Shown here: one piece after another, positions 1 to 64,000 of the stretch | Position numbering within the stretch: the first letter of the stretch is position 1 | Layout of the letters: each line of letters starts with the position of its first letter | Assembly: GCA_022402445.1 (NCBI GenBank) | Contig: JAKRSF010000009.1 | Location: forward strand, 62,001-126,000 | Source: Cyanobacteriota bacterium | GTDB lineage: Bacteria > Cyanobacteriota > Cyanobacteriia > CACIAM-69d | Reading direction: 5' to 3' | DNA length: 64,000 nucleotides | The notes under the pieces: model-generated | Databases searched by the model: none | The model's input: only the letters and a program-made list of their open reading frames with translations | What the model was told of the DNA's origin: nothing | Made by a program: the position numbers and the translations under genes

Positions 1-83
1 TTCCCCTGCGGGATGCGGTGCCTGATCGCTGTTTGCCGGATCTGCTAGACCGGTTACGGGACTACCGCCGCGATTATTTTTAG
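1..83 (+). CDS. C-terminal end of an upstream gene (partial)
   Basis: The frame open from base 3 ends with TAG at 81-83 and reads PLRDAVPDRC followed by an Arg/Asp/Tyr-rich tail ending RRDYF. Only about 26 residues are visible, so the product cannot be named. The 26-bp gap to the next start, together with the uninterrupted frame and normal codon use, supports a real gene end rather than chance. Confidence 0.5.
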   Translation, partial: PLRDAVPDRCLPDLLDRLRDYRRDYF

Positions 84-109
84 TTCGCTGCCCTTGAAAC
101 TGCTGTGAG

Positions 110-1201
110 GTGCCTGCCGTGTCTGATCCTTCTCCGACGCCCCGTCCGCCGTCACGTCCCCTGCGGGAGGATGAGTGGGTGGCGTTGATTGTTGCCTTTG
201 TGGGCTTTGGGGCCATGGGCCTGGGGTTTGCCCTGCGATCGGGGGATGGATCGGCGGGTTGGCTGGGGGATTTGGGGCGCGATCACGCGGCCCCGGCGAT
301 CGCCCAGGGGGAGGGGGACAACAATACCGAAGGGGCGATCGCGCCAGACCGGGCCGTTGAGTTTGCGCCCTTTCCAAAACCGACGGTGACTCCCCCAGGG
401 GCAGCGCCCACCAGCCCCCCGCGATCTGGGGTGGATGGCCAGGGGGACGGCAATGGCAACGATCTAGATCAGCTCGATCCCGCCGCGATCGCAGCGGCCC
501 GCTCCGCCGCCCAGACCACCCCCGTCCCCGGATCCACCGATCCAGCGGCAGATCCAACGGCCGAGGGTTCGGCAGATCCATCCCCAGCGGCCACCCCTGC
601 TCCGCCCCCGCCGCCCACCTTTGAAGATGTGCCCGAGGGCCACTGGGCGCGCCCCTTCGTGACGGCCCTGGCCCAGCAGCGGATCGTGGCGGGGTTTGAG
701 GATGGGCGCTTTCTGCCCGATGAACCCGTCACCCGTGCCCAATTCGCGTCGTTGATTACGGCGGCCTTTGGCGATCGCCCGGACGCGGCCCCCTCCAAAA
801 GTTTTACGGACATTCCCGAGGACTATTGGGGCAAAACCGCGATCGCCCGGGCCGTCCAGCTTGGTTTCATGAAGGGCTACCCCGACGGCAGCTTTCAGCC
901 CGATCGCCCCATCCCGCGCCTAGAACTGGCGGTGGCCCTCAGCACCGGCCTCCAGCTAGCGGCCCCGGCGACCCCCCAAACGGTCCTCGGGCGCTTCAGC
1001 GATGGCAACAGCACCCCCACCTGGGCCGTCCCCAAACTCGCCGCCGCCGCCGACCGTCGCCTGCTGAACAACCACCCGGATCCGAAGCGCCTCGACCTCG
1101 CCGAGGTGTCTACCCGCGCCCAGGTGGCCGTGAGCCTCTACCAAACCCAGGTGCTGCTAGACTTGGCCCCCGCGATCGAATCGCCGTACCTTTCTCCCTA
1201 G
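110..1201 (+). CDS. SLH-domain protein with N-terminal membrane anchor
   Basis: A 363-residue protein. Residues about 25-45 form one hydrophobic segment (VALIVAFVGFGAMGLGFAL). A long Pro/Ala/Asp-rich linker follows, and then two S-layer-homology modules: FEDVPEGHWA...GFEDGRFLPDEPVTRAQF and FTDIPEDYWG...GYPDGSFQPDRPIPRLEL. A third degenerate module may end the protein. SLH modules bind cell-wall polymers. Because no porin barrel follows, this is not an OprB/SomA-type porin but a single-span protein displaying SLH modules in the periplasm (inference). The start is GTG at 110; a second GTG at 119 is possible. Confidence 0.85.
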   Translation: MPAVSDPSPTPRPPSRPLREDEWVALIVAFVGFGAMGLGFALRSGDGSAGWLGDLGRDHAAPAIAQGEGDNNTEGAIAPDRAVEFAPFPKPTVTPPGAAPTSPPRSGVDGQGDGNGNDLDQLDPAAIAAARSAAQTTPVPGSTDPAADPTAEGSADPSPAATPAPPPPPTFEDVPEGHWARPFVTALAQQRIVAGFEDGRFLPDEPVTRAQFASLITAAFGDRPDAAPSKSFTDIPEDYWGKTAIARAVQLGFMKGYPDGSFQPDRPIPRLELAVALSTGLQLAAPATPQTVLGRFSDGNSTPTWAVPKLAAAADRRLLNNHPDPKRLDLAEVSTRAQVAVSLYQTQVLLDLAPAIESPYLSP

Positions 1202-1259
1202 GGGCCATTGGCCTTAAACGGCGGCTTGGCCGCGCTCACCCAGAGGCGAATTCCTAACC

Positions 1260-1826
1260 ATGTCCATTGCTAAAACCATGAACCTGTTTAATACCCTGCT
1301 CAATGCGATCGATGACCCCGCCAAGGAGGCCAGCACCGACGGCCTCAGCACCCTCCTGGGCACCCTTCAGCAACTGGGGGGCGGCCAGGTGGATCCCAAG
1401 GCGGTCCAGGGGCTGGTGGGCATTGCCGGTAAATATGTCCGCACCGGTCTCCAGGAACAGCAGGCCAGCGGCAATGCCCAGGCGATCGTGAACCAGTACG
1501 GCGGCACCCAACCCAGTGAGGCGGCGGTGACGGCCCTGCTGTCGGTGCCCCAGATTGAACAGCTTGTGCAGGAGGCGGAAACCCGCACGGGTCTGGATGC
1601 GGGGACCGTGCGATCGCTCCTGCCCACCGTGGTTCCCATGGTGCTGGCCCTGCTGAAGATGGGCGGCAGTAAGGGAGATGCCGCCACCCCCGCCACCCCT
1701 GCGGCCACTTCGCCCACGGTACCCACCGGCGACAATGCCCTGCTCAATAGCTTTTTAGACAGCGATGGCGACGGGGATCTGGATGTGGGGGATGCCCTGA
1801 AACTGGCCTCCCGGTTCCTGCGCTAG
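1260..1826 (+). CDS. DUF937-like protein with C-terminal EF-hand-like loop
   Basis: A 188-residue protein. It begins with MNLFNTLLNAI and continues with helical repeats containing GTLQQLGGGQ and LLPTVVPMVLALL, typical of the DUF937/YidB-like family of unknown function. A Thr/Pro/Ala linker follows (about 138-158). The C-terminus carries DSDGDGDLDVGD, a canonical Ca2+-binding loop pattern (D-x-D-x-D-x-D) followed by ALKLASRFL. It is probably a cytosolic Ca2+-responsive or simply structured tail; function is unknown. The stop overlaps the convergent DUF1838 gene by 4 bp. Confidence 0.75.
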   Translation: MSIAKTMNLFNTLLNAIDDPAKEASTDGLSTLLGTLQQLGGGQVDPKAVQGLVGIAGKYVRTGLQEQQASGNAQAIVNQYGGTQPSEAAVTALLSVPQIEQLVQEAETRTGLDAGTVRSLLPTVVPMVLALLKMGGSKGDAATPATPAATSPTVPTGDNALLNSFLDSDGDGDLDVGDALKLASRFLR

Positions 1827-2680
1827 GCCGCCAGCCCCTGGCCCTCCGCCACGGGGAACACATCCCCCCGGAGGTAGGCGTCAAAATGCCGCTGGAAGTA
1901 GCGCCAGGAGGTCATGGTTTTGAGGTCCGAGCGTCGCCCCTCCATGCCCGCCGGCGCGTGGCGGTATTGGGGGAGGCGATCGCGGATTTCCCCCTTCAGC
2001 ACCTCCGGCAACGCCTCAAACCCCGCCACCCGTTGCCCGCAGGCGCTATACACAAGCTGCCCCTCGCGATCGCCCATCTTCATCCAGGGCAGCCAGGGGC
2101 CAATGCGATGCCACGCCACCGTCATCGTCTCCACCCCAGGGCGGCTCGCATCCTGCAACTCCGCCAGGGGCACCGTCAACTGGAAAAATTCCGCCGCATG
2201 GTAGACCGGATTGGGGCTGTAGTCGCGAAAGCGCGGATCATTCCCCAGCGGATTCGGATAGCGCGGAAACACATCGATCGCAAAGGTCACGCGATCGCCC
2301 GCCACCATCGTCGGCACCGAGCCACGCAAACAGTGCTCCACCGGATCATTGGCCACATGGACCACCGGCACCCGCTCCCCCGTCCAGGGATTTTCCCAGC
2401 TATGCAGCACCGCCTGGGTTTCGGCATCTAGGTAATAATTCAGCTCCCGCGACGTCATGCACCAGTGGCCGCGATCGTCCCGAAACCCCCGCGCCACATT
2501 CATCCCCACAATGTCAAACAAATGCACCTGGGGCTCACCGGGCACCAGCCCATAGACCGCCCCGCGCCACACCGTATAGGTCTCGCCCCCATCAAACCCC
2601 AGCCGCGCCTTCACAAACGCCTCTACCCCCAACGCCGGAGGCGTCCCCGCCTGGGGCAGATCCATCACTTGACGTTCCAT
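1823..2680 (-). CDS. DUF1838 family protein
   Basis: About 285 residues. The run [15 protein letters not shown], the central [11 protein letters not shown]...ENPWTG, and [18 protein letters not shown] are the recognisable core of DUF1838, a family of unknown function found in cyanobacteria and some proteobacteria. ATG at 2680 is chosen because GAGGTG lies 8 bases upstream; an upstream extension lacks a ribosome site. Convergent with the preceding gene. No signal peptide is visible. Confidence 0.8.
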
Positions 2681-2979
2681 CGGTTCACCTCTTCTCGCAC
2701 GCGGGCAACCACCCCTACGGCCTATGCACAGGTCTATGCACAAAACGGGGAAGTCGGTTTTTGTGTTGCACAGATTTAATATATCTCAACAAAACTAAGC
2801 AGTGCCCTGGGCTACGAAACCTGCCTGGGCGGCGCGGCTGGGGATCATCGGGCGATCGCGCTGGAAGGGGGGCCATTTCCGGGCGATCGCCCCCCCGATC
2901 CCACCGAGATAAACCCCTTGCCAAGGGACCCTTCCAATCAGACACTGGACTTGGATTGGCAGTGTCTAGAGGTTTCCTC

Positions 2980-4266
2980 GTGAAAAGAGTATTAGGCATC
3001 ATCCTCGGTGGAGGGGCTGGAACGCGCCTCTATCCTCTGACCAAACTCCGGGCGAAACCGGCGGTTCCCCTGGCTGGGAAATATCGGCTCATCGACATTC
3101 CGGTGAGCAATTGCATCAATTCCGAAATTTTAAAAATCTACGTTCTGACGCAATTTAACTCCGCGTCCCTCAATCGGCACATTGCCCGAGCCTATAATAT
3201 GTCCGGTTTTACGGATGGGTTCGTCGAGGTGTTGGCGGCCCAGCAAACGCCGGAAAATCCCAGTTGGTTCCAGGGCACGGCGGATGCGGTGCGGAAATAT
3301 CTTTGGATCTTTTCCGATTGGGATGTGGATGAATATTTGATCCTATCGGGGGATCATCTTTACCGCATGGATTATGCGGATTTTGTGCGTCGTCACCGGG
3401 AAACCAATGCGGATATCACCCTGTCGGTGGTGCCGATTGATGAGAAGCGCGCGTCGGATTTTGGCCTGATGAAAATTGATTCATCGGGGCGGGTGATCGA
3501 CTTCAGCGAAAAGCCGAAGGGGGATGCCCTGAAGGCCATGGAGGTGGATACGACGGTGCTGGGGCTGTCGGCGGATAAGGCGCGGGAACAGCCTTATATT
3601 GCGTCGATGGGGATTTATGTTTTTAAGAAACAGGTTTTGATTGATCTGCTGAATGAGGAGCCGGATCGGACCGACTTTGGCAAGGAAATTATCCCGGCTT
3701 CGGCGTCGAAGTATAACGTCCAAGCCTATCTGTTTGATGATTATTGGGAAGATATTGGGACGATTGAAGCGTTTTTCAATGCCAATTTGGCCCTGACGAA
3801 GCAGCCGAAGCCGGATTTCAGTTTCTATGAGGAAAATGCGCCGATCTATACGCGATCTCGCTATCTGCCGCCGACGAAGCTGCTGGACTGCACGGTGACG
3901 GAATCGATGATTGGGGAGGGGTGCATCCTCAAAAATTGCACGATTCAGCATTCGGTGCTGGGGGTCCGTAGCCGCGTTGAAACGGGCTGCGTGATTGATA
4001 ATGCGCTGATTTTGGGGGCGGATTACTATCAACCCTATGCGGAACGGCTGGATGCGTCGGCGGCGCAGGTGCCCCTGGGCGTTGGCGAGGGTTCGACGGT
4101 GCGGCGGGCGATCATTGATAAGAATGCTCGCATTGGCAAGAATGTCCAAATCATCAATAAGGATGGGGTGGAGGAGGCCAGCCGTGAGGATGATGGGTTT
4201 ATCATTCGCAGCGGCATTGTGGTGGTGCTCAAGAATGCGGTGATCCCGGATGGGACGGTGATCTAG
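2980..4266 (+). CDS. glgC: Glucose-1-phosphate adenylyltransferase (ADP-glucose pyrophosphorylase)
   Basis: This enzyme makes ADP-glucose from glucose-1-phosphate and ATP, the committed step of glycogen synthesis. The N-terminal nucleotide-binding signature [16 protein letters not shown] is followed by [16 protein letters not shown], with GDHLYRMDY in the catalytic domain. The C-terminus is a left-handed beta-helix ending [16 protein letters not shown], which includes the lysine that binds the activator 3-phosphoglycerate in plant and cyanobacterial enzymes. Starting at GTG 2980 (AGAGG upstream at 2968-2972) gives 428 residues, the usual cyanobacterial length. The frame is open further upstream, but that extension looks non-coding. 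Confidence 0.97.
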
Positions 4267-4410
4267 GCCCACCGATCCCCCCAAACCGGTTCAACGTCGG
4301 GGCTGTCCAGGGATCCTGGGGGCTGGGCGGGAAAACCCCGCCCCTACGGCGGTTGATCGGTCGGGGAACGGGATGATTTTGAGGCTCTGGTTTGAAGGCT
4401 GGGGCGGTTG

Positions 4411-4435
4411 GGGGCGCGATCGCGCCTCTTTTTTT
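4411..4435 (+). terminator. Likely intrinsic terminator downstream of glgC
   Basis: A self-complementary stem centred on GGCGCGATCGCGCC (4413-4426) is followed directly by seven T residues (4429-4435). It lies about 145 bp after glgC and before nadA. The stem contains a HIP1 site, so its palindromy alone is not informative; the T-run is what supports termination. Confidence 0.6.
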
Positions 4436-4503
4436 GTCTTGTTTTTTGGCCTTGCCGGTTGGGGGCGGACGGGCGGGGATGGGATGATTTTGGTGAAATA
4501 TAC

Positions 4504-4509
4504 TATAAT
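4504..4509 (+). promoter_or_regulatory. Candidate -10 element for nadA
   Basis: TATAAT lies in a locally AT-rich stretch (4495-4530) that stands out from the GC-rich surroundings, 84 bp before the chosen nadA start. No good TTGACA-like -35 is present at 16-18 bp spacing, so this is a tentative promoter. Confidence 0.4.
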
Positions 4510-4592
4510 TAAAACGGAGCTAGAATTCAGGATTTCTGATCCCTTGTTTTGGGTTAGATTTCGGCTTGCGCTTCCGTTCCCTTCTCCGTGGG

Positions 4593-5588
4593 ATGACCCA
4601 CTGTTGCGCCGTGTTTGCGAATACTGCTGTCCGTTCGACGGTTCGTTCCCCTGGGCTGGATTTACCGGCGGATTTGTTCGCCGCGATCGCGGATCTCAAG
4701 GGCGAGTTAAATGCGGTGGTGCTGGCCCACTATTATCAGGAGCCGGATATTCAGGATATTGCGGACTATATTGGCGATTCCCTGGGGCTGTCGCAGCGGG
4801 CGGCCAGTACCGATGCGTCGGTGATTGTGTTTGCCGGGGTGCATTTTATGGCGGAGACGGCCAAAATTCTCAACCCGGATAAGCTGGTGCTGCTGCCGGA
4901 TTTGGCGGCGGGCTGTTCGTTGGCCGATAGCTGTCCGCCGGTGGAGTTTGCGGCGTTCAAGGCCCAATATCCCGATGCGATTGTGGTGTCCTACATCAAC
5001 TGCACGGCGGAAATTAAGGCCCTCAGTGATGTGATTTGCACCAGTTCTAATGCGGTCAAAATTGTTAATCAGTTGCCCCGCGATCGCCCGATCATTTTTG
5101 CGCCGGATCGGAACCTAGGGCGCTATGTGGCCCAGGAGACGGGGCGGGAGTTGATCCTGTGGCAGGGGAGCTGCATGGTCCATGAAACCTTTTCGGAGAA
5201 GAAGTTGGTGCAGCTTCAGGTGGATCATCCGGAGGCGCTGGTGATTGCCCATCCGGAGTGCGAGCCGCCCCTGTTGGCCTATGCGGATTTCATTGGTTCG
5301 ACGACGGCTTTACTAAAATATGTGCAGGGCAGTTCGGCGCAGGAATTTATTGTGCTGACGGAGCCGGGGATCATTCATCAAATGCAAAAGACGGTGCCGG
5401 GGAAGGTGTATATTCCTGCGCCGCCGATCGCGAATTGTGCCTGCAATGAATGTCCCCACATGCGCCTCAATACCCTGGAGAAGCTGTATCTGGCGATGCG
5501 CGATCGCACGCCGGAAATTACGCTGCCCCCCGCGATCGCGGCGGCGGCCCTCAAGCCCATTGAACGGATGCTGGAAATGAGCGCCTAG
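4593..5588 (+). CDS. nadA: Quinolinate synthase A
   Basis: NadA condenses iminoaspartate and dihydroxyacetone phosphate to quinolinate in NAD biosynthesis, using a [4Fe-4S] cluster. The family signatures [36 protein letters not shown] and [12 protein letters not shown] are present. Cluster-ligand cysteines are plausible in AGCSLAD, in GSCMVHE and in the C-terminal CNECPHM motif. Length (331 residues) is normal. Several in-frame starts exist between 4566 and 4650; ATG 4593 is taken as the first clear ATG of a typical-length protein. It ends 4 bp into the convergent CHAD gene. Confidence 0.96.
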
Positions 5589-6694
5589 GGGGTTTCGATT
5601 GGGGGATTGGAATCGGGATCGACTGCGGGGGCGGGCTTGGTGCGGCGGCGCGGGGTGGTTTTGCGGCCGGTCGCGGCGGTTTTGGCGGCTTGGGTCGCTT
5701 TGGCGGCGGGGGCGGGCGGCGTCACGGAGGTGGCGATCAGTTGGCGCAGGGTTTGGCAGGTGGTGGCGTCGGCGTAGCGATCGCGCAGGGTTTGCCAGCG
5801 GGTCCAGTTGTCGGCGCGATCGCCCTGGAGCCATTGGTGGAGCGTGGGCAAATCCTTGGGGAGTTTGAGGTCGGCGGCCTTGAGAAAATCCTCCAGCACG
5901 GCGCTGTCCTGCAAATTCCCCAACACCTCCTGCACCTCCGCGATCGGTTTGACGTGGGGGGCGAGGGCTTGGCCGTAGAACCCGTCAATCAGGGCCATTT
6001 GGTAGCGCAGCCGTTTGGCCTGTTTGCGCAGATCGTGGAGGCAGTTCCAGGTGTCGAGGGCCAGTCCCCCAAAGCTGTCCCGGTTGGCCTGGGCGGGATC
6101 GGCGGGGGCGATCGTCCAGGCGGGATGGATCAGAAAGCGGGCCGTTTCCGGCAGGAGCAGATCGGGGATGGCGCGATCGGCGGCGTAGCGGGCGCTGGGG
6201 GCATATTGGGGCGTCTCTAGCCAGGTTTGGACGGCTACTTTGAACCGGTGGTAGGGCTTGCTGCCGAGGGTCTTGAGGGTGCGGCGGTAGGCAAGGCGGC
6301 GGCGATCGCGCAGGTGTTTGAGGGCCTGGTCGAGGCGCTGTCGTTCCCCTTTTGGCAGGTCGCCCTTGCGGTAGCCCTTGAGGGTTTCGCCCATCACGTC
6401 GAGATCCCGCAGGCCCCCAAAGGTGCGGCCAAAGCGGCCAATGAGCCGTTCGCTGGCGTCGTCGGGCCAGTCTAGGGCGATCGCGAAGCCGGTCACCGCC
6501 GATCGCAGCCGCCGCAGGCCCACGCGCAGTTGATGCAGTTCCTCGGGGTCGTGGTCGGCGATGGTGCCCGCCTCATGGGCGATCGCGCTGTGGTAGTGGC
6601 TGGCGATCGCCCGGTAGGCCCAGTCCCCTAGGGTCAGGAGGGGGGCGGGTGCTGGAGTGGTTTCTGGGGAGATTTCTGGAGCAGTGTGGGCCAT
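5585..6694 (-). CDS. CHAD domain protein
   Basis: A 369-residue protein. The central region [23 protein letters not shown] and later [21 protein letters not shown] are the two histidine/basic helices of the CHAD domain, a helical fold that binds inorganic polyphosphate. CHAD proteins associate with polyphosphate granules or regulate polyphosphate enzymes. The C-terminus (about 320-369) is low-complexity, rich in Ala/Thr/Pro/Arg. No CYTH domain is fused. The neighbours do not suggest a specific pathway. Confidence 0.88.
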
Positions 6695-6864
6695 GGCTCG
6701 GGGGGGCAGATGCGGTTGCCGGATGGGCGGAGGGCTTTGGAGTTTAGTGTTGCAGTCCCCTTCGGAGTCAAGGGCGTTTTGAGACTTTTTTTTAGGTTGG
6801 TTAAGCGGGGACTGTCCCTGGGGTTATGGAATGGGCGATCGCCCTGCCCCGGCCCAGATCCGCT

Positions 6865-7626
6865 CTATGAGGGCAAAACCTGGACGATCGCGATCGCGAC
6901 GGCGGCCCCGATGGCGGTATTGATTACGTTCATTAGTTCATTGGTCAGCCAGCCGTAGCGATCCTGGATCGTTGCGCCAAGGATACTTTCGGCGGTGGTG
7001 GCGACGGTGGCCGCGATCGCGCACCAGACCACCCCCAGCGGCGTCAGCAACCCCACCGCCAAGGCAACGAGTCCCTGGGCGATCGCGCCGACCAGGCCGG
7101 CAAAGGTGCCCTCCAGGCTCACGGCCCCTTCCGTCCCGGCGGGCACCGGTTGCAGGGAAATGATCGAAAAGGTGCGGCGGCCATAGGCTTTGCCGATTTC
7201 GCTGGCGCAGGTGTCCGAGAGTTTGGTGCAAAAGCTGGCGACATAGCCCAACACCAAATAGCCACGCCAGGGACTCTCGGGCGCAACGATCGCGATCGCC
7301 GCCACCCCCAACGCACACAGGGCCGCGATCGCCGCCGATCCCCACACATTTTCCGGGCCGCGCGCCCCCGATCGCTTCTCCGCAATGCCCGCCGCCGACT
7401 TGCGATCAAACCCCACCCGCGTCACCAGGGAGCCAACGAGAAAATAAAACATCACCACCGCATAACCGCGCCAGCCCAAGGTGCCCCACACCAGCACCCC
7501 CAACGCCCAGGCATGAACACTCCCCGCCAGCGTCAGCAACCGTTTCGGCAACAGGTACGAGCCGCCAAACAGGACCGAATTGAGTACAATCCCCACCAAC
7601 CATGGATGCTCCACCGCGATCGCCAT
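6865..7626 (-). CDS. DUF92/TMEM19 family membrane protein, phytyl-phosphate-kinase-like
   Basis: About 253 residues with six to seven hydrophobic segments. GSLVTRVGFDRK, ASFCTKLSDTCASEIGKAYG and QPVPAGTEGAVSLEGT are characteristic of the DUF92 family. The plant member VTE6 phosphorylates phytyl-phosphate to phytyl-diphosphate for tocopherol/phylloquinone synthesis, and cyanobacteria have homologues. The assignment to that reaction is by family only. ATG 7626 is chosen because GGGAGGTG precedes it. Confidence 0.8.
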   Translation of the reverse strand: MAIAVEHPWLVGIVLNSVLFGGSYLLPKRLLTLAGSVHAWALGVLVWGTLGWRGYAVVMFYFLVGSLVTRVGFDRKSAAGIAEKRSGARGPENVWGSAAIAALCALGVAAIAIVAPESPWRGYLVLGYVASFCTKLSDTCASEIGKAYGRRTFSIISLQPVPAGTEGAVSLEGTFAGLVGAIAQGLVALAVGLLTPLGVVWCAIAATVATTAESILGATIQDRYGWLTNELMNVINTAIGAAVAIAIVQVLPS

Positions 7627-7699
7627 GTCCCGCACCTCCCGCGCCCCAACCGTGTCCTAAAATCCGTTCGACCTCATCCTACTCAGTTCCCCCGCGCCC

Positions 7700-8218
7700 A
7701 TGACTGCCCTAAATCCTGGCCCGAACCTTTATAACGATCGCGCGATCGCCCCGGTCCTCTTCCACCTAGCCTTTCCCGTCGCCAATATTCCCGACACCAA
7801 GCGCTACTACATCGAAGGTCTAGGCTGCCACCTGGGGCGCGAATCCCCCAACAGCGCCATCTTGAATTTGTACGGCCATCAGTTGGTGGCCCACGTTAGC
7901 CGCGAAACCCTCACGCCCCAAAACGGCATCTATCCGCGCCACTTTGGCCTCGTGTTCACCCAGGAAAGGGATTGGCAGGATTTAGTAAACCGCGTCGAGC
8001 GGCAAAACCTAGGTTTCCATCAGGCCCCGCGCCGCCGGTTTGTGGGGGAGCCGCTGGATCATCACACAGCTTTTCTAGAGGACCCATTCCATAATTTGCT
8101 CGAATTTAAGTATTACTTTCATGCGGAGGCGATCTTTGGCCTGCGGGGCGATCGCCGCATCGGGGATGCCCAGGGGGATGCCCAGGCCGCCGCCGAGGTG
8201 CCCAAAGGCCAGTGCTAA
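7700..8218 (+). CDS. VOC (glyoxalase/dioxygenase superfamily) protein
   Basis: A 172-residue protein. [31 protein letters not shown] is a typical first VOC beta-alpha-beta unit, with a potential metal histidine. YPRHFGLVF and [12 protein letters not shown] match the second unit, with a histidine and a terminal metal-ligand glutamate. The substrate is unknown. The C-terminus is degenerate and Gly/Asp/Ala-rich. The gene lies 76 bp upstream of ftsH. Confidence 0.85.
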
Positions 8219-8294
8219 ACTCGCTACACTAAAAGCCGGGGGTACACTTGCAAAACTGCGCCCGTGGCTTCAGACAGGAGTTGAGTTTAATTTT

Positions 8295-10247
8295 ATGGAA
8301 AAGGCTTGGCAGGCTCGTCCCCAGCGATCGCCCCAAACCGTTGGCCGCCGCCGCTCCAAACGGGCGGTCTGGTCCGGTGCGATCGCGGCCCTACTCCTGA
8401 CGCTGGCCGGTGGCCCCGCGATCGCCCAGCAGCAGCCGTCCCCCACGACCTTGAGCTATGGGGAATTGCTCAAAAATCTGGAGGCGGGCAAGGTCAAGGC
8501 CATTGAGGTCGATCGCAGCGGCCAGCGGGCGCGGGTGGAGTTGATCGAGAGCGGCGGCACCAAAACCTATGACGTGGTTCTGCTCGATCGCAATCCGGAA
8601 TTGGTGGAGCGGGCGCGCGATCGCGGCATTGTCATCGACGTGCGCGAATCGGTCGATAGCCTCGCCGCCGTGAATACCCTGGCGCAATTGATCCTCTTCG
8701 GGGCGATCGTGGCGGTGGTGATTGCCATTTTGCGGCGCACCGCCAGCGCGTCCGGGCAGGCGATGAATTTTGGCAAATCCCGCGCCAAGTTCCAGATGGA
8801 AGCGAAGACGGGCATCCTGTTCGACGATGTGGCGGGCGTCGAGGAGGCCAAGGAGGAACTGCAAGAGGTGGTGTCGTTCCTCAAAACGCCGGACCGGTTC
8901 ACCGCGATCGGCGCAAAAATTCCTAAGGGCGTTTTATTGGTCGGCCCTCCCGGCACCGGCAAAACCCTCCTGGCGAAGGCGATCGCGGGGGAGGCGGGCG
9001 TGCCATTTTTCAGCATTTCCGGCTCCGAATTCGTGGAAATGTTCGTCGGCGTCGGCGCATCGCGGGTGCGGGATCTGTTCAAAAAAGCCAAGGACAATGC
9101 CCCCTGCATCGTCTTCATTGATGAAATCGACGCCGTAGGTCGCCAGCGGGGGGCGGGCATCGGCGGCGGCAACGACGAGCGCGAACAGACCCTCAACCAA
9201 CTGCTGACGGAGATGGACGGCTTCGAGGGCAATACGGGGGTGATCATCATCGCCGCCACCAACCGCCCCGATGTGCTCGATACGGCCCTGCTGCGGCCCG
9301 GTCGTTTCGATCGCCAAGTCACCGTCGATCTGCCCAGCTATAAGGGGCGGCTGGGCATTTTGCAGGTCCATGCCCGCAACAAAAAACTCGCGCCCGAGGT
9401 GTCCATCGAGGCGATCGCCCAGCGGACCCCAGGATTTGCGGGGGCGGAGTTGGCGAACTTGCTCAATGAGGCGGCGATCCTGACGGCGCGGCGGCGCAAA
9501 TCGGCCATTACGCCCTTGGAAATTGACGACGCGATCGACCGCATTTCCATTGGGATGCAGCTTGCGCCGCTGCTCGACAGTAAGAAAAAGCGCCTGATCG
9601 CCTACCACGAGATCGGCCATGCCCTGCTGATGACCCTGCTGGAGCATTCCGATCCCCTCAATAAGGTGACGATCGTGCCGCGATCGGGGGGCGTGGGGGG
9701 CTTTGCCCAGCAGATTTTCAATGAGGACATGGTGGATAGTGGCCTCTATACCCGCGCTTGGATCCTCGACCGCATTGCGATCGCGTTGGGCGGTCGGGCG
9801 GCGGAGCAGGAAATTTTTGGGGAAGACGAGGTGACCGTCGGGGCCAGCAGCGACCTGAAGGTGGTGGCGGATCTGGCGCGGGAAATGGTCACCCGCTACG
9901 GCATGTCCGACCTGGGGCCGGTGTCCCTCGAAGATCCGAACAATGAAGTGTTCCTCGGGGGCGGCTGGAGTTCCCGGAGTAATTATTCCGAGGCGGTGGC
10001 GGTGAAGATCGATCACCAAATCCGGGAAATTGTCCAGGATTGCTACGATCGCGCCCGCCGCCTAATCCGGGACAACCGCGCCTTGGTCGATCGCCTCGTG
10101 GACACCCTCCTGGATCGCGAAGTGCTTGAAGGGGAAGAATTCCGCAACATCGTCCGGGAATATACCCAACTGCCCCAGAAGGACTACCCCGAAACCAAGC
10201 GCGATCGCGCCGCCGCCCCGGCCCTCCTCATCCAACCCCCCCGGTAG
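8295..10247 (+). CDS. ftsH: ATP-dependent zinc metalloprotease FtsH
   Basis: A membrane-anchored AAA+ protease that degrades misfolded membrane proteins; cyanobacteria carry several copies, some in photosystem II repair. Visible features are an N-terminal hydrophobic segment with signal-like AIAQQQ, a second membrane span at about 135-155, Walker A GPPGTGKT near residue 216, Walker [13 protein letters not shown] arginines in RPGRFDRQ near 335, and the zinc motif HEIGH near 438. Length is 650 residues from ATG 8295. The stop codon lies inside the left arm of an inverted-repeat element, so the last residues (QPPR) come from that element. Confidence 0.96.
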
Positions 10248-10430
10248 GGTGCGCTCGGTAACTTAAAGCAGGCGCGATAATTTTTCATCCCGACCGCACC
10301 GAACCCGCCCAATGCCCCGCGATCGCCGTCGCTAGCGAAACATTCCGGTGATGTCCGTAGGGGGCGGTGCGTTCGGGAGAAAAAGCTGATCGCGTTTTTT
10401 TTAAGTTACCGAACGCACCCTACCGGGGGG
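10237..10430. repeat. MITE-like element with ~30-bp terminal inverted repeats
   Basis: The left arm 10237-10266 and the right arm 10401-10430 are reverse complements with a single mismatch. Both contain GGTAGGGTGCG / CGCACCCTACC and GGTAACTTAA. The 134-bp interior has no ORF. Short elements with GTAGGGTGCG-type ends recur in cyanobacterial genomes and behave as non-autonomous or palindromic repeats (family knowledge). Here the left arm supplies the ftsH stop codon. A role as transcription terminator is also possible. Confidence 0.8.
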
Positions 10431-10458
10431 CGATTATTGTGGGTTTTGTAAATGTTTT

Positions 10459-11319
10459 CTAGGATCCCTGTTGGGCGTACATGGCCCGCAGGATCAGCCC
10501 CGGATCAATCCAATCATCCCCATATTTCACCCCCCAGTGGAGGTGCGGCCCCGTCGTACGGCCCGTCATGCCGACGCGCCCAATGCGCCCGCCCGTGCCC
10601 ACATCCTGCCCCTCCCAGATGCGGATACCGCCGTCGCGATCATTGAGGTAGCGGCGGCCATTTTCCGTCGCCACGGAGCCCTCCATGTGGCAATAGACAT
10701 GCTGCCACTGGCCGGATTGGATCGTCACCGACGTGCCGCAGAGGTTGTCGCTAGCCACCTTCACCACGCGCCCCGCCCACCAGTTGCGAACGTAGCTCCC
10801 CTTGGGGGCCGCCAAATCGAGGCCGCGATGGAACTCCCAGCGGCTGCCCCCCGTGGCCCCGCGCCGGTAGCCAAATCCGGAGGTATAGCTTTGAAAATTT
10901 TCGACCGGGAATGAGCCCTGGTGCCAATGGCTGCCGCCGCCGCCACCCGCCTGCTGGGCGCTGGCCCTGGGGCTAAATAGCTGGAACGGGCGCTGTACCG
11001 GCTGGGCAGTGGGGGCCGAGGCCGAGGCGATGGATGGGGGCTTTGCCCCGATCGCGGCGGTCCCCTCAGGATTTTGGCTAGCCTGCCGCGACGCTTCGAT
11101 CCACTGCTGCACCTGGGGCGATCGTGCCGGAGGCTGGGCCGCACTGAGCCAGGTTTGCCCCTGGGTGGCGATCGCGGAAATACCCTCCGCCGACATGAGC
11201 CCCACCCCAAACAGGGCCGAAACGAGCCCCACCCGCAGTCGGGCTTGGATACGCCCAAGGGGCAGTGAATCGGGGCGCTCGGGGGCGCTTGGCAACTGGG
11301 GAGGTGGCAAGGCAGACAC
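10459..11319 (-). CDS. M23 (LytM-type) peptidoglycan endopeptidase
   Basis: A 286-residue protein with an N-terminal hydrophobic anchor (VGLVSALFGVGLMSA) and a Pro/Ala-rich spacer. The C-terminal M23 domain carries HRGLDLAAPKGS (zinc His/Asp) and GPHLHWGVKYG (HxH motif), so the catalytic residues look intact. Such enzymes cut peptide cross-links or activate amidases at the cell wall. The start is GTG 11319. No LysM domain is evident. Confidence 0.88.
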   Translation of the reverse strand: MSALPPPQLPSAPERPDSLPLGRIQARLRVGLVSALFGVGLMSAEGISAIATQGQTWLSAAQPPARSPQVQQWIEASRQASQNPEGTAAIGAKPPSIASASAPTAQPVQRPFQLFSPRASAQQAGGGGGSHWHQGSFPVENFQSYTSGFGYRRGATGGSRWEFHRGLDLAAPKGSYVRNWWAGRVVKVASDNLCGTSVTIQSGQWQHVYCHMEGSVATENGRRYLNDRDGGIRIWEGQDVGTGGRIGRVGMTGRTTGPHLHWGVKYGDDWIDPGLILRAMYAQQGS

Positions 11320-11572
11320 AGCGCGTTGGGGGAAGCGATCGCGAGGCTGCCACTGAATCTACATAAAAAAAGCCCGCCCGTCCACTGGCCCCTGGGCACG
11401 CCGCGATCGGGGCAAAGCCCCCACCCATCGCCCCTAGGCCCCAGGAACAATCCATTCCCCTTAAACTAGGCTTTATGGAGTTTTCTAAACCTTTTCCTAA
11501 ACATTCCTAACGCCTAACGCCGCCCTGGCCGCGCGTTCTTGCCTTCGCCCCTGACGCTTCGCCCCCAAGTCC

Positions 11573-11971
11573 ATGACCTTTGACGATCTGCTCCACTTCT
11601 CCTTTCCCTTCACGGCCACCACGATCGCGGGCCTTGGCCTCTGGTCCCTGGCGCTGTATCTCGGCTTTTCGCCCCTGAGCGACGGGACCATTACGCTCCT
11701 GCAACGGTGGTTCAATTTCGCCGAGCGATCGCTCTACACCTCCCAGGAGGAATTTGAGCGCACCCGTCCGGCCCGCGAAGCGCAAAATACCTTTTATGCC
11801 TCCATCCTGAGCGTGGTGCCTTTTTTGGTGGTTGGGGGCCTGTGCAATTGGCTGGTGGAGATTGGCCTGGGCCACAGTTGGACCGTCAGCATGGGCCTGA
11901 TCGCCACCGTCGGCTGCGGCATCTATGAACTCGGTCGCCGTACCGGCAGTTCTGGCCCCCGCGATCGCTAG
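11573..11971 (+). CDS. Small conserved membrane protein
   Basis: A 132-residue protein with three hydrophobic segments (TIAGLGLWSLALYLGF, ILSVVPFLVVGGLCNWLVEI, MGLIATVGCGIYELG) separated by a charged loop SQEEFERTRPAREAQ. I do not recognise a family. The 250-bp region before it holds an A-run/GC-rich stretch but no convincing promoter. The next gene starts 63 bp downstream on the same strand. Confidence 0.6.
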   Translation: MTFDDLLHFSFPFTATTIAGLGLWSLALYLGFSPLSDGTITLLQRWFNFAERSLYTSQEEFERTRPAREAQNTFYASILSVVPFLVVGGLCNWLVEIGLGHSWTVSMGLIATVGCGIYELGRRTGSSGPRDR

Positions 11972-12034
11972 GGGATATTCCGCGATCGCCGATGCTAGCG
12001 TGGGGGCATCGAAACCAGAGGAGACCGGAAGCCC

Positions 12035-13057
12035 GTGGCTGACCCTATCTTTTCCGTCACCTGCCCCCCCCTGCGATCGCGCCACCGTTCACGCGCCTGG
12101 GGCCGTGCGATCGCCGCGATCGCCCTCGTGGGGAGCCTCGCTGGCCCCGCCGAAGCCAGCCGCCCCGAGGAGATGAGCGGAACCGCCCCCATCTCCCAGC
12201 AGGCCGATGTCCCCCAGCAACCCGAAACCGCCACCCCGCCCACCGTGCGCACCGCAAGCAACTGGCGCACGGAACTGATCGACATCGGCCAAGCACCCTA
12301 CCAAACCCTGCGTCTGCGGCCCACCCCCGGCGATCGCCAAACCATGACCGCCCGCGTCTCCATCAAGGGCACCATGGTCATCAACGGCGAAACCACCGAA
12401 GCCCCCGCCTTCCCCGAAATCGAGATGGCCCTTAGCTCCCTCGTCGAGGGCATTGAACCCAACGGCGACATCTACTACACCCTCCAGTACGATCGCCTGG
12501 GCCTCGTGGCCGGGACCGGCGACGCCAACCTCCCCCTAGAAATGATCGAGGCGGCCTTCGCCCCCTTCAAGGACCTAAAATTTCGCATCCTCTCCAGCGA
12601 TCGCGGCCAGGTGAAATCCATCGAAATGGTGTCGGAAACCGCCCTTGATCCCATGGCCCGCCAGATGCTCGACCAGCTTTTCCAGTCCCTCGATACCCTA
12701 TCGGCCCCCTTCCCCGAAGAGGCCATTGGCACCGGAGCCCGCTGGCGCGTCGTGGGCACCCTGGAGATGGCCGGCATGGTCCTCAATCAAGCGGTTGCCT
12801 TTGAACTGCAAACCCTAGAGGAGGACTACGGCATCCTCGCCATGACCCTAGAGCAAGACGGCACCATGGCCGCCATGGGGGAGAGCCGCATCACCAGCAG
12901 CGGCAGTGGCTCCCTCACCCTGGAATGGGATCGGGTCTTGCCCTCAATGGCCATGCTGGTCATGAATGCGACGGCGGTCATTGACGGCGGCGAAATCCTT
13001 GGCCCCATCGAACACCACATGGAAACGGTCATGGTGGCGGGCAGCGACGATCGCTAG
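12035..13057 (+). CDS. Exported protein of unknown function (DUF6263-like)
   Basis: A 340-residue protein beginning at GTG 12035, with a long basic N-region and a hydrophobic core (AIAAIALVGSLAGPAEA) that ends in an AxA-type cleavage site. The mature part, with a pattern of YTLRLRPTPGDRQTMTARV-type strands, SLVEGIEPNGDIYYTLQYD and a repeated half later (GTGARWRVVGTLEMAG), resembles periplasmic beta-rich proteins of the DUF6263 kind. The substrate is unknown. Its stop overlaps the convergent protease gene by 4 bp. Confidence 0.65.
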   Translation: MADPIFSVTCPPLRSRHRSRAWGRAIAAIALVGSLAGPAEASRPEEMSGTAPISQQADVPQQPETATPPTVRTASNWRTELIDIGQAPYQTLRLRPTPGDRQTMTARVSIKGTMVINGETTEAPAFPEIEMALSSLVEGIEPNGDIYYTLQYDRLGLVAGTGDANLPLEMIEAAFAPFKDLKFRILSSDRGQVKSIEMVSETALDPMARQMLDQLFQSLDTLSAPFPEEAIGTGARWRVVGTLEMAGMVLNQAVAFELQTLEEDYGILAMTLEQDGTMAAMGESRITSSGSGSLTLEWDRVLPSMAMLVMNATAVIDGGEILGPIEHHMETVMVAGSDDR

Positions 13058-14370
13058 CGGCGTTGGCGACTGTTGGGATTGGCCCCGAGATCCATCGGTG
13101 CGGCCTCCACCGCGATCGCGAGATTCTGGCCATTGCGGTGGATCGCCAGGTTTAGGGTGCTGCCAATGCCCGCCGCCTCCACCATTTGCTGCACCTCGAC
13201 GGGCTCTTCCACCACCTTGCCGTCCACCTGAAAAATCACATCCCCCGGCTTGAGGCCCGCCTGCGCCGCTGGCGAATTAGGCAAAATGCGCATCACCAAC
13301 ACCCCCGCATCAATGCCCAGGCGGATGGTGCTGTTGGGATCTTCGGTGATCTGCTGCTTGAGGGCCGGGGTGAGCTTGGCCATCTGAATGCCGATGAAGG
13401 GATGCTCCGCCTTGCCGGTGCTGATCAGTTGATCGGCGATCTGTTTGGCGCGATCGATGGGAATGGCGAAACCGATGCCCTGGGCGTCGCGGATGATGGC
13501 GGTGTTCATGCCGATCACCTGGCCCCGGGAGTCGATGAGGGGGCCGCCGGAGTTGCCCGGATTGATGGCGGCGTCCGTTTGGATGAAGTTGACGCGCTTG
13601 TCGGGGACGCCGATCTGGGCGCTCGATCGCCCGGTGGCGCTGATGATGCCGGTGGTGACGGTGTTATCTAAACCGAGGGGGTTGCCGATGGCGATCGCCC
13701 ATTCCCCCGGTTGCAGGCGGTTGCTGTCGCCAAAGGTGACGGTGGGCAGATCCTGGGCGTCGATTTTGATGACGGCCACATCGGTGAGGGTGTCGGTGCC
13801 CACCACTTCCCCGGCGAATTTGCGCCCATCCTTGAGGGTGACGGTGACGCGATCGGCGCGATCGACCACATGGGCATTGGTGAAGATGGTGCCATTGGCC
13901 TCGACGATGAAGCCGGAGCCGGAGCCCGCCGTCTCCCGTTCCCCTTGGTTGGGCAGGGCATCGCCAAAGAATCGCCGAAATAGGGGATTGCTATTAAATT
14001 CCTCCGGCAGGCCGGAACTGACGGTGCGGGCCGCGTCGATGCGCACCACCGCTGGCCCCACCTGCTGCACCACCTGGGTGACAAAGTTGGCGTCGCCGGA
14101 CGGTTCGAGGGCGCGCGGGGCCGTGGGGATGGAGGGACTCGGGGCGATCGCATTGGTGGCCCCTTGAGGTTCATTGCTCCCAAGGATGGAGGGCAGCGCC
14201 CCTGGAGACAGGGTTTTGAGGCCCACCAGGGTTGCGCCCGCCCCAAACAGCATCAGGGACAGGTAGAGCAATGGCTTTTGCCAAGCGGAATTGGAACGGC
14301 TCAAGGGTTTAGGGTCTTGGAATTCAATACGGTCTGGATGGCGATCGCGGGGGGAAGGCTGCGTTTGCAT
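13054..14370 (-). CDS. Deg/HtrA family serine protease with one PDZ domain
   Basis: About 438 residues: an N-terminal membrane anchor (LLYLSLMLFGAGATLVGL), then a trypsin-like domain with the catalytic triad visible as His in TNAHVV (about 167), Asp in TDVAVIK (about 197) and Ser in GNSGGPL (about 273). A single PDZ domain follows (PNSPAAQAGLKPGDVIFQVDGK). This is the HhoA/HhoB/HtrA protein-quality-control family of cyanobacteria; which paralogue cannot be told. ATG 14370 gives the usual length. Confidence 0.93.
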   Translation of the reverse strand: MQTQPSPRDRHPDRIEFQDPKPLSRSNSAWQKPLLYLSLMLFGAGATLVGLKTLSPGALPSILGSNEPQGATNAIAPSPSIPTAPRALEPSGDANFVTQVVQQVGPAVVRIDAARTVSSGLPEEFNSNPLFRRFFGDALPNQGERETAGSGSGFIVEANGTIFTNAHVVDRADRVTVTLKDGRKFAGEVVGTDTLTDVAVIKIDAQDLPTVTFGDSNRLQPGEWAIAIGNPLGLDNTVTTGIISATGRSSAQIGVPDKRVNFIQTDAAINPGNSGGPLIDSRGQVIGMNTAIIRDAQGIGFAIPIDRAKQIADQLISTGKAEHPFIGIQMAKLTPALKQQITEDPNSTIRLGIDAGVLVMRILPNSPAAQAGLKPGDVIFQVDGKVVEEPVEVQQMVEAAGIGSTLNLAIHRNGQNLAIAVEAAPMDLGANPNSRQRR

Positions 14371-14678
14371 AGCGAATCGGTCCCATTGCAACTCAGTGTA
14401 ATCCGATTTCCCGTGGCCGCCGCCGCCATCGATCCAGATCAAGGGAGGACGGCAACGGCCCTAGGAACTCTTCAGGGCAGGGGTGAGGAGCCCTGAATTC
14501 AACTTAGAAGCCCCGTATTACGACGCCGTGGCAAAGGCGTTACGCTTGCCCCCACATCCTTGCAACATTCCCGTTACAACGTTGCAACAGCCCCATTGAC
14601 CCCGCTGGCCCCGCTAGAAGGGCTAGTTAAAGATGGGCCAGAGTTGCTGCCGGGGTGGCGCTGCCCCGTGGCCGGTCC
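14371..14678. other. Intergenic region between deg and aldo/keto reductase genes
   Basis: There is no ORF of note. The only structure seen is a short inverted repeat TTGCAAC ... GTTGCAA (about 14561-14586), which could be part of a promoter or operator. Nothing else can be supported. Confidence 0.3.
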
Positions 14679-15638
14679 TCAAAACTCCTGGGTCAGGGTT
14701 GCCAATAAATCCCCCTCCTCGGGCGAGAGGCTCCAGCCCAAGGCCCCCACGTTGTCGCGCACCTGCTCGGGGGTTTTGGCTCCGGGGATGGGCACCACCT
14801 GGGCACGGGTGATCAGCCAATTCAAGGCCACCTGGGCGGCGGTGCGATCGCGGCGATCGCCAATTTCCCGCAGTGCATCCACCACCGGCAGAATTTTGGC
14901 AAAGCCCGTCGCCGTAAACCGAGGATCCAGGCGGCGCGCGCCGGTGGGCGGCAAACTGGTTTCGCGGCCATATTTACCCGTCAAAAGCCCCTGGGCCAGG
15001 GGGCAATAGGCCAAAATCGCCACATCCAACTCCCGCGCCGCCGCCAGGACGCCATTGCGCTCGATGCACCGCTCCAAAAGCGAATACTGCACCTGGTTCA
15101 CCGCCAGGGGGACGCCCCATTCCTTCAGGTAGCCGTGGGCTTCGCGCAGTTGGGCGGCGGAATAGTTGCTCACGCCGATCGCGCGGATCTTGCCCGCCTT
15201 GACCTGATCGGCGAGGGTTTTGAGGAGGGTTTTGTGGCCCAGCAAAAAGTGCAGCGGCCAGTGGATTTGATACAGATCCACCTGCGATCGCCCCAGCCGT
15301 TCGAGGGTGGCATCGAGGGCATCCACCACCTGCTGCGGGAAGATGCGCCAGGGGAATGGGAAGTACTTAGACGCAATACAAACGGGGTAGGGGGAACCCT
15401 TCATAAAAGCCCCCAGAAGCCGCTCCGACTCCCCTAGGCCGTAGACTTCTGCCGTATCAAAGAGCACCAGTCCGGCCTCGGTGGCGGCGGCGAAACTGGC
15501 GTGGAGTTGCTCGCGATCGTAGGTATTGCCGTAGTCCCAATAGAGCTTGTCGCCCCAGGACCAGGTGCCAATGCCCAGGGCGGGGACTTCGAGGCTGGTG
15601 GGGCCAAGACGCACGGTTTGTAGGGCAGATGGGACCAT
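14679..15638 (-). CDS. Aldo/keto reductase
   Basis: A 319-residue TIM-barrel NADPH-dependent oxidoreductase. Family motifs are GIGTWSWGDKLYWDYG, the catalytic Asp/Tyr region LFDTAEVYGLGESE, the Lys-containing SKYFPFPW, DLYQIHWP, IRAIGVSNYSAAQL, the late NQVQYSLL and the NADP-binding IPGAKTPEQVRDN. The physiological substrate is unknown. It is divergent from the MBL-fold gene. Confidence 0.92.
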   Translation of the reverse strand: MVPSALQTVRLGPTSLEVPALGIGTWSWGDKLYWDYGNTYDREQLHASFAAATEAGLVLFDTAEVYGLGESERLLGAFMKGSPYPVCIASKYFPFPWRIFPQQVVDALDATLERLGRSQVDLYQIHWPLHFLLGHKTLLKTLADQVKAGKIRAIGVSNYSAAQLREAHGYLKEWGVPLAVNQVQYSLLERCIERNGVLAAARELDVAILAYCPLAQGLLTGKYGRETSLPPTGARRLDPRFTATGFAKILPVVDALREIGDRRDRTAAQVALNWLITRAQVVPIPGAKTPEQVRDNVGALGWSLSPEEGDLLATLTQEF

Positions 15639-15731
15639 GGGAAAATTTTCTCCTCGGGCCGAGGGCCGCTGGTGTTCACGGAATGGACACTTGACAATGG
15701 AATGGTAGCGCGCGGATTTGTGGTGGGGACA

Positions 15732-16610
15732 ATGGCTCGATTAGACCGGCGGCGATCGCGGAATGTACCGGGGGACTTTTATGTGGATTCAAGCTGCATT
15801 GATTGTGATACCTGCCGCTGGATGGTGCCGACGGTGTTTCGCCGTGAGGATGGGCAGTCGGTGGTGTTTCAGCAGCCGATGACGGGGCCGGAGCGTCGGG
15901 CGGCGTTGCAGGCGCTGTTGGCCTGTCCGACCGCTTCGATTGGCACGATCGCGCCGCCGCCGGATATTCGTGAGGTGCAGGATGATTTTCCGCTGCCGGT
16001 GACAGAGGGGGTGTTCCACTGCGGCTACCACTCGCGGGATTCCTTTGGGGCGGCGTCCTACTTCATCACGCGATCGCAGGGGAATGTGCTGGTGGATTCG
16101 CCCCGCTACAGCGCCCCGTTGGCAAAGCGGCTGGAGGAATTGGGGGGGGTGCGATATCTGGTGCTGACCCACCGGGATGATGTGGCGGACCATCGGCGGT
16201 GGCGCGATCGCTTCGGCTGCGAACGGGTGCTGCATGTGGCCGATCGCACGGAGGCGACCCCGGAAATCGAGCGGTGGCTTGTGGGGACGGAGGTGGTGGA
16301 GCTTGCGCCGGATCTGACGATTATCCCCGTGCCCGGTCACTCGCCGGGGCATATTGTGCTGCTCTATGGGGGCCGGGTGCTATTTTCGGGCGATCATCTG
16401 GCCTATTCGCCCCATTTGGGCCATCTGCACGGATTCCGGCGCTACTGCTGGTTTTCCTGGGAGCATCAAATTCAGTCGATGGAGCGGCTCCGGGCCTATG
16501 AATTTGAGTGGGTGCTTCCGGGCCACGGCCACCGCTACCACGCGCCGGATGCGGCGGCGATGGCGATCGCGCTGGAAACCTGCATCACCTGGATGAAGGA
16601 GCAGATTTAG
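15732..16610 (+). CDS. MBL-fold metallohydrolase with ferredoxin-like N-terminus
   Basis: About 292 residues. The N-terminal part (DFYVDSSCIDCDTCRWMVP...ALLACPTASIG) carries a CxxCxxC plus CP pattern like a single-cluster ferredoxin. The MBL part has LTHRDDVADH in place of the usual HxHxDH, then PVPGHSPGHIVLLY, LFSGDHLAY and a terminal PGHGHRYH, so the metal site is altered at the first motif but other ligands persist. It is possibly an oxidoreductase of the flavodiiron-like or beta-lactamase/ferredoxin fusion family; the substrate is unknown. Confidence 0.82.
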   Translation: MARLDRRRSRNVPGDFYVDSSCIDCDTCRWMVPTVFRREDGQSVVFQQPMTGPERRAALQALLACPTASIGTIAPPPDIREVQDDFPLPVTEGVFHCGYHSRDSFGAASYFITRSQGNVLVDSPRYSAPLAKRLEELGGVRYLVLTHRDDVADHRRWRDRFGCERVLHVADRTEATPEIERWLVGTEVVELAPDLTIIPVPGHSPGHIVLLYGGRVLFSGDHLAYSPHLGHLHGFRRYCWFSWEHQIQSMERLRAYEFEWVLPGHGHRYHAPDAAAMAIALETCITWMKEQI

Positions 16611-16642
16611 CAGATCCTAGAGATGGGGGGCGATCGCGGGGG

Positions 16643-16999
16643 CTAGGCGAAGGTGCCGCCATTCCAGCCCCAGAGGTGCCGTTCGGCGTCGGCGAATTCG
16701 ATATAGATGCGCGCTTTGGGCACGGCGATCGCGGCTTCGATCAAGCTACAAAATTCGGCGCTCATGGCGGCGGTTTGGGCGGGGGTCATGGTGCCGATGC
16801 TTTTGACTTCGACGTAGCAGACGGGGGCGTCGGCGGTGCCGCCAAAGGTCATGGGCACATCGCCGCGAAAGGCGGTCATGACATAGGATTCCGGTTTGCC
16901 CAGGTGGCGGGCCAGTTTGGCGGACAGATCCAGCAGCAGGCCATCGACGGTGGCGCGATCGGGGCTCGGGGCGGAGGTTTGTAGGTTAATCAACGGCAT
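16643..16999 (-). CDS. MIF/phenylpyruvate tautomerase family protein
   Basis: A 118-residue protein starting MPLINLQTS. The proline exposed after removal of Met is the catalytic base in this superfamily. LAKHLGKPESYVMT-like and FGGTADAPVCYVEVKSIG segments are typical, followed by YIEFADAERHLWGWNGGTFA. It probably forms a trimer with keto-enol tautomerase activity. The physiological role in cyanobacteria is unknown. Confidence 0.92.
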   Translation of the reverse strand: MPLINLQTSAPSPDRATVDGLLLDLSAKLARHLGKPESYVMTAFRGDVPMTFGGTADAPVCYVEVKSIGTMTPAQTAAMSAEFCSLIEAAIAVPKARIYIEFADAERHLWGWNGGTFA

Positions 17000-17091
17000 G
17001 GGATCACCGGGGCTCGGGGCTAAATCATCCTAGGGGATGCGCGATCGCCCCATAGGATAGCGGAACGGCGGACCATTGGAAGAAGATTGGC

Positions 17092-17961
17092 ATGGATTTT
17101 CGTTTTCCTTCCCTTCGTCCCCGTCGAACCCCTATGGCCCGTTTTCCCTGGCAACGCCTCGGTACCTATGCCCTCCTCAGTGCGATCGCCCTGGCGATGC
17201 TGCTGCCGCTCCTGTGGCTGCTGTCCACGGCCTTGAAGGCCCCGACGGAGGATATTTTTCAGTTCCCGCCCCGGCTGCTGCCCGCGTCGCCCACGCTGGA
17301 AAATTTCAAAAATGTCCTGGCGGCGGAACCCTTTGGCCTCTATTTCAAAAACAGTTTAGTGATCTCCACCCTGACGGTGGTCCTCAATTTGCTGTTCTGC
17401 GCGTTGGCGGCCTACCCGTTGGCGCGGCTGGCCTTTCGGGGGCGGGAGGTGCTCTTCAGCGCGATCGTCGCCACCATCGCCATCCCTTTCCAAATCGTCA
17501 TGATTCCCCTCTACATCCTTTCCGTGCAGGTGGGGGTGCGCAATAGCTATCTCGGGGTGATTTTTCCGTCCCTGGCGACGGCCTTCGGCATTTTTCTGCT
17601 GCGGCAGGCGTTTTTGGCGGTGCCCAAGGAACTGGAAGAGGCGGCCCGCCTGGATGGCTGCACGGAGCTGGGCATTTGGTGGCATGTGATGATTCCCGCC
17701 GTGCGGCCGGCCCTGGCGACCCTGGCGATTTTTACGTTCATCGGCTCCTGGGGCGATTTCCTGTGGCCGTTGCTGGTGCTCGATGATCCGGACTATTTCA
17801 CGCTGCCGTTGGGGGTGGCGAAACTGGCGGGCACCTTCTCCCTCGATTGGCGGCTGGTGTCGGCGGGCTCGATCCTGGCGATCGCCCCCGCGATCGCGTT
17901 TTTCCTGCTAGCCCAGCGCTACATTATCCCCGCCAATACCGACAGTGGCCTCAAGGGTTAA
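17092..17961 (+). CDS. Carbohydrate ABC transporter permease (MalG type)
   Basis: A 289-residue inner-membrane permease with six hydrophobic spans. The cytoplasmic coupling (EAA) loop EEAARLDGCTELGIWWHVMIP fits the CUT1 sugar-permease subfamily. FQIVMIPLYIL and SWGDFLWPLLVLDDPDYFTLPLG are also typical. It needs a partner permease, a solute-binding protein and an ATPase, none of which is adjacent. The substrate is unknown. An internal start at 17134 (MARFPW) is possible. Confidence 0.93.
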   Translation: MDFRFPSLRPRRTPMARFPWQRLGTYALLSAIALAMLLPLLWLLSTALKAPTEDIFQFPPRLLPASPTLENFKNVLAAEPFGLYFKNSLVISTLTVVLNLLFCALAAYPLARLAFRGREVLFSAIVATIAIPFQIVMIPLYILSVQVGVRNSYLGVIFPSLATAFGIFLLRQAFLAVPKELEEAARLDGCTELGIWWHVMIPAVRPALATLAIFTFIGSWGDFLWPLLVLDDPDYFTLPLGVAKLAGTFSLDWRLVSAGSILAIAPAIAFFLLAQRYIIPANTDSGLKG

Positions 17962-18209
17962 CGGTCACCCCCGAGGTTTGGAACCATCACACAACATCAC
18001 GCAACGTTACGGAACTGTTGGTTGGTCGCCGCGATCGCCACATTCCGTCACAAAACCATTAGAAAATCCGCCCCCTTTCTAACGATCGGTTGAGCGGTTG
18101 CGCCGGGGGTGAAAGGGACAGCCAATAATCGAATTACCCCCCGGGATCAGCGTTAACCCTTCATGATGCCGTTGACCCCTCGGGCTCCACGCGCAATGAG
18201 GAACGGATC

Positions 18210-20267
18210 ATGTCAGAAACTGTCGGCCGTACTAGACGCAACATTGCCCTGATTGGCCCCTATTCCAGCGGTAAAACTACCCTTTTAGAAAGTCTTTTAT
18301 TTGTCAGTGGCGTCCTCTCCCGCAAGGGTTCGACGAAGGATGGCAACTGTGTCGGGGACAGCAGCCCAGAGGCCCGCGATCGCGGCATGGGTGTGGAAGT
18401 GAATGTGGCGAGCCATCCCTATCAAGATCTTGAATTTACGTGGATTGATTGTCCCGGCTCCGTGGAATTGGCGGCGGAAACCTACAGCGCCCTGGTGGGG
18501 GTTGATGCGGCGGTGGTGGTGTGCGAACCGAATGTTGATCGCGCCACGATTTTGGCCCCCCTGTTTCAGTTCCTAGATGCGTGGGAAATTCCGCACCTGC
18601 TGTTTATCAACAAACTTGATCGCGCCAATAACAGCATTTCTGAAATTTTGGCCGGGATGCAAACGGTGTCGTCGCGGCCGTTGGTGTTGCATCAATATCC
18701 CATCCGTGAAAATCGGGATGTGGTGGGGTTTATTGACCTGGTGACGGAGCAGGCGTACCACTACCACGCGGGCGCGCCAGCGGATCCGGTGCCCCTGCCG
18801 GAGGCCATGCGATCGCTCGAACAAACCGCCCGCCAGGAAATGCTCGAGGTGTTGGCGGACTATGACGATCATCTATTAGAAGAACTGCTGGAGGATATTG
18901 CGCCCACGGAGGCGGAAATTGTCGGCGATTTGAAGATGGAATTGGGGGCGGATTTGATCGTGCCGGTGTTCGTGGGCATGGCCGATCGCGACTTCGGGAC
19001 GCGGCCATTGCTCGATGCCCTGGTGCGGGAAGCGCCGGAAACCACGGCAACGGCCCAACGGCGCGGCATTGAAGCGATTGATCTGGCGGGGGTGCCGGAG
19101 GATGCCGCGATCGCCCAGGTGCTCAAAACCTACTACACCAACCAGGGGGGCAAACTGTCCCTGGTGCGCCTGTGGCAGGGGATTTTGACGGACAGCGATA
19201 CCCTCAATGGCGATCGCATCGGTGGCCTCTATCGCCTGCAAGGGGGCCAAACCCAACCGATCCACGAGGCGCGGGCCGGGGATATCCTCGCGATCGCGCG
19301 GCTGGATCGCCCCCGCACCGGCGACACCCTCAGCAGCGCCGGGGACATCCTGCCCAGCCTGCTGCCGAAGGCCGAACTGCCGGAACCGGTCTACGCCATG
19401 GCTGTGGTGGCGGAAAAACGCAGCGATGAGGTCAAACTCAGCAGCGCCCTGGCCAAACTCACGGACGAGGATCCGGGCCTCTCCTGGCAGCAGCACGGCG
19501 ACACCCATGAGGTGGTCCTGGCGGGCCAGGGGGAAATTCACCTGCAAATCGCCCTCGATCGCCTCAAGCGCAAGTACAACCTGCCCATGAGCACCCACCT
19601 GCCCCAGGTGCCCTACCGGGAAACCATCCGCAAGGGGGCGGGCCACGTCCACGGGCGTTATAAGCACCAAACCGGCGGCCATGGGCAGTTTGGCGATGTG
19701 TATCTGGACATCAATCCCCTGCCGCGCGGATCGGGTTTTGATTTTAGTAGCGCGATCGTTGGCGGCGTGGTGCCCCGGCAGTACATCCCCGGCGTGGAAA
19801 TGGGCGTGCGCGAATCCCTCGATCGCGGTCCCCTGGGCTTCCCGGTGGTGGATGTGGCCGTCAAGCTGACCGATGGCTCCTATCACACGGTCGATAGCTC
19901 CGAGCAGGCGTTCAAACAGGCGGCCCGGGCGGCGATGCAGGCGGCTATGGCGGACTGTGGGCCGGTGCTCCTTGAACCGATCGCCCTGGTGGAAATCTCG
20001 GCCCCGGCGGAGTTCACCGCCAAGGTGCTGCAACTGATCAGCGGGCGGCGGGGCCAAATCCTCGGCTACACGGCGCGGCCCGACTGGAGCGGCTGGGAGA
20101 CCGTCAGCGCCCACATGCCCCAGGTGGAAATGCAGGATCTGATTGTGGAACTGCGATCGCAAACCCTGGGCGTCGGGACGTTTTCCTGGCGACCGGAGCG
20201 GCTCCAGGAGGTGCCGGATAAGCTGGCGGAACGGATCCTGGCCCAGGCCACCGGCGATCGCGCCTAG
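18210..20267 (+). CDS. Elongation factor G-like GTPase (FusA2 type)
   Basis: A 685-residue protein. The G1 motif is GPYSSGKTT, G3 is DCPG (canonical DTPG), and G4 is NKLD. The switch I region GSTKDGNCVGDSSPEARDRGMGV departs strongly from the canonical EF-G sequence. Domains II-V follow in order; AVVAEKRSDEVKLSSAL, HGRYKHQTGGHGQFGDVYL and the C-terminal EISAPAEFTAKVLQLISGRRGQILG match EF-G domains III-V. This fits the stand-alone EF-G-like family rather than the essential factor, so its role in translation is uncertain. Confidence 0.88.
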   Translation: MSETVGRTRRNIALIGPYSSGKTTLLESLLFVSGVLSRKGSTKDGNCVGDSSPEARDRGMGVEVNVASHPYQDLEFTWIDCPGSVELAAETYSALVGVDAAVVVCEPNVDRATILAPLFQFLDAWEIPHLLFINKLDRANNSISEILAGMQTVSSRPLVLHQYPIRENRDVVGFIDLVTEQAYHYHAGAPADPVPLPEAMRSLEQTARQEMLEVLADYDDHLLEELLEDIAPTEAEIVGDLKMELGADLIVPVFVGMADRDFGTRPLLDALVREAPETTATAQRRGIEAIDLAGVPEDAAIAQVLKTYYTNQGGKLSLVRLWQGILTDSDTLNGDRIGGLYRLQGGQTQPIHEARAGDILAIARLDRPRTGDTLSSAGDILPSLLPKAELPEPVYAMAVVAEKRSDEVKLSSALAKLTDEDPGLSWQQHGDTHEVVLAGQGEIHLQIALDRLKRKYNLPMSTHLPQVPYRETIRKGAGHVHGRYKHQTGGHGQFGDVYLDINPLPRGSGFDFSSAIVGGVVPRQYIPGVEMGVRESLDRGPLGFPVVDVAVKLTDGSYHTVDSSEQAFKQAARAAMQAAMADCGPVLLEPIALVEISAPAEFTAKVLQLISGRRGQILGYTARPDWSGWETVSAHMPQVEMQDLIVELRSQTLGVGTFSWRPERLQEVPDKLAERILAQATGDRA

Positions 20268-20287
20268 GGACGAATCTGGGGTCGAAT

Positions 20288-21091
20288 CTAGGGACGAATC
20301 CAGAGGCGGCCCCGGCAGGCGATCGCGCCGTCCGTGAGGGTGAGGCGATCGATCTCCGCATCGGCCAGGGGAATGGGCACATCGTCCAGGGGCGGTTGGG
20401 TTTCAGCGCCGCGATCGCCCCATTGGGTCCAGGTGGGGGCCGTCAGCAGCAGCCTGTTCGGGGCCGCCACCACCAGGCCCGTCGTCAGCTTCACCCGCCG
20501 CCCCTGGGGCAGTTTCCCCGTCAACTCCAACCCCACCGGCGCGATCGCCAGGGCCAGATCCGTCAAGGCACCACCCCCCAGGTTCTCGCCCAGCGGCGCG
20601 ATCGCCTCCGCCAGGGCCGTGGCAAACAGGGGGGATTCGAGGGATTGGTTCAAATCCGCCGCCGTCGCCCGCCAATGGACATCCACCGCGATCGCCTCAA
20701 GCAGTTGCAGGGGTTGGCCCTTCAGGAGCGCCTTCGGAGCCACACGGATCGGCCCCCCCGCGATCGCCACATCCCCCAGATGCAGACCGCGATAGATCAC
20801 CGATCGCGCCGCCAGCTTCACCCGTGGCACAGTGCCCGACAAAATCTGGCGCGTTTTGCCCTCGATCGCCACCGTCAGCCCCTCCGCCCGCTCCACCTGG
20901 GTTTGCAGCCCCAGCCGCACCGCCGCCGCCAGCAACGATCCGAGGGACGAGCGATCGCCCCCCACCGCCCCCTCTGGATCGTGGAGATCCTTGGAAGCAG
21001 TTAAATCAGTGGCCAAATCAGTGGCCGGATCATAGGACTGCGGCGGCGCGATCGCGGGGGCAGACGGGTCACGGGGCGGGGACGGATTCAA
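20288..21091 (-). CDS. DUF2993 (LmeA-like) family protein
   Basis: A 267-residue protein. LGSLLAAAVRLGLQTQVERAEGLTVAIEGKTRQIL and VIYRGLHLGDVAIAGGPI match DUF2993, a family with a lipid-binding-type fold common in cyanobacteria and including mycobacterial LmeA. The N-terminal 45 residues are disordered, rich in Pro/Asp/Ala. No signal peptide is clear. Function in cyanobacteria is unknown. Confidence 0.8.
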   Translation of the reverse strand: MNPSPPRDPSAPAIAPPQSYDPATDLATDLTASKDLHDPEGAVGGDRSSLGSLLAAAVRLGLQTQVERAEGLTVAIEGKTRQILSGTVPRVKLAARSVIYRGLHLGDVAIAGGPIRVAPKALLKGQPLQLLEAIAVDVHWRATAADLNQSLESPLFATALAEAIAPLGENLGGGALTDLALAIAPVGLELTGKLPQGRRVKLTTGLVVAAPNRLLLTAPTWTQWGDRGAETQPPLDDVPIPLADAEIDRLTLTDGAIACRGRLWIRP

Positions 21092-21129
21092 AATCGATGC
21101 TCCTGGTCAGCGGGATCCAAAGGATCTGT

Positions 21130-21162
21130 CGGGATCTAATCGGGCTCTAATCGGGATCTAAG
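21130..21162. repeat. Three tandem 11-bp repeats
   Basis: CGGGATCTAAT, CGGGCTCTAAT and CGGGATCTAAG lie end to end upstream of the DUF2993 gene start (minus strand) in a 270-bp intergenic region that otherwise shows nothing. Repeats at one helical turn could be a small operator or slippage product. Confidence 0.5.
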
Positions 21163-21362
21163 GGGATTCAACCGGCCCCAGGAAATCCTAGGGAATTGCG
21201 GGGCCTTCAGGGGGCCAAGGGGAGAATTGGGGGGAAGTTTAGCAAAACAGGAACGTTAGATTAGGACTAGAGGGGGTCGCCGCGACGGCGGGCGTGGCGG
21301 GCGATCGGAGGGAGGGACCGTGACCATCCCCCGCAATTTTAGGGACTACCGGGACTGAAGTG

Positions 21363-22247
21363 ATGGTGTTTGAACGTCCTTTAATTTGTACTGATTTTGG
21401 TGATGGCCTCGATCGCCTCGCCCGCATGGTGCCAAGTTTTTTGAGCGGGGGCATTCAGGAATTGGTGTTCCTGTCCGTGGTGCCCTACCGTCTGGAGCGC
21501 GACATTCCTCGGGAGGATACGGAGGCGATCGCGGCGGCCCAGCAGCGGCTTGGGCAGGCATTGCAGGGGGCTCCCCATGGGCCGGTGACCGTGGCGGTGC
21601 GATCGGGGCGACCGGAGGACGTGATTTTGGCCGTGGCGGCGGAATTTCGCTGTGATGCGGTGGTGGTGGGCGGCGCGTCCCACAGTCTGCTGGAGGAAAA
21701 ATTATTTGGCAGTACGGCCATTGCCCTGGGCCAGCGGGGGACGGTGCCGCTGCTGATTTTGCGTCCCCAGTTGCTGTCGGCCCTGACCCTGGAGGAGTTG
21801 GATTTGCGCTGTCGCCATCTGGTGCGGCAGGTGTTGGTGCCCCACAATGGTGGCCCGTCGGCGGAACGGGCAACGGCGCGGCTGCTGGCTTTGATCCAAC
21901 GGCAGCGCGATCGCGGCCTGCCGGTGACGGTGGAGCGGTGCTGGCTTTATCAGGCGGTCGAAGAAATCCGCAATTTGCCCATGGAGTCCGTCCTGGCGGA
22001 ACACCGCGATCGCCTCGGGCGGGTGCAGGATCAGTTTGCGGCCCTAGGGGTGGCGGCGGAGGTGCTGGTGGAGCCGGGGAGTTTTCTGCCCGGACTGATG
22101 GCGGTCGCCCAGGAGTATGACGTGAGCGCGATCGTCATCGCCAGCCGCCACCGGAATTTTTTCCTGGATTGGTCCGTGCCCAATTCGGGCCAGCGGGTGC
22201 TGCGCCGCAGTCTGCATCCGGTGCTGTTTTTTCCGTCTAGGGCGTAG
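21363..22247 (+). CDS. Tandem universal stress protein (UspA) domains
   Basis: A 295-residue protein. The first half ends with DAVVVGGASHSLLEEKLFGSTA, the Usp nucleotide-binding loop in degenerate form. The second half ends DVSAIVIASRHRNFFLDWSVPNSGQRVLRRS...PVLFF. Both halves show the alternating Rossmann-like pattern of Usp domains. It is a probable stress- or signalling-related protein; ATP binding is uncertain because the G-2x-G-9x-G pattern is weak. ATG 21363 follows GTG 21360. Confidence 0.85.
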   Translation: MVFERPLICTDFGDGLDRLARMVPSFLSGGIQELVFLSVVPYRLERDIPREDTEAIAAAQQRLGQALQGAPHGPVTVAVRSGRPEDVILAVAAEFRCDAVVVGGASHSLLEEKLFGSTAIALGQRGTVPLLILRPQLLSALTLEELDLRCRHLVRQVLVPHNGGPSAERATARLLALIQRQRDRGLPVTVERCWLYQAVEEIRNLPMESVLAEHRDRLGRVQDQFAALGVAAEVLVEPGSFLPGLMAVAQEYDVSAIVIASRHRNFFLDWSVPNSGQRVLRRSLHPVLFFPSRA

Positions 22248-22265
22248 GGTGTCCCCTTGGGTGCG

Positions 22266-23051
22266 ATGGGCCTCTGGAAACGGCTGTGGCGATCGCTGCG
22301 ATCGCTCTGGGGGGCGCTCCTGTGGGATGGCGGCTGTGCCCTCTGTCGTCGGCGGGCCACCAGGGGGGAGCTCTGCGCGGCCTGCCATGCGGCCCTCTTG
22401 GCCTGTCGGTTGCCGGACCTGCGCCAGGGCGATCGCTGTGGCACCGTGCCCGTGTGGGTGTGGGGGCGCTATGGGGGACCGCTGCGATCGGCGATCGCCG
22501 CCTGGAAATACCACAACCGCCGGGGCCTGACGGATACCTTCGGGGCCGTGATGGCGGACGGGGGTGGGCCGTGGATCCTCCAGCGGAAACGGCTCACGAA
22601 ATCCGGCAAACCCCTGGCCCCCCAGCGAGCCCTCCTGGTGCCCGTGCCGATCCACCGCGATCGCCTGCGGGAGCGGGGATTTAATCAGGCGGAACTGCTG
22701 GCGCGGCGTCTGGGCGATCGCTTAGGTTTAGCCGTCGCGCCCCAGGGCCTCATCCGCACGCGCAACACCCCCGCCCTCTTCAAACTCAAGATGGCCGAAC
22801 GCCGCCGCACCATGGCCGGAGCCTTTGACCTGGGGCCAGATCTGCGCGATCGCCCCCCCCAGCCCATCATCATCGTCGATGATCTCTACACCACCGGCAC
22901 CACCGCCCGCGAGGCGATCGCCGTCCTCCAGCGCCACGGTTGGCCCGTCCTGGCGATCGTGGCCCTAGCCCGCCCCGGCTCCAATGGTCCATCGCGCCCG
23001 CCATCGCGCAAGCCCCCTCCCCTGCCTAGGAAAAAAGGCAACAATTCCTAG
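22266..23051 (+). CDS. ComF family phosphoribosyltransferase-like protein
   Basis: About 261 residues. The N-terminal zinc-ribbon cysteines (CALCRRR...CAACH) are followed by LRSAIAAWKYHNRRGL and the PRT motif IIIVDDLYTTGTTAREA. PVPIHRDRLRERGFNQAELLAR is a ComF hallmark. ComF is required for DNA uptake in naturally transformable bacteria, including cyanobacteria. The C-terminal tail is low-complexity and basic. It ends 4 bp into a convergent gene. Confidence 0.9.
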   Translation: MGLWKRLWRSLRSLWGALLWDGGCALCRRRATRGELCAACHAALLACRLPDLRQGDRCGTVPVWVWGRYGGPLRSAIAAWKYHNRRGLTDTFGAVMADGGGPWILQRKRLTKSGKPLAPQRALLVPVPIHRDRLRERGFNQAELLARRLGDRLGLAVAPQGLIRTRNTPALFKLKMAERRRTMAGAFDLGPDLRDRPPQPIIIVDDLYTTGTTAREAIAVLQRHGWPVLAIVALARPGSNGPSRPPSRKPPPLPRKKGNNS

Positions 23052-23476
23052 CCCCCCGGCCCCCCAAACCCTGAACCATCCAATCCCGGATTCGTTTGGG
23101 GAAAGGCCGGCCGCTGCGATCGCGCCAACCGCGCCCGCGCCACCGCCCGCGTCACCGGCTCCGGATCAAGGCCCGTCACCGCCCGAAACTGACCGGGCTG
23201 AATCGAAATCACCCGCCGCCCCGCCAGCCAATCCTCCAGCCAGTCCTGGGCCTGCCGCACAAAAACCCGTCCCCTCGGCAGGGGCAAGGTCCGCCACGCC
23301 GCCACCAACGTTTCCACCAGGGCCAATTCCACCAACGGGGGCGGCATGGTCTCTAGCCACGCTTGCAGCAGCGGGCGGCAATCGTCCCCCTCCTCTCCAA
23401 ACAGGCGGTAGCTGTCAACAATGTGCCAGGGGCGGCGGCGATCAAAATACGCTTGATAATCCTGTAAATCATCCAT
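23048..23476 (-). CDS. Conserved hypothetical protein
   Basis: About 142 residues beginning MDDLQDYQAYFDRRRPWHIVDSYRLFGEE, then helical WLETMPPPLVELALVETLVAAW and an Arg-rich segment. It is acidic at the start and basic in the middle, with no membrane span and no recognised domain. Because coding on the opposite strand is only an accidental open frame, this strand is preferred for its clean start and folded composition. Confidence 0.6.
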   Translation of the reverse strand: MDDLQDYQAYFDRRRPWHIVDSYRLFGEEGDDCRPLLQAWLETMPPPLVELALVETLVAAWRTLPLPRGRVFVRQAQDWLEDWLAGRRVISIQPGQFRAVTGLDPEPVTRAVARARLARSQRPAFPQTNPGLDGSGFGGPGG

Positions 23477-24000
23477 GGGGGCCACAAGGGAAGGCCGAAA
23501 TGGGGCGCGATCGCCCCCTCGGAAGGGTGCCGTTGTCCAACCGGACGGAAGGGCTCCTTGTGCATATTATCCAGAAGCTGGATCACGGGCGATATATTTC
23601 TTCAAGAAATGTCTTAAAGTTGGCGGCTCCCCTGGCCAAGATGCGACCGGCTGAACTGGCGATCGCGGCGGAAATGGCCATTGCCGTCCCCAAAGATGGC
23701 CCGAATCCGATGGCGATTAATCCCTGGGGCGTTTGTTCTGCCAATGCCCTGCCCCCCGGCCTTGCTCCGTGGCGAAGGGCGATCAACAACGGTTAAAACT
23801 ACGGTCAAACCATCATCAATTGATCGATAAGGTGCGCGATCGCGGCCCCCTTCCTCGCCCTAAAAACGATGGCCCCGCCCTGCGGCCCTCCCCTGATCTT
23901 GTCCCCTCGGTCGGAGAAACTGCCGCCGCGATCGGCCCCGCCGCCCCAAAATGCCCCCAATCGGCTGCCTATAATCAGGGACAGCCCATCCTTTAACCGG
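23477..24000. other. Intergenic region without a supported gene
   Basis: A 524-bp stretch. Open frames exist on both strands but have low-complexity or Pro/Arg-rich translations. The only local structure seen is a 15-bp palindrome ATTTCTTCAAGAAAT at 23596-23610 in an AT-rich patch, possibly an operator or a promoter component. Confidence 0.35.
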
Positions 24001-24561
24001 ATGAAATTGATGGAAATCATCCCCTCCCAGTCTAAAAATCAGTGGCGCGCCATGGTCGTAACGTTTTCGACGATTCCTTCAACTGTTGACTCTGCCCGCT
24101 GCCGCTGCCGGTCTGCGGGGGGGGCGGCGATCGCCCTGGCGCTGGCCCTAGCGGGGATGATGGTGCCCCAGGGGGTGGCGGCGGCCCAGTATGAGCCCAT
24201 TCCGCTGCCCGCCGATGATGCCATTGAAGACACCCTGTCCGAGAAGGACATTCCCACCGGCCAGGGCAGTTTTGCGCGGGACTACAGCGTGAAGCTCAAT
24301 GCGGGCGAGCGGGTGGAGATTGAGGTGGCCTCGGACCATTTCGATACGGTGCTGCTGCTGCTGGCGTCGGATGGGTCCACGGTGGCGGATAACGACGATC
24401 GCGGGGATGGGTCCACGAATTCGATGCTGTTCACGCGCATTGAATCGTCGGATACCTACACGATTCGGGTGCAGGGCTATGGCAATACGACGGGGGGGCC
24501 GTTTGATTTGCGGTTGCAGCGGTTTCGGCCCATTGGGGCTCCGGCGGCGACGATGCCCTGA
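24001..24561 (+). CDS. Exported protein with pre-peptidase C-terminal-like (PPC) domain
   Basis: About 186 residues. It has a signal-like hydrophobic core GGAAIALALALAGMMVPQGVAAAQ and then a beta-rich domain. FARDYSVKLNAGERVEIEVASDHFDTVLLLLASDG and NDDRGDGSTNSMLFTRIESSDTYTIRVQGYG match the PPC jelly-roll often attached to secreted enzymes, here alone. The start could be 24001, 24010 or 24052; all leave a complete signal peptide. Confidence 0.75.
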   Translation: MKLMEIIPSQSKNQWRAMVVTFSTIPSTVDSARCRCRSAGGAAIALALALAGMMVPQGVAAAQYEPIPLPADDAIEDTLSEKDIPTGQGSFARDYSVKLNAGERVEIEVASDHFDTVLLLLASDGSTVADNDDRGDGSTNSMLFTRIESSDTYTIRVQGYGNTTGGPFDLRLQRFRPIGAPAATMP

Positions 24562-24730
24562 GGGGGGCGGGCCTGATCGATGGGGGGCCGGGGGGCGCTG
24601 CGATCGCGCGATCGTGGGGGCTCGTTTGGGCTGGGGCGAATTTTGCCGCGATCGCTTGCCAAAGCGGATCGAGTTTGCTAATTTAGTTGAGCGCTAAACG
24701 CAGAACGCCCCCAAGGCACTGCCAAGGCCA

Positions 24731-24837
<107 letters not shown>

Positions 24838-25493
24838 GCTTCCGGCTAGGAGGCGTTTTTGCTGTTTTTGGTGGGGGAATTTGGGTGGGATTTTTCGAGG
24901 GCGATGGCGGGGCGATCAGGCTCAATTGGATGGGGTGAGGTTGCCCCCACTGCGCGGCCATGGCGGCGGCTATGCCAGGGAGGGTCTTTGAGCGTTCTTT
25001 CCAGCGATCGCGCGACTCAGGGAGCAAATGCACACGGCCCCGTCGGCCCGCAACGATCGCAGTGGGCTGTAGTGGCGGGAGATTTTTGAGCCAGAAGCAA
25101 GTCGCTTTGGTCTCCCCATGGCCGAACTGCCAGGGCTGGATCACCTGATCCGGCTTTCGGATGTGGGTGCTGAGGATGCCCACAGGATTTTCAATGGCGA
25201 TATGGGGAATGGGTGCGACCATCAGGCACCGCACAAACTCGATGGCCTGATGCTGTTCGTGCTGCTTCTCGTGAAACCAGCGCGCCCCGCTGGTGGCAAG
25301 GTGCTGGCATGGGGGATGAGCGATCATCAAATCCCAGCCCCATCCCAAAATCTCCCGGACATCGCCGCAAATGTGGCGATCCTGGCAACTGTCGGAGGGG
25401 AGCAAGTCGCAGGACCATGCGTCGTGACCCGCTGCCAGGAAGGCATCGCGCACGATGCCCGAAAATTCACAGGCGACCAAAACCTTCATAGGG

Positions 25494-26564
25494 CTACTCC
25501 TCAAACGCCCGCCGCAGATCGTGCATGGTCATCCACAGGCGGTAGATGCGCTCATGGACATAGAGGCTGTGCCCCAGCATTCGGGCGATCACGGCGCTGT
25601 CTTTTTTGCCCAGCCAGTAGATCGCATAGGCATGGCGTAGGTCGTAGGGAGCAAAGGGGCAACCGGCGCGGCGGAATGCGGTGGTGACCCGGTGGCCCAA
25701 GGCGGAATTGTTAGGGCCGCTGCAATCGGGGCGGACGATCGCGGCAAGTTCCCAGTCTTCAAACCACCGCAGGCTGCGGGGATAGGCGATCCGCAGTTTG
25801 CCGGTTTTGCTCTGGGCTGATATTTCGAGCCAGGGGGGATCGATCGCGCGGGCCAAAAACACTTCATGGGGCCGCAGACCGTAGGCGGCGATCGCACCGT
25901 AAACCCATCGCCATTCCGGTTCTTTGAACAGCCGCCGCGCGGCCTCAATTTCGGCGGCGCTGGGCAGGATTCGGGGCGCGGCCATGGCGGGACCGTAGCG
26001 GCCCTGGTATTGCCGCACATCCACCGGGCAGCGGGCAAAGTCTGCCAGGGCTTGAAATGCACGGGCCATGCGTTGCCGCGATCGCGTGTCCGGCTCCGTC
26101 AGCCGTAGCAGGGTTTGGGTCAGGATCTCGGGGGTGAGGGGTTCCGGTAGGGGCAATCGCTTCAGGGGCCGGTAGTAGTCAATTTCCCAGGTGGTGAGGG
26201 TTTTGGGGGTGCGGCGGCGACGGTTGAAGTAGAACTGCTCAAATTCGGCGATCCAGTCGGCGATCGCGCGCTTTTCTGCCCTTGTCCCCCAGTTTTCCCA
26301 CTGGAAGGAACCCCCCAGAATTTCCCGCGATAGGCGACGGGCCAAGCGTTCGGCGGCGCGGATCGCATCGACGGTGGCAGGAAACCCGAGGGCGATCGCG
26401 CGGGTTTTGCTCAGGCCGGCGGGCTCCCCTGGCTTGGGGGGGAGGGGTGCCGTGAGGCTGACAGCTCGAGTTTTGGCGCGCCAATCGACCTTGATCCGGG
26501 CGATCGCGCCATCACGTTTCAGGCGACCGTTGGCCGATCGCAGTTCAAGTTCTGGGTCTGGCAT
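25494..26564 (-). CDS. Tyrosine recombinase (element integrase)
   Basis: A 356-residue protein. The C-terminal catalytic domain shows the first Arg in YGLRPHEV, a Lys in the beta-hairpin (SKTGKLR), box II as YDLRHAYA (Tyr where His is more usual), MLGHS with the second His, and the nucleophile Tyr in ERIYRLW. The N-terminal part (TPKTLTTWEIDYYRPLKRL) fits an arm/core-binding SAM-like domain. It is adjacent to the tRNA-Phe attL and co-directional with the methyltransferase. It is expected to catalyse integration/excision at the 76-bp core. Confidence 0.93.
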   Translation of the reverse strand: MPDPELELRSANGRLKRDGAIARIKVDWRAKTRAVSLTAPLPPKPGEPAGLSKTRAIALGFPATVDAIRAAERLARRLSREILGGSFQWENWGTRAEKRAIADWIAEFEQFYFNRRRRTPKTLTTWEIDYYRPLKRLPLPEPLTPEILTQTLLRLTEPDTRSRQRMARAFQALADFARCPVDVRQYQGRYGPAMAAPRILPSAAEIEAARRLFKEPEWRWVYGAIAAYGLRPHEVFLARAIDPPWLEISAQSKTGKLRIAYPRSLRWFEDWELAAIVRPDCSGPNNSALGHRVTTAFRRAGCPFAPYDLRHAYAIYWLGKKDSAVIARMLGHSLYVHERIYRLWMTMHDLRRAFEE

Positions 26565-26589
26565 GATGGGGGTGTGAATTAGTGGCGGG

Positions 26590-26672
26590 GGCGATCGCGA
26601 GTGATCGCGCGGTGATCGGAAGTGATCGCGAGTGATCGCACGGTGATCGGATGCGATCGCGAGTGATCGCCC
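26590..26672. repeat. Tandem 31-bp repeat with eight phased GATC sites
   Basis: Two full 31-bp units (26590-26620, 26621-26651) and a partial third (26652-26672) lie in the gap before the recombinase gene. Each unit holds three GATC sites within GTGATCGC- or GTGATCGG-type words. The eight GATC starts, 26593 to 26665, are spaced 10, 11, 10, 10, 11, 10 and 10 bp, close to one helical turn. It is a candidate control or arm-type binding array for the recombinase gene or a replication-linked site. Confidence 0.85.
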
Positions 26673-26682
26673 TCCCCTTTTC

Positions 26683-27087
26683 CTAGAAATCGAAGCGTAG
26701 CTGACCCTGGCGTTCGAGCTTGAGGGCGCGCTTGGCAGCCATGGCGGCGGGCGTGATGTCCATCCGGCAGTGACATGGCAGGCATAAGGCCATTAGATTT
26801 TCGGGGCGGCAATCCTCCGGGCGATGGTTGAGGTGGGCCACAGAAAGGACAAACCGGCGCGGTTTGGGGACTTGGATCAGGCCAAATTCGTCATCCTCTT
26901 CCCAGTCGTAGAGGTCTCCGGCCCACCGGGTTTGGGAAAGCCGGATCCGGTCCTCCAGTTGCTCGCGGGTTTCGCCCGGTCTGCGGCACGGTCTGCCGCA
27001 CTGTTGGCAGGTCCAATCGGCGGCGTCTTTGATCGCGCGGGCGATCGCGTTCCAGTTTTTCGGGTAGAGGTGGCGTTGCATCGGCAT
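26683..27087 (-). CDS. HNH endonuclease-family protein
   Basis: About 134 residues. Zinc-knuckle cysteines CQQCGRPCRRPGE appear early and CLPCHCRMD late. The HNH core is SVAHLNHRPEDCRPENLMALCLPCH. Small HNH proteins are common in phages and mobile elements, with roles in packaging, restriction or homing. The start is ATG 27087 (ATG 27081 also possible), 6 bp after the preceding gene's stop in the same direction. Confidence 0.88.
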   Translation of the reverse strand: MPMQRHLYPKNWNAIARAIKDAADWTCQQCGRPCRRPGETREQLEDRIRLSQTRWAGDLYDWEEDDEFGLIQVPKPRRFVLSVAHLNHRPEDCRPENLMALCLPCHCRMDITPAAMAAKRALKLERQGQLRFDF

Positions 27088-27092
27088 GGTGG

Positions 27093-27593
27093 TTAACCCG
27101 CGATCGCGGCGTCGATAGTTGGTGGATAGCGGTAGTTGTAGACGACAAGGCACCGCAGGGGCAGATAGATCACATCCCCGCTATCGGTGGCACAGGCGGC
27201 AAAGGGTGCCCAATCACCGGGGGGATGGATGCCCCGCCGGGGGCGATCCGCCATCTCCCGCAGGTGCAATTTCTGATGCAGCCAGGGGGCGTCCCAAATC
27301 CGGCGGTGGGATTGGCTGTAGATCCTGGCAACCGGCCCCAGGGCAACAACCACGGTGTCGCCGGGACGGGGGTAAAAATCCCAGCGATACAGCGGATCCT
27401 CAATGGTCTCGCCGGTCTGGGGGTTCTCCAGTTCAAGCCAGTAAGCGCCATCGTCATCAACCCAGCGATCGCACACTTTCCATGGGTCATGAATATCTGA
27501 AATGGGATTCCAGAGCAGATCATCGGGGCGGGGGTGGGTGGCTGGATCATTGTCGCGATAAGCGGCCATGGTTCGGGGTGGCGCACGGGCCAT
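27093..27593 (-). CDS. Hypothetical element protein
   Basis: About 166 residues starting MARAPPRTMAAYRDND. It is rich in Trp, Tyr, Asp and Pro (YWLELENPQTGETIEDPLYRWDFYPRPGDTVVV, YLPLRCLVVYNYRYPP), suggesting a small beta-barrel (SH3-like) fold. No family is recognised. The start ATG lies 24 bp from the edge of iteron array b', so its transcription must pass through or start within the iterons. Confidence 0.6.
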   Translation of the reverse strand: MARAPPRTMAAYRDNDPATHPRPDDLLWNPISDIHDPWKVCDRWVDDDGAYWLELENPQTGETIEDPLYRWDFYPRPGDTVVVALGPVARIYSQSHRRIWDAPWLHQKLHLREMADRPRRGIHPPGDWAPFAACATDSGDVIYLPLRCLVVYNYRYPPTIDAAIAG

Positions 27594-27616
27594 AGTGGTG
27601 TGTTCTCTGGGAAAGC

Positions 27617-27977
27617 GATCAACATGATCAACAAAATCGCTGGATGGCTTACGGGGCGCGGCGTTGACCCTGTTGATCGTGCGATCAACATCGATCAACA
27701 CGATCAACATTGATCAACAAATCTGTGAAGAAATGGCTGAAACCTTTGCGGGGTAAGTGTTGCCGCTGATTTTGGCCGTGCCAACACTGGCGATGGGGGC
27801 GGGGCGGCAGCGCGAGACCCCAGAATCCCAGTAAGCCCCGCTACGCTTGCGTTTGCGGCGTTTCTGCTGGAGTCTGCGGGCGGTTGTTGATCATGTTGAT
27901 CGTTGTTGATCGCACGATCAACAGGGTCAACGGCTGACGGGGCGGGCGATTCGGGCAATGTGTTGATCATGTTGATC
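27617..27977. repeat. Iteron unit X: inverted pair of TGTTGATC arrays
   Basis: Thirteen exact copies of TGTTGATC/GATCAACA are present. Array b' starts at 27617, 27626, 27671 (inverted), 27683, 27693, 27702 and 27712. Array a' starts at 27885, 27894, 27904, 27916 (inverted), 27961 and 27970. Spacings are 9-45-12-10-9-10 and, mirrored, 9-10-12-45-9. Each array contains a 20-bp dyad. Degenerate half-sites (GTTGACCC, GGGTCAAC) also occur. Not CRISPR: spacers are 1-4 bp and there are no cas genes. Likely protein-binding iterons (inference). Confidence 0.92.
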
Positions 27978-27980
27978 ACT
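27828..27980 (-). pseudogene. Duplicated remnant of the primase 3' end
   Basis: Read on the minus strand, this stretch encodes INMINTLPESPAPSAVDPVD followed by RAINNDQHDQQ. It aligns with the C-terminus of the adjacent primase (IDMIDKTAETPATPDVNPVD, then RVIDNDRQDRQ). DNA similarity continues to the position of the primase stop, where TTACTGA has become TTACTGG. No start codon or upstream part of the gene is present. It marks a tandem duplication of about 415-425 bp that created iteron units X and Y. Confidence 0.8.
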
Positions 27981-28030
27981 TCTCCAGAGTCGGGGCAACA
28001 GGCGATGGTTTGTTGTTCTCTTAGGAAAAC

Positions 28031-28402
28031 GATCGACATGATCGACAAAATCGCTGTATCGCTTTCCGTGCTTGGGTTTGAGTGTGTCGATCGCATGATC
28101 GACAGTGATCGACATGATCGACAGCGATCGACAAAACAGGTGTGAAATAGCTAAAATGCTTACAGGCTAAGGGTTGTGGCGATCCAATAGCCAAGATTTC
28201 GGGGGCGGGGATTCGGGCGGTGTCGATCGCGTTTTGCGTGGGGCGATATCGTCAGTAAGACCCGCCCCGTCTACGTTTCGGGCGTTTCTCGCTGGATTTG
28301 TCGATCATTTGTCGATCCTGTCGATCGTTGTCGATCACGCGATCGACAGGGTTAACGTCAGGCGTGGCGGGCGTTTCGGCGGTTTTGTCGATCATGTCGA
28401 TC
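28031..28402. repeat. Iteron unit Y: inverted pair of TGTCGATC arrays
   Basis: Fourteen exact copies of TGTCGATC/GATCGACA form two arrays. Array b starts at 28031, 28040, 28085 (inverted), 28097, 28107, 28116 and 28126. Array a starts at 28299, 28310, 28319, 28329, 28341 (inverted), 28386 and 28395. A lone copy sits at 28221. Array b has exactly the spacing of b' in unit X; array a mirrors it. Array a lies inside the coding 3' end of the primase gene. All copies differ from unit X at the same base (C for T). Confidence 0.93.
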
Positions 28403-30972
28403 GCTTTGCTAGAAGAAATCGGAACCGACAGCACCCCATCGGCAAATGTGCAGCCAGGGATGGTGTTGCAGATGGCCTCGAATCGCTCCCGCACATGGGC
28501 AGCCTTGAGGTTTGAGCGCCGCAGGATGGACCGCTGGCATTCCCTCACGGTGATTTGCCCGCCCTTCGCTTCAGCAGCCTTATAGATTTTGAACAGTTGC
28601 CCCGTCAGGGGGTGGCCTTCGGTCTCTTCGCTGTAGGCTTGCACCAACAGAAATTGGCCACAGTAGAACTCGCTGAGGTTGGCGGCCCGTTCGGCGGTGT
28701 CGGTGCCGATCGCGGTGGGGAACTCGGTGGTGTTGTCCCCCAAGGCCCATTCAACGCAATGGAGCCACAGGGCCAGCCGGGGCATGTAGCTGCACTGTTT
28801 CCCCAGGAAGAACGCAAACGCGGGATTGGATTCTTGATACTTGAGGTATCCCCGCCGGTAGCGCTCCCACTGGCGACGCCAGATCGCCCCCGCCCCGGTG
28901 CTGAAGGTGAGGACGCAGTTGGGCACCCGTCGCAATTGGCGGTAGAGGTGATCGATGGAGCCGTAGATATCCACGGTCACGTCGGACCATTCGGCGAAAT
29001 TGTCCGGCAGGGATGGGCGCGCTGGCAGAAACCGCGACAGCAGCCCGTCCGGGTCATCTACCAGGGCGAAATGTTTGGCGGCCAATTTCGGCTGCAATCC
29101 CCCGGCGATGTTGAGGGTTTGGCCCTTGAGTCGTAGGGAGCCCGAGCGATCGCTGTATTCCTTCCTGATGGCTAGGGGTTTGTTCCATGCCGTCAAAAGC
29201 AACTGGCGGCTATTGCCCTTGCCGGAGCCTTTATATTGATCCAGCCCGGAAAATAGGCCCGCTAATTCGTCCTTAACCCAGCATGAGCCTGAGTTTGGGG
29301 GGTTGTCGGCTAAGCGCTTTAGGATGGCTTCCATTTCCCCCTCGTTCAGGACGTAGGTTCGGCGGTTGCCGATCATCTCCTCCCGGAAGACCTTGGGGTT
29401 GGCCGTGCTTTCAAAATTCTCGGCCTTCTCCTGGGGTTTCATGGCTTCCCAGGCTTGGGCGATCGCCTCCAGTTCCGCTTCACATTTCTCGATGCGGGCG
29501 TCTTCGGCGTCCTGCATGGCGTACAGGGGCGCAAAAATTGCATCTTGCGCCGCTGATTTGCCGCTGCTGGGGGGTGATACGTCGTTGGTCCAGAAGATTG
29601 GGCTCTCGATCCAATCGTCCTGGCTGGCGTGGCCTTTTTTGGCGATGACCTGGACCCGGCCGCCGAGGATGACGCCACAGGCGGGGAGTAGGTTTTGCAG
29701 CAGGCGGATCGGGTCGATGCGATCGCTCTGGGCTTTGGTGGTGAAGGCGCGGGCGAGGGCGTCGGGGAGGATGCCGTGGGGGTCGAAGGGTTTGCTGGCG
29801 CGATCAATGAGCGATCGCAACTCCAGGGAGTCCCGATCAAGGCGATCGCGCTCTTCCCGCTCCCGCTGGGTGGCTTCGATGAGGCGGCGGATGGATTGCT
29901 CGGTGCGATCGCTGGCGGCGGCGAGGCGGGGGATTTCCATCTCCATCTCGCTGTCGCTGGCGTCGAGGATGCGATCAATCTCCCGCCGCAAGTCCTCTAG
30001 GGATAGGGTGTCTGGGGAGGTTGTGGCGCTAGGGGTGGGGTCTGGGGTCCGGGGGGTGGTGTCGGGCCGCTGGGGTTCTAGGTTGCCCAGAATGTCGTCG
30101 GGTGTGGCTCCAGCGGCCAGCCAGTCGGCAATGTCGAGCCCCTTATCTCTGGGTAGGGATGCCTCGCTCCAGTCGAGGTCGGGCCATGGGTAGAGCCATT
30201 GGGCGTCGGGGTGATCGGCGGCGATCGCGCGGGCATATTTCAGGCCGTTTTTGTCCCGGTCGGGCACGATGACGATCCGGGCCCTGGCGAAATCCTGGCT
30301 GTAGTCGCCATAGCTGCCGTAGGCCCCGCCGCCGCCGATGGTGGTGGTGGCATGGAACCCCAGGGCAGCGAGGGCATCGGCACAGGGTTCGCCCTCGACC
30401 CAAAAGATCAGTTCACCGGCGGCGGCGGCTTTGGTGAGTTCGTGGTAGCGGAAGGGGGCGATCGCCTGTTTGAGGGGATCTTTGGTGGCGTCGTCCACCT
30501 GTCCGCCCTTGCGCCATGCGGTGTTGCCGATCCAATATTCTTGCCAGATGGTGCGCTTGCCGGTGCCGTCGTCAATGCGGCGGGTGCGGATCAGGGGGTT
30601 GCCCTGGCGATCGCTGTAGTGCCAGACGCGATCGCCCTTGGGCCGGATGGTTTTTTCGGTGGGGATGGGCCACCGGCTGGTGGCGGCGGGGGGCATGGGT
30701 GGGGCCGGTGGTCTGGGGGCCGGTCGGGGGCGGCGGCGCTTGGGTGGGCGATCGCCGTCGGGGGCGTTGGGATTCACCGGGGGGTTGATGGCATCGCGGA
30801 TGGCTTTTTTATGGGCCTCATCGTCGGGATAGTCCCAGCACTGCCATTTCCCGTCTTTGGTGCTGATCTTCAGGTTGCCGCCGTCGCACACGGGGCAATT
30901 GGCAACAATCTGGGTCCGGGTCTGTTTGGTGATCTCCAGATTGTCGAGGTGATCGAGGATGTTGAAGGTCAT
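28252..30972 (-). CDS. TOPRIM/DUF3987 primase-helicase
   Basis: A 906-residue protein. The N-terminal zinc-finger-like region has CPVCDGGNLKISTKDGKWQC. The TOPRIM domain is seen as ELIFWVEGEPCADALAALGF with PDRDKNG (E and DxD). The DUF3987 P-loop domain has FWTNDVSPPSSGKSAAQDA and a Walker B-like CWVKDELAGLFSGLDQY. The C-terminal 40 residues are encoded by iterons and rich in I/D/R/Q. Such proteins replicate phage satellites, plasmids and tycheposon-type elements. ATG 30972 forms ATGA with the upstream stop, indicating translational coupling. Confidence 0.88.
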   Translation of the reverse strand: MTFNILDHLDNLEITKQTRTQIVANCPVCDGGNLKISTKDGKWQCWDYPDDEAHKKAIRDAINPPVNPNAPDGDRPPKRRRPRPAPRPPAPPMPPAATSRWPIPTEKTIRPKGDRVWHYSDRQGNPLIRTRRIDDGTGKRTIWQEYWIGNTAWRKGGQVDDATKDPLKQAIAPFRYHELTKAAAAGELIFWVEGEPCADALAALGFHATTTIGGGGAYGSYGDYSQDFARARIVIVPDRDKNGLKYARAIAADHPDAQWLYPWPDLDWSEASLPRDKGLDIADWLAAGATPDDILGNLEPQRPDTTPRTPDPTPSATTSPDTLSLEDLRREIDRILDASDSEMEMEIPRLAAASDRTEQSIRRLIEATQREREERDRLDRDSLELRSLIDRASKPFDPHGILPDALARAFTTKAQSDRIDPIRLLQNLLPACGVILGGRVQVIAKKGHASQDDWIESPIFWTNDVSPPSSGKSAAQDAIFAPLYAMQDAEDARIEKCEAELEAIAQAWEAMKPQEKAENFESTANPKVFREEMIGNRRTYVLNEGEMEAILKRLADNPPNSGSCWVKDELAGLFSGLDQYKGSGKGNSRQLLLTAWNKPLAIRKEYSDRSGSLRLKGQTLNIAGGLQPKLAAKHFALVDDPDGLLSRFLPARPSLPDNFAEWSDVTVDIYGSIDHLYRQLRRVPNCVLTFSTGAGAIWRRQWERYRRGYLKYQESNPAFAFFLGKQCSYMPRLALWLHCVEWALGDNTTEFPTAIGTDTAERAANLSEFYCGQFLLVQAYSEETEGHPLTGQLFKIYKAAEAKGGQITVRECQRSILRRSNLKAAHVRERFEAICNTIPGCTFADGVLSVPISSSKAIDMIDKTAETPATPDVNPVDRVIDNDRQDRQMIDKSSEKRPKRRRGGSY

Positions 30973-31235
30973 TCCGGTGCCCCCCCATCCCAGTCGGTGT
31001 TTTCGCTGTGGCTGACGGGCGAAAGGTCGTGGACGACCAGGGAGGTGACCCACACGATCGCGCGGACGATGCCCTTGTGGTTGGTCTGGCTGCCCTGGTG
31101 TTCGATCGCGTACTTCACGGCGTCATGGGGGTGCCCTTCGCGGGGCCAGAGTCCGGCGGTGAGGGCGATCGCCATCCTCATGGATTCCATCTTGGTGAGG
31201 GTGACGATGATGGGGGTGGCGGGATGCAAATTCAT
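30969..31235 (-). CDS. Hypothetical element protein
   Basis: An 88-residue protein starting MNLHPATPIIVTLTKMESMRMAIALTAG. A short hydrophobic stretch (GIVRAIVWVTSLVVHDL) precedes an acidic tail ENTDWDGGAPE. No family is recognised. Its start and stop both form ATGA overlaps with neighbouring genes, strong evidence that it is translated in the primase operon. Confidence 0.7.
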   Translation of the reverse strand: MNLHPATPIIVTLTKMESMRMAIALTAGLWPREGHPHDAVKYAIEHQGSQTNHKGIVRAIVWVTSLVVHDLSPVSHSENTDWDGGAPE

Positions 31236-31483
31236 AGCTGATATCCCCATTTGGTGAGGGTTTCGATGGTCATGGCGCGGGCGAATTTGCTCAGGGGTTC
31301 ATCCTTCTGGAGGAACCCAAGCTCATGGGCGAGGGTTTCAAGGACGCGGCGGCGGGCATAGGCGGCGTGACGGACACAGCCGTAGCCAGAAAGTTGCTTG
31401 AGTCGGTGCGTCAGTTCGTCCGTGTAGGCGACGTAAAGCTTGCACAGCCCATCAATGGCGGCGTGGTTGACGCAATGGGTCAT
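31232..31483 (-). CDS. Hypothetical protein, paralogue of the next upstream gene
   Basis: An 83-residue protein starting MTHCVNHAAIDGLCKLYVAY. The C-terminus LGFLQKDEPLSKFARAMTIE plus TLTKWGYQL is nearly shared with the gene upstream (LGFLQKDEPLSDRARRQTEQ plus TLATWGYQL). All helical, no known family. ATGA overlaps at both ends place it in the coupled operon. It probably arose by tandem duplication. Confidence 0.72.
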   Translation of the reverse strand: MTHCVNHAAIDGLCKLYVAYTDELTHRLKQLSGYGCVRHAAYARRRVLETLAHELGFLQKDEPLSKFARAMTIETLTKWGYQL

Positions 31484-31893
31484 AGCTGATAACCCCATGT
31501 GGCGAGGGTTTGCTCGGTTTGGCGGCGGGCGCGATCGCTCAGGGGCTCATCCTTCTGGAGAAACCCAAGGGCACAGGCGATCGCGGCGATCGCTTCTTGG
31601 CGCTTTCGTTCGGTGCTGGCGATGCAGTGGGCAACCTCCCGCAGGACGATCGACTGCCGCGCAATGACGGCGCTGATAAATTCGGGCTCGGTGCCGTCGG
31701 CGGCGGCGGGCTCGACTTTGAAATTCCCCAGGTCGGCCAGATCAAGCAGGTTGTGAATAGTGGCGAGGGCAGTGTGGGCGCGATCGCGTTGACCCCCTTT
31801 TCCGTTGGTGTACAGACCATAGAGGTTGTACAAAGCGATGATCTGGGGGGTCGGCTCTGGCATGGTGCCGGGGAGGCGAAGCGGTTCGGTCAT
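31480..31893 (-). CDS. Hypothetical helical element protein
   Basis: A 137-residue protein with IIALYNLYGLYTNGKGG near the start and the C-terminal module LGFLQKDEPLS...TLATWGYQL shared with the downstream paralogue. It has no membrane span and no recognised domain. The ATG overlaps the upstream gene's stop (ATGA). The conserved end module may be a protein-protein contact shared by the two paralogues (inference). Confidence 0.72.
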   Translation of the reverse strand: MTEPLRLPGTMPEPTPQIIALYNLYGLYTNGKGGQRDRAHTALATIHNLLDLADLGNFKVEPAAADGTEPEFISAVIARQSIVLREVAHCIASTERKRQEAIAAIACALGFLQKDEPLSDRARRQTEQTLATWGYQL

Positions 31894-32255
31894 GCGATCG
31901 CCCCCGCCGCCACCGGCTCATCTTCGGCTTCTTCGAGATAGGCGTCGTGGATGAACTCCTCAAACGCGACCCAATCGACCGCTTGCAGCACATCATCGCC
32001 AAATGCCCCAGGGGCCAGCTTCCCAAGCAACTCCAACAGCCTTGGGGCGTGGTAGACGGGGCGGCACCCAGGGGAATCGCACTCGGGAATCGCCAGGGCT
32101 ACCTGGTCTTCGGCCATGCCCTCGGGCAGCCCGTGCAGCCACGCGAGATCGTCATAGTCGAAGACCTGAACCCCTTCGCCGTCGTCGGTTTCACAGTCGA
32201 AAAACAGGCCCAATTCGTCGAGCTTGGCGCGTACCTGATCCGGTAGAGACAGCAT
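31890..32255 (-). CDS. Acidic hypothetical element protein
   Basis: A 121-residue, strongly acidic protein (LFFDCETDDGEGVQVFDYDD, FEEFIHDAYLEEAEDEPV). Acidic proteins of this size in mobile elements are sometimes DNA mimics or antirestriction factors, but nothing here proves that. Its ATG immediately follows the TAG of the upstream ribbon-helix-helix-like gene, and its stop overlaps the next gene. Confidence 0.68.
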   Translation of the reverse strand: MLSLPDQVRAKLDELGLFFDCETDDGEGVQVFDYDDLAWLHGLPEGMAEDQVALAIPECDSPGCRPVYHAPRLLELLGKLAPGAFGDDVLQAVDWVAFEEFIHDAYLEEAEDEPVAAGAIA

Positions 32256-32489
32256 CTAGGCCACCTCCGCAGGGGCGACGGCGTTGTGCAGCACGTAGGC
32301 CAAACGCTCACGGGTGGGTTCATCAATCTCGATCAACTGACCGCCATCATGGACGGCCAGATACAGACGCAGGGCTTCGGACATCACCTGGGATTGGGTG
32401 ATCGTTTGGGCGGCGCAGTGAATGTTGAGCGCCGTTCGCAAACTCGCGGGAAACGCCCGAAGGTGAAGGGTTATCAGGTTTTCGTTCAT
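32256..32489 (-). CDS. Small ribbon-helix-helix-like protein
   Basis: A 77-residue protein. ITLHLRAFPASLRTALNIHCAAQTITQSQVMSEALRLYLAV has the strand-helix-helix layout of RHH DNA-binding proteins, with basic/polar residues in the first strand. It is the first gene of the leftward primase operon and faces a divergent regulator, so it may be an autoregulator or copy-control protein (inference). A TGATTCAC motif lies on the same strand 23 bp upstream of its ATG. Confidence 0.65.
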   Translation of the reverse strand: MNENLITLHLRAFPASLRTALNIHCAAQTITQSQVMSEALRLYLAVHDGGQLIEIDEPTRERLAYVLHNAVAPAEVA

Positions 32490-32547
32490 GGTTTTCTGGG
32501 GAATGAACTAGGTGAATCAGCGGCGGGGGTGACCGCTGGTATCAAGC

Positions 32548-32601
32548 GGTCTCAATGTAGCCATGTCAACCATGATTACACTAGGCGTCTACATTGAGAC
32601 C
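32548..32601. promoter_or_regulatory. Operator-like inverted repeat in divergent intergenic region
   Basis: Perfect 13-bp arms GGTCTCAATGTAG (32548-32560) and CTACATTGAGACC (32589-32601) are separated by 28 bp. They sit between the leftward primase operon and the rightward regulator gene. The centre-to-centre distance of 41 bp is about four helical turns, so two sites could be bound on the same face. It is a strong candidate for the operator of the adjacent regulator. Confidence 0.8.
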
Positions 32602-32651
32602 AGTCAAGGGGTGGATTTTTGTTAAATTTGCCCCTTGATTCGGTTGGTTGC

Positions 32652-33296
32652 ATGGTTGCCGTTCCATCCCAGAAAGACCTGACAGACAAGGGGCTTGAGC
32701 TTCTGGGTCAAATTTTTCACTTCTACCGGTGGGAGCTTCGCGGCCTTTCACAGCGGGCCTTTTGTCAGGAAATCAACACATATTGGAATTTTCAGGTTGC
32801 AAGTCATCAGGTGATTTCAACCATCGAAAACGGCTCGATTCGCGGCGGTGTGCGGTCGGTCCCGATGCAACTGCTGTCTTTTGGCTATCCCTTCACCTAC
32901 TGGCCTAGCCGTGGCCGTGCCTTCACGCTGCATGAATTGCTCGCCGTCGGCCTAGGGGAGATTGAGCCCGTCCTGTCCGTCGCCCCCGTCTCGCAGATCG
33001 ATGCCTTTGGCCGGTGGATCGTCCGCGACGGCGTAACCCCCGAGGAACAGATCGCCATGGTGGGGGACCGGGGGATCCCACCCGAAAGGTGGGCAGAAAT
33101 CAAACGGGGCGGCAAAATGCTCGCCCATGAAGCGATCGCCCTACACGATTTGGTGGACCTCAGCGAAGACTCATTTCTCATGCTGTGCGGCCATTTCCCG
33201 CGCATGGGGCGGCATTGGGAGCCCCCCGATAACGAGCCCCCAGCGCTGCCCCTGGAATGGTCGCCGCCAGTTTTTAGCGCCGATACCCTGAGCTAG
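32652..33296 (+). CDS. XRE-like HTH transcriptional regulator
   Basis: A 214-residue protein. The N-terminus IFHFYRWELRGLSQRAFCQEI...ASHQVISTIENGS has an XRE-type helix-turn-helix arrangement. The middle (FTLHELLAVGLGEIEPVL, YPFTYWPSRG) and an acidic C-terminus are unrecognised. It is divergent from the primase operon across an inverted-repeat operator, the layout of a phage-type repressor/activator switch. ATG 32652 is chosen over upstream non-ATG starts. It overlaps the convergent gene by 4 bp. Confidence 0.68.
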   Translation: MVAVPSQKDLTDKGLELLGQIFHFYRWELRGLSQRAFCQEINTYWNFQVASHQVISTIENGSIRGGVRSVPMQLLSFGYPFTYWPSRGRAFTLHELLAVGLGEIEPVLSVAPVSQIDAFGRWIVRDGVTPEEQIAMVGDRGIPPERWAEIKRGGKMLAHEAIALHDLVDLSEDSFLMLCGHFPRMGRHWEPPDNEPPALPLEWSPPVFSADTLS

Positions 33297-33700
33297 TGGT
33301 CAATCTGCGAGCCAAACACCACTCGGTAATCGGCCCCATACATCTGCACTACCTGAATCAGCTTGGCAACAAACTTAGCGGGCACCCGCACCGGCACCCC
33401 ATCCGGCCCCATCGCCCAGGTGTATGCCTGATAGCGGTAATCCTCAAGCCGTCCATCCTGCTTCAGGGCCGTCTTCAGGCGGTGCAGCTCCTCCCGGTCC
33501 CACATCCGGCGCAGGTTGCGGCCCCGCGTGAGCCACCAGGCTTGGGGCACCGGCTGCCCCGGAGACGCCAGAAATTGCGACGCCGCCACCAGGGTATCGG
33601 TGTCGTTGTGGGCGATGGTGGCCGACACCTGGGCATCCCAAACCTTTTTCGCCAGTTCCCCAGGCGACGCGATCGCGCGGCTATGGTCAGAAACAAACAT
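33293..33700 (-). CDS. Hypothetical element protein
   Basis: A 135-residue protein starting MFVSDHSRAIASPGELAKKVWDAQ. It is mixed helical with basic residues (RGRNLRRMWDREELHRLKTALKQDG) and ends VVQMYGADYRVVFGSQIDH. It could bind nucleic acid on charge alone; no family is recognised. Convergent with the regulator gene. The 190 bp between it and the next gene on this strand holds a terminator but no gene. Confidence 0.55.
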   Translation of the reverse strand: MFVSDHSRAIASPGELAKKVWDAQVSATIAHNDTDTLVAASQFLASPGQPVPQAWWLTRGRNLRRMWDREELHRLKTALKQDGRLEDYRYQAYTWAMGPDGVPVRVPAKFVAKLIQVVQMYGADYRVVFGSQIDH

Positions 33701-33841
33701 GCGGCATCATCTCCCAAAACCCGCAGAATCACCCCAATGGCCCAAACTAGCGCACCTACGATCCGAGTGCTAGCCTAGGGGTGGTTTCCCCGAACTGCGA
33801 GACCATTGCCACTGCGGGCTAATCGCGCCAATTCTCCAGAC

Positions 33842-33877
33842 AGAACCCCCACCGGATCAATCCTCGGTGGGGGTTCT
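33842..33877. terminator. Hairpin terminator after DUF29 gene
   Basis: Perfect 13-bp arms AGAACCCCCACCG (33842-33854) and CGGTGGGGGTTCT (33865-33877) with a 10-base loop lie just downstream of the leftward DUF29 gene. There is no long T-run on either side, but the plus-strand exit is TCCATTTTG, so it may act bidirectionally. Confidence 0.7.
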
Positions 33878-33892
33878 CCATTTTGATCCCGC

Positions 33893-34318
33893 CTAGCCCT
33901 CCAGATCCGCCGTGAGCGCCCAATCCAGATCAAAGGGCGGATCAATGGGGAAATCCTCCTCATCTAGGGCCGTCTCGCGGATCGCCAGCAGCCGCCCATC
34001 CCCATACCCCTCAAGGAACGCCTCCGGCAGATAAGACTTCAAGCTCGGGTTTTGCTTCATCAGCCGCGCCACCTGACGCCGTTGTTCCTGGATCGTCGTG
34101 CGCCAAGACTTACCGCGCAGCTCCGGCTGATAGCGCCACTTCAGCAAATGCCCCAGCAGCACCGCCAACCGATTCACCAGCTCCCGGCGTTCCTGACGGC
34201 CCATGCTCTCAATTTCCTCTGCAAGATTCTCCCAATCCAGTTGTGGCGGTCGCCATTCCCGCAGAATCGCCCCCTGCTGTTGGGTCCAAGCGTAGAAATC
34301 CGCCTCATAGTCGCTCAT
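33893..34318 (-). CDS. DUF29 family protein (element-borne copy)
   Basis: A 141-residue protein. YEADFYAWTQQQGAILREW, LAEEIESMGRQERRELVNRLAVLLGHLLKWRYQPELRGKSWRTTI and PEAFLEGYGDGRLLAIRETAL are DUF29 signatures, a family abundant in cyanobacteria and of unknown function. It is a clear paralogue of the chromosomal DUF29 gene at 50540, just outside the element. Its ATG overlaps the preceding gene's stop. Confidence 0.88.
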   Translation of the reverse strand: MSDYEADFYAWTQQQGAILREWRPPQLDWENLAEEIESMGRQERRELVNRLAVLLGHLLKWRYQPELRGKSWRTTIQEQRRQVARLMKQNPSLKSYLPEAFLEGYGDGRLLAIRETALDEEDFPIDPPFDLDWALTADLEG

Positions 34319-34680
34319 GACAGAAACTCCAAAAGCGCCGATTTATTGGCCCTGGCTGCCCCGATCATGCCCCGCGCCGCCGCCAGTTTCCGCAGTTGCG
34401 CCACATTCATCGACTGAATATCCCCATCAACCGACGGGGGTGCCGTTTCGACCGACGGCGGAGCGATCGCCGGACGCAGCGACTTTAAATAAGCAACCGG
34501 GTCAGGGCTCGCATCCGCCGCCCTGGCAATCTCCAAAATCGCCCCATGGAGCGCCTCCGGTAACCGCAACATCTTCGTTGGCAGCATCTTCCATTTCGGC
34601 TTCTGCCAGCCAGGGGGCGGCTCCTTCCCAGCGCCGTACCATCCAGTCAGCTTCTTAACCGAATTAGCTGAATCAGCCAT
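34315..34680 (-). CDS. Hypothetical protein with Rho-N/SAP-like C-terminal helix pair
   Basis: About 121 residues. KLTGWYGAGKEPPPGWQKPKWKMLPTKMLRLPEALHGAILEIAR suggests a basic strand-helix segment. The C-terminus MNVAQLRKLAAARGMIGAARANKSALLEFLS resembles a Rho-N/SAP-type nucleic-acid-binding helix pair. Probably a small DNA-binding or regulatory protein. Two TGAATCAACTACGC repeats (34704-34717, 34725-34738) lie directly upstream of its ATG. Confidence 0.6.
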   Translation of the reverse strand: MADSANSVKKLTGWYGAGKEPPPGWQKPKWKMLPTKMLRLPEALHGAILEIARAADASPDPVAYLKSLRPAIAPPSVETAPPSVDGDIQSMNVAQLRKLAAARGMIGAARANKSALLEFLS

Positions 34681-34703
34681 AACCACCAATCCCCATATTT
34701 AAT

Positions 34704-34738
34704 TGAATCAACTACGCTCTAAGATGAATCAACTACGC
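34704..34738. promoter_or_regulatory. Paired 14-bp direct repeats upstream of 34680 gene
   Basis: TGAATCAACTACGC occurs at 34704-34717 and 34725-34738, start to start 21 bp (two helical turns). On the minus strand each reads TTGATTCA, a form of the motif found before many genes in this element. Likely operator for the leftward 34680 gene. Confidence 0.7.
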
Positions 34739-34739
34739 C

Positions 34740-35050
34740 ACCAATGCCATCACCCCACCGGAGCGATCGCCCTCCATTCCGTCCTCCAGTCCTGGGTAAA
34801 TAGATAGACAACAGCAGACAAATCCTCACCGGGGTTCCCCCGTCCTACTTGGCATCACTCTCACCGGGGCTCCCCCGTCGTCTTGAGCGGTCCTGCTGTG
34901 TGACTTGATGATATTGCCGATTCAGCTACACGTCAAGCTGATTCACCTACTTATCTCCATCTTGTTTCCCTTGACAGATTTAAATGATTCAGCTAGACTC
35001 GCAGAGTCTAGCCAAGGGGGCCGCCAACCACCCCTTTTAGGTGATTCAGC
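34740..35050. other. Structured non-coding region
   Basis: No gene is supported. Two 20-bp near-repeats (34825-34844 and 34860-34879) each contain a CGGGG-loop-CCCCG hairpin. They are enclosed by ACAGCAG (34810-34816) and CTGCTGT (34893-34899), giving a branched structure if transcribed. Further right are a sigma-70-like promoter, a 9-bp-arm dyad (34992-35012) and AAGGGG...CCCCTTTT (35014-35038). It is a candidate small RNA, leader or single-strand origin. Confidence 0.5.
34971..34999 (+). promoter_or_regulatory. Sigma-70-type promoter overlapped by dyad
   Basis: TTGACA (34971-34976), a 17-bp spacer and TAGACT (34994-34999). The spacer contains TGATTCAG. The -10 lies in the left arm of a perfect dyad, GCTAGACTC-GCA-GAGTCTAGC (34992-35012), so a dimeric repressor bound there would block initiation. 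The transcript would run antisense to the 35473 gene or end at the nearby hairpin. Confidence 0.6.
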
Positions 35051-35110
35051 ATTACAGCGATACAGAATATAAGGAAAGCAATCCCGCCCTCGATGCCGGG
35101 ACGGTGCTCC

Positions 35111-35473
35111 CTACTCCGTAGTTGATTCAGCATTGGGGACGGCATAGCCCATCGCCTCAAGCAGCCCCACCAGTCGCGCGGTTAATAATTCTGTGGCCGC
35201 GCGATCGCCTCCCGCCCGCACCATTTCCTGAATCGCCCCCACCAGCAGCAGCACCGCCCCCCGGTCCACCTCCGCCGGTTTGGTGCCGTCTTTTTCAGCA
35301 CCATCAATTACATTTCTTACCGCCTGATTCATTGCCGCCTTAGCCAGCGCATTAATTTGGTCGCTCAAACCACCGCCCGGACGGGATTCCAGCCACACTC
35401 GCACCTCATCATCGAGGTACACCGTAGCCCTAGAACGGTTCAGTTTCGGGCGGCCCCGCCCCCGGTTTGCCAT
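35111..35473 (-). CDS. Hypothetical DNA-binding-like protein with AT-hook-like start
   Basis: About 120 residues starting MANRGRGRPKLNRSRATVYLDDEVRVWLESR. RGRGRPK is AT-hook-like, and TVYLDDEVRVWLES-GGLSDQINALAK resembles a ribbon-helix-helix. An acidic/helical C-terminus follows. A plausible plasmid-type regulator. ATG 35473 is chosen because upstream codons lack a ribosome site and look non-coding. Confidence 0.6.
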   Translation of the reverse strand: MANRGRGRPKLNRSRATVYLDDEVRVWLESRPGGGLSDQINALAKAAMNQAVRNVIDGAEKDGTKPAEVDRGAVLLLVGAIQEMVRAGGDRAATELLTARLVGLLEAMGYAVPNAESTTE

Positions 35474-35575
35474 CGCTTTATCCAAAATTGACCCCAGAAA
35501 ACTAGCATATTCGACGCCATGAAGATAGATTCTGGCGTCATTTTCCACGAATCTAAGATTTATTGGCGTTGGGTA

Positions 35576-35605
35576 TTGACATTAGCTGACGTCTTAAAAT
35601 AATAT
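35576..35605 (+). promoter_or_regulatory. Promoter of the rightward operon
   Basis: TTGACA at 35576-35581, an 18-bp spacer, and TAATAT at 35600-35605 in the most AT-rich patch of the area. It is 60 bp upstream of the first gene (35665) and is followed by a TGATTCAC motif at 35643-35650 in the presumed leader. It probably drives the nine-gene rightward operon to 40471. Confidence 0.7.
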
Positions 35606-35664
35606 CTGTGACATAGAAAAGGGGGCCGACAAGGCCCGCCGCTGATTCACCCAACGATCAAACC

Positions 35665-36108
35665 ATGCAAATTGCACTTAACGACGGACGGACGATCGAC
35701 ACCACCACGGCCACCAAGGCCGAACTGCTCGACGCCGCCAACGCCCTGGGCATGACCACCGCCTACCTTTGCCAATTTGGCGATCTGCGGTTCCGGGAGC
35801 CCTGGCAACGGGCGGTGGAATCGCTGGCCACCGAACGGGCCAACCAACCCGAGCTACAACCCAGCCCCATGGCCGACAGCCCCGACGCGATCGCCGCCTA
35901 TGAAGGATTTCGTCGGGCCACCTACAACGCCCTGCGGAAACACTTCGACGCCACCCGCGCCAGCGACTTCGCCACCGCCCTGGCCCGCCGCCAGTTCAAC
36001 ATGCCCCTGTCCGCCGCAGAACAGGAACTCATCACCCGCTATCGCGAGTGGTATGCCCGCAAGCAACTGGCAGGACGCGAACCAGAACGCGAACTAGCCA
36101 CCGCCTAG
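35665..36108 (+). CDS. Hypothetical element protein
   Basis: A 147-residue protein starting MQIALNDGRTIDTTTATKAELLDAANALGMTTAYLCQFGD. The N-terminal part looks like a small DNA-binding or SAP-like helical fold, and the C-terminus is helical and charged (ATALARRQFNMPLSAAEQELITRYREWYARKQ). First gene of the rightward operon. Its stop sits 1 bp before the first 11-bp repeat array. Confidence 0.62.
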   Translation: MQIALNDGRTIDTTTATKAELLDAANALGMTTAYLCQFGDLRFREPWQRAVESLATERANQPELQPSPMADSPDAIAAYEGFRRATYNALRKHFDATRASDFATALARRQFNMPLSAAEQELITRYREWYARKQLAGREPERELATA

Positions 36109-36109
36109 C

Positions 36110-36254
36110 GGTTCCTATCCGGTTCGTTTCGGGGTTCGCTTCAGGTTCTCATCCGGTTCCTATCAACCCCGAAACGCCCACACCGCCACTAATTCACCCG
36201 GTTCCAATCCGGTTCTCGTTTGGTTCCTATCCGGTTTCAATCCGGTTCTTATCA
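36110..36254. repeat. Two blocks of five 11-bp repeats abutting a start codon
   Basis: Consensus GGTTCCTATCC. Block 1 starts at 36110, 36121, 36133, 36144 and 36155 (spacing 11, 12, 11, 11). Block 2 starts at 36200, 36211, 36222, 36233 and 36244 (spacing exactly 11). A TAATTCAC motif (36190-36197) lies just before block 2. The last repeat ends on the A of the ATG of the next gene, so any protein bound to DNA or mRNA here would mask translation or transcription. Confidence 0.92.
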
Positions 36255-36790
36255 TGGCTGACTCCATTCACCAGACACACACCTACGGCGTGGCCCACGT
36301 CGCCACCGCCGCCGGGATCACCGCCACCGGGATCCGCAAAGTTCTCATCGATCGCATCAAACGCATCGCCCCCGACGCGATCGCCACTTTGGGCGAAAAC
36401 GGGCGCGGGGTGATCTACGGCTTCACCGCCGAAGCTCTGGAAATCGCCGAATCCTATCGCAACCGGGGCATCCTCACCCCGGACCAATGGGAGGCCCAAT
36501 ATATCCAGCCCGTACAGGCTGAGGTTTGCCCCGAAACCACCGGTTCCGCCCTGGCGGTTCTGCCAAAGTATTTCCGCGATCAGGCGGACGTAGCCCTTGA
36601 GGTGGCCCGCGATGCCATTTGGGACTACCAAAACTCCATCGATGAGGAATTTCAAGCCGAACTACAGGCCGCCTATACCCAGGGCGAGCGCGAAGGGGGG
36701 ATGCTCCTAAGCGCCAGAATCGCGGGCCGTCGGGCCGGTCTGGGAAAGCTGCAAGGCGATCGGGCGGCGGCTGCCCAGGGTGGCGCGTAA
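36254..36790 (+). CDS. Hypothetical element protein with HTH-like N-terminus
   Basis: A 178-residue protein. THTYGVAHVATAAGITATGIRKVLIDRIKRIAP is HTH-like (MerR/phage-antirepressor style). The rest is helical, with a coiled-coil-like segment YQNSIDEEFQAELQAAYTQGEREGG and a basic tail RIAGRRAGLGK. Its ATG is contiguous with ten 11-bp repeats, suggesting it may be an autoregulated DNA-binding protein (inference). Confidence 0.62.
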   Translation: MADSIHQTHTYGVAHVATAAGITATGIRKVLIDRIKRIAPDAIATLGENGRGVIYGFTAEALEIAESYRNRGILTPDQWEAQYIQPVQAEVCPETTGSALAVLPKYFRDQADVALEVARDAIWDYQNSIDEEFQAELQAAYTQGEREGGMLLSARIAGRRAGLGKLQGDRAAAAQGGA

Positions 36791-36971
36791 TATGCCTGAG
36801 CCTCGCAACCCTGATCGGAGTGATCGGAGCGATCAGCCTGTGCATAAGCGCGGGATTGATCGGGAGATCCAATCCCAACACCTCGACCCCAACCTCCGGC
36901 GACGACTCACTCAGCAGCTACGCAACACCGGGGTACAACTCCCCGCGTCGTGGAAGCGATCCGACTGCTGA
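36780..36971 (+). CDS. Small basic protein (possible)
   Basis: A 63-residue frame overlapping the previous gene by 11 bp; ATG 36792 is an alternative start. It reads MPEPRNPDRSDRSDQPVHKR and ends LRRRLTQQLRNTGVQLPASWK: highly charged, with an amphipathic C-terminal helix. Another frame in the same place encodes a hydrophobic segment (LATLIGVIGAISLCISAGLIG) but has only a GTG start. Five GATC sites cluster in 36813-36869. Coding status is uncertain. Confidence 0.35.
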   Translation: MARNMPEPRNPDRSDRSDQPVHKRGIDREIQSQHLDPNLRRRLTQQLRNTGVQLPASWKRSDC

Positions 36972-37018
36972 CTGTAGGCTCGACCGCCGCAACTGCAGCT
37001 AGATGATTCACCTTTACC

Positions 37019-37046
37019 GCCCCCGGTCTGGGGGCTCCCATCCATG
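37019..37046 (+). promoter_or_regulatory. Translation leader with hairpin, copy 1
   Basis: A 28-bp segment with a CCCCC-loop-GGGGG hairpin followed by CTCCCATCCATG, ending at the ATG of the 37044 gene. It differs from 37399-37426 at only two bases, both in the loop, so the stem is kept. TGATTCAC (37004-37011) precedes it. No Shine-Dalgarno sequence is visible, making an RNA-structure role in translation plausible. Confidence 0.6.
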
Positions 37047-37355
37047 CCTAGAGATTTGTTGGAAATCCTGACCGCAGACGAGACGATCACCGCCGAAATG
37101 GACACGCTTCAGGAGCGGTTCAGCCAACTGAAAAACCAAAGGGAGGCGCTGGCCCGTGAGGCTACTGAAGAAATCAAGCGGCTCAACCTATCGCCGGATA
37201 GGGCTTTTGGGTCTGATGAGTATTGGGCGGTTGTGATCGTTCGTGGTGTGGCGATTCTGGTGAACGTTTACGACCGCCCATCGCGAGAAACACCGCCTTT
37301 GGAGCGCTTGAATTTGCAAACGTTCCCGACGGACCCAGACGCTTTCCCTTCTTAG
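37044..37355 (+). CDS. Small coiled-coil element protein
   Basis: A 103-residue protein starting MPRDLLEILTADETITAEMD. A heptad-rich region LQERFSQLKNQREALAREATEEIKRLNL is followed by a beta segment YWAVVIVRGVAILVNVYDRPS. No family is recognised. It lies in the rightward operon and shares a near-identical leader with the next gene. Confidence 0.6.
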   Translation: MPRDLLEILTADETITAEMDTLQERFSQLKNQREALAREATEEIKRLNLSPDRAFGSDEYWAVVIVRGVAILVNVYDRPSRETPPLERLNLQTFPTDPDAFPS

Positions 37356-37398
37356 GACAAAGATCGCCCCTGTTCCCTGCCACTAATTCACATCACCG

Positions 37399-37426
37399 GC
37401 CCCCGCCCTGGGGGCTCCCATCCATG
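37399..37426 (+). promoter_or_regulatory. Translation leader with hairpin, copy 2
   Basis: The second copy of the CCCCC-loop-GGGGG hairpin plus CTCCCATCCATG, ending at the ATG of the 37424 gene and preceded by TAATTCAC (37384-37391). See copy 1 at 37019 for the comparison. Confidence 0.6.
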
Positions 37427-37627
37427 AACAGCTTCGACCAACGCCTACTGATTGCGATCGCCGGGATTCTTGTCGCTGGCGTCTGGGTTCGCACCGTCCT
37501 GATGCCCATGCGCAGCCCCGCCAGAACCCAAGAAATCATCATCGAAGGGGTTAACGGCCAGATGGTCACCCCCGCGCCCGTCGCTCCCGTCGAACTCCCC
37601 TGCGAACAGGAGGCGATCATCCTATGA
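37424..37627 (+). CDS. Small single-span membrane protein
   Basis: A 67-residue protein. MNSFDQRLLIAIAGILVAGVWVRTVLMP has one transmembrane helix near the N-terminus. The rest (EIIIEGVNGQMVTPAPVAPVELPCEQEAIIL) is short and polar. Its stop overlaps the next gene's ATG (ATGA). In size and layout it resembles minor membrane proteins of membrane-containing phages or of plasmid partition/transfer systems; no homology is recognised. Confidence 0.65.
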   Translation: MNSFDQRLLIAIAGILVAGVWVRTVLMPMRSPARTQEIIIEGVNGQMVTPAPVAPVELPCEQEAIIL

Positions 37628-38280
37628 GCGCGATCGTCCCCATCAATCGCGGGCAGTTGCAGCAAGCCTACGGCGACAGCCCCGCCGCCCTCCCCTCCCA
37701 TCGCACATGGGCACAGGATCGGGTGAATTGGGCCATGCAGCAGATTGCAGCCGGTGCCGCCGAGCGGGTGATCGAGGATTTGCAGACCCAGCAGGCCGCG
37801 ATCGCCCGCCACTTCGAGAGCCGCCTGAACCAATTGGGCCTCACCGCCCAGCGGCAACAGGAGCTTTATAGCGCCCTGGCTGAAAATCAGGCCGCGATCG
37901 CCGCCGCCGTCGGCACCCTCACCACAGCCATCCACCAACAAACCGCCGCGATTCAGGACCACCGGCAAACCATGCAAGCGCACGGAATGGCCGTCTTGGA
38001 CAATTCCAAGCGACTGGACCAACTGACCCAGGAAATGCGCCGATTGGCCGCTGCAACCGAGAACGCCGCGATCGTTCAGCAGGCCCAGGCGGACTTGCGA
38101 CATCTCCCCCCTTCGACCGGCGGACGGGTGGATCACCACCACCACCACAGCGACAGCATGGGCTATGTAGGGCCGGTGATCGCCGCCGCCATGGCTGCCA
38201 CCATCGTTGGCGCAGCAGTCTGGGGGCCGTCTAACGTTCCCCAACAGACCCAAATCCGCGTCCAGATGGGAGGCCAGTAG
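37624..38280 (+). CDS. Coiled-coil protein with C-terminal transmembrane helix
   Basis: A 218-residue protein. A long helical, Gln/Ala-rich region (QQAAIARHFESRLNQLGLTAQRQQELYSALAENQAAIAAAVG and onward) ends in a His cluster (VDHHHHHSDS). A single TM helix follows (YVGPVIAAAMAATIVGAAVWG) with a short tail. The predicted topology is a cytoplasmic coiled coil on a membrane anchor. Co-translated with the 37424 gene. Confidence 0.7.
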   Translation: MSAIVPINRGQLQQAYGDSPAALPSHRTWAQDRVNWAMQQIAAGAAERVIEDLQTQQAAIARHFESRLNQLGLTAQRQQELYSALAENQAAIAAAVGTLTTAIHQQTAAIQDHRQTMQAHGMAVLDNSKRLDQLTQEMRRLAAATENAAIVQQAQADLRHLPPSTGGRVDHHHHHSDSMGYVGPVIAAAMAATIVGAAVWGPSNVPQQTQIRVQMGGQ

Positions 38281-38285
38281 AAGCC

Positions 38286-38516
38286 ATGACTGCCTCCTAT
38301 GACGAGTCCTACGTTGCCCAGCAAGTCAGGCTGGCGAAAACCCTTGCAGATCAAGGCCATGACCGGGGCGCTAGAGACGCCATGGCCCGCGCTCTCAGCG
38401 CAATCCTCCCCCACCAATGGCCTACCCCCGATCACGTTGCCGAGGCTGGCTACGACGACATACACCTCCTAACGCTTCTCTCCGCTCTCGGTTTTGACGA
38501 TCCCTCATCCCACTAA
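38286..38516 (+). CDS. Small hypothetical protein
   Basis: A 76-residue protein starting MTASYDESYVAQQVRLAKTLADQGHDRGARDAMARAL, helical and TPR-like in spacing, with an acidic C-terminus. No family is recognised. It sits 5 bp after the preceding stop within the operon and ends where the TAATTCAC motif of the next gene begins. Confidence 0.6.
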   Translation: MTASYDESYVAQQVRLAKTLADQGHDRGARDAMARALSAILPHQWPTPDHVAEAGYDDIHLLTLLSALGFDDPSSH

Positions 38517-38522
38517 TTCACC

Positions 38523-39236
38523 ATGACCTACACCACCAACGGCCACACCCCCGGCGCTGAGCAGCGCATCGCGATCGACCCCGCCACTGGCCTTGCTATG
38601 GGCTACGCTCCAGCAGAAAACAACGCCCCTTTGAACCTCCCGCCGCCGCCCAGCGAAGCAGCACCCCCGCCCCCTCCAGCACCCGCACCGGCTCCAGCGC
38701 CAGCACCCGCACCGGCTCCAGCGCCAGCACCCCCACCGGCCCCAGCACCAGCGCCCGCCGCATCCAAGCCCACCATCGGGCAACGGGTGGATAATTTCGC
38801 CAGCCGTCTCTCCAAGCCGAAACCGCCCCAGCCCGCCGCGATCGCCTCTACCAACACCGTTGAGGTGGAACTGGTGGGGCAGAAGGTGGAACGGCTCACC
38901 CGCGAGGTGGCGATCGAGGTGGACGCGACCTGGTGGGGGAACTGGGTTAACGAGCCCAGCGGTCGCATTGTGGCCGGTGCCCTGCTGGGGTGGGGATTAC
39001 GTCGGTGGATCCCCTGGCTTGCGGGGGCTGGCCTGTTCTCCGTGGCGTCCGGCGTCTCCCTTGGCGTGGCGATCATCATGCACGGCGATCGATTCGTGAG
39101 GCCCGCCACAGCCCAACGGGCAGGGGTGATCGTGATAATCGCCGCGATCGCCCTTCAAATCAGCCCGCCGCGCCCGAACTTCGCCATCCCCGAATGGCTC
39201 AACAATTTCCTGTATCCCCCAACCCAAGTCCGGTGA
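38523..39236 (+). CDS. Proline-rich membrane protein
   Basis: A 237-residue protein. Residues about 40-80 are an Ala-Pro repeat that would form an extended rod. A beta/coil segment (NTVEVELVGQKVERLTREVAIEVDATWWGNWVNEPSG) is followed by two or three TM helices (IVAGALLGWGLRRW, LAGAGLFSVASGVSLGVAIIM, AGVIVIIAAIALQI). An extended Pro-rich arm on a membrane base recalls TonB-like or phage-assembly proteins. It overlaps the ATPase gene by one base (TGATG). Confidence 0.7.
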   Translation: MTYTTNGHTPGAEQRIAIDPATGLAMGYAPAENNAPLNLPPPPSEAAPPPPPAPAPAPAPAPAPAPAPAPPPAPAPAPAASKPTIGQRVDNFASRLSKPKPPQPAAIASTNTVEVELVGQKVERLTREVAIEVDATWWGNWVNEPSGRIVAGALLGWGLRRWIPWLAGAGLFSVASGVSLGVAIIMHGDRFVRPATAQRAGVIVIIAAIALQISPPRPNFAIPEWLNNFLYPPTQVR

Positions 39237-40471
39237 TGAGCATCATTCAAATCCAAACCCAAGCCCATCAATGGGTGGGGGCGTGGCTATCGGCGGGCTT
39301 CACCCCGGATCGCATCCGCAAGGAAGCAGCGGCCCGAGAAATGCCAGAAGAGGCCCGCCGCGCGATCGCCGATGCCCTACTGGCCTACGCGGCGGATTGT
39401 GCGATCCGCCCCCAACATTCCCCGGAGGCGATCCGGGGGGCGCTGGCCCGGTTGGCAGCCGGTGGTCTCGATTTATCCGATCTGCGGCAATGGTGCCGCC
39501 AAAACCTTAACCGGGCCGATCTGGACGTGGCCGAAAGGCTGCTGAAAAACGAGGAATCCCGCCGCGCCGCCCTGCCCGCCGCCCGCCCTGACGCGATCGC
39601 CCCATGGTCCGTCCTGTTGCCCCAGGGCGATCGCTTCAAGCACGTCCTGATCTTGGGGTCCACCAACGGCGGCAAAACCTGCCTGACCGAATGGCTAGGG
39701 CACCAACAGCCCGGATTCGTGCGGGTGCTGACCACCAAGCGCAAGGCGACCCAGTGGAGGGGGATGGAGGTGATCGGCCACCCCCGCGATTACGCCGCCC
39801 TCAAGGTGGCATGGGAGGCGCTCATCTCCGAAATGGACCGCCGCCTAGGGTTGATCGACCACGCGGGTACGGCCTATCAGCACCTCAATGTGTTGGTGGA
39901 CGAATTGCCCGCTCAGGCGGCGAACCTGGGAAAAGATCATCAGCACTGGCTATCCACCCTGCTACGCGAGTCGCGAGAGTCCCTGATCCGGCTGTTCGTT
40001 TTGGTCCAGGGGGGGCAGTTGAAGACCATCGGGCTCGAAGGGGAAAGCGACCTTAAGGGATGCCTGCACTGGGTCCGATTGGGCAAATTCGCCCGCAGCC
40101 ATGCCCAAAAACTCTATCGCGATGGCCTGTGCGATCGCGCGGCCCTCGACTGGGTTTTACAGCAGCGCTACCCGGCCACGATTGACGACGCGATCGCGGA
40201 GGTGCCGGACCTCACCCACTGGCAACCGGGCACCGCGTCCCACACCTTCCCAAGCCCTTCCACTGCTGAAGCGTTCAGAAGCCACGGAAGCCCTGTGGTA
40301 GTAGGCGCTTCCACCATTTCGGTCCCTTCCCAGGAAGCCGACGTAGACCCGCAAAAGCTGCAAACGGTTCGGCTTTTGATGGGGTCGGGGGTCAGCAAAA
40401 CCCGCGCGATCGAGCAGGTGTTTGGCTGTTCTGGGGGCCGACAATTTCAGCGGATTTCGTCGCTGCTGTAG
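39236..40471 (+). CDS. P-loop ATPase (FtsK/HerA- or packaging-type)
   Basis: A 411-residue protein. An N-terminal helical region (about 1-130) precedes the ATPase core: FKHVLILGSTNGGKTCLTEWL (Walker A GSTNGGKT), HLNVLVDELP (Walker B) and RLFVLVQGGQLKTIGLEG (sensor-like). The C-terminus LQTVRLLMGSGVSKTRAIEQVFGCSG looks like a winged/HTH DNA-binding tail. It could pump DNA in virion packaging, conjugation or partition. Last gene of the membrane-protein operon, followed by a terminator. Confidence 0.75.
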   Translation: MSIIQIQTQAHQWVGAWLSAGFTPDRIRKEAAAREMPEEARRAIADALLAYAADCAIRPQHSPEAIRGALARLAAGGLDLSDLRQWCRQNLNRADLDVAERLLKNEESRRAALPAARPDAIAPWSVLLPQGDRFKHVLILGSTNGGKTCLTEWLGHQQPGFVRVLTTKRKATQWRGMEVIGHPRDYAALKVAWEALISEMDRRLGLIDHAGTAYQHLNVLVDELPAQAANLGKDHQHWLSTLLRESRESLIRLFVLVQGGQLKTIGLEGESDLKGCLHWVRLGKFARSHAQKLYRDGLCDRAALDWVLQQRYPATIDDAIAEVPDLTHWQPGTASHTFPSPSTAEAFRSHGSPVVVGASTISVPSQEADVDPQKLQTVRLLMGSGVSKTRAIEQVFGCSGGRQFQRISSLL

Positions 40472-40626
40472 GGCGCGATCGCCTCACCATCATCACCACC
40501 ATCGGGCGGGGAGTAGGCGCAATCCACCCCCCGCCTTTTCAATGCGCGGCCACTGGCAGCAGCCCCCCGCTCCACCCCCTTCCGGAACGGGGGCCAAGCC
40601 ATCAACCAAGCCAGCAAACCGCGCAT
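40447..40626 (-). CDS. Possible small protein
   Basis: A 59-residue frame starting MRGLLAWLMAWPPFRKGVER and ending APYSSDEIR. ATG 40626 lies 10 bp after the stop of the co-directional 40637 gene, with AGGGGTGA upstream. It overlaps the 3' end of the ATPase gene and the plus-strand terminator. The short hydrophobic, basic N-terminus could insert in a membrane. Supported only by context and ribosome site. Confidence 0.35.
   Translation of the reverse strand: MRGLLAWLMAWPPFRKGVERGAAASGRALKRRGVDCAYSPPDGGDDGEAIAPYSSDEIR
40505..40539 (+). terminator. Terminator of the rightward operon
   Basis: GGCGGGG (40505-40511) pairs with CCCCGCC (40529-40535), followed by TTTT. It lies 34 bp after the ATPase stop and separates it from the convergent 40637 gene. 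Confidence 0.75.
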
Positions 40627-40636
40627 GGGGTCACCC

Positions 40637-41356
40637 CTAGACGTTCGGGATCATGTACTCGCAGTAAAGGGCCAATTGCCCCGCCGTCGCGCCATTCCCC
40701 GTGAAGCCGACAACCAACTCCGCCCCGGACGCCTCCATCACCTTGGGCGCAAGATCGATGATCGTGCCTGCGCTGTTGTCAATGCTCGCAAAGTTCACAT
40801 CAAGGAACTGGGTCAGGTTGCCCGTAATCCCCAGCGTCAGGCGCGGCGGGGTGCTGAATCCGGCGTATTGGGTTTTGATCGCCATCCGCAAGCGCCAGAT
40901 TTCAGCCTGCGGGGGCAGCGTGACCCAGGCATTATCGCCACTGGCAAACTGAACGATTTTCTTCTCGACTTTGACGGCCCCAGCGGCCAGCGTCGCCAGG
41001 GGGACAAAGCCAAGGTTTTCGCCTTGGGCCGTCAGTAGGCTCACGGTTTCAGCAGCGGGAGCAGTGGCGGGGAAGCGTAAGGCGTAAGATGCCATCATCG
41101 TGTCGCGTGACAGCAGCTTGACGCCGTAATCACTGCCCAACTGTCCGGCTTCGGGGCCACCTGCCAAAATCATGATTCCACCACCCATCTGGTTCGGGAG
41201 GGAATCCATTGCGTAAGCATGAACGGGGCCAGCGTAGATCCCGCCGCCATTAGCGATTTCGATCCCTCCACCTGCTCTGGTGAAAATAGTGGATTCTCCC
41301 GCAATGGAAAACTCTGGTTTGGTGGTGCCGTCGAGATCGGCGAAAAACTTGGACAT
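40637..41356 (-). CDS. Beta-rich hypothetical protein (possible structural protein)
   Basis: A 239-residue protein. Gly-rich start (ESTIFTRAGGGIEIANGGGIYAGPV), then alternating strand-forming segments (AVKVEKKIVQFASGDNAWVTLPP, EIWRLRMAIKTQYAGF, PRLTLGITGNLTQFLDVNFA) and an end GQLALYCEYMIPNV. No signal peptide or membrane span. The composition suits a capsid, spike or adhesin-like beta-sandwich, but no family is recognised. Last large gene of a leftward three-gene set. Confidence 0.62.
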   Translation of the reverse strand: MSKFFADLDGTTKPEFSIAGESTIFTRAGGGIEIANGGGIYAGPVHAYAMDSLPNQMGGGIMILAGGPEAGQLGSDYGVKLLSRDTMMASYALRFPATAPAAETVSLLTAQGENLGFVPLATLAAGAVKVEKKIVQFASGDNAWVTLPPQAEIWRLRMAIKTQYAGFSTPPRLTLGITGNLTQFLDVNFASIDNSAGTIIDLAPKVMEASGAELVVGFTGNGATAGQLALYCEYMIPNV

Positions 41357-41441
41357 GGATTAAAACCTTGTGCGAGGGGGTGGACTCGCTCCCCGCGATC
41401 GCGCTGAAAGTGTGGCGAGGCGATCACCCCTCCAGTCTAAA

Positions 41442-42308
41442 TCACTCCCATTGGATTTCCAGCAAGATCGCCCCATCCGGTGCGGCCATGGTCATCGTCG
41501 CGATCGCGGCCACATCCGCCGGGAACAGAGCCGGATCCAGGGGAATCGTCCCCGTACCCCCATCCGGATCTGTAGACCACGCCCCGCCAAACTCCCCAAA
41601 CCGGGCCGGATCCCCTTCTACCCCCAGCGTGATGCTCACCGGCACCTCAAAATACAGCCCCTCATTGACCTCAAGGCGAATCGAATAGGCCGCGCGGCCC
41701 CCAGGAATCACCCCGAGCGATCGCACCAACTCCGTCTCTTCCGTCTCATCTGCCGATTCTAGGAACACCGCCGCACTCCCAGGGCCGGGGGGAGGCACTG
41801 GCACCGGCACGGGTGACGGCGTGGGCGAAGGACCGGGCGTGGGCGAAGGACCGGGCACAGGTGATGGACCGGGCACAGGCGAAGGACCGGGCACAGGCGA
41901 TGGCCCCGGCACAGGAACCGCCCCCACCTCCGTGATCGCCGCCCCTTGCACCAGGATCGCCCCCGCCCCCTCACCGCTCCAGCGCAGCACCAGGCGATCG
42001 CCCGATTCCAGCCGCGCACTCGGGTGAAGCCCCACCGTCCCCCCCGCCGTCGCCGCCCACACCGGCATCGCCCCCACCAGCCGCTCAGTGCCATCCGGCG
42101 CGATCGCCCACACCTCCAGCCCCGCCGTATCCTCCCGCACCGACAGATAAATCTCCGAGACCAGCAGCGGCCCCGCCGCCACCAACACCTCAATCTCAAC
42201 CGGATCGCCCGTATCAAACGCCAGCGTCGCCAGATCCGATCGCCCGGACCCCACCGCCGCGCCCCCACGGCCCCCATTAATCAGCCGCACACCAGGGTAA
42301 ATCGTCAC
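41442..42308 (-). CDS. Two beta-rich domains joined by a GPSPVP-repeat hinge
   Basis: A 288-residue protein. Domain 1 (about 1-130) reads like a beta-sandwich (DPVEIEVLVAAGPLLVSEIYLSVRED). The hinge (about 133-180) repeats PGPSPV/PGPSPT and is encoded by imperfect 18-bp DNA repeats. Domain 2 is again beta-rich (AAYSIRLEVNEGLYFEVPVSITLG) and ends AAPDGAILLEIQWE. This resembles spike or fibre proteins with a polyproline rod. ATGA overlap with the upstream gene indicates coupling. Confidence 0.65.
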   Translation of the reverse strand: MTIYPGVRLINGGRGGAAVGSGRSDLATLAFDTGDPVEIEVLVAAGPLLVSEIYLSVREDTAGLEVWAIAPDGTERLVGAMPVWAATAGGTVGLHPSARLESGDRLVLRWSGEGAGAILVQGAAITEVGAVPVPGPSPVPGPSPVPGPSPVPGPSPTPGPSPTPSPVPVPVPPPGPGSAAVFLESADETEETELVRSLGVIPGGRAAYSIRLEVNEGLYFEVPVSITLGVEGDPARFGEFGGAWSTDPDGGTGTIPLDPALFPADVAAIATMTMAAPDGAILLEIQWE

Positions 42309-43078
42309 TTGCAGACCTCCCCATGGATGGTCACCGGCCCACCCGGCGCGATCGCCGTAATCGCCCCCAAATATTCCGGCCCAATTTCAAGCGTCCCCCC
42401 CGGAGCCAGCGGCAGCCCCAGCCCCGGAGACGCCAGCGGCCCCCGGTTGATCCAGCACACCACCTCCCCCTGATTCGCCAACAGCACCGATTGCCGTTCA
42501 GCATCCGCAGGCGCGATCGTCGTCCGAAATTCCCCCACCGTCCACGCCATAGGCGAACACTGTTTCAATGCCATCGGACGGGGTTGAGCTTCCTCGTGGA
42601 CCTCAGCCGTAATCAAAACCTTATCCTCAGCCCCAGGGAGCCCATACCCCACATCCGTCATTTTGGCCCCCAACTCCACCCCAAAACCCAGCCCATAGGC
42701 CACGTTATCCGACAAATATTTCAGCAAATCCACCGTGTAATAGGGGATCGATTCATGGTTTTGGATCGAGCAGGTTACGACTTCCTGCCAATCGCTACCC
42801 GGAACCCGCAACAGCAGATCCAAATGCGCCCGCGCAGATTTCCAAGAAATATCCCGCGCCAGCAAATATCGCGATTCCCTTGACGGAAAATCATCGCTTG
42901 GAGTAGGCGGAACAATCGCCGGTAGGCTACGGATTCGCACCCGTGCCGTTAGGCTTTTCACCAATCCGTAATAATGCGAAATCGGCAAATCCCACCCTTC
43001 ACCAGGGGTATAGACTAAAGTAGGAGAAGACCCTTGAATCCGCACCAATCGATTGCTAATTCGGCTGTAAGTTGTCAT
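42305..43078 (-). CDS. Beta-rich hypothetical protein (possible structural protein)
   Basis: A 257-residue protein. The C-terminal part (QSVLLANQGEVVCWINRGPL, LGLPLAPGGTLEIGPEYLGA, ITAIAPGGPVTIHGE) follows a pattern often seen in phage-encoded beta-sandwich proteins. The N-terminal half has YYGLVKSLTARVRIRSLP and LARDISWKSARAHLDLLLRV. No domain name can be given. Its ATG overlaps the divergent 43077 ATG in the palindrome CATG. Confidence 0.62.
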   Translation of the reverse strand: MTTYSRISNRLVRIQGSSPTLVYTPGEGWDLPISHYYGLVKSLTARVRIRSLPAIVPPTPSDDFPSRESRYLLARDISWKSARAHLDLLLRVPGSDWQEVVTCSIQNHESIPYYTVDLLKYLSDNVAYGLGFGVELGAKMTDVGYGLPGAEDKVLITAEVHEEAQPRPMALKQCSPMAWTVGEFRTTIAPADAERQSVLLANQGEVVCWINRGPLASPGLGLPLAPGGTLEIGPEYLGAITAIAPGGPVTIHGEVCK

Positions 43079-43283
43079 GCCCCTCGCATTACCTCCCCAA
43101 TCCCGTCCTGTAGTGCGTCCTTTGGATTTCTACCTTAATTTAGCGCCCCCTTCCATGCTTCGGCGCATGTTGCCCAGCGAAGTAGAAGTAGCTTGGAAGA
43201 AATTTGCAAAATCCCGCCGTCACCCCTTTTGGGATATCACCCTCCAGCGCCCCGCTGGCCCTTACGATCAGGGGGGTTCTTAG
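43077..43283 (+). CDS. Small basic hypothetical protein
   Basis: A 68-residue frame starting MPLALPPQSRPVVRPLDFYL and ending FWDITLQRPAGPYDQGGS. Its ATG shares bases with the leftward ATG at 43078 and no ribosome site is visible, so an internal start at 43155 (MLRRMLPSEVEVAWKKF) is a real alternative. The following gene begins at the next base after its stop, supporting translational coupling. Confidence 0.5.
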   Translation: MPLALPPQSRPVVRPLDFYLNLAPPSMLRRMLPSEVEVAWKKFAKSRRHPFWDITLQRPAGPYDQGGS

Positions 43284-45320
43284 GTGGGAGTCCCTGAGTG
43301 GTTCGCAGGTATTTCTGAGGGTGCATCGGCCCTACAGGCGGCGCTTTCCGATCCCGATCAAGCGCTGACCTTTGTCAAAGACGCCGTAGATATGGCGGAC
43401 TTGATCCTACCTGGGGATGGCCTAACTGTTCCCATCGGCCCCTTCGAGATTGAAATTGAATCAGTTGAGGGCGAAAAGGACTGGCTAGAGCCCAATTCCC
43501 CCGGTAGCAACTGGTATTCCGATAGAACCGGCGACCCCCCAAGCCCCTTCGACTGTGAACGGTGGCCCAACTCGCCATTCTGTCAGAGCGTCCTAGATAC
43601 CGTTAAGGAGGGATGGTTTGGGATTGGCGTTTCAATCTCGATTTCCGAGAACGAAATTTGCATCAATCCCACATTCACTATCGCGTTTTTCACAATGCCG
43701 ATGGGGAATTTTTGCTATCGGCGGACCCCAGAAGAGGAACCGGAGCCCGAACCCCCAACGTTTAACGATCAAGACGGCCCTCTCTGTACGGGGTGCTTAC
43801 CGCCAACCAGGAAACCGGCCCTCTGGGGTTTATATGATTACAGTCGATCCTACTGGGTTGTCGAGTCTGTCCCAGTGTTTGATCGAATGACCAATACTTG
43901 CAGCATGACCCCCCCTCAGCAACAGGGGATAGATCACGTTGGCAGTGGAACCTTTGGCGGCGTGTGCCCCCCTGCTAGGAGCTTGCCGCTGCGTAGGATT
44001 ATTCAAGGGGATTTTGATTTAAAAGATCCTGAAAACCAAGTCCGCTACCAATACTGGGTTAACGATTTTCCGTTCCGCAGATTCTCAAATTGCACCGCCA
44101 TTGTCTTTAGTAAATTCCAAAATGTCGTAAGAGACCCTGAACGTAAGTATGGCGTTCGCGTCATTGACACCAGGACATCATCGGGTGGCCACGATCAAAT
44201 CGACTCCTACACGCAATATTTCTGGAAAGCATCGGACGATCTAGCGGATCGGGTCGCGGCCATTCGGGTAAATTCTGAGTATTCAACTAGGCTAAGGCCA
44301 ATCCCGCGAGAAATTACCGGCACCTACTGGAATGGCTTTAGAAATGTTCCCTATAATTGCGGAACCTCTAACAAATATTGGACTGATGTTGTTAAACGAG
44401 TTGTGGCCCCTGCTGTCGTCGAGACGGGTGATCGCCGCCGCCCAGAACCCCCGCCCTTAGACCGGAGACCTGAAGATATGGGATGTTGTCCAGAAACCCA
44501 AGACCAATTGCAGTGGTTGGTCAAAAAGTTGGGCTTAAATCGCCTGCCTGTGGCGGCGACGGAATCTATTACTGCGGATGAAGAAAAAACGATCCGACTG
44601 GATAGTTTGGTGGAGTTGGTTCACCACGGCGCTAAGTCTACCCTGGAGGTGCTGGGGGAATGGCCGGTCAAGATCGAGATTCGCACGGATGAGGGGGAGG
44701 AATCAGGTGAAATCAAGCTCCCCAACGTGGCGGAAACCCTCGCGGAACTGTTTGGTCTGGAGTTTGGCACGTCGCGCGATTCTGATGCTGCCTATGCCGC
44801 CGCGATCGCGGGCTTAGGCGTCTCCAGTTCAATCCTGTCCACCCTGATCTCAACCCTGGACCGTGTTGAAGCCCTCAGCGAGTTTGTGGGAGGGCGCGTC
44901 AAAGCAGTTACCCGCGAATATGAATTGCCGTTTGATCCATTCGCGGACCCTGGCACTACTTCCCAAGAGAAGCTGTTTACCCGAACCTTGGTCAAGACTG
45001 AAGGCTGGGAAAACGATGACAAGCTGGTTTTAGCCACCCTTGTTTCAGAGATCAGGGAACAAATCAAACTTTTAGAAGCGGTGTTTGTAGAGCGAGGCCA
45101 TCCAGAACAGTTGATGGGGCGTCTTCAAAAACTTGCAGATTTAGCCAAAGGGGTCGTTTCCGCATCGGAAATGCCAGAAGAAGACAAGAGTTGGCGGCAA
45201 ACGGTCACTGAATTGGAGACACAGGTTAACACTTACCTTGAAGCTAATGGAATGCAAAAGGTTAAGCTCAACATCAAAGGACAAATGACCGACACGCCGA
45301 AAGAGGATCCCAAGCCATGA
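43284..45320 (+). CDS. Large hypothetical element protein
   Basis: A 678-residue protein from GTG 43284. Features in order: helical start FAGISEGASALQAALSDPDQ, a beta-region (GDGLTVPIGPFEIEIESVEG), a Cys-containing part with acidic-Pro linker EEEPEPEPP and CTGCLPP, a Tyr/Arg-rich middle, and a helical C-terminal third (VSSSILSTLISTLDRVEALSEFVGG, IREQIKLLEAVFVERGH). GC content is visibly lower than in flanking genes and HIP1 sites are nearly absent. No family recognised. Overlaps the next ATG (ATGA). Confidence 0.65.
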   Translation: MGVPEWFAGISEGASALQAALSDPDQALTFVKDAVDMADLILPGDGLTVPIGPFEIEIESVEGEKDWLEPNSPGSNWYSDRTGDPPSPFDCERWPNSPFCQSVLDTVKEGWFGIGVSISISENEICINPTFTIAFFTMPMGNFCYRRTPEEEPEPEPPTFNDQDGPLCTGCLPPTRKPALWGLYDYSRSYWVVESVPVFDRMTNTCSMTPPQQQGIDHVGSGTFGGVCPPARSLPLRRIIQGDFDLKDPENQVRYQYWVNDFPFRRFSNCTAIVFSKFQNVVRDPERKYGVRVIDTRTSSGGHDQIDSYTQYFWKASDDLADRVAAIRVNSEYSTRLRPIPREITGTYWNGFRNVPYNCGTSNKYWTDVVKRVVAPAVVETGDRRRPEPPPLDRRPEDMGCCPETQDQLQWLVKKLGLNRLPVAATESITADEEKTIRLDSLVELVHHGAKSTLEVLGEWPVKIEIRTDEGEESGEIKLPNVAETLAELFGLEFGTSRDSDAAYAAAIAGLGVSSSILSTLISTLDRVEALSEFVGGRVKAVTREYELPFDPFADPGTTSQEKLFTRTLVKTEGWENDDKLVLATLVSEIREQIKLLEAVFVERGHPEQLMGRLQKLADLAKGVVSASEMPEEDKSWRQTVTELETQVNTYLEANGMQKVKLNIKGQMTDTPKEDPKP

Positions 45321-46876
45321 GTTTAACTTTGGTCAAGTCGGCTTTGGCTTCCAGAACCATTCGCAAGGCTTTGGGCGGAGAAAAGGAAAAAAGCGGCATT
45401 AGGTTGATTGATCTGCGGTCTCAGATCAAAGTTAAGGAAGGGGACGAAGAAAAGAACGTCATACAAAAAATATGGAATTTTTTCAGCGGTGCCGGTGGCT
45501 GGTTAATGGGAGCCCTCAAGGGGCTTGTTAGCCCAATCGCCTCTTCCCTCGGGGGGCTTTGGAGTATGGCAACCCAAGGTGTTTATCAGTTGTTCTTCTT
45601 CGATTGGAATGTATCAGATGAACAAATTGATAAGCAAATTAAAGCGGCATGGGAAGCAGCGGCGGGTGCCCTAGGCGAGGCGGTTGGCTATGCTTTGGGT
45701 GGGGGGCTCAACATTGGGGCGAGCACCCTGATTCCCAAAATTGGGCCATCTGTTGCAGCTTATGCCTTGGGAGAATTTACAGAAGAGGCTTGGGCGGAAT
45801 TTAAGGGGGCCTTTAAGACAATCATGAATACAGCGGCCCGAACGGCGGGGTTGCTGGCCTTTAAAGGGGCACGCTTTTCTATCAAGGCCATTGGTGAACA
45901 GTTGCCATTGCCAGAAAGTTGGAAAAAGAGTCTTCGATCATGGGGGGATGGCAAAAAGCCATTTATTGTCTACAAGGCTGTTGAAGAATGGATTGAAAGC
46001 AATTTTGATGGGATGCTCGAAAAGTTTTTGGTGGGCAAATGGGAGGGTTTTTTTGAAGGCTGGATGGAGACGGGGATGATCGTCGCGGGGGCCATTGATG
46101 CCACCTTGGCGGCGATGAAGGCCCAGAAAGATCAGGGCGGCACACCCCGGACCCTCGAAATTGACCTGTATCCCAAGGAAGACAAGGCCGGATCGGAAGG
46201 CTCGGGCGATAAGGATGATAAAGGCGGCAAGCCTGAGCAGGGCAAGGTTCTGCTGAATGCGCCCCAGCCGCTGCTGAAGCAAATGGTCTACTCCACCTTG
46301 GCGCAGCATCAGATATTGGGCGATCGCAGCGTTGGCCTACTGGTGGGCCAGCCCGCCGAGGAGTTTGTGGCGGCGCGGCTGCTGACCCGGCAATTGACCC
46401 TTGTATTCCGGCGCGGGGCCAGCAAGCCGCCCTGGAAAGACGGCACCAAAACCGCCGGAACCACCACCGTCACCATCCCCAACCCCAAGGTGGGCCTGAG
46501 TTGGAACAACATCAAATCCGCTTGCAGCAAGTGGACATGGGGCGAGTTTGAGGCGTCCTGCTTGCTCAGTTCGGGGCGGATCCTGAAGGTGCGCGGATCG
46601 TCGCCAGACGAAGCCAGGGATAAGGCGAAACAGCTATTGGCGCTGTCTTCGGACGAATACCACGCCATCAATGTCACCCAGGAAATGGAGCGCCACCCCG
46701 AACTCAAAAAGCGGCCCCAGATCGCCTATCCCGCGCGGGGGACGCTGTTGGTGCGGCGGGCCAGCACCACATTGGAAGGGCGCACGGACCTGAAGGGCAA
46801 CCGCTGGACTGAAACGCCCGTGCATTTTGACCTGTGGCCCGACAGCGAGCCGCCTGGGCTCGAACCGTTCCCCTAA
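45317..46876 (+). CDS. Large hypothetical protein with hydrophobic segments
   Basis: A 519-residue protein. The N-terminal half has several Gly/Ala-rich hydrophobic helices (FFSGAGGWLMGALKGLVSPI, AAGALGEAVGYALGGGLNIG, MNTAARTAGLLAFKGA), suggesting membrane interaction. A charged Lys/Gly/Asp linker (KEDKAGSEGSGDKDDKGG) leads to a C-terminal domain, PAEEFVAARLLTRQLTLVFRRG and onward. Coupled to the preceding gene. Could be a membrane-penetration or tape-like protein of a particle, but that is speculation. Confidence 0.65.
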   Translation: MSLTLVKSALASRTIRKALGGEKEKSGIRLIDLRSQIKVKEGDEEKNVIQKIWNFFSGAGGWLMGALKGLVSPIASSLGGLWSMATQGVYQLFFFDWNVSDEQIDKQIKAAWEAAAGALGEAVGYALGGGLNIGASTLIPKIGPSVAAYALGEFTEEAWAEFKGAFKTIMNTAARTAGLLAFKGARFSIKAIGEQLPLPESWKKSLRSWGDGKKPFIVYKAVEEWIESNFDGMLEKFLVGKWEGFFEGWMETGMIVAGAIDATLAAMKAQKDQGGTPRTLEIDLYPKEDKAGSEGSGDKDDKGGKPEQGKVLLNAPQPLLKQMVYSTLAQHQILGDRSVGLLVGQPAEEFVAARLLTRQLTLVFRRGASKPPWKDGTKTAGTTTVTIPNPKVGLSWNNIKSACSKWTWGEFEASCLLSSGRILKVRGSSPDEARDKAKQLLALSSDEYHAINVTQEMERHPELKKRPQIAYPARGTLLVRRASTTLEGRTDLKGNRWTETPVHFDLWPDSEPPGLEPFP

Positions 46877-46889
46877 CCCCTAGATCGCC

Positions 46890-47090
46890 ATGGACCTCAA
46901 GCTGTTTCCCCGTTTATCCACGCGCAGCCGCCGCGCGATCCAGCGGACGAAGAAGCGCGGCGGCGATCCGTATGTTTATCGGCCACGCGGCACCTTGATG
47001 GCTCGGTTGGCGCAAGAAACGGGCATGTCGGTGACCGAGGTGTATCGCCAACTTTTGAGGGAGCGCGAGGTGCTGATACGGGGCCGTTGA
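46890..47090 (+). CDS. Small very basic DNA-binding-like protein
   Basis: A 66-residue protein with an Arg/Lys-rich start (LSTRSRRAIQRTKKRGGDPY) and a helix-turn-helix-like end LMARLAQETGMSVTEVYRQLLREREVLIRGR. It could bind DNA as a regulator or condense DNA. It lies 13 bp after the preceding gene. Confidence 0.62.
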   Translation: MDLKLFPRLSTRSRRAIQRTKKRGGDPYVYRPRGTLMARLAQETGMSVTEVYRQLLREREVLIRGR

Positions 47091-47109
47091 AATTTTTTTT
47101 GGGGGCACC

Positions 47110-47143
47110 GTGCTAAGGATCGCTTAAAGGATATTCTTAGCAC
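47110..47143. terminator. Hairpin after the 46890 gene
   Basis: GTGCTAAG (47110-47117) and CTTAGCAC (47136-47143) form a perfect 8-bp stem with an 18-base loop in the 144-bp gap before the 47235 gene. There is no following T-run, so attenuation or a binding site is as likely as termination. Confidence 0.45.
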
Positions 47144-47167
47144 ATACGCCCAACGACGCAGCCAGAC

Positions 47168-47230
47168 CCCTTGCCATACAAGGGATTGGGGCGCTATTGA
47201 TTGGTTAGTACAGAAAACAAACCAATCCCT
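47168..47230 (+). promoter_or_regulatory. Mutually exclusive hairpins before the 47235 gene
   Basis: CCCTTG (47168-47173) pairs with CAAGGG (47179-47184). AGGGATTGG (47181-47189) alternatively pairs with CCAATCCCT (47222-47230), which includes the expected ribosome-site region. The two stems share bases and cannot both form, an attenuator-like layout. The gene has no other obvious Shine-Dalgarno sequence. Confidence 0.5.
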
Positions 47231-47234
47231 CCCC

Positions 47235-47540
47235 ATGACTGCCCCTACCGCAATTTTTCCGAGCTACGCCTTCGATGGTTCCGTCATTTCCCTCAGCCTC
47301 GCCGATCTGTCCGGCTTGACCGCCGCCGAAGCGGATGCAGCGACGGGCGACGGGCGAAAAGTGGCATTCGAGCTGGTCCGGCAGATTCAGGCCCGCATTG
47401 CAGCAGCGAACCCGGCTCCGGTGGGCGTGACTGCCACGAAAAACACGCCGACCGGCCTCACCGCGACCACCGTGCGGCAGGGCTATAACTTCAACTTCGA
47501 CCTGGATATTTCCGCGTCGGATGTGGTTAACGCTTCCTAA
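47235..47540 (+). CDS. Small hypothetical protein (candidate abundant structural protein)
   Basis: A 101-residue protein starting MTAPTAIFPSYAFDGSVISLSLADLSGLTAAEAD. It is Ala/Thr-rich, uncharged in the C-terminal half, and beta-rich at the end (GVTATKNTPTGLTATTVRQGYNFNFDLDIS). Its private leader hairpins and the GC-rich hairpin right after its stop are what one expects of a gene expressed at its own level; no homology is recognised. Confidence 0.62.
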   Translation: MTAPTAIFPSYAFDGSVISLSLADLSGLTAAEADAATGDGRKVAFELVRQIQARIAAANPAPVGVTATKNTPTGLTATTVRQGYNFNFDLDISASDVVNAS

Positions 47541-47553
47541 GCGTGGGTAAGTT

Positions 47554-47573
47554 CCCCGGCCTGAAAACCGGGG
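47554..47573 (+). terminator. Hairpin after the 47235 gene
   Basis: CCCCGG (47554-47559) and CCGGGG (47568-47573) with an 8-base loop, followed by a T-rich stretch (TTCATTTGTTTTGC). It is probably a partial terminator that isolates expression of the 101-residue protein from downstream genes. Confidence 0.6.
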
Positions 47574-47613
47574 TGACTTCATTTGTTTTGCTCATTTCTT
47601 TTGGTGGTTAACC

Positions 47614-48018
47614 ATGCCTATCCGTCGCGATCGCGAATTCTGCTACGTGATGATTAAAGCTCGACCTGATGGCTCCGATGTTCTGCCCTATGGCTTTATG
47701 AGTGGAGCCGACGCAGGGGATCGAGCAGCTTTGGGTCAAGCCGTTGTCGGCTCGGCTACTATTACCACAGGGATTCCTATCGTGTTTGGAGCCAACCGGC
47801 CCAAGCCTGCTCGAATGACTAAGGTAAAGGCAACGGGATCGGAGAGTAGCTTTGTCGCCTTTGCTAACGTCGCAAGCGCCAAGGCTGCGGACTGGATGAT
47901 TACATCTCCGGCGAAATATGCGGTTCCTCGCACAACTAAAAAACAAGTTGCTGTGTTTGTTGAGACCAATGGTCTATCATCCGACGGCGCAATTCAAGTA
48001 CGCCTGGATGATGGATAA
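47614..48018 (+). CDS. Hypothetical protein, paralogue of next gene
   Basis: A 134-residue protein starting MPIRRDREFCYVMIKARPDG. The central FGANRPKPARMTKVKATGSESSFVAFAN segment is shared with the next gene (FGVNRPKPANLATIVSGRSTGSFVGDAQ), so they are diverged tandem duplicates. Beta-rich and slightly basic. The conserved motif NRPKPA may bind a common partner. No family recognised. Confidence 0.65.
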   Translation: MPIRRDREFCYVMIKARPDGSDVLPYGFMSGADAGDRAALGQAVVGSATITTGIPIVFGANRPKPARMTKVKATGSESSFVAFANVASAKAADWMITSPAKYAVPRTTKKQVAVFVETNGLSSDGAIQVRLDDG

Positions 48019-48232
48019 AGGCGATGTGCAAGCATTTGGGTCGCAGCTTGGCATCAAAACTGTTGGAGCCAATGATGATGTTGCCTTTGGGGTGAACCGC
48101 CCGAAACCCGCAAATCTTGCCACAATTGTTTCGGGGCGTTCGACCGGATCGTTTGTGGGCGATGCTCAATACGATAATGCCGTAGTTCAAGGAACTTGGG
48201 TGGTTCGTAAAGCAGCACAACCGCCCAAATAA
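48008..48232 (+). CDS. Hypothetical short paralogue
   Basis: A 74-residue protein starting at ATG 48008 (or 48011), overlapping the previous gene's last codons. It has FGVNRPKPANLATIVSGRSTGSFVG and ends VVQGTWVVRKAAQPPK. It lacks the N-terminal ~45 residues of its neighbour, so it represents the core domain only. Confidence 0.6.
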   Translation: MMDKGDVQAFGSQLGIKTVGANDDVAFGVNRPKPANLATIVSGRSTGSFVGDAQYDNAVVQGTWVVRKAAQPPK

Positions 48233-48237
48233 GTAAC

Positions 48238-48498
48238 ATGATTATCCTTCCCGGCGATCCGCTTTTTGATTTGACCTTGGCGACAATCCCGCCACCTGGA
48301 TCGCGAGGGGTGGATTTTCTGGTTGCTGACTCGGAAAGTGGGATTTTACGGCCTGCCAACTATGCAGACTTAGTTGAATACATGGAGGGCGGTGAATACG
48401 AAAAACGGATGTATGCGATAGGCGATTCAGCCGATCCTGAAGAATCGGCTTGGATTGCCAGCCAGGAGGAACAGGATGGATGGCCTTTATTGGGCTGA
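48238..48498 (+). CDS. Small acidic hypothetical protein
   Basis: An 86-residue protein starting MIILPGDPLFDLTLATIPPPGSRGVDFLVADSESGIL and ending with the acidic ADPEESAWIASQEEQDG. Five bases separate it from the preceding gene, and its last 23 bp overlap the next gene, whose ribosome site lies within it. No family recognised. Confidence 0.6.
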   Translation: MIILPGDPLFDLTLATIPPPGSRGVDFLVADSESGILRPANYADLVEYMEGGEYEKRMYAIGDSADPEESAWIASQEEQDGWPLLG

Positions 48499-48886
48499 CG
48501 TGGCACTACTCCATCCAAGTCCGAACGAATGGCGCGAGACGGATTCCCTGAATGAGATCATTTTCGGCGATTCGATTCGGGTGATCTTTGAATCAGATTT
48601 TGGTTTTCAACCGACCTATCGCCTTGGGCATGTTTGGATGCGCCAGGTGTTCAATATGCCCGCCCGGACGGTTACGCAAGCGTTTCGCCTGTATCCAAAG
48701 CCTGAGCCGATGGTGCTGACGCTGGACACACCGGCAGTCATCAAGGGCACCGCCTGGGACGTACTGCGGTGGCTACAGGTTAAGCAGGGGGGGCGATATG
48801 GGCCGTTTTTTCCCCTCCGTTTGCGGGTTCAGCAGCTACGGATCATTGATCCTGATGCGTTTGAATGGCCTCCCGCCGATCCTTAA
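48476..48886 (+). CDS. Hypothetical element protein
   Basis: A 136-residue protein. ATG 48476 has a perfect AGGAGG 6 bases upstream (48464-48469), inside the preceding gene. The sequence is beta-rich with aromatic residues (YWADVALLHPSPNEWRETDS, FGFQPTYRLGHVWMRQVF, GRYGPFFPLRLRVQQLRI). Last of the small-gene series; no family recognised. Confidence 0.65.
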   Translation: MDGLYWADVALLHPSPNEWRETDSLNEIIFGDSIRVIFESDFGFQPTYRLGHVWMRQVFNMPARTVTQAFRLYPKPEPMVLTLDTPAVIKGTAWDVLRWLQVKQGGRYGPFFPLRLRVQQLRIIDPDAFEWPPADP

Positions 48887-48936
48887 CTCTTTAACCCCTG
48901 ATTCCTGGGGTGCGCTGGCGATCGCGCGGCCCCAGG

Positions 48937-49443
48937 ATGACTATTGATCGCCATGCTCCCCGTCTGGCTGCCTGTGGCGGGTGGCCAGACCCCACCCCGC
49001 AGGATCGCGCCATGCAAAGCTTTCTGAACAATTTCAACGAGCGCTTGAGGGATCTTGAGGATCGGTTGGGCGAGCAAATGCAGGCCATGGAAACGCGGCT
49101 GGGTGAGCGAATTGGAAAACTTGAAATACTGATCAATGGATCCGGTGATAGTTTTTTGGCAGTATCCTCGCGGGCCAAATCCGAGATCAAAGCCCTGGCA
49201 TCGCGGCAGACGGAATTACGTGAAGAGGTGAGGCAAAACCTTGCGCGACTTGAGGAGTTGGAGTCTTTGCGCGGCCAAATTCGTGAACTGAAGCGGATCG
49301 CCTCGATCGCCCACATGGTCACCCGAACACCGGGGGGGCTTTATACCTGGTCAGTGCTTTTTATCGGGCTTCTGCTGGTAGTCGATTCGTTTGTGGTGGC
49401 TTTTGGCTTTGATGCGATCGTCCGGGGGCTGCTGGGGCTGTGA
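48937..49443 (+). CDS. Coiled-coil protein with C-terminal membrane anchor
   Basis: About 168 residues from ATG 48937; ATG 49012 (MQSFLNNFNERLRDLED) is a plausible shorter start. Heptads RLGEQMQAMETRLGERIGKLEILI and LREEVRQNLARLEELESLRGQIRELKRI form a long coiled coil. One TM helix TWSVLFIGLLLVVDSFVVAFGF sits at the end. It overlaps the convergent membrane-protein gene by 93 bp. Confidence 0.6.
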   Translation: MTIDRHAPRLAACGGWPDPTPQDRAMQSFLNNFNERLRDLEDRLGEQMQAMETRLGERIGKLEILINGSGDSFLAVSSRAKSEIKALASRQTELREEVRQNLARLEELESLRGQIRELKRIASIAHMVTRTPGGLYTWSVLFIGLLLVVDSFVVAFGFDAIVRGLLGL

Positions 49444-49908
49444 GCGGAAGCGGACGATCATCTCCAGAAAGTAGAGCAGGTGCCACAAGGGGATCCACAT
49501 CAGCAGGGCGAACGCCCCCGCTACGCCAGCCACCTCGTCATCTTGTCCACCGAACAAGGCGATCCATGGCAACATCGCCAGGGCCAGGGATCCCCAGAGG
49601 GCCAGCCAGCCAAACAGGGCTTCCCACAGGCTTTCCGAGGTGAAGGGAACGCGCCAGCGGCTCCAAAGCAGGTTCAACCCTCTCATCAGCAATTGGTGAC
49701 CGATGAAAATGGCTGCGATGCCCAGCAGCGTCCCAAAGGCGGTCATGGCTCCGAACAGGGCGATCGCTTCCTGGGGAGTCTCGACGGTGCCGTAGACGCC
49801 TTCGGGGGCTTGGGCGAAGGGAACCCAGTAACCCACAGCGATGCCGCCTACCACCACCAGCATTCGCCCCCAGATGATCGGCAGTGCCTTGAATACGTTG
49901 AACTTCAT
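49351..49908 (-). CDS. Four-span membrane protein of unknown function
   Basis: About 185 residues from ATG 49908 (AGAGG upstream). Hydrophobic segments: IIWGRMLVVVGGIAVGYWV, IALFGAMTAFGTLLGIAAIFIG, LFGWLALWGSLALAMLPWIALF and VAGVAGAFALLMWIPLWHLLYFL. The C-terminal tail is basic. It is the last gene before attR and runs toward the element interior. No family recognised; a holin-like role is conceivable but unsupported. Confidence 0.7.
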   Translation of the reverse strand: MKFNVFKALPIIWGRMLVVVGGIAVGYWVPFAQAPEGVYGTVETPQEAIALFGAMTAFGTLLGIAAIFIGHQLLMRGLNLLWSRWRVPFTSESLWEALFGWLALWGSLALAMLPWIALFGGQDDEVAGVAGAFALLMWIPLWHLLYFLEMIVRFRSQPQQPPDDRIKAKSHHKRIDYQQKPDKKH

Positions 49909-50122
49909 GGGGGCCTCTGGACGATGATCTCTGTGCTTATTGTCCCCCGCGATCGCGCAGAATTGGTGAGATGGCCCAGGTCCATTCCCAACGTTCCCGG
50001 CGGTGGTTTTGGCCCCTTTCCCTTGGGGGGATCCCCCCTCGTTTTTGGGCGAGTTTGCGCGCGGCAAAAATCCTCACGCTAGAAGGGCCGGTATTTGGTC
50101 GGTCTGGCGTTTGCCCCTTGGG

Positions 50123-50198
50123 CTGAAAATCCTCGTGTCGGCGGTTCAAGTCCGCCTCCTGGCATTCTCTAAAACCCATATCCCGCAAGGGTTTGAGC
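50123..50198. repeat. attR: 76-bp attachment core
   Basis: Identical to 24762-24837. It carries only the anticodon-loop-to-3' part of tRNA-Phe, without the first 31 nt, so it is not a second tRNA. It marks the right end of the element; beyond it the two flanks share only scattered bases. Confidence 0.95.
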
Positions 50199-50539
50199 AC
50201 TTCTAGCTCAGACACGCTCCTGCCTGTCTGGGAATAGGGACTCGGTGGGATTTTCGGTGCGGTTCCGGACGCTGAAGGGCTCTAAAATTCCATGGACTTC
50301 CGCGCGATCGCGTTCAGCCCCAAAGTCAAGGCCCGTGGGGGGTGTCGGCCTTTGAAGGGTGCGGGAGATGCGCGATCATTTGGCCCTTGGCCCTTGCCCT
50401 GCCGAGGTTCTGGCTAGCGGGGTGCAACGCCTCTAATTGTCGTAAGGCGTTGAGTCTCCGTTGAGCGCCCCATGAATGGCGATGCGCCAAACTGGAACTG
50501 TGCCAAACCTCCGATCATCGCAAGGCGCTGAGCACACCC
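50199..50539. other. Intergenic region right of attR
   Basis: No gene is supported. CAACGCCT (50425-50432) and AGGCGTTG (50445-50452) form an 8-bp-stem hairpin. A related AAGGCG(C/T)TGAG sequence recurs about 75 bp downstream, before the DUF29 gene. The rest is unremarkable chromosomal sequence. Confidence 0.4.
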
Positions 50540-51004
50540 ATGACAGCCAAAACCATTCCAGCCAACACCTACGAAACCGACTTTCACGACTGGGCACAGC
50601 AGCAAGCTGAACTGCTGAAAGCTAGGCGGTGGGAGGATATCGACCTAGAAAACCTGATCGAGGAGATTGAGGGATTGGGGGCATCGAAACGGGACGCACT
50701 GGTTAGCCAGATCGCACGGCTCTACCTGCACCTTTTGAAGTGGCACCATCAAGCCCATCGGCGATCGCGCTCCTGGGAACTCTCCATTAAGGATGCGCGG
50801 ATTGAGATCACGGACCTGCTAGCGGATAACCCCAGCCTTAGAGCCCGATTGCCAGAACTCATCGCCAAGGGCTACAGCAAAGCGCGCAGACAGGCGGAAG
50901 CGCAGACGGGCCTTGCGATCGATTGCTTTCCCCTTGAACCCGCCTTGGGTTTTGAGCAGGCCATGGTGGTGGATTTTATGGCGCAAGACGGCGCGAATGG
51001 GTAG
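50540..51004 (+). CDS. DUF29 family protein (chromosomal copy)
   Basis: A 154-residue protein. YETDFHDWAQQQAELLKARRW, LIEEIEGLGASKRDALVSQIARLYLHLLKWHHQ and LPELIAKGYSKARRQAEAQTGL are DUF29 signatures. It lies 340 bp outside the element and is paralogous to the element copy at 33893. Function is unknown; cyanobacteria often have many DUF29 genes, frequently near mobile DNA. Confidence 0.88.
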   Translation: MTAKTIPANTYETDFHDWAQQQAELLKARRWEDIDLENLIEEIEGLGASKRDALVSQIARLYLHLLKWHHQAHRRSRSWELSIKDARIEITDLLADNPSLRARLPELIAKGYSKARRQAEAQTGLAIDCFPLEPALGFEQAMVVDFMAQDGANG

Positions 51005-51143
51005 GGGCGCGATCGCGACGCCCTGGCTGATCCGCCTCATTCCTATCCATTCAACGGACCAGACAAGTGACCAGAGGGCAGCGCAGCGGAAGCAAAGGGC
51101 TACACTGGCCTAGGGTTTCCCTTAGGAAAGGAACAACGATCGC

Positions 51144-51461
51144 GTGGCGGCAGCAGTCTGGATCGTGTTAGCCATAAATGGCGCATTGAGCATCGTCCTC
51201 TGGGCGATCGCCCTCATCCTGTGGCGTTTACGGACCACCCTCGCCCAGGTCACCGCCTCCCTAGAGGCCGCCGAGCGGGGTACCCATGGCGTCCTGGGCA
51301 ACGCCCCCGAAGCGATCGCCATTGGTCAAACCAGCATCGCCCAGTTGCGGCGGTCCCTCCAGGAGCTAGGCCCCAGCTTCGAGCCCCTGCGCCGCTGGCT
51401 CAACATCGCGAGCCTCGCCCTGTCCCTGTGGCAATGGCGATCGCGCCGGGGTGGCCGCTGA
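51144..51461 (+). CDS. Small membrane protein
   Basis: A 105-residue protein from GTG 51144. The N-terminal TM helix VWIVLAINGALSIVLWAIALILW is followed by an amphipathic helix RTTLAQVTASLEAAERGTHGVL and a basic end (WQWRSRRGGR). It has the layout of DUF948-like envelope proteins and lies near two similar genes at 51626 and 52138. Confidence 0.65.
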   Translation: MAAAVWIVLAINGALSIVLWAIALILWRLRTTLAQVTASLEAAERGTHGVLGNAPEAIAIGQTSIAQLRRSLQELGPSFEPLRRWLNIASLALSLWQWRSRRGGR

Positions 51462-51625
51462 CGAACCCACTGCGCAACTCCAGGTCAAGAATCGAGGGTT
51501 TAGGGACGCAGCGGATGGGGGGGAACCCCTAGCTTTGCGGTACCCTGACTCCAGAGGGGCCATCCCTCAAGACTTGGATCCTTCCTCAGCGCTAGATCTT
51601 TTGAGATCTCTTACAGATCGGAACC

Positions 51626-52138
51626 ATGGCAAAACATCAGTCGGGCGCATTTCTGGGGGGACTGCTGGCGGGGGCGGCGGCGGGTGCCCTAGCGGGGCTG
51701 CTGCTGGCTCCTCGGCGGGGCCGCGAAACGCGCAAGCTCCTGGCCAAGTCCGTCGATGCCCTGCCGGAGTTGGTGGAGGATTTGGCGACGACGGTGCAAC
51801 TGCAAGGGGGGCGGCTGTCGGCGACGGCGGCCCAGCGCTGGGGCGGTACCCTTGACCGGCTGCGGGAGGCGATCGCGGCGGGCATCGAGGCGACCCAGGT
51901 ATTAGATGAGGAGGCGGATCGCGAGGCGGACCCCAGGGCTTCGACGGGCGATCGCCAGCGGCGCTACCCGGATCTGGCCGATCGCGGCGGCGCACCCCAA
52001 GAAACTGACGCGGCGACGGAGGAAGACTGGGGCGATCGCGACGGGCCATTACCATTAAAGGATGGGCCATTGAAAAGCGCGTCGGTGAAACGGGCGACGG
52101 ATCCCGCGATCGCCGACGGGGACTGGAGTGAGCGGTGA
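51626..52138 (+). CDS. YtxH-like protein
   Basis: A 170-residue protein. The N-terminus AFLGGLLAGAAAGALAGLLLAPRRGRETRKLL is the YtxH signature: a Gly/Ala membrane helix followed by LLxAPxxGxExR. A helical region and a disordered Asp/Gly/Arg-rich tail follow. YtxH proteins are general-stress or envelope proteins of unknown mechanism. It is translationally coupled with the next gene. Confidence 0.82.
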   Translation: MAKHQSGAFLGGLLAGAAAGALAGLLLAPRRGRETRKLLAKSVDALPELVEDLATTVQLQGGRLSATAAQRWGGTLDRLREAIAAGIEATQVLDEEADREADPRASTGDRQRRYPDLADRGGAPQETDAATEEDWGDRDGPLPLKDGPLKSASVKRATDPAIADGDWSER

Positions 52139-52623
52139 TGGTCGATCCCCTGTTCTGGCTTGGGTTGTCCCTGCTCATTGTCAGCGTGAGTTTGGCCGTG
52201 GCGATCGCCGTGGCGATTCCGGCGCTGCAAGAGTTGGGCCGCGCCGCCCGCAGTGCGGAAAAGCTATTTGATACCCTCGCGCGGGAGTTGCCGCCCACCC
52301 TGGAGGCGATCCGCCTAACGGGCATGGAAATCAGCGACCTGACGGACGATGTGACCGAAGGAGTGCAAAGTGCGGGCCAGGTGGTGCGCCAGGTGGACCG
52401 GAGCCTAGAGGGGGCCAAACGGCAGGGGCGGCGGCTGTCCCATTCGGCGCGGCGGACCCTCGTTGGGGTTCAGGCGGCGTGGCAGAGTTTGACGAAATCG
52501 AACCGGCGGCGGCAACCGGAGCGGCGGCTGACGGGGCGCGATCGCCCGATTGATGAACGCCACCAACTGCCGGGGGATGCGCCGCCGTTGCGATCGCCCC
52601 TGCCGGAGTCGGAAGAGGATTAG
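52138..52623 (+). CDS. DUF948-like membrane protein
   Basis: About 161 residues. The TM helix LFWLGLSLLIVSVSLAVAIAVAIPAL is followed by an amphipathic helical stretch (LPPTLEAIRLTGMEISDLTDDVTEGVQSAGQVVRQVDRSLEGAKRQ), typical of DUF948. The C-terminus is basic and disordered. The ATG shares a base with the YtxH stop (GTGATG), so both are probably made together. Confidence 0.78.
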   Translation: MVDPLFWLGLSLLIVSVSLAVAIAVAIPALQELGRAARSAEKLFDTLARELPPTLEAIRLTGMEISDLTDDVTEGVQSAGQVVRQVDRSLEGAKRQGRRLSHSARRTLVGVQAAWQSLTKSNRRRQPERRLTGRDRPIDERHQLPGDAPPLRSPLPESEED

Positions 52624-52661
52624 GGTTTTGAGAGCTAGGGTTTGAGGATTGGGCATTGGTG

Positions 52662-53975
52662 ATGGCGCGATCGCCGGGGCATGGGGCGTCCCTGGACAGC
52701 GGGGCTCGGGTGGCGACCTGGTTGCGGGGCCAGCGTTTGCCGTTTGATTTGGCGGAACTGCCGTCGGAAACGGTCCTGGTGGGCGGTGCGGTGCGCGATG
52801 CCCTGCTGGGGCGATCGGGGACGGGGCCGCTGGATTTGGATTTTGTCCTGCCGATGGCGGCGGTGGAAACGGCCCGGAATTTGGCCCAGCGCCATCGGGC
52901 GGGGTTTGTGCTGTTGGACCGCGATCGCGCGATCGCTCGGGTGGTGTTTGCCAATGGCGACACGGCGGACTTTGCCCAGCAGATGGGGGCGGATTTGACG
53001 GCGGATCTGCGGCGGCGGGACTATACCCTCAATGCGATCGCCTATCGCCCCGATGATGGACAGGTGATTGATCCGTTGGGGGGCCTCGCCGCGATCGCCC
53101 AGGGCCACATGCAAATGGTCCATCCCGATAACCTGCGCGATGATCCCCTGCGGCTCCTGCGGGCCTATCGCCAGTGCGCCCAGCTTGGGTTCGCGATCGC
53201 CCCCGATACAAAACCTTGGCTCCAGAAATTAGCGCCCCACCTGGCCACCATGGCCGGAGAACGGGTGCAGGCGGAATTGAACGCCCTATTGGCCGCCCCC
53301 CACGGCGATCGCTGGATTCGGCAGGCGTGGCAGGACGGGTTATTAAAGCATTGGCTCCCCCACCTGAGCGCCGAAAGCCTGGACCACCTCGAAGCGTTGC
53401 AGCGGGTGGCCGACCGCCTCGGCGATCGCTGGCCCGCCTTCCGAGACGAATTCTATGGCCCCGAACCCGATCACCGTTGGGGACCGTGGGCGATCATGGC
53501 CCGCCGCGCCCTGGCCGTTGGCCCCGATCCCGCCGCCGCCCAGGTCACCCTAGAGACCCTCAAATATAGCCGCGCCGAAATCCGCACCGCGATCGCCCTG
53601 CTCGACAGCCTCCCCGCGATCGCCCCCCTGGGCACCGGCCACCCCCTCAGCCCCCGCCAGCACTACGACCTATTCCAGATCATCAAAGACGCCTTCCCCG
53701 CCGCGATCGGCCTGTGGCTCGCCATCGGCATCGATCCAGATCGCCTCCTGCCCACCCTCGATCGCTGGCACCGCCCCAACGACCCCATCGCCCACCCCGT
53801 GCCCCTCCTGAGCGGCAAAGCCCTCATGGACCAGCTCGATCTGCCCCCCGGCCCCACCGTCGGCGCGCTGCTCTACGCGATCGCGATCGCCCAGGCCGAA
53901 GGCAAAATCCAGACCCCCGATCACGCCATCGAGTTCGCCCGCACTTGGCTCCTTAACCCAACCAAAACCCAGTGA
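52662..53975 (+). CDS. CCA-adding enzyme / poly(A) polymerase family protein
   Basis: A 437-residue class II nucleotidyltransferase. GGAVRDALLG, LDLDFVLP (catalytic carboxylates), RRRDYTLNAIAY and DDPLRLLRAYR are in the family order. Cyanobacteria can split CCA addition between separate enzymes, so whether this one adds C, A or both cannot be read off. ATG 52662 is chosen from three clustered starts (TTG, GTG, ATG). Confidence 0.92.
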   Translation: MARSPGHGASLDSGARVATWLRGQRLPFDLAELPSETVLVGGAVRDALLGRSGTGPLDLDFVLPMAAVETARNLAQRHRAGFVLLDRDRAIARVVFANGDTADFAQQMGADLTADLRRRDYTLNAIAYRPDDGQVIDPLGGLAAIAQGHMQMVHPDNLRDDPLRLLRAYRQCAQLGFAIAPDTKPWLQKLAPHLATMAGERVQAELNALLAAPHGDRWIRQAWQDGLLKHWLPHLSAESLDHLEALQRVADRLGDRWPAFRDEFYGPEPDHRWGPWAIMARRALAVGPDPAAAQVTLETLKYSRAEIRTAIALLDSLPAIAPLGTGHPLSPRQHYDLFQIIKDAFPAAIGLWLAIGIDPDRLLPTLDRWHRPNDPIAHPVPLLSGKALMDQLDLPPGPTVGALLYAIAIAQAEGKIQTPDHAIEFARTWLLNPTKTQ

Positions 53976-54029
53976 TCGTGGTCGGGAACCGATGCGCTAT
54001 GCTAGGTAGGCTGAACGGGGATTTTGAAC

Positions 54030-54200
54030 ATGGCAAAACGCCGCAACCTAAAGAAAGAAAAAGCACAACGTAACCTGGCCTACGCGCGGAAGTTCCGCAA
54101 ACGTTCCAACAGCCGCAACTATCGCAACCGTCGCCCCGCCAACGCCACTGACGGCAACGGCGAGAACGGAGAAGACGGCGACGACGCCCCCAAGGAATAG
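54030..54200 (+). CDS. Small bipolar (basic/acidic) protein
   Basis: A 56-residue protein. The N-terminal 35 residues are basic (MAKRRNLKKEKAQRNLAYAR, KFRKRSNSRNYRNRR) and the end is acidic (GNGENGEDGDDAPKE). Charge segregation suggests an RNA- or ribosome-associated protein. The ATG lies 54 bp after the preceding stop, and normal codon use continues throughout. Confidence 0.65.
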   Translation: MAKRRNLKKEKAQRNLAYARKFRKRSNSRNYRNRRPANATDGNGENGEDGDDAPKE

Positions 54201-54328
54201 ACCTTCTGCCTAGGGTGGGCGCACCGAAGCCGGAACTATTCGGCCTGCGAACCCATCCCAGTTGCTGTAGCGGCACCTCACCCCTGGCGCGTCTTGTGGA
54301 TTGATTGAGGTGCCTCTGCGCTTAATGA

Positions 54329-55342
54329 ATGAATGAACACCCCCGCAAAAACCGTCTGGGCATGTTTCCGCTCTTCTATTCAGACGAGTTTTTAGACCAC
54401 GATACGGGCCTTGGTCACCCGGAACGGGCCGATCGACTCCGGGCGATCGTGGCCCATCTCCGGGGTTCATCCTTGGCGGCGGATCTGCAATGGCGAGAGC
54501 CCATGGCGATCGCGGGGGCTCTAGAGCGGCGGCTGATGGCGGCGGTGCGGCGGGTCCATGATGGGCAGTACCTCGACGACTTGCAGCAACTGGCCGAACG
54601 GGGCGGGGGCCGCATTGATGCCGATACCCCCGTGTCGTCCCGCAGCTATGCGGTGGCCCTGTTGGCGGTGCAGGCGTGGCTAGAGGGGTTTGATGCGGTG
54701 CGGCGTTCCGGTCAGCCCGCCTTTGTGCTGGCCCGTCCGCCGGGGCACCATGCGGTGGCCGATGGGGGCATGGGCTTTTGTTTGCTCTCGAATGCGGCCA
54801 TTGTGGCCCGCGACGCGATCGCCACGGAGGCCGTTGAACGGATCGCGATCGTGGATTGGGATGTGCATCACGGCAACGGCACCCAGGATTTGGTGGTGAA
54901 TGAGGCGGCGATCGCCTACTGTTCGATCCACCAGTCCCCCGCCTATCCCGGCACCGGCTACCCCTGCCGCGATGACCATGAGCACCAGTTGCTCAATTTG
55001 CCCGTCGCCGCTGGCAGCACCATCGAGGATTACCGCAGTCGGTTCCGCGATCGCATCGTCCCGTTCCTCAAGGATTTCAATCCTGACGTGATCCTCGTGA
55101 GCGCAGGCTACGATGCCAACCGGGCCGACCCCCTCGCCAGCGTCAATCTAGCCCCCGAGGACTACGGCGAACTGACCCACTACCTGCTCGATGTCACCCC
55201 CCGGCTTCTGTTTGGTCTCGAAGGCGGCTATGACCTCAATGCCCTCGCCGCCTCCGTTGAAGCCACCATCCATGCGTGCATCTCCCGCGATCGGCCCCAG
55301 ACGGTCCCCCACTTCGCCCCCGATCCGAGTCCTGGATCCTAG
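54329..55342 (+). CDS. Histone deacetylase-family (acetoin utilisation-like) protein
   Basis: About 337 residues, or 326 from ATG 54362. Motifs: HPERADRLRAI, RPPGHHAVADGGMGFCLLSN (catalytic His pair), IVDWDVHHGNGTQD and SAGYDANRADPLA (zinc Asp/His/Asp), and LEGGYDLNALA (catalytic Tyr region). Bacterial members deacetylate polyamines or proteins with a zinc-dependent arginase-fold site. The real substrate is unknown. The 110 bp before the gene hold no clear promoter. Confidence 0.9.
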   Translation: MNEHPRKNRLGMFPLFYSDEFLDHDTGLGHPERADRLRAIVAHLRGSSLAADLQWREPMAIAGALERRLMAAVRRVHDGQYLDDLQQLAERGGGRIDADTPVSSRSYAVALLAVQAWLEGFDAVRRSGQPAFVLARPPGHHAVADGGMGFCLLSNAAIVARDAIATEAVERIAIVDWDVHHGNGTQDLVVNEAAIAYCSIHQSPAYPGTGYPCRDDHEHQLLNLPVAAGSTIEDYRSRFRDRIVPFLKDFNPDVILVSAGYDANRADPLASVNLAPEDYGELTHYLLDVTPRLLFGLEGGYDLNALAASVEATIHACISRDRPQTVPHFAPDPSPGS

Positions 55343-55561
55343 ATTATTTCTGTGATCGCGCGAAACCTCCAAGTCCGTAGCCTAGAATGGGTAGAAGCCC
55401 AGACATGGGTACGGAAAAGGGAGCGCCCTCGGCTAATGCTACTCGCTCCGTTGGTCGGTTCTGGGGAATCGCAGGGGCGGGAACTGCCAAGGGGCAAACG
55501 GTTCTAGCGTTGGACCGCGCCTAGAACCGGGTCGAATTACCATCTCATTGCGAGGCAAACT

Positions 55562-55873
55562 ATGCTACACCGCAAGGTCTATCAACTCTGCTGTGATGGC
55601 CATGAGGTCTGTATCTTCCTGCGAGATCAGCAGCGCTGGATTGAACGCGCGAAGATCCTCGACATTGAGGGGGATTTAGTGACCCTGCGCTATGAAACGG
55701 AAGAGGATGATGAAACCTGCGCCTGGGAAGAAATGGTGCGCCTCGAAAGTATTGGTTCAGTAACGCGCAAGCTGGCTTCGGTCCCTCGCCGCAATACGGA
55801 AATTTTGGTGGCGGACGATTGCCCGGAAGCGGAACAAATCCGAAATTATCCGGAGTTTGACGCGGATAAATAA
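55562..55873 (+). CDS. Conserved small cyanobacterial-type protein
   Basis: A 103-residue protein starting MLHRKVYQLCCDGHEVCIFLRDQQRWIERAKILDIEGDLVTLRYETEEDDE. It is beta-rich, like a small RNA-binding or Sm-type fold, and acidic. I believe proteins like this are widespread in cyanobacteria, but I cannot name a family with certainty. The 55343-55561 intergenic region shows no other gene. Confidence 0.72.
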   Translation: MLHRKVYQLCCDGHEVCIFLRDQQRWIERAKILDIEGDLVTLRYETEEDDETCAWEEMVRLESIGSVTRKLASVPRRNTEILVADDCPEAEQIRNYPEFDADK

Positions 55874-56109
55874 TTCGAGGGATAGCTTGGGCTAGATCCA
55901 AATCCGGTTGGGATAGGGAATAGCTCATCATCCTGGGGGTGTGGTTCCAGTGGGGATCATGCCCCTTTTCGTGGCGGTCTGGGTCTGTGGCTGAATATCC
56001 AGCGGTCTTTTATATTAGATTTGATTGCTGATGCGACTGAGATGCCGGAAGCGGGCGGTCTGGCGATCGCGATCAAAGAGCCTGGGTGGCTGTGCGTCCA
56101 TAACTCTAG

Positions 56110-56225
56110 CTGCGGCAAAAGCCCTGCAATTGGGGGTATTATCCCGCAGGTGCAGGATAACTACGTAATACCGGACTTAGGCCGCAGTTGCTTGACAACA
56201 CCCATCCGGGGAAGATTATCCTGCA
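56110..56225. other. Structured non-coding region before the GIY-YIG gene
   Basis: Nested complementary segments: CTGCGGC (56110-56116) with GCCGCAG (56181-56187), GGTATTA (56135-56141) with TAATACC (56166-56172), and TGCAGGATAA (56151-56160) with TTATCCTGCA (56216-56225), the last incompatible with the first two. No convincing ORF. It could be an RNA leader or the remnant of a small palindromic mobile element. Confidence 0.55.
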
Positions 56226-56317
56226 TTTGCGGTCTAATAAATAGTTAGACATCCTGAACTTATCGTCTAGACACTGTTAATGCTTGTAGGGCAGAAAGCC
56301 TAATTTACTTACCAAAC

Positions 56318-56971
56318 ATGGCTTCAGGATACGTGTACATACTCACAAACGTTTCGCTGCCTGGAATGATCAAGGTGGGGCGAACTCTTCGGGATTCCCG
56401 ATCAAGGGCGCGTGAGCTTTTTACAACTGGCTTACCAACTCCATTTCAGGTTGCTTTTGAGATTTTCTCAGATGAGCATGAGAAACTTGAAGCTGATTTT
56501 CATCAAGAACTTCATGATTTTCGCATATCTAATAATCGCGAATTTTTTAAGTATCCGTTAGATAAAGCAATAACTTTGTTGCAACAATTAAACATTCCGC
56601 CAGCAAGCAACGAATCTGTATTTCAAGCTGAAGATATTTTTGAATCACTGAAGCAGAAATATCTGAGCTATCTTAAACCTGACATTGTTGCTGTCAGGAT
56701 AGTTCAACCTCAAGATAGGGTATGGCTTGAAATTACTCAGGAGAAAGAAACGGCAGGTTATCTAAAAGATCAAAAGATAACTCGCACTGACTTAGCTTTC
56801 ATTTCAGATGGTGGATATGATAGTCACCTGTTTCGCCCAGAAGATGATGTCAGAGAGAATGCTAGAAAGTTCGTCGAGGATTTTGACCCCTATTCAATAA
56901 TAATGACAACTGATTTGTTCCATGATTCAGCATGTCAGGAAATCAATGAGAAGTTTAATCCGCACAAATAG
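56318..56971 (+). CDS. GIY-YIG (T5orf172/MUG113-type) nuclease-domain protein
   Basis: A 217-residue protein. GYVYILTNVSLPGMIKVGRTLRDSRSRARELFT is the GIY-YIG core in its GYVYI...IKVGR form, followed by EHEKLEADFHQELHDFRISNNREFFKYP with a probable catalytic Glu. The C-terminal domain (about 100-217) is unrecognised. It is strongly AT-rich with few HIP1 sites, unlike all neighbours, so it was probably acquired recently. Such proteins occur in phages and some defence or transposition modules. Confidence 0.85.
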   Translation: MASGYVYILTNVSLPGMIKVGRTLRDSRSRARELFTTGLPTPFQVAFEIFSDEHEKLEADFHQELHDFRISNNREFFKYPLDKAITLLQQLNIPPASNESVFQAEDIFESLKQKYLSYLKPDIVAVRIVQPQDRVWLEITQEKETAGYLKDQKITRTDLAFISDGGYDSHLFRPEDDVRENARKFVEDFDPYSIIMTTDLFHDSACQEINEKFNPHK

Positions 56972-57216
56972 GAGAATTAGAATTATGACCTTGAGTGCTC
57001 AGAATTAAGTTGCTTAGGATGTTAAGCCGGATGTCTGACAATCGCGCCGCACCGGAACGTTGTGATATGGTCGGTTAGTTGCAGAGGTTGTCTGCGTCCG
57101 GTGAGCGCGAACGGTTATGCCCCTGAAAATAACCGAGAATTCCTTGCACGATCGCGGACAAACCATCTTGCACAGTCCAACCGCACCATATACAAGAATG
57201 CAAAGTCCTGCGCGAT

Positions 57217-57750
57217 TCACCGGGCCGGACCGTGGGGGCTGTGCTGAGGGTTGCCGGTGCCGTTGGCGTGGTAGGCATCTCGGCCATGGCCCTCGGGGAG
57301 ATGGCTATCGGGCAGAGTTGGGCTGAGGCGCTGGAGATATTCCCAACCCCGCTGGGGCCACACGCGATCGCGGCCCGTACGCCGTGCAATCCAGCGAGCC
57401 ACCATCGGACCAGACCAGGAACCCCCATCGGGGGCCGGTTGGCTGAGCAATTTCGCTAATTCCTGCTGCTGGGCGGGCGACAGCAACGCGCGGGGGGACG
57501 TGCCAGCGGAACGGCGACGGCGGGAGATCGCCTTCGGGCCTTGCTGGTTATAGCGGCGGACAATTTCTTTGGCGTAGTCGTAGCTGAGTTCCACCACCCG
57601 GGCCGCCTCCTTGATGCTCCAGCCCTGGGCAATGAGATAAAGCAGATGCCACCAGCGCACTTCGATCGCGTCCTTAGCTTGGCGGTAGCGATCGCGCAGG
57701 TGATCGAGGGGCAAGTGGCTGGCGAGGCGTGCTTTGGGCGGCATGGGCAT
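57217..57750 (-). CDS. Orphan winged-HTH of IS630-type transposase
   Basis: A 177-residue protein. LRDRYRQAKDAIEVRWWHLLYLIAQGWSIKEAARVVELSYDYAKEIVRRYNQQG is the HTH half of IS630-family transposases, and GGSWSGPMVARWIARRTG...WEYLQRL is the winged part. The DDE catalytic half is absent both in frame and downstream, so this is a truncated transposase or a domesticated DNA-binding protein. The end (HGRDAYHANGTGNPQHSPHG) is unrelated to transposase. Confidence 0.8.
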   Translation of the reverse strand: MPMPPKARLASHLPLDHLRDRYRQAKDAIEVRWWHLLYLIAQGWSIKEAARVVELSYDYAKEIVRRYNQQGPKAISRRRRSAGTSPRALLSPAQQQELAKLLSQPAPDGGSWSGPMVARWIARRTGRDRVWPQRGWEYLQRLSPTLPDSHLPEGHGRDAYHANGTGNPQHSPHGPAR

Positions 57751-57939
57751 TCACGGTGAGCGGCGGCGATCGCGGGGATCACCGGATTTGGGCACGGGGC
57801 GGCAACGGGGCCGGAAGGTGCCGGACCGGCGGCTCAGTCATTCCAGTTATTCAACCGGGTAGCCCTGCATCCGGACGGGGACTGGGATTGGGGCGTGATC
57901 CCCGCCGTTGGCGTGGCCCCGGCATGGCCCTAGGGCCGG

Positions 57940-59643
57940 TTATTCAGGCTGCGGGGGGGTGGAGGCAGACCGGCGTGCGGGAATGAAGCGCATCAGTTTA
58001 GGCAAGTGCGGCGCGATCGGCTCTAGGCGATCGCCCGAGGTGGTCAGGTGCCACTGGAGATTGCCATCGGGGCGATAGAAAATCCAGGATTCATCGGGCC
58101 GGAGCCGCGCGGTGTCGAAGCCGCCGTCCCGATTGCTCTGGCAAAACCAGTGGAGTTTCACGTCATCCCGTAGGTAGTAGCTGAACAGGAGCAGGCGATT
58201 CCAACCGGAGTGACCAACCAGATTGGGGGTGGGCGGCTCTTGGTTGAGTATCCGAATTTCTTCAGGAAAGTCGCCCAGAATTGAGGCCGAATCGTTGCTC
58301 CACCACAGGCGGGCGGTGTTGGCGTGGCCGCTGGAACCGAGGCTGGCAACCAGAAGACCCACGGTGAGGGCGCTCCAGAGGCGTCGTTTCCAGGTGCTCC
58401 CTTCGGTTATGTGGACGCTGAGGAAGTAGGCGATCGCGAGTTCCAGGGCCAGCCAGGAGGGTGCCCAGTAGCGGACTTCGGCGGAGCGATCACCCCCCAG
58501 GATGAGATCGGCGGCGATCAGGAGTAGACCAGGAAAGATGAGGCTCGACAGGAGAAAGTGGAGGCGATCGCGATCGCAGTGATCCCCCCGTTCCCGCGCG
58601 CGCTCTAGATTGCCCGTGGATCCCCAACGGCCAAGGAGCCAAAGGAGAACATAGAACGTGAAGGCCGCGATCGCGATCGCGGGGAGCCATCGGCCCCAAT
58701 CCCCCTGGGGATAGGGCGAGAGGGGATAGCGCAAATCCACCCAAAGGCGTCCGAGACTTTGCAGCCATGTGAGGAATACCCCAAGGCGCGTCATGCCCTC
58801 CGTGGATGCCAGGTGCTTCGTGGCGCTGATCAAATTCCGCAGGGCCAAAAGGCTCACCAAAGCCCAGGGGAGATAGGCCAGCCCCAGGAATTTCAGGGTG
58901 TCCTTGCCGTGGGTGAACCAATGGCGATAGCGGGCGGGGGGATGGTGGCCCTTGAGGCTACGGAGGAAGAGCATTTGCCCCAGAATGATGATCCCCGTGA
59001 AGGCAAAGGTGTAGAGATTGAGCAGGCTAGTGAGGCCATAGATCCGCCAGAAGCGTTGATCGCCGTCCGTCCGCAGGGCACGCAGCAAGGCCCAGTTGCT
59101 CACTATGGTCAGCAAAATCCAAAGGGAGGACTGGCGGGCCATCTGGCTGTAGAGGATATGGAAGGGGGAGACGGCGATCGCGGTGGCGGCGATCGCGGCG
59201 GCATAGGCGGCCTGGGAATTTTTAGGAAATAGCTCCCGCCCCAGGAAATACATGGCGGGAATGCAGAGGATGCCGTACAGGACCGAAAGGCCGCGCAGGG
59301 TGCCAATCGAAGACCCAAACAGGGACGCCCATCCCCACAGTTGCAGGAAGTAGAAGGGCGGATGCTGGGCTCCCACTTCGCTGATGGAGCGCAGGACGGG
59401 CCAGGGGTTGGGGGGGCTCTGGGGGCGCAGGAAGGTTTTGAGTTCGGCGGCGGTGTGGGGGTCCCCAGTGCAGGCGGGATGGTCCAGCATGTCCGCCACG
59501 CGATGGCCGGCAATCCGCAGGGAGGAGATGATTTCATCGCCCATGTGGATTTTGTGGCCGGGGTGCAGGCTCCGAAGGCCGATCCCGAGGACGATCAAGA
59601 TCCCGAGGAGGAGCGATCGCGGGGGGCGGGAGGGGGGAAACAT
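57940..59643 (-). CDS. Membrane glycosyltransferase (GT39/ArnT-like)
   Basis: A 567-residue protein with about ten to eleven hydrophobic segments. The early HMGDEIISSLRIAGHRVADM contains the acidic D/E pair expected in the first periplasmic loop of GT-C enzymes. QHPPFYFLQLWGWASLFGSS and FHILYSQMARQSSLW are family-like. It would transfer a sugar from a polyprenyl donor in the envelope. The gene begins at the last base of the upstream gene's stop. Confidence 0.85.
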   Translation of the reverse strand: MFPPSRPPRSLLLGILIVLGIGLRSLHPGHKIHMGDEIISSLRIAGHRVADMLDHPACTGDPHTAAELKTFLRPQSPPNPWPVLRSISEVGAQHPPFYFLQLWGWASLFGSSIGTLRGLSVLYGILCIPAMYFLGRELFPKNSQAAYAAAIAATAIAVSPFHILYSQMARQSSLWILLTIVSNWALLRALRTDGDQRFWRIYGLTSLLNLYTFAFTGIIILGQMLFLRSLKGHHPPARYRHWFTHGKDTLKFLGLAYLPWALVSLLALRNLISATKHLASTEGMTRLGVFLTWLQSLGRLWVDLRYPLSPYPQGDWGRWLPAIAIAAFTFYVLLWLLGRWGSTGNLERARERGDHCDRDRLHFLLSSLIFPGLLLIAADLILGGDRSAEVRYWAPSWLALELAIAYFLSVHITEGSTWKRRLWSALTVGLLVASLGSSGHANTARLWWSNDSASILGDFPEEIRILNQEPPTPNLVGHSGWNRLLLFSYYLRDDVKLHWFCQSNRDGGFDTARLRPDESWIFYRPDGNLQWHLTTSGDRLEPIAPHLPKLMRFIPARRSASTPPQPE

Positions 59644-61193
59644 CAGGGGGCACGATCTGAATCGCGGGGATTGTCAGGGTCATCAGGGTCAGTCGAGTCC
59701 GGCGTTTGGGGGGGGAGCGAACCTAGCGTTTGATCGATTTCCTGCTCTAGGAGGTCGCGATCGCTCGAATAGGCCAGGTCCGAGTCCTTCACCTCCGTCA
59801 ACTGGGCGAAGCGCTGGGCAAAGGTCAATTTTTGGCGCAGGGGGCGGCTGGCTTTGCGCAGTTGGGTGGCCCGCCCGAGCCGCTGACGGTTGCGCGCCGC
59901 GATCGCGCGGTTGCGGTAGTGCAGAACGATCGCCCGGACGGCGGGGATCAGCAAAAAGGCGCTGCTGTAGCCAAAGGCAACCCAAAACAGGCCATCCAGC
60001 ATCCACACGATCCCCCCCAGGGCGGCCCCATGGTTCACCAACAGGGCTTTGAGGAGCAGGGACAGGCACCACAGAACAATCCCCAGGAGGAGGGGGGCGG
60101 TGGTGGGGGCATCGCTGAAGCGCCAGGGGTTTTCTTCGAGGTGGGTGGGTAGGGGGGCGGCGGCGGCGGGCCGGTCCTGAAAACCGAGATTTTTTGTTGA
60201 TTTGGCGAGGGGTTTGTTGGTTGAAGATTTGCCCCCCTGGGCCGTGACCTGGAGGGCGGGGAAACGGTAGATCAAATCGCCGCGATCACTCACTTCCGGG
60301 TGCCCATCAAAGCGCAGCAGCACGGGCAGGATGTAGTCTTCGGAATCTTGCTCCTGGGGGGAAATGTCATCCAAAAAGGGGGCGATCTGTTCCGCCGCGA
60401 TCGCGCCGCCGCTGGCCCGAATGACGCCGCCGATGAGCTGCCACCGCCGATCTTCTAGATGGGGGTTGGGATTGCCGCACCCAAACAAAAAGCGATAGAT
60501 CGATTCTAGGGAGCTGGGGCTGGGGGCTTCGGTCGATTCCTGATCCCCTTGATCGTCGCCGGATTTTGATTTGCCTTTTCCCTTCTTGTTGCCCTTGCCT
60601 TTACCTTTCGATTTGACCTTGGCGCGGGGGGTGGATCGGGGCCGTTGGGGGCGATCGCCCCAGTCCCCCCACCAGAGCAGATCTAGAAAGAGGCTCATCC
60701 CATTCCCGCAGCCGCTGCCCGCGCTGGAGCCGCAGCCGTCGCCGCAGCCATCGAGGTCAATATCCCCATCCCCGTCGCCCGAGAGGGCCGCCGCGATCGC
60801 CGCAATGACCGTCGCAATAATCGCGATCGACACCAGGGCCAGCAACGCCAGCAGCACCAGGCCAAAGGACAGGCGCACCAGGAAAAAACAGCCCTGCCAC
60901 AGGCGGCGGAGTAGCGCCTGAAGGCGCAGTTGCCAGAACCGTTGCAGCAGCCGCGCGCGGAACTGGCGCTCAAGCTGATAGATCACCTCCCCCGCCGTCG
61001 AAACCTGGAGATGGCCCCCCGTCGCCGCCGCCAGGGCCATCAGCCCCCGTTCTGCGGTGACCAAATCCAGCCCCGCCTGGGCCGCCACATCCCCCACCGT
61101 GGCGCGGTAGTCCAGGGTTTCGATCGCGGCCATGACGCGGGGATCGAGAGCTTGGGGATCAAGGGCCCGGAAGCCGGGTGAATGGGCTGACAT
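59643..61193 (-). CDS. Large conserved membrane protein (At5g03900-like)
   Basis: A 516-residue protein. The N-terminus VMAAIETLDYRATVGDVAAQAGLDLVTAERGLMALAAATGGHLQVS is a winged-helix-like domain. A TM helix (FGLVLLALLALVSIAIIATVIAAIAAAL), a Gly/Asp/Cys stretch (DGCGDGCGSSAGSGCGNG), a basic Lys-rich linker, a second globular domain and two further TM helices follow. The start resembles plant chloroplast proteins annotated loosely as Fe-S cluster-related; that function is unproven. Coupled to the GT39 gene. Confidence 0.7.
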   Translation of the reverse strand: MSAHSPGFRALDPQALDPRVMAAIETLDYRATVGDVAAQAGLDLVTAERGLMALAAATGGHLQVSTAGEVIYQLERQFRARLLQRFWQLRLQALLRRLWQGCFFLVRLSFGLVLLALLALVSIAIIATVIAAIAAALSGDGDGDIDLDGCGDGCGSSAGSGCGNGMSLFLDLLWWGDWGDRPQRPRSTPRAKVKSKGKGKGNKKGKGKSKSGDDQGDQESTEAPSPSSLESIYRFLFGCGNPNPHLEDRRWQLIGGVIRASGGAIAAEQIAPFLDDISPQEQDSEDYILPVLLRFDGHPEVSDRGDLIYRFPALQVTAQGGKSSTNKPLAKSTKNLGFQDRPAAAAPLPTHLEENPWRFSDAPTTAPLLLGIVLWCLSLLLKALLVNHGAALGGIVWMLDGLFWVAFGYSSAFLLIPAVRAIVLHYRNRAIAARNRQRLGRATQLRKASRPLRQKLTFAQRFAQLTEVKDSDLAYSSDRDLLEQEIDQTLGSLPPQTPDSTDPDDPDNPRDSDRAP

Positions 61194-61274
61194 CGATGGC
61201 CTCCTGGTCCTTTGGTTGGGCGATCGCGGGGCGATCGGGGCTGCCTTGGTTGTAGCGCAGGGGAAGCGCCCCCC

Positions 61275-62558
61275 TCAAAGGGCTCCCATCACCTGCCCCA
61301 GGATCAACCCCCCCCAAACAATCACCCCGGCGGTGGCTCCCCGCTGTCCTCGGGTGAGGCCATTGCTGTCCATTTCAACCCACAGGGGCACCCCCAACAG
61401 GGTCAGGGCGATCGCGCCGATGGTCAAAATCGCCACCACCAGGGGATCGCCAAACATGGCACCGCCCGCAAAGAGCATGAAAAAGATCAGCATGGCGGCC
61501 ATGGCGGCCCCTCCGGTGAACAGGCCGCCGGAAATGGCCTGAAGTCCCTTGATGTCGGGTCGAGTGAAGCGCCCCACAACCGTTGCGGCCAAAAAGATGA
61601 CCACCGAGAGGAAGAGGATAAATAGCTTAGGGATGGAGTCGGGCAAACTCAGGACCGCCGCCAGCACCGCCACGATGGGCGCAAAAAACATCACCGCGCC
61701 CCCCAAAATCCCCGCCCCGATCGCGGCGATCGCAATGGGCAGCAGCATCACCCCCGGCGCGGCCATGTGGGCCAACAGGGCTCCCCAAAAGAGGTAGCCC
61801 AAGCTCTGGGCGGCCAAGAGCGGCATCGGCAACCGTGACACCAAATCCACTAGCGATCGCGGCGGCGCAATTTTTTTGGGAATCGCCTCGGGCACCACAA
61901 ACCACGGGTTCGCCATCAGGTAGCGGTTCGGGCGATCGCGGTCATAGTCCGGCAGATCCGGCGGCCCGTCCGTTGGGTCAGGCTCTGGCATTGGCTCGAT
62001 GGATTCGGCTGGCTCCGGCGCGATCGCCGATGCGGCCCCCGCAGCCTCCAACGCCGCCAGATCCGGCACCGCATCCGCCCCCACCACCGACCCATCGGGC
62101 AGCGTCGCCCCTGTCCAGCTCGCCGTCGCCACCGTTGCCGCATCCCAGGCCAGGGTCGCGCCCCTGAGGTCCGCCCCCGTGAACTGCGCCCCCGCGATCG
62201 CGCAGTCCAGCAAAATCGCCCCGGTCAGATTCGCCCCCGTCAGGTTTGCCCCCGCCAGGTTTGCCCCCGTCAAATCCGCCCCCCTGAGATCCGCCCCCGT
62301 AAAATCCCCCCCCCGAAAATCCCCCTTTTGGCCCCGCACCTGCGCCAGCAGCGCCCCCCGCCACACGGCATCCGCCCCTTCGAGCGATCGCAGGGACGCC
62401 CCCGTCAAATTCGCCCCCGTCAGATCCGTCCCCGTCAGCCGCCCCTGGCGCAAATGCACCCCCGACAGATCCACAGAGCGCAGATCCAGCCCCTCCAGAC
62501 TCACCCACTTAAAATCCTTGCGGCCCCGCTCCAACTCCTGCAACAATTGCCGACGATC
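61275..62558 (-). CDS. Pentapeptide-repeat membrane protein
   Basis: About 427 residues from ATG 62558. Residues about 20-160 are pentapeptide repeats (A(D/N)LxG: GTDLTGANLTGASL, GADLRGADLTGANLAGANL) forming a right-handed beta-helix. A Pro/Glu linker leads to a C-terminal region with about five TM helices (LLAAQSLGYLFWGALL, MLLPIAIAAIGAGILGG). The fusion of a solenoid to a membrane domain is common in cyanobacteria; function is unknown. Confidence 0.86.
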   Translation of the reverse strand, partial: DRRQLLQELERGRKDFKWVSLEGLDLRSVDLSGVHLRQGRLTGTDLTGANLTGASLRSLEGADAVWRGALLAQVRGQKGDFRGGDFTGADLRGADLTGANLAGANLTGANLTGAILLDCAIAGAQFTGADLRGATLAWDAATVATASWTGATLPDGSVVGADAVPDLAALEAAGAASAIAPEPAESIEPMPEPDPTDGPPDLPDYDRDRPNRYLMANPWFVVPEAIPKKIAPPRSLVDLVSRLPMPLLAAQSLGYLFWGALLAHMAAPGVMLLPIAIAAIGAGILGGAVMFFAPIVAVLAAVLSLPDSIPKLFILFLSVVIFLAATVVGRFTRPDIKGLQAISGGLFTGGAAMAAMLIFFMLFAGGAMFGDPLVVAILTIGAIALTLLGVPLWVEMDSNGLTRGQRGATAGVIVWGGLILGQVMGAL

Positions 62559-62774
62559 CATCCCCCGCACCTCCCTGAACCGTTTCAGACCGCAGGCCAC
62601 ACCCTACGGAGTTCTAACCGCTCGGTACCAACTGCTCGATACCAACCGCTTGATAACACGCCATCGGGCGATAAGCTAACCTAAAAGACCATCCCGCGCG
62701 CGATCGTCCGGGACCGCCCCATTCAACCCACCCTCCAACCCAGCGGGCCGCCCGCTTCGACCTTCCCTTGAGAT

Positions 62775-63296
62775 ATGCCTAGAAATCAAAAAAACGATAA
62801 TTTCATCGATAAAACCTTCACGGTCATGGCGGACATCATCCTCAAGGTGCTGCCCACCAACCGCAAGGCGAAGGAAGCCTTTGTCTATTACCGCGATGGC
62901 ATGTCCGCCCAAACGGAAGGGGAATATGCCGAAGCGCTCCAAAACTATGAGGAAGCCCTCACCCTAGAGGAAGATCCCTACGATCGCAGCTTCATCCTTT
63001 ACAATATGGCGCTGATTTTCGCCAGCAATGGGGAACACGATCGCGCGGTGGAGTTTTATCACAAGGCCCTCGATGAAAATCCACGGATGCCCCAGGCGTT
63101 GAATAATATTGCCGTGATTTATCACTATCGCGGTGAACAGGCCCAGCAGTCCAATGATGAGGAGGCGGCGGAATCCTGGTTTGATCAGGCGGCGGACTAT
63201 TGGAAACGGGCGATTCGTCTGGCTCCCAATAATTACATCGAGGCCCAAAACTGGCTGAAGACCACCGGGCGATCGACCATGGATGTCTATTTCTAA
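62775..63296 (+). CDS. ycf3: Photosystem I assembly protein Ycf3
   Basis: A 173-residue protein. [28 protein letters not shown] is the typical Ycf3 start. Three TPR units follow: [51 protein letters not shown] and [17 protein letters not shown], ending [15 protein letters not shown]. Ycf3 assists PSI reaction-centre assembly at the thylakoid membrane. Length and start match cyanobacterial orthologues. Confidence 0.96.
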
Positions 63297-63485
63297 GACC
63301 ATGCTAGGCAAGGGCTAATCGTGGGGGTTGGGTCTCCTAAACCCTGGCCTGGGCGATCATCGTCAATCCGCTTAACCTCGGCAATCCCTGCGATCGCGGG
63401 GTGGGGCTGAGCGAGGAGATCCCGCCCCTACGGATGACGTTTTGTTTCTGCTGTTTTTGTTGCAATGGGAAGGAGGAACTAAACC

Positions 63486-63776
63486 ATGAGTTTGAGTTTG
63501 GATGAAGTGCGGAAGGTGGCCCATTTGGCGCGCATTCAACTGACGCCGGAGGAGGAGGAAAAGTTTGCGGGGCAGCTCAATTCCATCCTGGACTATGTGG
63601 AACAGTTGCGGGAGTTGGATGTGGAGGGGGTTGAGCCGACGACCCGCGCCATTGATGTGAGTAATGTGATGCGCGAGGATGTGCGGGAGGTCTATGGCGA
63701 TCGCGAGGCGATTTTGTCCGGCGCTCCTGATCGCGATGAGTCTTTCTTCAAGGTGCCCAAGATCCTGAGCGAATAG
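63486..63776 (+). CDS. gatC: Aspartyl/glutamyl-tRNA amidotransferase subunit C
   Basis: A 96-residue protein. VRKVAHLARIQLTPEEEEKFAGQLNSILDYVEQLRELDVEGVEPT and MREDV...DESFFKVPKIL are GatC. It stabilises GatA in the GatCAB complex, which amidates mischarged Glu-tRNA(Gln). AAGGAGG at 63470-63476 lies about 9 bases upstream. It is not next to gatA or gatB, as is common in cyanobacteria. Confidence 0.95.
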   Translation: MSLSLDEVRKVAHLARIQLTPEEEEKFAGQLNSILDYVEQLRELDVEGVEPTTRAIDVSNVMREDVREVYGDREAILSGAPDRDESFFKVPKILSE

Positions 63777-63777
63777 G

Positions 63778-64000
63778 ATGGAATTGCGGGCCTTTGGGCG
63801 GACGGGGCTGAACCTGTCGGCGCTCTCCCTGGGGACGATGCGCTGTTTGCAGTCGCCGGAAACCGTGGCGGCGGTGCTGGAACGGGCGATCGCGGTGGGG
63901 ATCAACCACGTCGAAACGGCCCGGGGCTATGGCAATAGTGAGGTGTTCCTGGGGCGGGCGATCGCGGCGGGGGGATGGCGCGATCGCCTGGTGCTGACCA
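63778..64000 (+). CDS. Aldo/keto reductase (partial, cut by window end)
   Basis: The first 74 residues: MELRAFGRTGLNLSALSLGT, then the catalytic-type INHVETARGYGNSEVFLGRAI, a typical NADPH aldo/keto reductase N-terminus with Glu where Asp is usual. It begins 1 bp after the gatC stop, so the two are probably co-transcribed. Confidence 0.85.
   Translation, partial: MELRAFGRTGLNLSALSLGTMRCLQSPETVAAVLERAIAVGINHVETARGYGNSEVFLGRAIAAGGWRDRLVLT

Follow-up and report, generated by a model that had tools for sequence, protein, structure and literature searches.

A pair of repeat arrays in an integrated cyanobacterial element is very probably the replication origin of that element, present as two side-by-side copies. 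The arrays occupy positions 27617-28402 of the window, the stretch of 64,000 nucleotides of contig JAKRSF010000009.1 analysed here, and it appears likely that they form an iteron-type origin of the P4/SaPI kind, bound by the C-terminal winged helix of the adjacent primase-helicase and since duplicated, with a different allele of a specificity base in each copy. The original prediction held that the region may be a replication origin, and an origin of the iteron type is now supported by the anatomy of the arrays, the constraint on their sites, their conserved linkage to DUF3987 genes and a geometry shared between loci; from these observations we infer origin function, binding by the winged helix and which of the two units is active.

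An exact scan found 33 matches to TGTYGATC in the window against 3.45 ± 1.68 expected (100 shuffles, maximum 8), 28 of which fall within 27617-28402. They comprise 13 copies of TGTTGATC in 27617-27977 (unit X) followed by 15 copies of TGTCGATC in 28031-28402 (unit Y) with zero mixing, exactly as had been counted before, and the two-site combination TGTYGATCNTGTYGATC has no other occurrence across the 4.08-Mb genome. The left arm of unit X (27617-27719, minus strand) carries seven TGTTGATC sites, at 27617 (-), 27626 (-), 27671 (+), 27683 (-), 27693 (-), 27702 (-) and 27712 (-), with a spacing of 9-45-12-10-9-10. A core of 165 bp (27720-27884; 61% GC, without a site) separates it from the right arm (27885-27977, plus strand), whose six sites at 27885 (+), 27894 (+), 27904 (+), 27916 (-), 27961 (+) and 27970 (+), spaced 9-10-12-45-9, mirror the left arm. 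In unit Y the left arm (28031-28133, minus strand) has seven TGTCGATC sites, at 28031 (-), 28040 (-), 28085 (+), 28097 (-), 28107 (-), 28116 (-) and 28126 (-), with the same 9-45-12-10-9-10 spacing as the left arm of X. The Y core (28134-28298), again of 165 bp but with 55% GC, holds a lone TGTCGATC at 28221-28228 (+) and the stop codon of the primase gene at 28252-28254. Seven sites make up the right arm (28299-28402, plus strand), at 28299 (+), 28310 (+), 28319 (+), 28329 (+), 28341 (-), 28386 (+) and 28395 (+), spaced 11-9-10-12-45-9; this is one site more than in the right arm of X (28299, 11 bp outward), and the arm lies within the 3' part of the primase gene, which codes for the tail of the protein. 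The mirror-symmetric architecture first described therefore stands with its pairing corrected, since the identical pair consists of the two left arms and the right arms are their mirrors, rather than one array pair being identical and the other pair its mirror images. Neither core is notably AT-rich, which counts against an origin.

Units X (approximately 27603-27990) and Y (approximately 28017-28415) are repeated in direct orientation at a distance of about 414-425 bp with 72-74% identity, each with TGTTCTCT at its start, and judged from their sequence they are a diverged duplication. An open frame through the right arm and core of X (27704-28096, minus strand) encodes a peptide, GEVINMINTLPESPAP..., that resembles the primase tail, SKAIDMIDKTAETPAT...; this frame is probably a remnant, copied from the 3' end of the gene for the primase, and not an independent gene. 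In gapless alignments of the arms the spacers of X and Y differ at 44 of 115 positions (38%), whilst the site bases other than base 4 differ at none of 91 and base 4 differs at all 13 of 13; at the spacer rate, the probability of zero changes in 91 positions by chance is near 1e-19. Relative to the reading frame of the primase, base 4 occupies codon phases 2, 2, 1, 3, 1 and 1, the sites lie in both orientations, and the differences between X and Y show no excess at third positions. A switch of base 4 that runs across all codon phases and both orientations argues for selection or constraint on the DNA sites, and selection on the encoded peptide was rejected on the strength of the codon phases and the divergence pattern.

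The uniformity of base 4 within each unit had been ascribed in the original prediction either to a protein that reads the base or to concerted conversion within a unit. Spacer columns that divide the four arms two against two split X from Y in four cases and left from right in three, and base 4 splits by unit in six of six; the spacer columns thus give no sign of blanket homogenisation inside units. Blanket gene conversion within units was rejected for this reason, and a part of the earlier claim that fits the data is that the base is read from the DNA. Methylation at CGATCG was likewise rejected as the driver, since a G follows only seven of the 15 Y sites and relatives carry TGTGGATC and TGTAGATC alleles; an effect of GATC methylation on initiation is possible because GATC is retained in all four base-4 alleles.

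The units lie in an integrated element of approximately 25.4 kb that occupies a tRNA-Phe gene (24731-24803) and is bounded by exact direct repeats of 76 bp on the plus strand, attL (24762-24837), which begins in the tRNA-Phe, and attR (50123-50198). A tyrosine integrase (25494-26564, minus strand; PHROG integrase 9.3e-9) is encoded near the left repeat, and relatives of it adjoin ten other DUF3987 loci. Six GTGATCG motifs, mostly 10-11 bp apart, lie between the integrase and an HNH-like ORF (26601-26669) and are possibly arm-type sites of the integrase or an excisionase. Elsewhere the element (24762-50198) has a gene for a P-loop ATPase-like protein (38990-40471), and of its two large ORFs (43284-46876) the second weakly matches a tape-measure protein; it may be phage-like or satellite-like. 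Searches of viral and genome contigs at the protein level returned no close relatives, and no DNA similarity of the arrays to plasmids or phages was found.

The proposed initiator is a primase-helicase of 933 amino acids (28252-31053, minus strand) with a toprim-type primase region, a DUF3987 ATPase (residues 455-805), a C-terminal winged helix and a tail encoded by the iterons. Its gene lies upstream of unit Y and overlaps it, and with the stop codon inside the Y core the right arm of Y is coding. DUF3987 (PF13148) was the sole domain in the Pfam scan (2.9e-31; 109.4 bits against a cut-off of 27), PHROG helicase/primase families also matched, and no PDB sequence match was found. An AlphaFold2 model built from an alignment of 18 sequences, from which the plasmid loci were left out, has a mean pLDDT of 80 and places after the ATPase a helix-strand-helix-helix-strand-strand succession, a predicted winged helix encoded at 28393-28626 (minus strand) that we propose, from AlphaFold2 and Foldseek, as the iteron reader. 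When ATPase and winged helix were searched together with Foldseek, MCM helicases ranked first with three matches at E <0.001 (best 3.6e-4) and TM-scores of only approximately 0.3-0.4, a weak but consistent signal. The last domain alone matched winged-helix proteins, none at E <0.01, and a PriRep1 structure came only at rank 50. A separate ORF, orf27093, was considered as a split-off C-terminal domain of the primase and rejected for want of similarity.

Of the 291 genomes of the class, 76 have a match to the primase, and so have 42 plasmid records, some only 7 kb long. Among 84 DUF3987 loci, which are partly redundant and non-independent so that the counts are descriptive, clustering of a 7-mer is significant at 55, with 6-16 copies where shuffled sequence reached 5 at most; about a third have no significant array, which counts against the origin reading, and GC skew in related plasmids does not mark the arrays. 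At 35 loci the whole cluster falls within the 3' end of the DUF3987 frame, at 11 it overlaps the stop codon, at one it comes just past it and at eight it lies elsewhere. Some 50 related loci of cyanobacteria, plasmids among them, and a single plasmid of Priestia have their own array of 7-8 bp sites within the final few hundred bases of the DUF3987 gene, each element with an iteron of its own, for example TGTCTACCG, GTCTACTTT, GACTACTG, TTGTCACCG and TGTAGATT. Three DUF3987 plasmids of Crinalium PCC 9333 have three different iterons, and in the Priestia megaterium plasmid TGTCTACG-like sites with spacings of 9, 12 and 44 bp stand directly 3' of the DUF3987 frame, whilst the DUF3987 plasmids of Sulfitobacter and Salinibacter, two of the three non-cyanobacterial plasmids tested, gave no convincing array. 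Mirror symmetry is widespread, with at least 60% of the sites mirrored in 27 of 48 distinct arrays against two to four expected from random placement. Two apparently identical DUF3987 loci with arrays lie approximately 102 kb apart on a single contig (contig 70 of G141).

The same survey bears on what the sites are kept for. At all 35 loci with in-frame arrays the DUF3987 frame is open through the array (approximately 2% by chance) and both other frames are closed in 33 of the 35, as would be expected if the repeats were maintained for a low-complexity primase tail and not as DNA sites. That explanation is highly improbable, since X and the left arm of Y lie outside the primase frame and have kept their sites, inverted copies encode different peptides, and third positions show no excess of X-Y differences. 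Across the DUF3987 loci L041-L129 most arrays sit within the coding tail of the gene and are usually open in that frame alone, so that the iterons also serve as a low-complexity tail of the protein, and several of these proteins extend into a further C-terminal region beyond it.

The gene content around the arrays bears on the binding protein. An RHH protein (32256) had been suggested as a binder, and the arrays could in principle be operators or a partition/centromere site for it or for another small DNA-binding protein (35111) instead of an origin: 8-bp sites at steps of 9-10 bp suit cooperative RHH binding in general, and a 56B_RHH-like protein is encoded nearby. Of the element genes tested beside related arrays, the integrase recurs at ten loci and the HNH ORF at one, and apart from the primase no other does. 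Neither RHH-like protein has a relative at other array loci, whereas every array adjoins the DUF3987 gene and lies at its 3' end or inside it; with none of the small proteins recurring at related loci, they were rejected as the main binder, and we regard an operator or partition site as very unlikely.

When 84,980 species genomes were scanned for the site pattern, any letter being allowed at base 4, one additional MAG was found, of the same family. The closest relative (L047) is a single mirrored unit of TGTGGATC with spacings 9-43-12-11-9 and 9-11-12-43-9, its halves 98 bp apart; one of its sites reads CGTGGATC, and base 4 is uniform. At a contig end, L068 preserves one half of a unit, in which four sites read TGTAGATC and two read TGTCGATC. 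Base 4 thus takes all four letters (T, C, G and A) across this small group; three units have the same letter throughout, and one has a mixture. Mixing of 8-mers within homologous units, which had been put forward as evidence against the prediction, is accordingly present in the half-array and absent at base 4 of L047, and from the mixture of A and C in L068 base 4 may be read loosely.

Since the right arm of unit Y belongs to the resident primase gene, Y is most likely the cognate origin. For unit X the likeliest alternatives are an origin of the older specificity that recombination left behind or captured, and an accessory unit tolerated by the same protein; the explanations of X below are weighed on the condition that the region is an origin of this kind. 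One is that X and Y diverged in separate related elements with their own initiators and were joined recently by tandem integration or recombination, X being a passenger conserved only through its function in the former element. Such a history is a serious possibility, a little short of an even chance: X holds the duplicated last codons of a primase tail, the 38% spacer difference is as expected of two related elements, base 4 varies between elements of the same family, and origin duplication does occur, with L059 having two units of the same iteron and spacing (7633-7855 and 9292-9505), the second 1.6 kb downstream. Against it, neither the 84,980 species genomes nor the viral contigs yielded an element with a single X-type unit, and TGTTCTCT at both unit starts also fits a simple tandem duplication.

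The looser reading of base 4 would allow an initiator that accepts both T and C, the split between units having arisen by concerted change (slippage or template switching) without functional meaning. Besides the mixture in L068, this is favoured by run-level variants elsewhere, such as the array at 6887-7101 of a 7.6-kb Oscillatoria plasmid (L041), in which one three-site run reads AGTGGAC and the other sites TGTGGAC, and by the inner block of X, which is 96% complementary between the arms. We nevertheless consider it somewhat unlikely, as the informative spacer columns (four X|Y, three left|right) are not homogenised within units and the base is common to inverted arms approximately 250 bp apart and to sites 45 bp away.

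A functional dual specificity, in which the element keeps two complete origins, its 28 iterons split at one specificity base and each origin fired by a different initiator, its own or that of a relative, was judged rather unlikely. X would here be read by the initiator of a co-resident plasmid or related element, so that the element is replicated by, titrates or excludes its relative, and two incompatibility-like specificities, as first proposed, are possible. The seven constrained bases are intact in all X sites and base 4 splits the units without exception, whereas the element's primase is the only DUF3987 gene in the genome, a search there for a second DUF3987 initiator found none, and there is no second such array, so that no second reader for X is evident and an unseen partner is needed. 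No other surveyed locus has two complete units with different iterons. L171 and L176 were rejected as further two-array loci, having unrelated heptads or unsegregated mixtures and no clean two-unit split; in L171 (2504-2941, near the DUF3987 gene) TCACCAA sites adjoin a 7-bp tandem GTCACCA run.

The preferred reading, a duplicated iteron origin served by the adjacent primase-helicase, suggests the following course of events. After excision of the element, the primase-helicase would bind the 8-bp sites of an origin unit with its winged helix and assemble as one oligomer on each arm, the two facing each other, and would open the DNA, prime, unwind and start replication. Base 4 would be the specificity base of the winged-helix contact, drifting between elements, and the origin would have been duplicated in tandem, or the origin of a relative acquired, leaving X and Y with different base-4 alleles.

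On this reading an unexplained repeat becomes a probable origin, and a pattern emerges across cyanobacteria and one Firmicute plasmid in which DUF3987 initiator genes carry an iteron array at their own 3' coding end, often with mirror symmetry, such that origins and initiator specificity become predictable for many elements whose replication is unannotated. The X/Y pair would be a natural experiment, with two constrained origin units on one molecule that are one base per site apart, suited to questions of how initiator specificity changes and of replicon compatibility. If the dual-specificity replicon were true, a single base pair would separate incompatibility groups in a large family of origins, hitherto undescribed, that lie within DUF3987 initiator genes.

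The earlier statement that no described system has this arrangement is not supported: the P4 ori and crr and many cyanobacterial DUF3987 loci share the plan, and SaPI origins lie just downstream of the initiator helicase gene (PMC7581432). In the GenBank record of phage P4, 8-bp type I repeats, most commonly TGTTCACC, are annotated in crr directly 3' of the alpha gene, at 4314, 4323 and, inverted, 4366 (spacing 9-43-18-14, the unit recurring at +180), and in ori with spacings of 10-11-22-43-10. One arm in the window agrees with P4 ori except for roughly one helical turn in a single interval. Across 48 arrays a pair followed at about 43 bp by an inverted site occurs in 18, against 6.7 for random positions and 13 for permuted gaps, so that this motif by itself is only moderately distinctive. 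Like the present protein, P4 alpha is a Zn-ribbon/toprim-type primase fused to a helicase, with a C-terminal DNA-binding domain. The two proteins have no sequence similarity (BLASTP, best E 0.07), the DUF3987 ATPase takes the place of the P4-type SF3 helicase, P4 ori and crr have one iteron sequence in common where X and Y differ, and P4 ori is about 4.7 kb away from crr where X and Y are adjacent. In SaPI/PICI islands the initiator helicase Rep reads iterons through its C-terminal domain, the origin follows directly downstream of the gene, and binding as two hexamers has been proposed (PMC7581432); SaPIs have a separate primase and a different helicase family, and no report of two iteron alleles in one island was found. 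In lambdoid phages the iterons lie inside the coding sequence of the initiator O that binds them (PMC7466680). Lambda O has neither primase nor helicase, and its iterons are longer and not set in mirrored arms. The cyanobacterial plasmid proteins CyRepA1 and CyRepA2 combine a toprim-like domain with a helicase-type domain and drive autonomous replication (PMC10079941, PMC10899382), but they are defined by DUF3854 and DEXDc domains, which the Pfam scan of the present primase did not show; those papers do not mention iterons, and the control region lies upstream of the gene. DUF3987 proteins have been described as predicted novel helicases of mobile elements (PMC5862659), and a DUF3987/DUF5906 primase is involved in the replication of PICMI satellites (PMC10803314); no iteron origin was found in the relevant passages of either paper, and no paper on DUF3987 origins was found in the literature searched, which took in few subscription titles. 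The general arrangement is therefore known in kind, and two iteron alleles coexisting in one element were seen nowhere else in this survey.

Follow-up and report, generated by a model that had tools for sequence, protein, structure and literature searches.

Palindromic and gene-start sites with a common core in an integrated cyanobacterial element: a putative element-specific operator network

The stretch of DNA analysed here (the window; 64,000 nucleotides) is part of a 4.08-Mb genome in 13 contigs, taken to be cyanobacterial on account of its dense HIP1 octamer and of a cyanobacterial plasmid relative described below. It contains an integrated element of about 25.4 kb (unit 25,361 bp), which lies in a tRNA-Phe gene (24731-24803) and makes up 0.62% of the genome by area. 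The element is bounded by 76-bp direct repeats; attL (24762..24837, plus strand) begins within the tRNA gene and attR (50123..50198, plus strand) is an exact copy of it. Adjoining the tRNA side is the gene for a tyrosine-type integrase (25494-26564, minus strand, with its ATG at 26564; phrog_1, 9e-9), and a DNA methyltransferase-like gene is also found beside the tRNA. The element encodes in addition a DUF3987 primase/helicase (28252-31008), adjoined by a second, iteron-like array (27605-28420), a P-loop ATPase with a weak likeness to FtsK (39236-40471), and numerous small proteins. Under our own gene model, 13% of the element is noncoding.

Three of the encoded proteins are candidate regulators, none with a confident family match or model. 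The first is a ribbon-helix-helix (RHH) protein of 77 amino acids (32256..32489, minus strand), which matches Pfam 56B_RHH with an E value of 4e-5, below the cutoff. A 214-amino-acid protein without a family match (32652..33296, plus strand) has an N-terminus that resembles an XRE/cI-like helix-turn-helix by eye. The third protein, of 120 amino acids (35111..35473, minus strand), has an AT-hook (RGRP; RGRGRP) and an RHH-like start by eye, with no convincing family match. Single-sequence structure models of two of the candidates had pLDDT values of 55 and 35, too poor for use. Among the candidates, no family or solved-structure match pointed to a homologue of the L5-type repressor, which combines an N-terminal helix-turn-helix with a stoperator domain.

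About 16 short repeated sites occur in the element, most of them copies of a 15-bp palindrome around a control region. Their shared motif is enriched in the element, and its extended form is found in no other part of the genome. The window contains 8 copies of TRATTCAC (2.2 expected), and none of 100 shuffles reaches that number. All eight copies lie in the element, with none in the remainder of the window, and seven are fully noncoding; the genome as a whole has 86 copies (binomial probability by area of eight in the element, 8e-8). The preliminary description of this DNA had proposed comparing the motif's frequency at gene boundaries of the element with that in gene interiors and in the chromosome, and the frequencies are not equal. 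The longer form CRCTRATTCAC has six copies in the 4.08-Mb genome, every one of them in the element (6e-14 by area, for a motif picked after being seen) and shortly upstream of a start codon, on the strand of the gene.

Because the motif had been chosen in this way, blind scans were added. The HIP1 octamer (GCGATCGC) is dense in this genome and accounts for most of the repeated k-mers of the element; it was set aside. With HIP1-derived words excluded, CCACTAATTCAC was the sole dispersed 12-mer with at least four copies in the element, and all four of its exact copies in the 4.08 Mb are there. A blind scan of noncoding 10-mers, with one mismatch allowed, ranked CTAATTCACC first.

Alignment of the TGATTCA sites showed this heptad to be the core of the 15-bp palindrome TAGNTGATTCANCTA, with TAG one base before the heptad and CTA one base after it. 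The flanks played no part in picking the sites for alignment, and 54 of 72 arm bases match TAG/CTA, compared with a mean null maximum of 28.8; none of 2000 trials scored as high. At least four of the six arm bases are present in 10 of the 14 TGATTCA copies in the element, versus 6 of 128 in the other loci examined. A scan for the palindrome with up to three mismatches gave 15 matches against 4.8 expected, 12 of which are in the 32.5-37.0 kb region. The palindrome half TGATTCANCTA has five exact copies in the genome, four of them in the element.

The twelve palindromic sites span 32509-37014. Eight are in 34665-35133, within and at the edges of the stretch between two minus-strand genes. Five of these have one mismatch: 34665..34679, over the first codons of the gene at 34315-34680; 34700..34714 and 34721..34735, which are 21 bp apart; 34935..34949; and 34981..34995. 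The other three have two mismatches: 34914..34928, again 21 bp from its neighbor at 34935..34949; 35038..35052; and 35119..35133, over the 3' end of the AT-hook/RHH-like gene, which has sites on both sides. There are thus two pairs of sites spaced by two helical turns. Outside the cluster, one site is inside the gene at 33293-33700 (33350..33364, two mismatches) and another, TAGATGATTCACCTT, is in the gap before 37044-37355 (37000..37014, plus strand, one mismatch).

A leftward promoter (TTGACG-17-TATCAT, 34936 to 34908) and a rightward promoter (TTGACA-17-TAGACT, 34971 to 34999) are predicted in the same region. The sites at 34914 and 34981 are inside the -35/-10 spacers of these divergent promoters, and that at 34935 is at the -35 box of the leftward one. 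This overlap resembles that of operators and is only suggestive, given that predicted promoters were barely more numerous than in shuffled sequence (4 versus 2.1, sd 1.5). The divergent region between the XRE-like and RHH genes has a 13-bp inverted repeat of its own, GGTCTCAATGTAG (32548-32601), which could instead serve one or other of these proteins as its operator.

The second type of site, [GC]CCRCTRATTCAC (GCCRCTRATTCAC), is asymmetric and without palindromic arms, and has its core in common with the palindromic sites. All six copies precede a start codon and are oriented with the gene that follows. On the minus strand, GCCACTAATTCACA (26573..26586, motif at 26574) is 10 nt before the integrase ATG, and GCCGCTGATTCACC (32511..32524, motif at 32512) is before the RHH gene, about 22 nt upstream of the ATG. 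The latter overlaps a palindrome with two mismatches (32509-32523). The four plus-strand copies are in a rightward operon. A second GCCGCTGATTCACC (35638..35651, motif at 35643) is in the 5' leader of 35665-36108, with a predicted promoter upstream of it at 35576-35605, and also reads as a weak palindrome (three mismatches). It is followed by GCCACTAATTCACC in the gap before 36254-36790 (36185..36198, motif at 36190), by another GCCACTAATTCACA before 37424-37627 (37379..37392, motif at 37384) and by CCCACTAATTCACC directly before the ATG at 38523 (38509..38522, motif at 38514), where the TAA within the site is the stop codon of 38286-38516. Since the sites at 32512 and 35643 match the asymmetric form exactly and also score as weaker palindromes, they tie the two types together.

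Each of the rightward operon's gaps at 36109-36253, 36972-37043, 37356-37423 and 38517-38522 contains a site or borders on one; junctions that overlap or are 5 nt long have none. The central base of the sites, read on the plus strand, is A to the left of about 34.8 kb and T to the right of it in 16 of 16 cases. Simple counting by hand puts the probability of a single clean break of this kind at roughly 5e-4.

Every site listed in the preliminary description is present, in place to within one base. To that list we add sites at 26574, 33353 and 34668 on the minus strand and at 34918 and 35123 on the plus strand. The claim that the sites directly precede start codons holds for seven of the eight TRATTCAC copies and fails at 34939. 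As a general location, the gene boundary does not apply to the TGATTCAG copies at 34985 and 35042, nor to the sites at 34918, 34939 and 35123. These five are plus-strand copies in a stretch flanked by two minus-strand genes, with no start codon on the same strand following them, and 35123 is at the 3' end of a minus-strand gene. The exceptions indicate two overlapping site types and not a single gene-boundary motif.

We consider it probable, on the evidence of the sequence, that the sites form an element-specific operator network, bound by a putative element-encoded protein that silences the element. Of the readings offered in the preliminary description, which included an element-wide operator, this is the best supported: the sites are private to the element within the genome, and the 15-bp palindrome, the two 21-bp pairs and the overlap with divergent predicted promoters all favor it. 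Cooperative dimeric repressors use such an arrangement, in which copies of a 15-bp palindrome are paired two helical turns apart over divergent promoters. In the mechanism we propose, the element would encode a protein that binds TAGNTGATTCANCTA as a dimer. At the eight sites over the divergent control region (34.67-35.13 kb) it would prevent both the leftward and the rightward promoter from initiating, with cooperative binding at the pairs spaced by 21 bp. The same protein would bind the asymmetric sites through the shared half-site RATTCAC and an upstream contact with GCCRC, in the gaps that precede the genes for the integrase and the RHH protein and four genes in the rightward operon. Its targets at these positions would be leaky transcripts or internal promoters, in the manner of a stoperator, and the integrated element would stay quiet.

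We infer that the binder would be the AT-hook/RHH-like protein (35111-35473), the 77-amino-acid RHH protein or the XRE-like protein (32652-33296), and that its effect would be repression instead of activation. A transcription roadblock at the gene-start sites would be the most economical reading of these, with the mycobacteriophage stoperators as a precedent. That one protein serves both types is an assumption, as the gene-start sites lack palindromic arms. It is conceivable, though less likely than not, that one protein uses two site types with a common core, the promoter palindromes blocking initiation and the asymmetric, stranded versions stopping elongation or translation, and that this arrangement evolved independently of the mycobacteriophages.

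The general features of a dimeric repressor with its operators are present here, namely palindromes at (predicted) promoters, cooperative spacing and restriction to the element. The stoperator of Cluster A mycobacteriophages such as L5 is a single asymmetric 13-mer that a monomeric repressor binds (PMC9283540). Like the sites described here, stoperators occur in many copies per element, in promoter regions and short intergenic gaps, and are absent or rare in the host chromosome (PMC9283540). Stoperator orientation is correlated with transcription (PMC9283540); here six of six gene-start sites agree with it, but the orientation of 34918 and 34939 is contrary to the predicted leftward promoter that they overlap. 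Unlike stoperators, the main set in this element has a palindromic sequence of 15 bp, which suggests a dimer; just six gene-start sites are asymmetric. The host is moreover a cyanobacterium, and neither a related repressor nor any tailed-phage structural gene was recognised in the element.

The start-associated sequences (SAS) of Cluster K mycobacteriophages are similarly asymmetric repeats of about 13 bp before the starts of a subset of genes, in one orientation and essentially absent from the chromosome (PMC3203893). They contain the Shine-Dalgarno sequence AGGAG, typically 3-7 bp from the start, and are not accompanied by palindromic operators that share their core (PMC3203893), whereas the motif of the present element has no Shine-Dalgarno sequence within it and is 1 to 56 nt from the start. 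Because the defining features of both systems were tested and are not found here, we do not class the sites as a stoperator or an SAS system. Element-wide promoter-proximal and distal sites for global repressors over many operons also recall KorA/KorB of RK2, where KorB is a ParB-type CTP clamp with a role in partition (PMC11790492). Among the Pfam and PHROG matches of those element proteins that were searched, in contrast, no ParB/KorB- or KorA-type protein was recognised.

For the gene-start sites the main rival is RNA-level control, in which GCCRCTRATTCAC would be a leader signal, read by a protein or the ribosome, for translation without a Shine-Dalgarno sequence, as with the Cluster K sequences, and the palindromes would be a separate operator set. 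A translational signal had been suggested earlier and is conceivable for the six gene-start sites, all of which read in the sense of the mRNA. The core is predicted to be unpaired (0.72-0.96) in six of the seven sites close to starts, and five of the seven genes preceded by the motif lack a Shine-Dalgarno sequence (mean -1.9 versus -5.3 kcal/mol). However, the other two have anti-Shine-Dalgarno pairing at -8.4, starts without Shine-Dalgarno sequences are common in cyanobacteria, and the distances to the start codon (about 1, 10, 14, 22, 32, 32 and 56 nt) are too variable for a fixed ribosome signal. The palindromes of the control region are left unexplained, and the same core occurs in palindromic sites with no gene after them. 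We regard this explanation as unlikely. An activating role, with the gene-start sites as element-specific promoter elements (an alternative -10-like box) of an element regulon, would fit their direction and their position upstream of starts, and no sigma-70-like promoter is predicted near 36190, 37004, 37384 or 38514. It is nevertheless very improbable: the last base of the 38514 motif is 1 nt before its ATG, inspection by eye shows no conserved second box at a constant upstream spacing, and no sigma factor was recognised in the element.

The cluster at 34.67-35.13 kb could instead be a replication origin or partition site (iterons or a centromere) of an excised form, bound by the AT-hook/RHH-like protein, with the scattered sites secondary. 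Clustered 15-bp repeats, the neighboring RHH-like gene and a circular plasmid relative of 20.8 kb in Tolypothrix sp. PCC 7601 agree with such a role, but the element yielded no ParA-like partner, the array at 27605-28420 beside the primase/helicase gene is a better origin candidate, the sites overlap predicted promoters, and the gene-start sites would have no explanation; an origin or partition function seems quite improbable. The earlier suggestion of a cassette-boundary sequence for gene shuffling, which the location of sites in gaps between genes might recall, is scarcely credible. The motif was not seen to flank any rearranged, duplicated or inverted cassettes, eight sites share one noncoding control region, none of the relatives scanned has the motif, and palindromic arms suit operators.

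Among 388 genomes of the class, 25, including the window's own, have matches to the ATPase, and some elements that share it also share the integrase, o43284 or o45317. Neither the motif nor an obvious counterpart was found in the elements sharing the ATPase, 20 distant ATPase-related loci (25-42% identity) had no matching motif enrichment, and none of nine related elements scanned blind had a comparable start-associated repeat. One possible counterpart, AAAGCACCC in locus L060, was rejected as mostly terminator sequence. CRCTRATTCAC in the family genomes amounted to just scattered single copies or contig-end repeats (genome G003), and a four-copy match in genome G100 was rejected as a tandem repeat. 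Regulator matches in the 388 genomes were weak only, and the viral_contigs and genome_contigs scans gave no close relatives of the ATPase, integrase, o45317, AT-hook/RHH or XRE proteins. The lack of a relative sharing the motif removes the strongest possible support for the operator network. Repressor operators drift quickly, so the absence of the motif from relatives neither supports nor refutes its function.

Operators across a whole element would be an ordinary kind of control in an undescribed setting, and the asymmetric branch is unproven but interesting. Genome-wide silencing of the stoperator type is known chiefly from actinobacterial phages, and we are aware of no description of it from mobile elements of cyanobacteria. 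If one protein does read both site types, the system would represent stoperator-like silencing of independent origin in a plasmid- or virus-like element of cyanobacteria. The sites mark the control region and point to three candidate regulators, through which the switch from the silent to the active state could be studied, and they could serve as a private regulatory system in cyanobacteria.

The best family match of the 77-amino-acid RHH protein of the element, encoded on the minus strand at 32256-32489, was to 56B_RHH and was below the cutoff (E 4e-5). Its top hit among solved structures, at an E value of 0.21, was 2kel, the 56B protein known as the archaeal virus repressor SvtR. The divergent region between the RHH gene and the XRE-like gene (32652-33296) contains a perfect 13-bp inverted repeat, GGTCTCAATGTAG/CTACATTGAGACC, at 32548-32601, with the arms 28 nt apart.

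An 11-bp direct repeat, CGGTTCYNATC, is present in about nine helix-phased copies at 36109-36253, some on each side of the gene-start site at 36190, which precedes the gene at 36254-36790. The 41-nt leaders of two genes (37006-37046 and 37386-37426) are 83% identical, and in both a GC-rich hairpin (CCCCC..GGGGG) stands immediately ahead of the start codon; the CCGGGG/CCCCCG repeats at 34825-34879 resemble this hairpin.

Adjoining the primase/helicase gene (28252-31008) is an iteron-like array, present as two diverged copies (27605-28420), one with TGTTGATC units and the other with TGTCGATC units at the corresponding places, as if the repeat unit had changed in concert. The array is a possible replication origin. 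In G003, a genome of the same family, many contigs have CACTAATTCAC at a distance of 81-95 bases from an end; it is probably a repeated element at which the assembly broke.

The P-loop ATPase of the element (39236-40471) and its proteins o43284 and o45317 were also found in other cyanobacterial loci (L056, L062 and L063), and o45317 also has a counterpart on a circular plasmid, 20.8 kb in length, from Tolypothrix sp. PCC 7601 (NZ_CP064893.1). No convincing match to phage structural proteins was found for this group. The element (24762-50198) and its relatives constitute a plasmid- or virus-like family that is apparently undescribed.

Follow-up and report, generated by a model that had tools for sequence, protein, structure and literature searches.

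The pairing of a DNA motor with a cognate repeat array is already known from the FtsK-KOPS and TraB-clt systems. FtsK is a hexameric dsDNA motor whose gamma domain, a terminal HTH, recognises the short KOPS motifs that guide loading, and these motifs are dispersed over the chromosome. In Streptomyces, the FtsK-like dsDNA pump TraB reads short repeats at the clt locus with its C-terminal HTH (PMC3583192, PMC4170104, PMC5365140). The TRS of clt are 8-bp repeats (PMC4170104), and the clt of pWTY27 overlaps the 3' end of a tra gene, with 16 bp within traA plus 159 bp (PMC3583192). Two other arrays are of similar layout: the parC of R1 consists of ten direct repeats flanking a promoter (PMC9426499, PMC5016525), and the stbDRs of R388 form two sets, each with five 9-bp repeats and 2-bp spacers (PMC3098194).

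Here we compare these systems with a repeat array found in the window, i.e. the whole stretch of 64,000 nucleotides of cyanobacterial DNA that was analysed. The locus resembles the TraB-clt elements (AICEs included) in as much as it encodes an FtsK-type motor with a C-terminal HTH, that of TraB reading plasmid-specific direct repeats of 5-9 bp, and in as much as the element carries an integrase and a replication protein, with no recognised relaxase among its ORFs scanned. In 26/67 representatives of the family short repeats adjoin the motor gene, as they can in TraB-clt, whereas the window array lies 3 kb upstream. Unlike TraB-clt, the system has a cyanobacterial host and its transfer is putative; moreover, the HTH is modelled as three helices without a clear wing. 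In contrast to the dispersed KOPS, the window copies form phased clusters and belong to a mobile element. The two sets of five 11-bp direct repeats (block 1 with one 12-bp step) are reminiscent of R1 parC/ParR, and their 11-bp period and position before an operon are reminiscent of R388 stbDRs/StbA. Unlike R1, the window has no ParM-like gene in the scanned ORFs and, in a simple sigma-70 scan, no promoter-like site between the blocks. Unlike in R388, no StbA-like protein was found by family search (Pfam, PHROGs and NCBIfam), and the product of gene 36254 is an orphan.

The repeat array and its element

The array consists of ten GGTTC-type copies, all on the + strand and arranged in two blocks of five. 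Its parts are as follows:

36110..36165, + strand: block 1, five GGTTC-type repeats starting at 36110, 36121, 36133, 36144 and 36155
36166..36199, no strand: 34-bp spacer between the blocks, in which no sigma-70-like site was found
36200..36254, + strand: block 2, five repeats starting at 36200, 36211, 36222, 36233 and 36244
36125-36136 and 36165-36176, no strand: perfect 12-bp inverted repeat CGTTTCGGGGTT / AACCCCGAAACG, overlapping block 1

The steps between copies are 11, 12, 11 and 11 bp in block 1 and 11, 11, 11 and 11 bp in block 2, and the block-to-block distance is 45 bp start-to-start. An earlier note on this DNA had described ten 11-bp repeats in two phased blocks; the ten copies and their division into five and five stand, but block 1 contains the one 12-bp step. 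The exact 11-bp period that the note gave for block 2, and its end on the A of ATG 36254, are confirmed by the start positions, the last copy being 36244-36254. The consensus GGTTCCTATCC was said to occur five times per block; there are indeed five copies in each, but only those at 36110 and 36222 match it exactly. Over the ten copies, G1, G2, T3, T4 and T9 are present in all ten and C5 and C10 in nine each, while positions 6-8 and 11 are variable, so that the repeat is best described as GGTTC-NNN-T-C.

Exact GGTTC occurs nine times within the 145 bp of the array, as compared with shuffle maxima for the best 5-mer per 145 bp of 7 (300 shuffles of a 4.4-kb region) and 5 (ten 64-kb shuffles). 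Over the whole window, 24 matches to the 11-mer with up to two mismatches were found against 16.9 expected, which is unremarkable; the significance of the array rests on clustering and phase, not on this count. A scan of the host genome with a two-unit pattern (2 mismatches) returned the array and three scattered weaker matches. An exact 16-mer of the array gave four single matches in viral contigs, two of which have a moderate density of GGTTC/GAACC per 200 bp (7 in L230 and 5 in L232). The inverted repeat encloses a 28-bp loop, and the ssDNA fold of 36125-36176 has a z of -3.66. The core also resembles a tRNA T arm (GGTTCAAGTCC, att core), yet mimicry of the T arm was rejected, as GGTTCRANNC is matched by 0/10 repeats.

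The array sits inside an integrative element of ~25.4 kb in tRNA-Phe that is bounded by perfect 76-bp att repeats. The features of the element that matter here, apart from its motor, are the following:

24762..24837, + strand: attL, 76-bp perfect repeat overlapping tRNA-Phe(GAA) 24731-24803
25494..26564, - strand: integrase of the element (phrog_1, E 9e-9)
28252..31053, - strand: primase/helicase (DUF3987, by family search), with its own, different arrays at 27617-28401
35111..35548, - strand: divergent 145-aa ORF, ribbon-helix-helix-like by eye only
35665..36108, + strand: orphan ORF of 147 aa just upstream of the array, with a sigma-70-like site at 35576-35603 in front
36254..36790, + strand: orphan ORF of 178 aa that starts on the last repeat, second gene of a presumed operon
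38523..39236, + strand: ORF adjoining the motor gene on its upstream side, with two membrane segments predicted
50123..50198, + strand: attR, 76-bp repeat identical to attL, which gives the element length

The order on the + strand is gene 35665, the array, gene 36254, small ORFs, the 38523 ORF and the motor ATPase. A simple sigma-70 scan found a single site near the array, that in front of gene 35665, so the array probably lies within one transcription unit. The several arrays at 27617-28401 lie around the primase gene's 3' end and the gene that follows it; they are built of ATCGAC/GATCAA words, ~three copies per block, 9-12 bp apart. Similar blocks are found 4-11 kb upstream of the motor in six other loci (L080, L096, L099, L101, L103 and L131), and these arrays are possibly origin iterons. 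Directly upstream of the integrase gene there are eight GATCG words in 10/11-bp steps (26593-26669), the core of which overlaps the HIP1 word, common in cyanobacteria. At the other end of the element, 40637-48886 is a block of ORFs without family matches (seven were scanned in PHROGs), and ORFs 43284 and 45317 have apparent counterparts, found by eye, in the locus L035, which suggests a shared module.

Gene 36254 has no homologue in other genomes (386 genomes, in which only the window's own was found) and none in viral contigs, phages or plasmids, where a match at E 0.02 proved to be an unrelated TolC protein of a plasmid. Its product has no match of worth in Pfam, PHROGs or NCBIfam (one PHROG of unknown function, E 0.06), gave nothing convincing in a PDB sequence search, and is not similar to the HTH-like protein that is encoded at a similar place in L035. 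Its predicted structure is likewise uninformative (mean pLDDT 44), and with neither a family match nor a usable model, the HTH-like N-terminus that the earlier note had ascribed to it was not confirmed. For the product of 35111-35548 no family match above the cut-off was found.

The motor and its relatives

The motor gene lies 3 kb downstream of the array:

39236..40471, + strand: FtsK/TcpA-like DNA translocase with motor domain, disordered linker and C-terminal HTH; start codon inferred
40349..40465, + strand: three-helix HTH at the C-terminal end of the translocase (residues 375-413 of the model)

An AlphaFold model based on 16 sequences (mean pLDDT 75.5) contains a P-loop domain, a disordered linker at 338-371 and the HTH, which is predicted with a pLDDT of about 90. 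The best structural match of the motor domain is TcpA of pCW3, the conjugation coupling protein of Clostridium perfringens (Z 16.9, rmsd 2.9, 198 aligned), followed by FtsK (Z 14.8; E 7e-5 with Foldseek). The likeness to TcpA is not complete, as only the motor domain (model 120-343) aligns and the HTH lies outside the match. Judged by its model, the protein is a translocase of FtsK/TcpA-like fold, i.e. with an FtsK/HerA-type motor domain. Unlike TraB, it has no match to an FtsK family above the Pfam cut-off, and a profile of its HTH found nothing convincing in a PDB sequence search. A hydrophobic segment precedes Walker A in 43/69 family representatives but not in the window protein, where the two predicted membrane segments are carried by the adjoining ORF upstream.

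Homologues of the motor were found in 15/386 genomes by single-sequence search and in 57/388 by profile search at E<=1e-12, the window's own genome being included in both counts; the A2 profile at E<=1e-3 reaches 240/386 genomes, mostly with P-loop-only matches, and was not taken as a count. The other members of the family are found in cyanobacterial genomes and plasmids, and the named homologues are on plasmids, including pDU1.

For the comparison of the motor genes, 102 loci were dereplicated to 69 representatives (shared 4-mers > 0.35; proteins <250 aa were dropped), 67 of which were testable. The test takes the top 6-mer on both strands in the last 650 bp of the gene and 350 bp downstream, and compares it to shuffles. 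A motif cluster was found at p<=0.01 at the 3' end of 26/67 motor genes from cyanobacterial plasmids and elements, as against 9/144 comparison ORFs (>=300 aa) of the same loci and 15/131 ORFs of control chromosomal regions. The background is thus not negligible, yet the motor genes rise above it. Of the nine positive comparison ORFs, several look, by eye, like replication genes (primase or DnaB) with arrays of their own. HIP1-type words were left out of the test, which hides any true GATCGA-type motif; with these words kept, the numbers are 29/67 for motor genes and 22/144 for controls.

The top word exceeded that of synonymous-codon shuffles (p<=0.01) in 14/29 motor genes of the window's HTH type and in 8/40 others, and the in-gene copies are spread over 3-6 strand/frame classes. 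The motifs of the strand/frame test were chosen beforehand, which makes its p values too small, and the top-word synonymous shuffle is the fair version; L082, which dereplication had removed, was put back for both tests, and L183, a near-copy of L185, was excluded from the combined strand/frame value. In 6/26 significant loci most of the cluster lies after the stop codon, with two copies at most inside the gene. The excess over synonymous shuffles, the use of several strands and frames and the copies after the stop codon point to selection on the DNA rather than on the protein. The coding of EP dipeptides as the sole cause of the in-gene clusters is ruled out by the synonymous shuffles and by the several frames and strands. 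Note that a narrower synonymous test, restricted to GAACC/GGTTC, is weaker (p 0.016 in L035, 0.0995 in L082, 0.017 in L105 and 0.82 in the window gene).

The earlier note had proposed that related elements be searched for repeats of other sequence with the same period, and such repeats do occur: the clusters have different motifs, and the commonest spacing between same-strand neighbours is 9-12 bp, with the mode at 11 as in the window array. A strict scan for chains of 9-13-bp steps found arrays in 9/47 element loci and in 0/20 controls, the controls being chromosomal rather than mobile DNA and chains with all steps multiples of three being filtered out. A looser spaced-seed scan was useless as a discriminator, since it reported clusters in 20/20 control and 43/47 element loci. 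Words resembling TTGTCTATA are clustered around a small ORF of pDU1 (L128, 5862-6350), a plasmid with an ATPase of this motor family.

Pairing of the motif with the HTH

The HTH type of the window was defined by an HMM iterated to convergence. Its nine seed sequences come from members whose motor genes all lack a significant 3'-end cluster (p 0.16 or more in every case). The HMM gathers 39 loci, and the window is one of these (E 9e-13). GTTC or GAAC is contained in 6/11 significant motifs of this HTH type and in 0/15 of the others (Fisher p 0.002). The similarity of the HTHs is correlated with that of the motifs (Spearman 0.30, 0/2000 permutations as high; unchanged without L183), although common descent could explain this correlation. 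When the type's 38 other members are compared with the window, the closest HTH is that of L035, the motif of which is GGAACC, the complement of GGTTCC. Four plasmids encode proteins that match one family member only at the HTH (tblastn), and in all of them GGTTC/GAACC is found just before the HTH, in 6, 5, 3 and 5 copies against 0.44, 0.36, 0.32 and 0.44 expected. These plasmids seem to be two related pairs, common descent of linker and HTH can contribute to the matches, and the clusters are significant only with the word named beforehand (otherwise p 0.085 to 0.515). On these sequence comparisons, the motif follows the HTH type in the motor family.

The motor gene of the window has no cluster at its own 3' end (p 0.76), and within the element GGTTC is clustered nowhere but in the array at 36110-36254. 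Several observations count against linking this array to the motor. In 15/29 members of the HTH type there is no significant in-gene cluster, and these include the window and pDU1, whose HTH is the second-nearest. Motifs unlike GGTTC (ACTTAC, GGTAAA) also occur within the type, no comparably relocated array was found among the loci examined of its other members, and the ten window copies are on one strand whereas many family clusters are mixed. In addition, L043 carries AAGTCGGTGAT units in 11/22-bp steps (11812-11970) immediately before an ORF of its motor operon, together with another motif, TCTACA, at the 3' end of its motor gene, which means that upstream arrays can belong to another protein.

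Proteins that may read the array

We propose, as the best-supported interpretation, that the array is a clt-like recognition and loading site of the element's own FtsK/TcpA-like translocase, relocated from the motor gene, and judging from the sequence patterns we give this proposal an even chance or very slightly better. The array is read as the site of the motor on account of the HTH type of the window, the clusterless end of its motor gene, the different arrays of the primase and the uniqueness of the GGTTC cluster in the element, and it would most likely be the docking site of the motor because similar clusters travel with the HTH of the motor in the relatives. The C-terminal HTH, placed on a flexible linker behind the motor, would read the GGTTC core, and the spacing of about one helical turn would allow several motor subunits to dock on one face of the DNA, where the ring would assemble. 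In the relatives the cognate array lies either within the 3' region of the motor gene or directly behind it. In the window element it would have shifted upstream by ~3 kb, to a place between genes one and two of what is presumed to be the same operon, and a protein bound there would also obstruct the start of gene 36254, giving feedback on the operon. By analogy to Streptomyces TraB and clt, the array may mark the DNA of the element for pumping after excision. This pumping would probably serve cell-to-cell transfer and, less likely, segregation or packaging. The binding of the array by the translocase, its relocation, the feedback and the role in transfer are all steps that we infer.

The main rival to this motor-bound array is a centromere that is at the same time the operator of a partition or stability module, as in ParR-parC of R1 or StbA-stbDRs of R388: the product of 36254, of 35665 or of the divergent ORF 35111-35548 would bind and wrap the repeats, repress its own operon and stabilise the excised element. 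The layout of two sets of five with an 11-bp period is shared with both plasmids, the array adjoins a start codon, and ParM/StbA-like proteins are encoded upstream of the motor operon in L130 and L131, where they are annotated, and in L032, by sequence appearance only. On the other hand, no ParM-, ParA- or tubulin-like gene was found among the ten ORFs scanned around the array (seven from 35665 to the motor), the sole promoter-like site, upstream of 35665, is neither between nor beside the blocks, and for 36254 neither relatives nor a recognised DNA-binding domain were found. Furthermore, in other elements the GGTTC motif goes together with the HTH of the translocase, and the motor's motif is not clustered upstream of the parM-like gene in L130 and L131. 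Given the shared layout, the ParM-like genes of the relatives, the array of L043 and the half of the HTH type without clusters, we keep the centromere or operator as an alternative that is unlikely but deserves attention. The earlier note had favoured an autoregulated operator or a nucleation site such as a partition centromere, read by the product of 36254 or 35665. Its general idea of a site for protein nucleation is supported by the phasing near the helical turn and by the 9-12-bp clusters of related elements, but the suggested readers are not supported, as 36254 is without relatives and the GGTTC motif is tied to the HTH of the motor.

The remaining alternatives appear less probable still. 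The array might serve the 36254 operon simply as an autoregulatory operator and play no part in DNA movement. As its final repeat runs into the start codon, expression of 36254 would be blocked by whatever protein is bound, but ten sites over 145 bp far exceed a usual operator, and the motif recurs inside the motor genes of other elements rather than before 36254-like genes, which makes this a poor candidate. We consider it very improbable that the array is a neutral short tandem repeat that no protein binds. Cyanobacterial chromosomes do contain many heptamer and other tandem repeats, and some control ORFs were positive in our cluster test, but G1, G2, T3, T4 and T9 are kept in every copy while positions 6-8 vary, the separated blocks share this core, and the strict chain scan came up empty in the control regions. 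Marginally less probable again are iterons of a replication origin. Phased short direct repeats, such as those of the array, are typical of iterons, but the array does not adjoin a replication gene: the primase/helicase is ~5 kb away and has its own arrays at its 3' end, and a second array class similar to these is found upstream of the motor in the relatives.

A wider and more doubtful idea may be put forward, namely that cyanobacterial plasmids and integrative elements without a recognised relaxase, the relatives of pDU1 included, use a TraB-like dsDNA pump with an exchangeable C-terminal HTH that co-evolves with an array in the pump gene. This would be conjugation or spreading of dsDNA outside Actinobacteria, and the window array would have moved to the operon leader, with a second role there as a feedback operator. 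In the open-licence literature, as judged from titles and the beginnings of abstracts, we found no paper that deals with repeats within or next to these ATPase genes of cyanobacteria; the cyanobacterial family, the in-gene array in several frames, the pairing of HTH and motif and the relocated array were not found in that literature either.

When short phased arrays turn up in mobile elements, the usual guess is an operator or a centromere. The comparison within the motor family gives a testable code instead: the HTH at the tip of the motor predicts the motif of the array, and the array is often inside the motor gene, in several frames. If true, this would account for what is read by the orphan ATPases of pDU1 and other cyanobacterial plasmids, it would hint at how such plasmids without a recognised relaxase move, and tools for plasmid transfer in cyanobacteria might be developed from it.

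Follow-up and report, generated by a model that had tools for sequence, protein, structure and literature searches.

A widespread and apparently undescribed cyanobacterial family of mobile elements with features of temperate, non-tailed phages

To our knowledge, no non-tailed cyanophage has been isolated. Classical phage-plasmids are tailed phages that carry a terminase and an HK97 coat. The closest described non-tailed systems are the Corticoviridae and temperate non-tailed phages, represented by PM2 and Vibrio phage fNo16, with small circular or integrated genomes and a set of small, uncharacterised structural proteins encoded in one block, features that recur in the family described here. 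Non-tailed viruses of the double-jelly-roll type (Tectiliviricetes/Corticoviridae-like) are characterised by virions that contain a membrane. They have genomes of roughly 7-18 kb, FLiP and the Odin group amongst them do without a packaging ATPase, and the main text of the 2018 survey of these viruses does not mention the cyanobacterial host phylum (PMC5894146).

The stretch of DNA analysed here (the window, 64,000 nucleotides of a Cyanobacteriota genome) had originally been predicted to hold a tailless virus or a transfer module at 37424-49908. This unit proved too small, as the complete integrated element occupies 24762-50198 (25.36 kb, Table 1). It is bounded at each end by an exact 76-bp repeat corresponding to the 3' half of tRNA-Phe(GAA) and has a tyrosine recombinase at one end; an integrase is thus found together with direct repeats overlapping the 3' end of a tRNA. 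The relative in Calothrix HK-06 has its crossover point at the identical position within the tRNA, and another relative (G066) features 42-bp repeats. The genes at issue are real and form part of this complete element: all those named in the original prediction are open reading frames at the positions given, with I, J and K on the minus strand and the others on the plus strand. The small transmembrane (TM) protein D, the coiled-coil TM protein E and the Pro-rich TM protein G (one, one and two TM segments, respectively) were likewise recovered, as was the polyproline hinge joining two domains, which lies in J. Of the three proteins proposed to be beta-rich, K leans clearly in this direction and I and J weakly, judged by crude propensities; by the same measure K and, further on, T show the clearest beta-leaning composition.

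Table 1. Features of the integrated element and its target site (window coordinates).
Feature	Position	Strand	Basis
tRNA-Phe(GAA), integration target	24731..24803	+	ARAGORN
attL, 76-bp repeat	24762..24837	+	exact repeat; crossover point common with Calothrix HK-06
Phage-type DNA methyltransferase	24785..25504	-	PHROG 757, 3.8e-68
Tyrosine recombinase (integrase)	25494..26564	-	homologous to integrases beside relatives; PHROG integrase among element proteins
HNH-type protein	26683..27153	-	HNH PHROG among element proteins; homologue in relative L021
DUF3987 primase-helicase	28252..31053	-	Pfam 2.9e-31; PHROG helicase/primase
D, small protein, one TM segment	37424..37627	+	ORF, TM prediction
E, coiled-coil-like region, C-terminal TM	37624..38280	+	ORF, TM prediction
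F, small protein	38286..38516	+	ORF
G, Pro/Ala-rich, two TM segments	38523..39236	+	ORF, TM prediction
H, FtsK-HerA superfamily ATPase, best fit PM2 packaging ATPase P9	39236..40471	+	motifs, profile comparison
I, accessory protein, putatively receptor-binding-like	40637..41356	-	position
J, two domains and polyproline hinge, putative accessory surface protein	41442..42308	-	ORF, loci comparison
K, N-terminal domain conserved, C-terminal domain exchangeable; candidate for coat, spike or receptor	42305..43078	-	homologue comparison
L, small protein, immediately precedes M	43077..43283	+	position
M, core gene; N-terminal part rich in Cys and Pro, C-terminal part conserved	43284..45320	+	homologue comparison
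N, Gly/Ala hydrophobic N-terminal domain, C-terminal domain; core gene	45317..46876	+	homologue comparison
O, small conserved basic protein	46890..47090	+	homologues in relatives
P, conserved protein of ~100 aa	47235..47540	+	homologues in relatives
Q domain 1	47614..48018	+	homologues in relatives
Q domain 2, separate overlapping ORF	47969..48232	+	homologues in relatives
S, small acidic protein, motif ILPGDPxF	48238..48498	+	homologues in relatives
T, beta-leaning, weak member of a wider family	48476..48886	+	homologue comparison, crude propensities
U, coiled-coil-like, C-terminal TM	48910..49443	+	ORF, TM prediction
V, four predicted TM segments, adjoins attR	49351..50067	-	TM prediction
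attR, 76-bp repeat	50123..50198	+	exact repeat

Homologues of every one of K, M, N, O, P, Q and S are found next to each other in other cyanobacterial genomes, and this gene set is therefore more than a chance assembly. The conserved block consists of K-L-M-N accompanied by O, P, Q, S and T or by class-B replacements. N is present in 24 of 386 cyanobacterial genomes from 19 genera (about 6% of the sample), and the core block was seen in these 24 genomes as well as at 17 further loci; carriers include Tolypothrix sp. PCC 7601, on plasmid unnamed14, and Allocoleopsis franciscana PCC 7113, on pMIC7113.08. The members, with sizes of 12.5, 18.0, 19.5, 20.3, 20.8 and 25.4 kb and in most cases with an integrase, occur integrated at this tRNA-Phe site as proviruses, as tandem copies such as that of Calothrix HK-06, as two 20.8-kb plasmids and as one 12.5-kb circle. 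Homologues of K conserve the N-domain and swap the C-domains, and for I no homologues were found. Searches of Pfam, PHROG and PDB sequences matched the core block K-L-M-N and O, P, Q, S and T to no family; the C-terminal part of N gave one weak hit to Rip1 (9oox, E 0.036), which we disregarded as a likely chance match. Family 17 of class B was considered as a homologue of Q and dropped, the two sharing no detectable similarity. These elements constitute a family of cyanobacterial mobile elements that is widespread and apparently undescribed.

In several relatives, genes of fibre-like, small TM and lysis type come after the block, and ten relatives carry a lysis-type gene downstream on the same strand. 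Six of these have recognised lysin domains (three Amidase_3, one GH24 of the phage lysozyme type, one GH19 and one CHAP, the latter two each with a PG-binding domain), five of them assigned by Pfam and the L096 amidase through homology together with a PHROG endolysin match (1.2e-55); the remaining four belong to the endolysin-type family PHROG-3000/33083. Phage-tail-repeat fibres (PF12789, 5e-20 and 1e-9) are encoded by two relatives. In the window copy, Pfam and PHROG protein scans recognised no lysin, and U occupies the slot held by TM and lysis genes in the relatives. Since phage enzymes that cut the cell wall, together with fibre genes, stand beside the same structural-looking genes, the family reads as one of dormant viruses without tails. 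In addition, one cyanobacterial CRISPR spacer, from an array of 27 exact repeats, matches N at no fewer than 33 of 37 nucleotides; none of twenty further short DNA matches examined for a CRISPR setting was accompanied by repeats.

The gene originally described as a packaging-type P-loop ATPase could be placed more precisely. H carries Walker A (GSTNGGKT) and Walker B (VLVDE) motifs as well as the FtsK-HerA group's R-x2-R...Q element, and in profile comparison it aligns over the full domain with the ATPases of PM2 and fNo16, scoring 96.6% with PM2 P9 (6.7e-10, residues 17-210 of 218) and 88.5% with the fNo16 protein. The values for FtsK, RecA and the conjugative coupling protein F TraD, the one coupling protein compared, were 93%, 6.8% and 1.8%, respectively, and that for a second ATPase type was 46%. 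By these profiles, H fits the PM2 packaging ATPase better than FtsK or the coupling protein. We do not take H alone as proof of packaging, because it is not universal in the family and its homologues also occur away from K-M-N; neither the 18-kb Goleter unit nor the 12.5-kb circle yielded an FtsK-type Walker A motif.

Genes for the large terminase, portal, HK97-fold coat and tail, by which Caudoviricetes are recognised, do not occur among the 25 of 53 PHROG families listed for the 77 proteins of three complete elements, and the window proteins gave no terminase, portal, coat or tail match beyond sub-significant ones. We call the element tailless because genes for a tail, a portal or a terminase are missing from these matches. 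The lysis genes and fibres, the P9-like ATPase and the CRISPR spacer, in combination with the lack of any listed terminase, portal, HK97 coat or tail gene, therefore favour a non-tailed cyanophage over a transfer machine, and we consider the element to be probably a temperate, apparently non-tailed cyanobacterial phage in provirus form, belonging to a diverse, undescribed family.

As to the coat, no such protein was recognised: hhalign comparison of K, Q, N, M, T and family 17 with PM2 P2 and the major capsid proteins (MCP) of fNo16 and FLiP gave probabilities of at most 1.3%, with 99.9% for the control pair of PM2 and fNo16 coats, and K, M, N, Q and T show no detectable similarity to the PM2 spike. 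With H, N, M and family 17 as queries, IMG/VR yielded no confirmed relative, and no relative was found in INPHARED. A tentative proposal, to which we give limited credence, is that proteins of the K, Q and T type form a coat with no relation to known capsids, or one at the level of the fold only, and that these tRNA-Phe proviruses and phage-plasmids make up a new high-rank lineage absent from the virus collections searched.

The small size, the integrase at a tRNA, the primase and the lack of a recognisable capsid or terminase would also suit a phage satellite that encodes fibres, lysis functions and some of the membrane proteins itself and borrows a helper phage's capsid for packaging. PICI-like satellites depend on a helper capsid and are usually devoid of lysis or receptor genes of their own. 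The many conserved structural-looking proteins, the fibres, the lysis-type genes and the packaging-like ATPase exceed what is typical of such elements, and no capsid-remodelling or small-terminase gene was recognised, which renders a satellite unlikely. The transfer half of the original prediction fared worse than its viral half, which the lysis-type genes and fibres of the relatives and the P9-like H favour. Plasmid forms do exist, and H might be imagined as a coupling-type DNA pump with K, M and N as a conduit at the cell surface of a plasmid or integrative element. Both plasmid relatives, however, are typed as non-mobilizable (PLSDB), and general scans, as distinct from a dedicated relaxase search, list neither a relaxase nor a gene for type IV secretion among the matches of the window proteins, so that neither source points to a relaxase with mating apparatus. 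H did not align to F TraD, and exchangeable phage-type lysins and phage tail repeats would be unexpected in such a machine; we regard it as quite improbable. That the element is a tailed phage with head and tail genes too divergent to be recognised appears very unlikely: phage tail repeats and a few weak matches to tail families hint at it, but the tail-family matches fall on repeats that many fibre proteins share, the listed matches include none of the expected families, and members of 12.5 and 18 kb are very small for tailed phages. Equally remote is a domesticated, lysis-released protein particle resembling a bacteriocin or gene transfer agent, for although lysis-type genes, variable receptor-like proteins and the lack of a recognised capsid would agree with it, the presence of an integrase, a primase and att sites, together with the tandem copies and the autonomous circles, shows a self-replicating mobile element.

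For the non-tailed phage that we favour, the gene content suggests a possible life cycle. On induction, the element would excise and replicate by means of its own primase-helicase. The particle would be built from K, M, N, Q, T and P, and the host may be recognised by K and adjacent proteins whose C-terminal domains are exchangeable. H, together with the membrane proteins D, E and G, would pump DNA into a preformed shell, and lysis would free the particles.

Compared with PM2 and fNo16, genomes of the family are larger and carry a tyrosine integrase at tRNA-Phe, and K, M, N, Q and T lack detectable similarity to the coats of those phages. Finnlakevirus FLiP and the Odin group share small genomes with the family, the circle of 12.5 kb and the unit of 18 kb apparently lack a packaging ATPase as they do, and FLiP has a putative lytic enzyme, like the lysis-type genes of the relatives; in contrast to FLiP, whose coat gives no profile match, most family members carry an integrase. 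The circular plasmid-like members with structural-looking genes resemble phage-plasmids, yet neither the terminase nor the HK97 coat of the classical ones was seen in the family's listed matches. Because two PCC strains harbour complete circular members, the existence of a particle can be tested directly. If there is one, photosynthetic bacteria have a common class of viruses that escaped notice because no known model fits its coat.

Several genes vary in their arrangement. N is split into two genes in many relatives, and L stands where 15 relatives have a family of about 60 aa (family 8), a similarity judged by eye only. Q is a single protein of about 210-225 aa in most relatives, among them L109, where its one reading frame spans 8700-9377; a programmed frameshift was rejected, as the copies in the window and in L074 shift frame at different places and in different directions, and gene splitting fits its two reading frames better. 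DNA matches of the window elsewhere fall mainly in the Pro/Ala repeat of G.

The original prediction had proposed a tailless virus or novel transfer module in this region, and the reading frames of the window and their composition confirm that the genes it listed are all open and of the kinds described. They make up the right-hand half of an integrated element that is complete and measures 25.36 kb, its length being set by 76-bp exact repeats of the 3' part of tRNA-Phe(GAA). The left half encodes a phage-type DNA methyltransferase, a tyrosine recombinase adjoining the left repeat attL, an HNH-type protein and a DUF3987 primase-helicase. Two genes that we take to be DUF29-like lie at 33893-34318 (-), inside the element, and at 50540-51004 (+), just beyond attR.

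Features of the window element and lysis-type genes with recognised domains in relatives
Feature	Location	Strand or support
tRNA-Phe(GAA)	window 24731-24803	
76-bp exact repeat of tRNA-Phe(GAA) 3' part	window 24762-24837 and 50123-50198	
Genes D-H: three TM proteins, small protein, P-loop ATPase		
Genes I-J-K		minus
Genes L-M-N-O-P-Q-S-T-U		plus
Amidase_3	L109:13103-13552	4.5e-23
Amidase_3	L111:10008-10529	1.7e-31
Amidase_3	L096:1197-1730	homology; PHROG endolysin 1.2e-55
GH24 phage lysozyme with PG-binding	L078:12946-13626	5.9e-49
GH19 with PG-binding	L081:6460-7191	
CHAP with PG-binding	L083:2459-3067	

Profile searches of neighbourhoods show that genes K, M and N are mutually adjacent in most loci, and protein N is present in 24 of 386 cyanobacterial genomes, spanning 19 genera. 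The relatives of this block fall into two classes: class A, including the window, also carries O, Q, S, T and a P-like gene, while in class B the C-terminal half of N is a different one and proteins of ~110, ~150 and ~205 aa replace the class A extras. Searches of Pfam, PHROG and PDB sequences gave no meaningful match for the main proteins of the block. K has an N-terminal domain of ~170 residues conserved across relatives, followed by a part that varies among them or occurs as a stand-alone protein of ~105 aa, a pattern that would fit a receptor-facing protein. Most relatives have Q as a two-repeat protein of ~210-225 aa; in the window and in one relative (L074) a pair of overlapping ORFs takes its place. 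Crude propensities, a weak indicator, suggest a beta bias in K, the T family and part of Q. One chromosome carries the block twice (L081 and L082), ~2 Mb apart; the copies share 94% identity over 7.6 kb, and one adjoins tRNA-Phe. FHA-domain proteins occur in two otherwise dissimilar members, L074:9584-10195 (-), recognised by eye and bearing a C-terminal hydrophobic segment, and L120:13103-13879 (+), on the Allocoleopsis plasmid pMIC7113.08. Near another member lies a MITE-like sequence of ~130 bp (L118, ~10300-10430) that recurs in many genomes of the same family.

Several relatives document mobility. In Calothrix sp. HK-06 (NZ_MRCD01000047.1; L109 and L110) a 20,327-bp unit forms an exact tandem duplicate in tRNA-Phe(GAA), the repeat starting at tRNA nucleotide 32, identical to the window, and Goleter apudmare holds exact tandem copies of an 18,006-bp unit; both tandems are useful for attP mapping and unit size. 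In genome G066 two 42-bp copies of the tRNA-Phe end flank an element of 19.5 kb that has the integrase, H and K-M-N; their core sequence also adjoins the module in several other loci. Circular relatives comprise a 12,548-bp contig with ends overlapping by 127 bp, Tolypothrix sp. PCC 7601 plasmid unnamed14 (NZ_CP064893.1, 20,757 bp) and Allocoleopsis franciscana PCC 7113 plasmid pMIC7113.08 (NC_019743.1, 20,803 bp). The latter encodes K, M, a split N, a T-family protein, an H-like ATPase and a malectin-domain protein; both plasmids, annotated almost wholly as hypothetical proteins, look like phage-plasmids belonging to the family. A 4.4-kb piece of a relative (Nostoc sp. CHAB 5844 NODE_154) has 235x coverage according to its contig title; should coverage elsewhere in the assembly be much lower, the element could be multicopy or induced.

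The ATPase H, found in 15 of 386 cyanobacterial genomes, matched HerA-type and FtsK chains of the PDB (5.8e-8, 1e-7, 5.6e-5) along with many other P-loop proteins aligned mainly at the Walker A motif. Direct comparison with P9, the packaging ATPase of the non-tailed phage PM2, aligned the whole domain (96.6%, 6.7e-10, 175 columns); FtsK (93%, 3.4e-7), the fNo16 ATPase (88.5%), RecA (6.8%), two related-element helicases (0.8% and 5.3%), F TraD (1.8%) and shuffled sequence (0.1-0.3%) all scored below it. H is not universal among relatives: a motif scan, which GxxxxGKG variants would escape, detected an FtsK-type Walker A in neither the 18-kb Goleter unit nor the 12.5-kb circle. Small non-tailed viruses include groups without a packaging ATPase, according to PMC5894146. 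Other small contigs and islands of cyanobacteria (L021-L024, L026-L028, L030-L036) also encode H-like FtsK-HerA ATPases, frequently bearing an N-terminal TM segment; no K-M-N block was found near these genes, and one of the contigs (L036, 12.9 kb) carries a primase-like gene.

Scanned against PHROGs, 77 proteins drawn from three complete elements gave integrase, primase/helicase, methyltransferase, endolysin, HNH and repressor families, and no terminase, portal, coat or tail family among the 25 of 53 PHROG families listed. Profiles of K, Q, M, N, T and the class B family 17 reached at most 1.3% probability against the coat proteins of PM2 (P2), fNo16 and FLiP, the positive control, PM2 against fNo16, giving 99.9%. 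In ten relatives a lysis-type gene follows the structural block in the same orientation, six of these genes having recognised lysin domains. The remaining four (L077, L085, L090, L094) match PHROG 3000/33083, of which 33083 is annotated as endolysin; their role is less certain, since the three scanned against Pfam contain no Pfam domain. Exchangeable lysis genes at one position are a habit of phages and are not known as one of conjugation systems. Another cyanobacterium has a CRISPR array of 27 exact repeats (L125:429-2442), one 37-nt spacer of which (L125:1502-1538) matches gene N with 89% over 38 nt, at a homologous place in several elements; this one spacer suggests that a host treats such an element as an invader.

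We infer that the element is a virus rather than a transfer machine, temperate and non-tailed. K, M, N, Q, T and P would be particle proteins, with K and its variable neighbours recognising the host and the Gly/Ala hydrophobic stretches of N possibly interacting with membrane in entry or assembly; H with D, E and G could form a membrane-linked packaging motor, and lysis would release the particles. Text searches of the literature returned no description of the family, and neither IMG/VR nor INPHARED yielded a relative; it would represent a new lineage of non-tailed temperate phage, in which K is a candidate coat, spike or receptor protein. The window copy, with no recognised lysin and a split Q, could be in decay, could rely on a lysin that escaped recognition, or could be intact, with U or V serving as lysin.

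Fibre-like proteins containing phage tail repeats (PF12789, 5e-20 and 1e-9) separate the block from the amidase in two relatives, L096 and L111; in L111 a small TM protein follows them.
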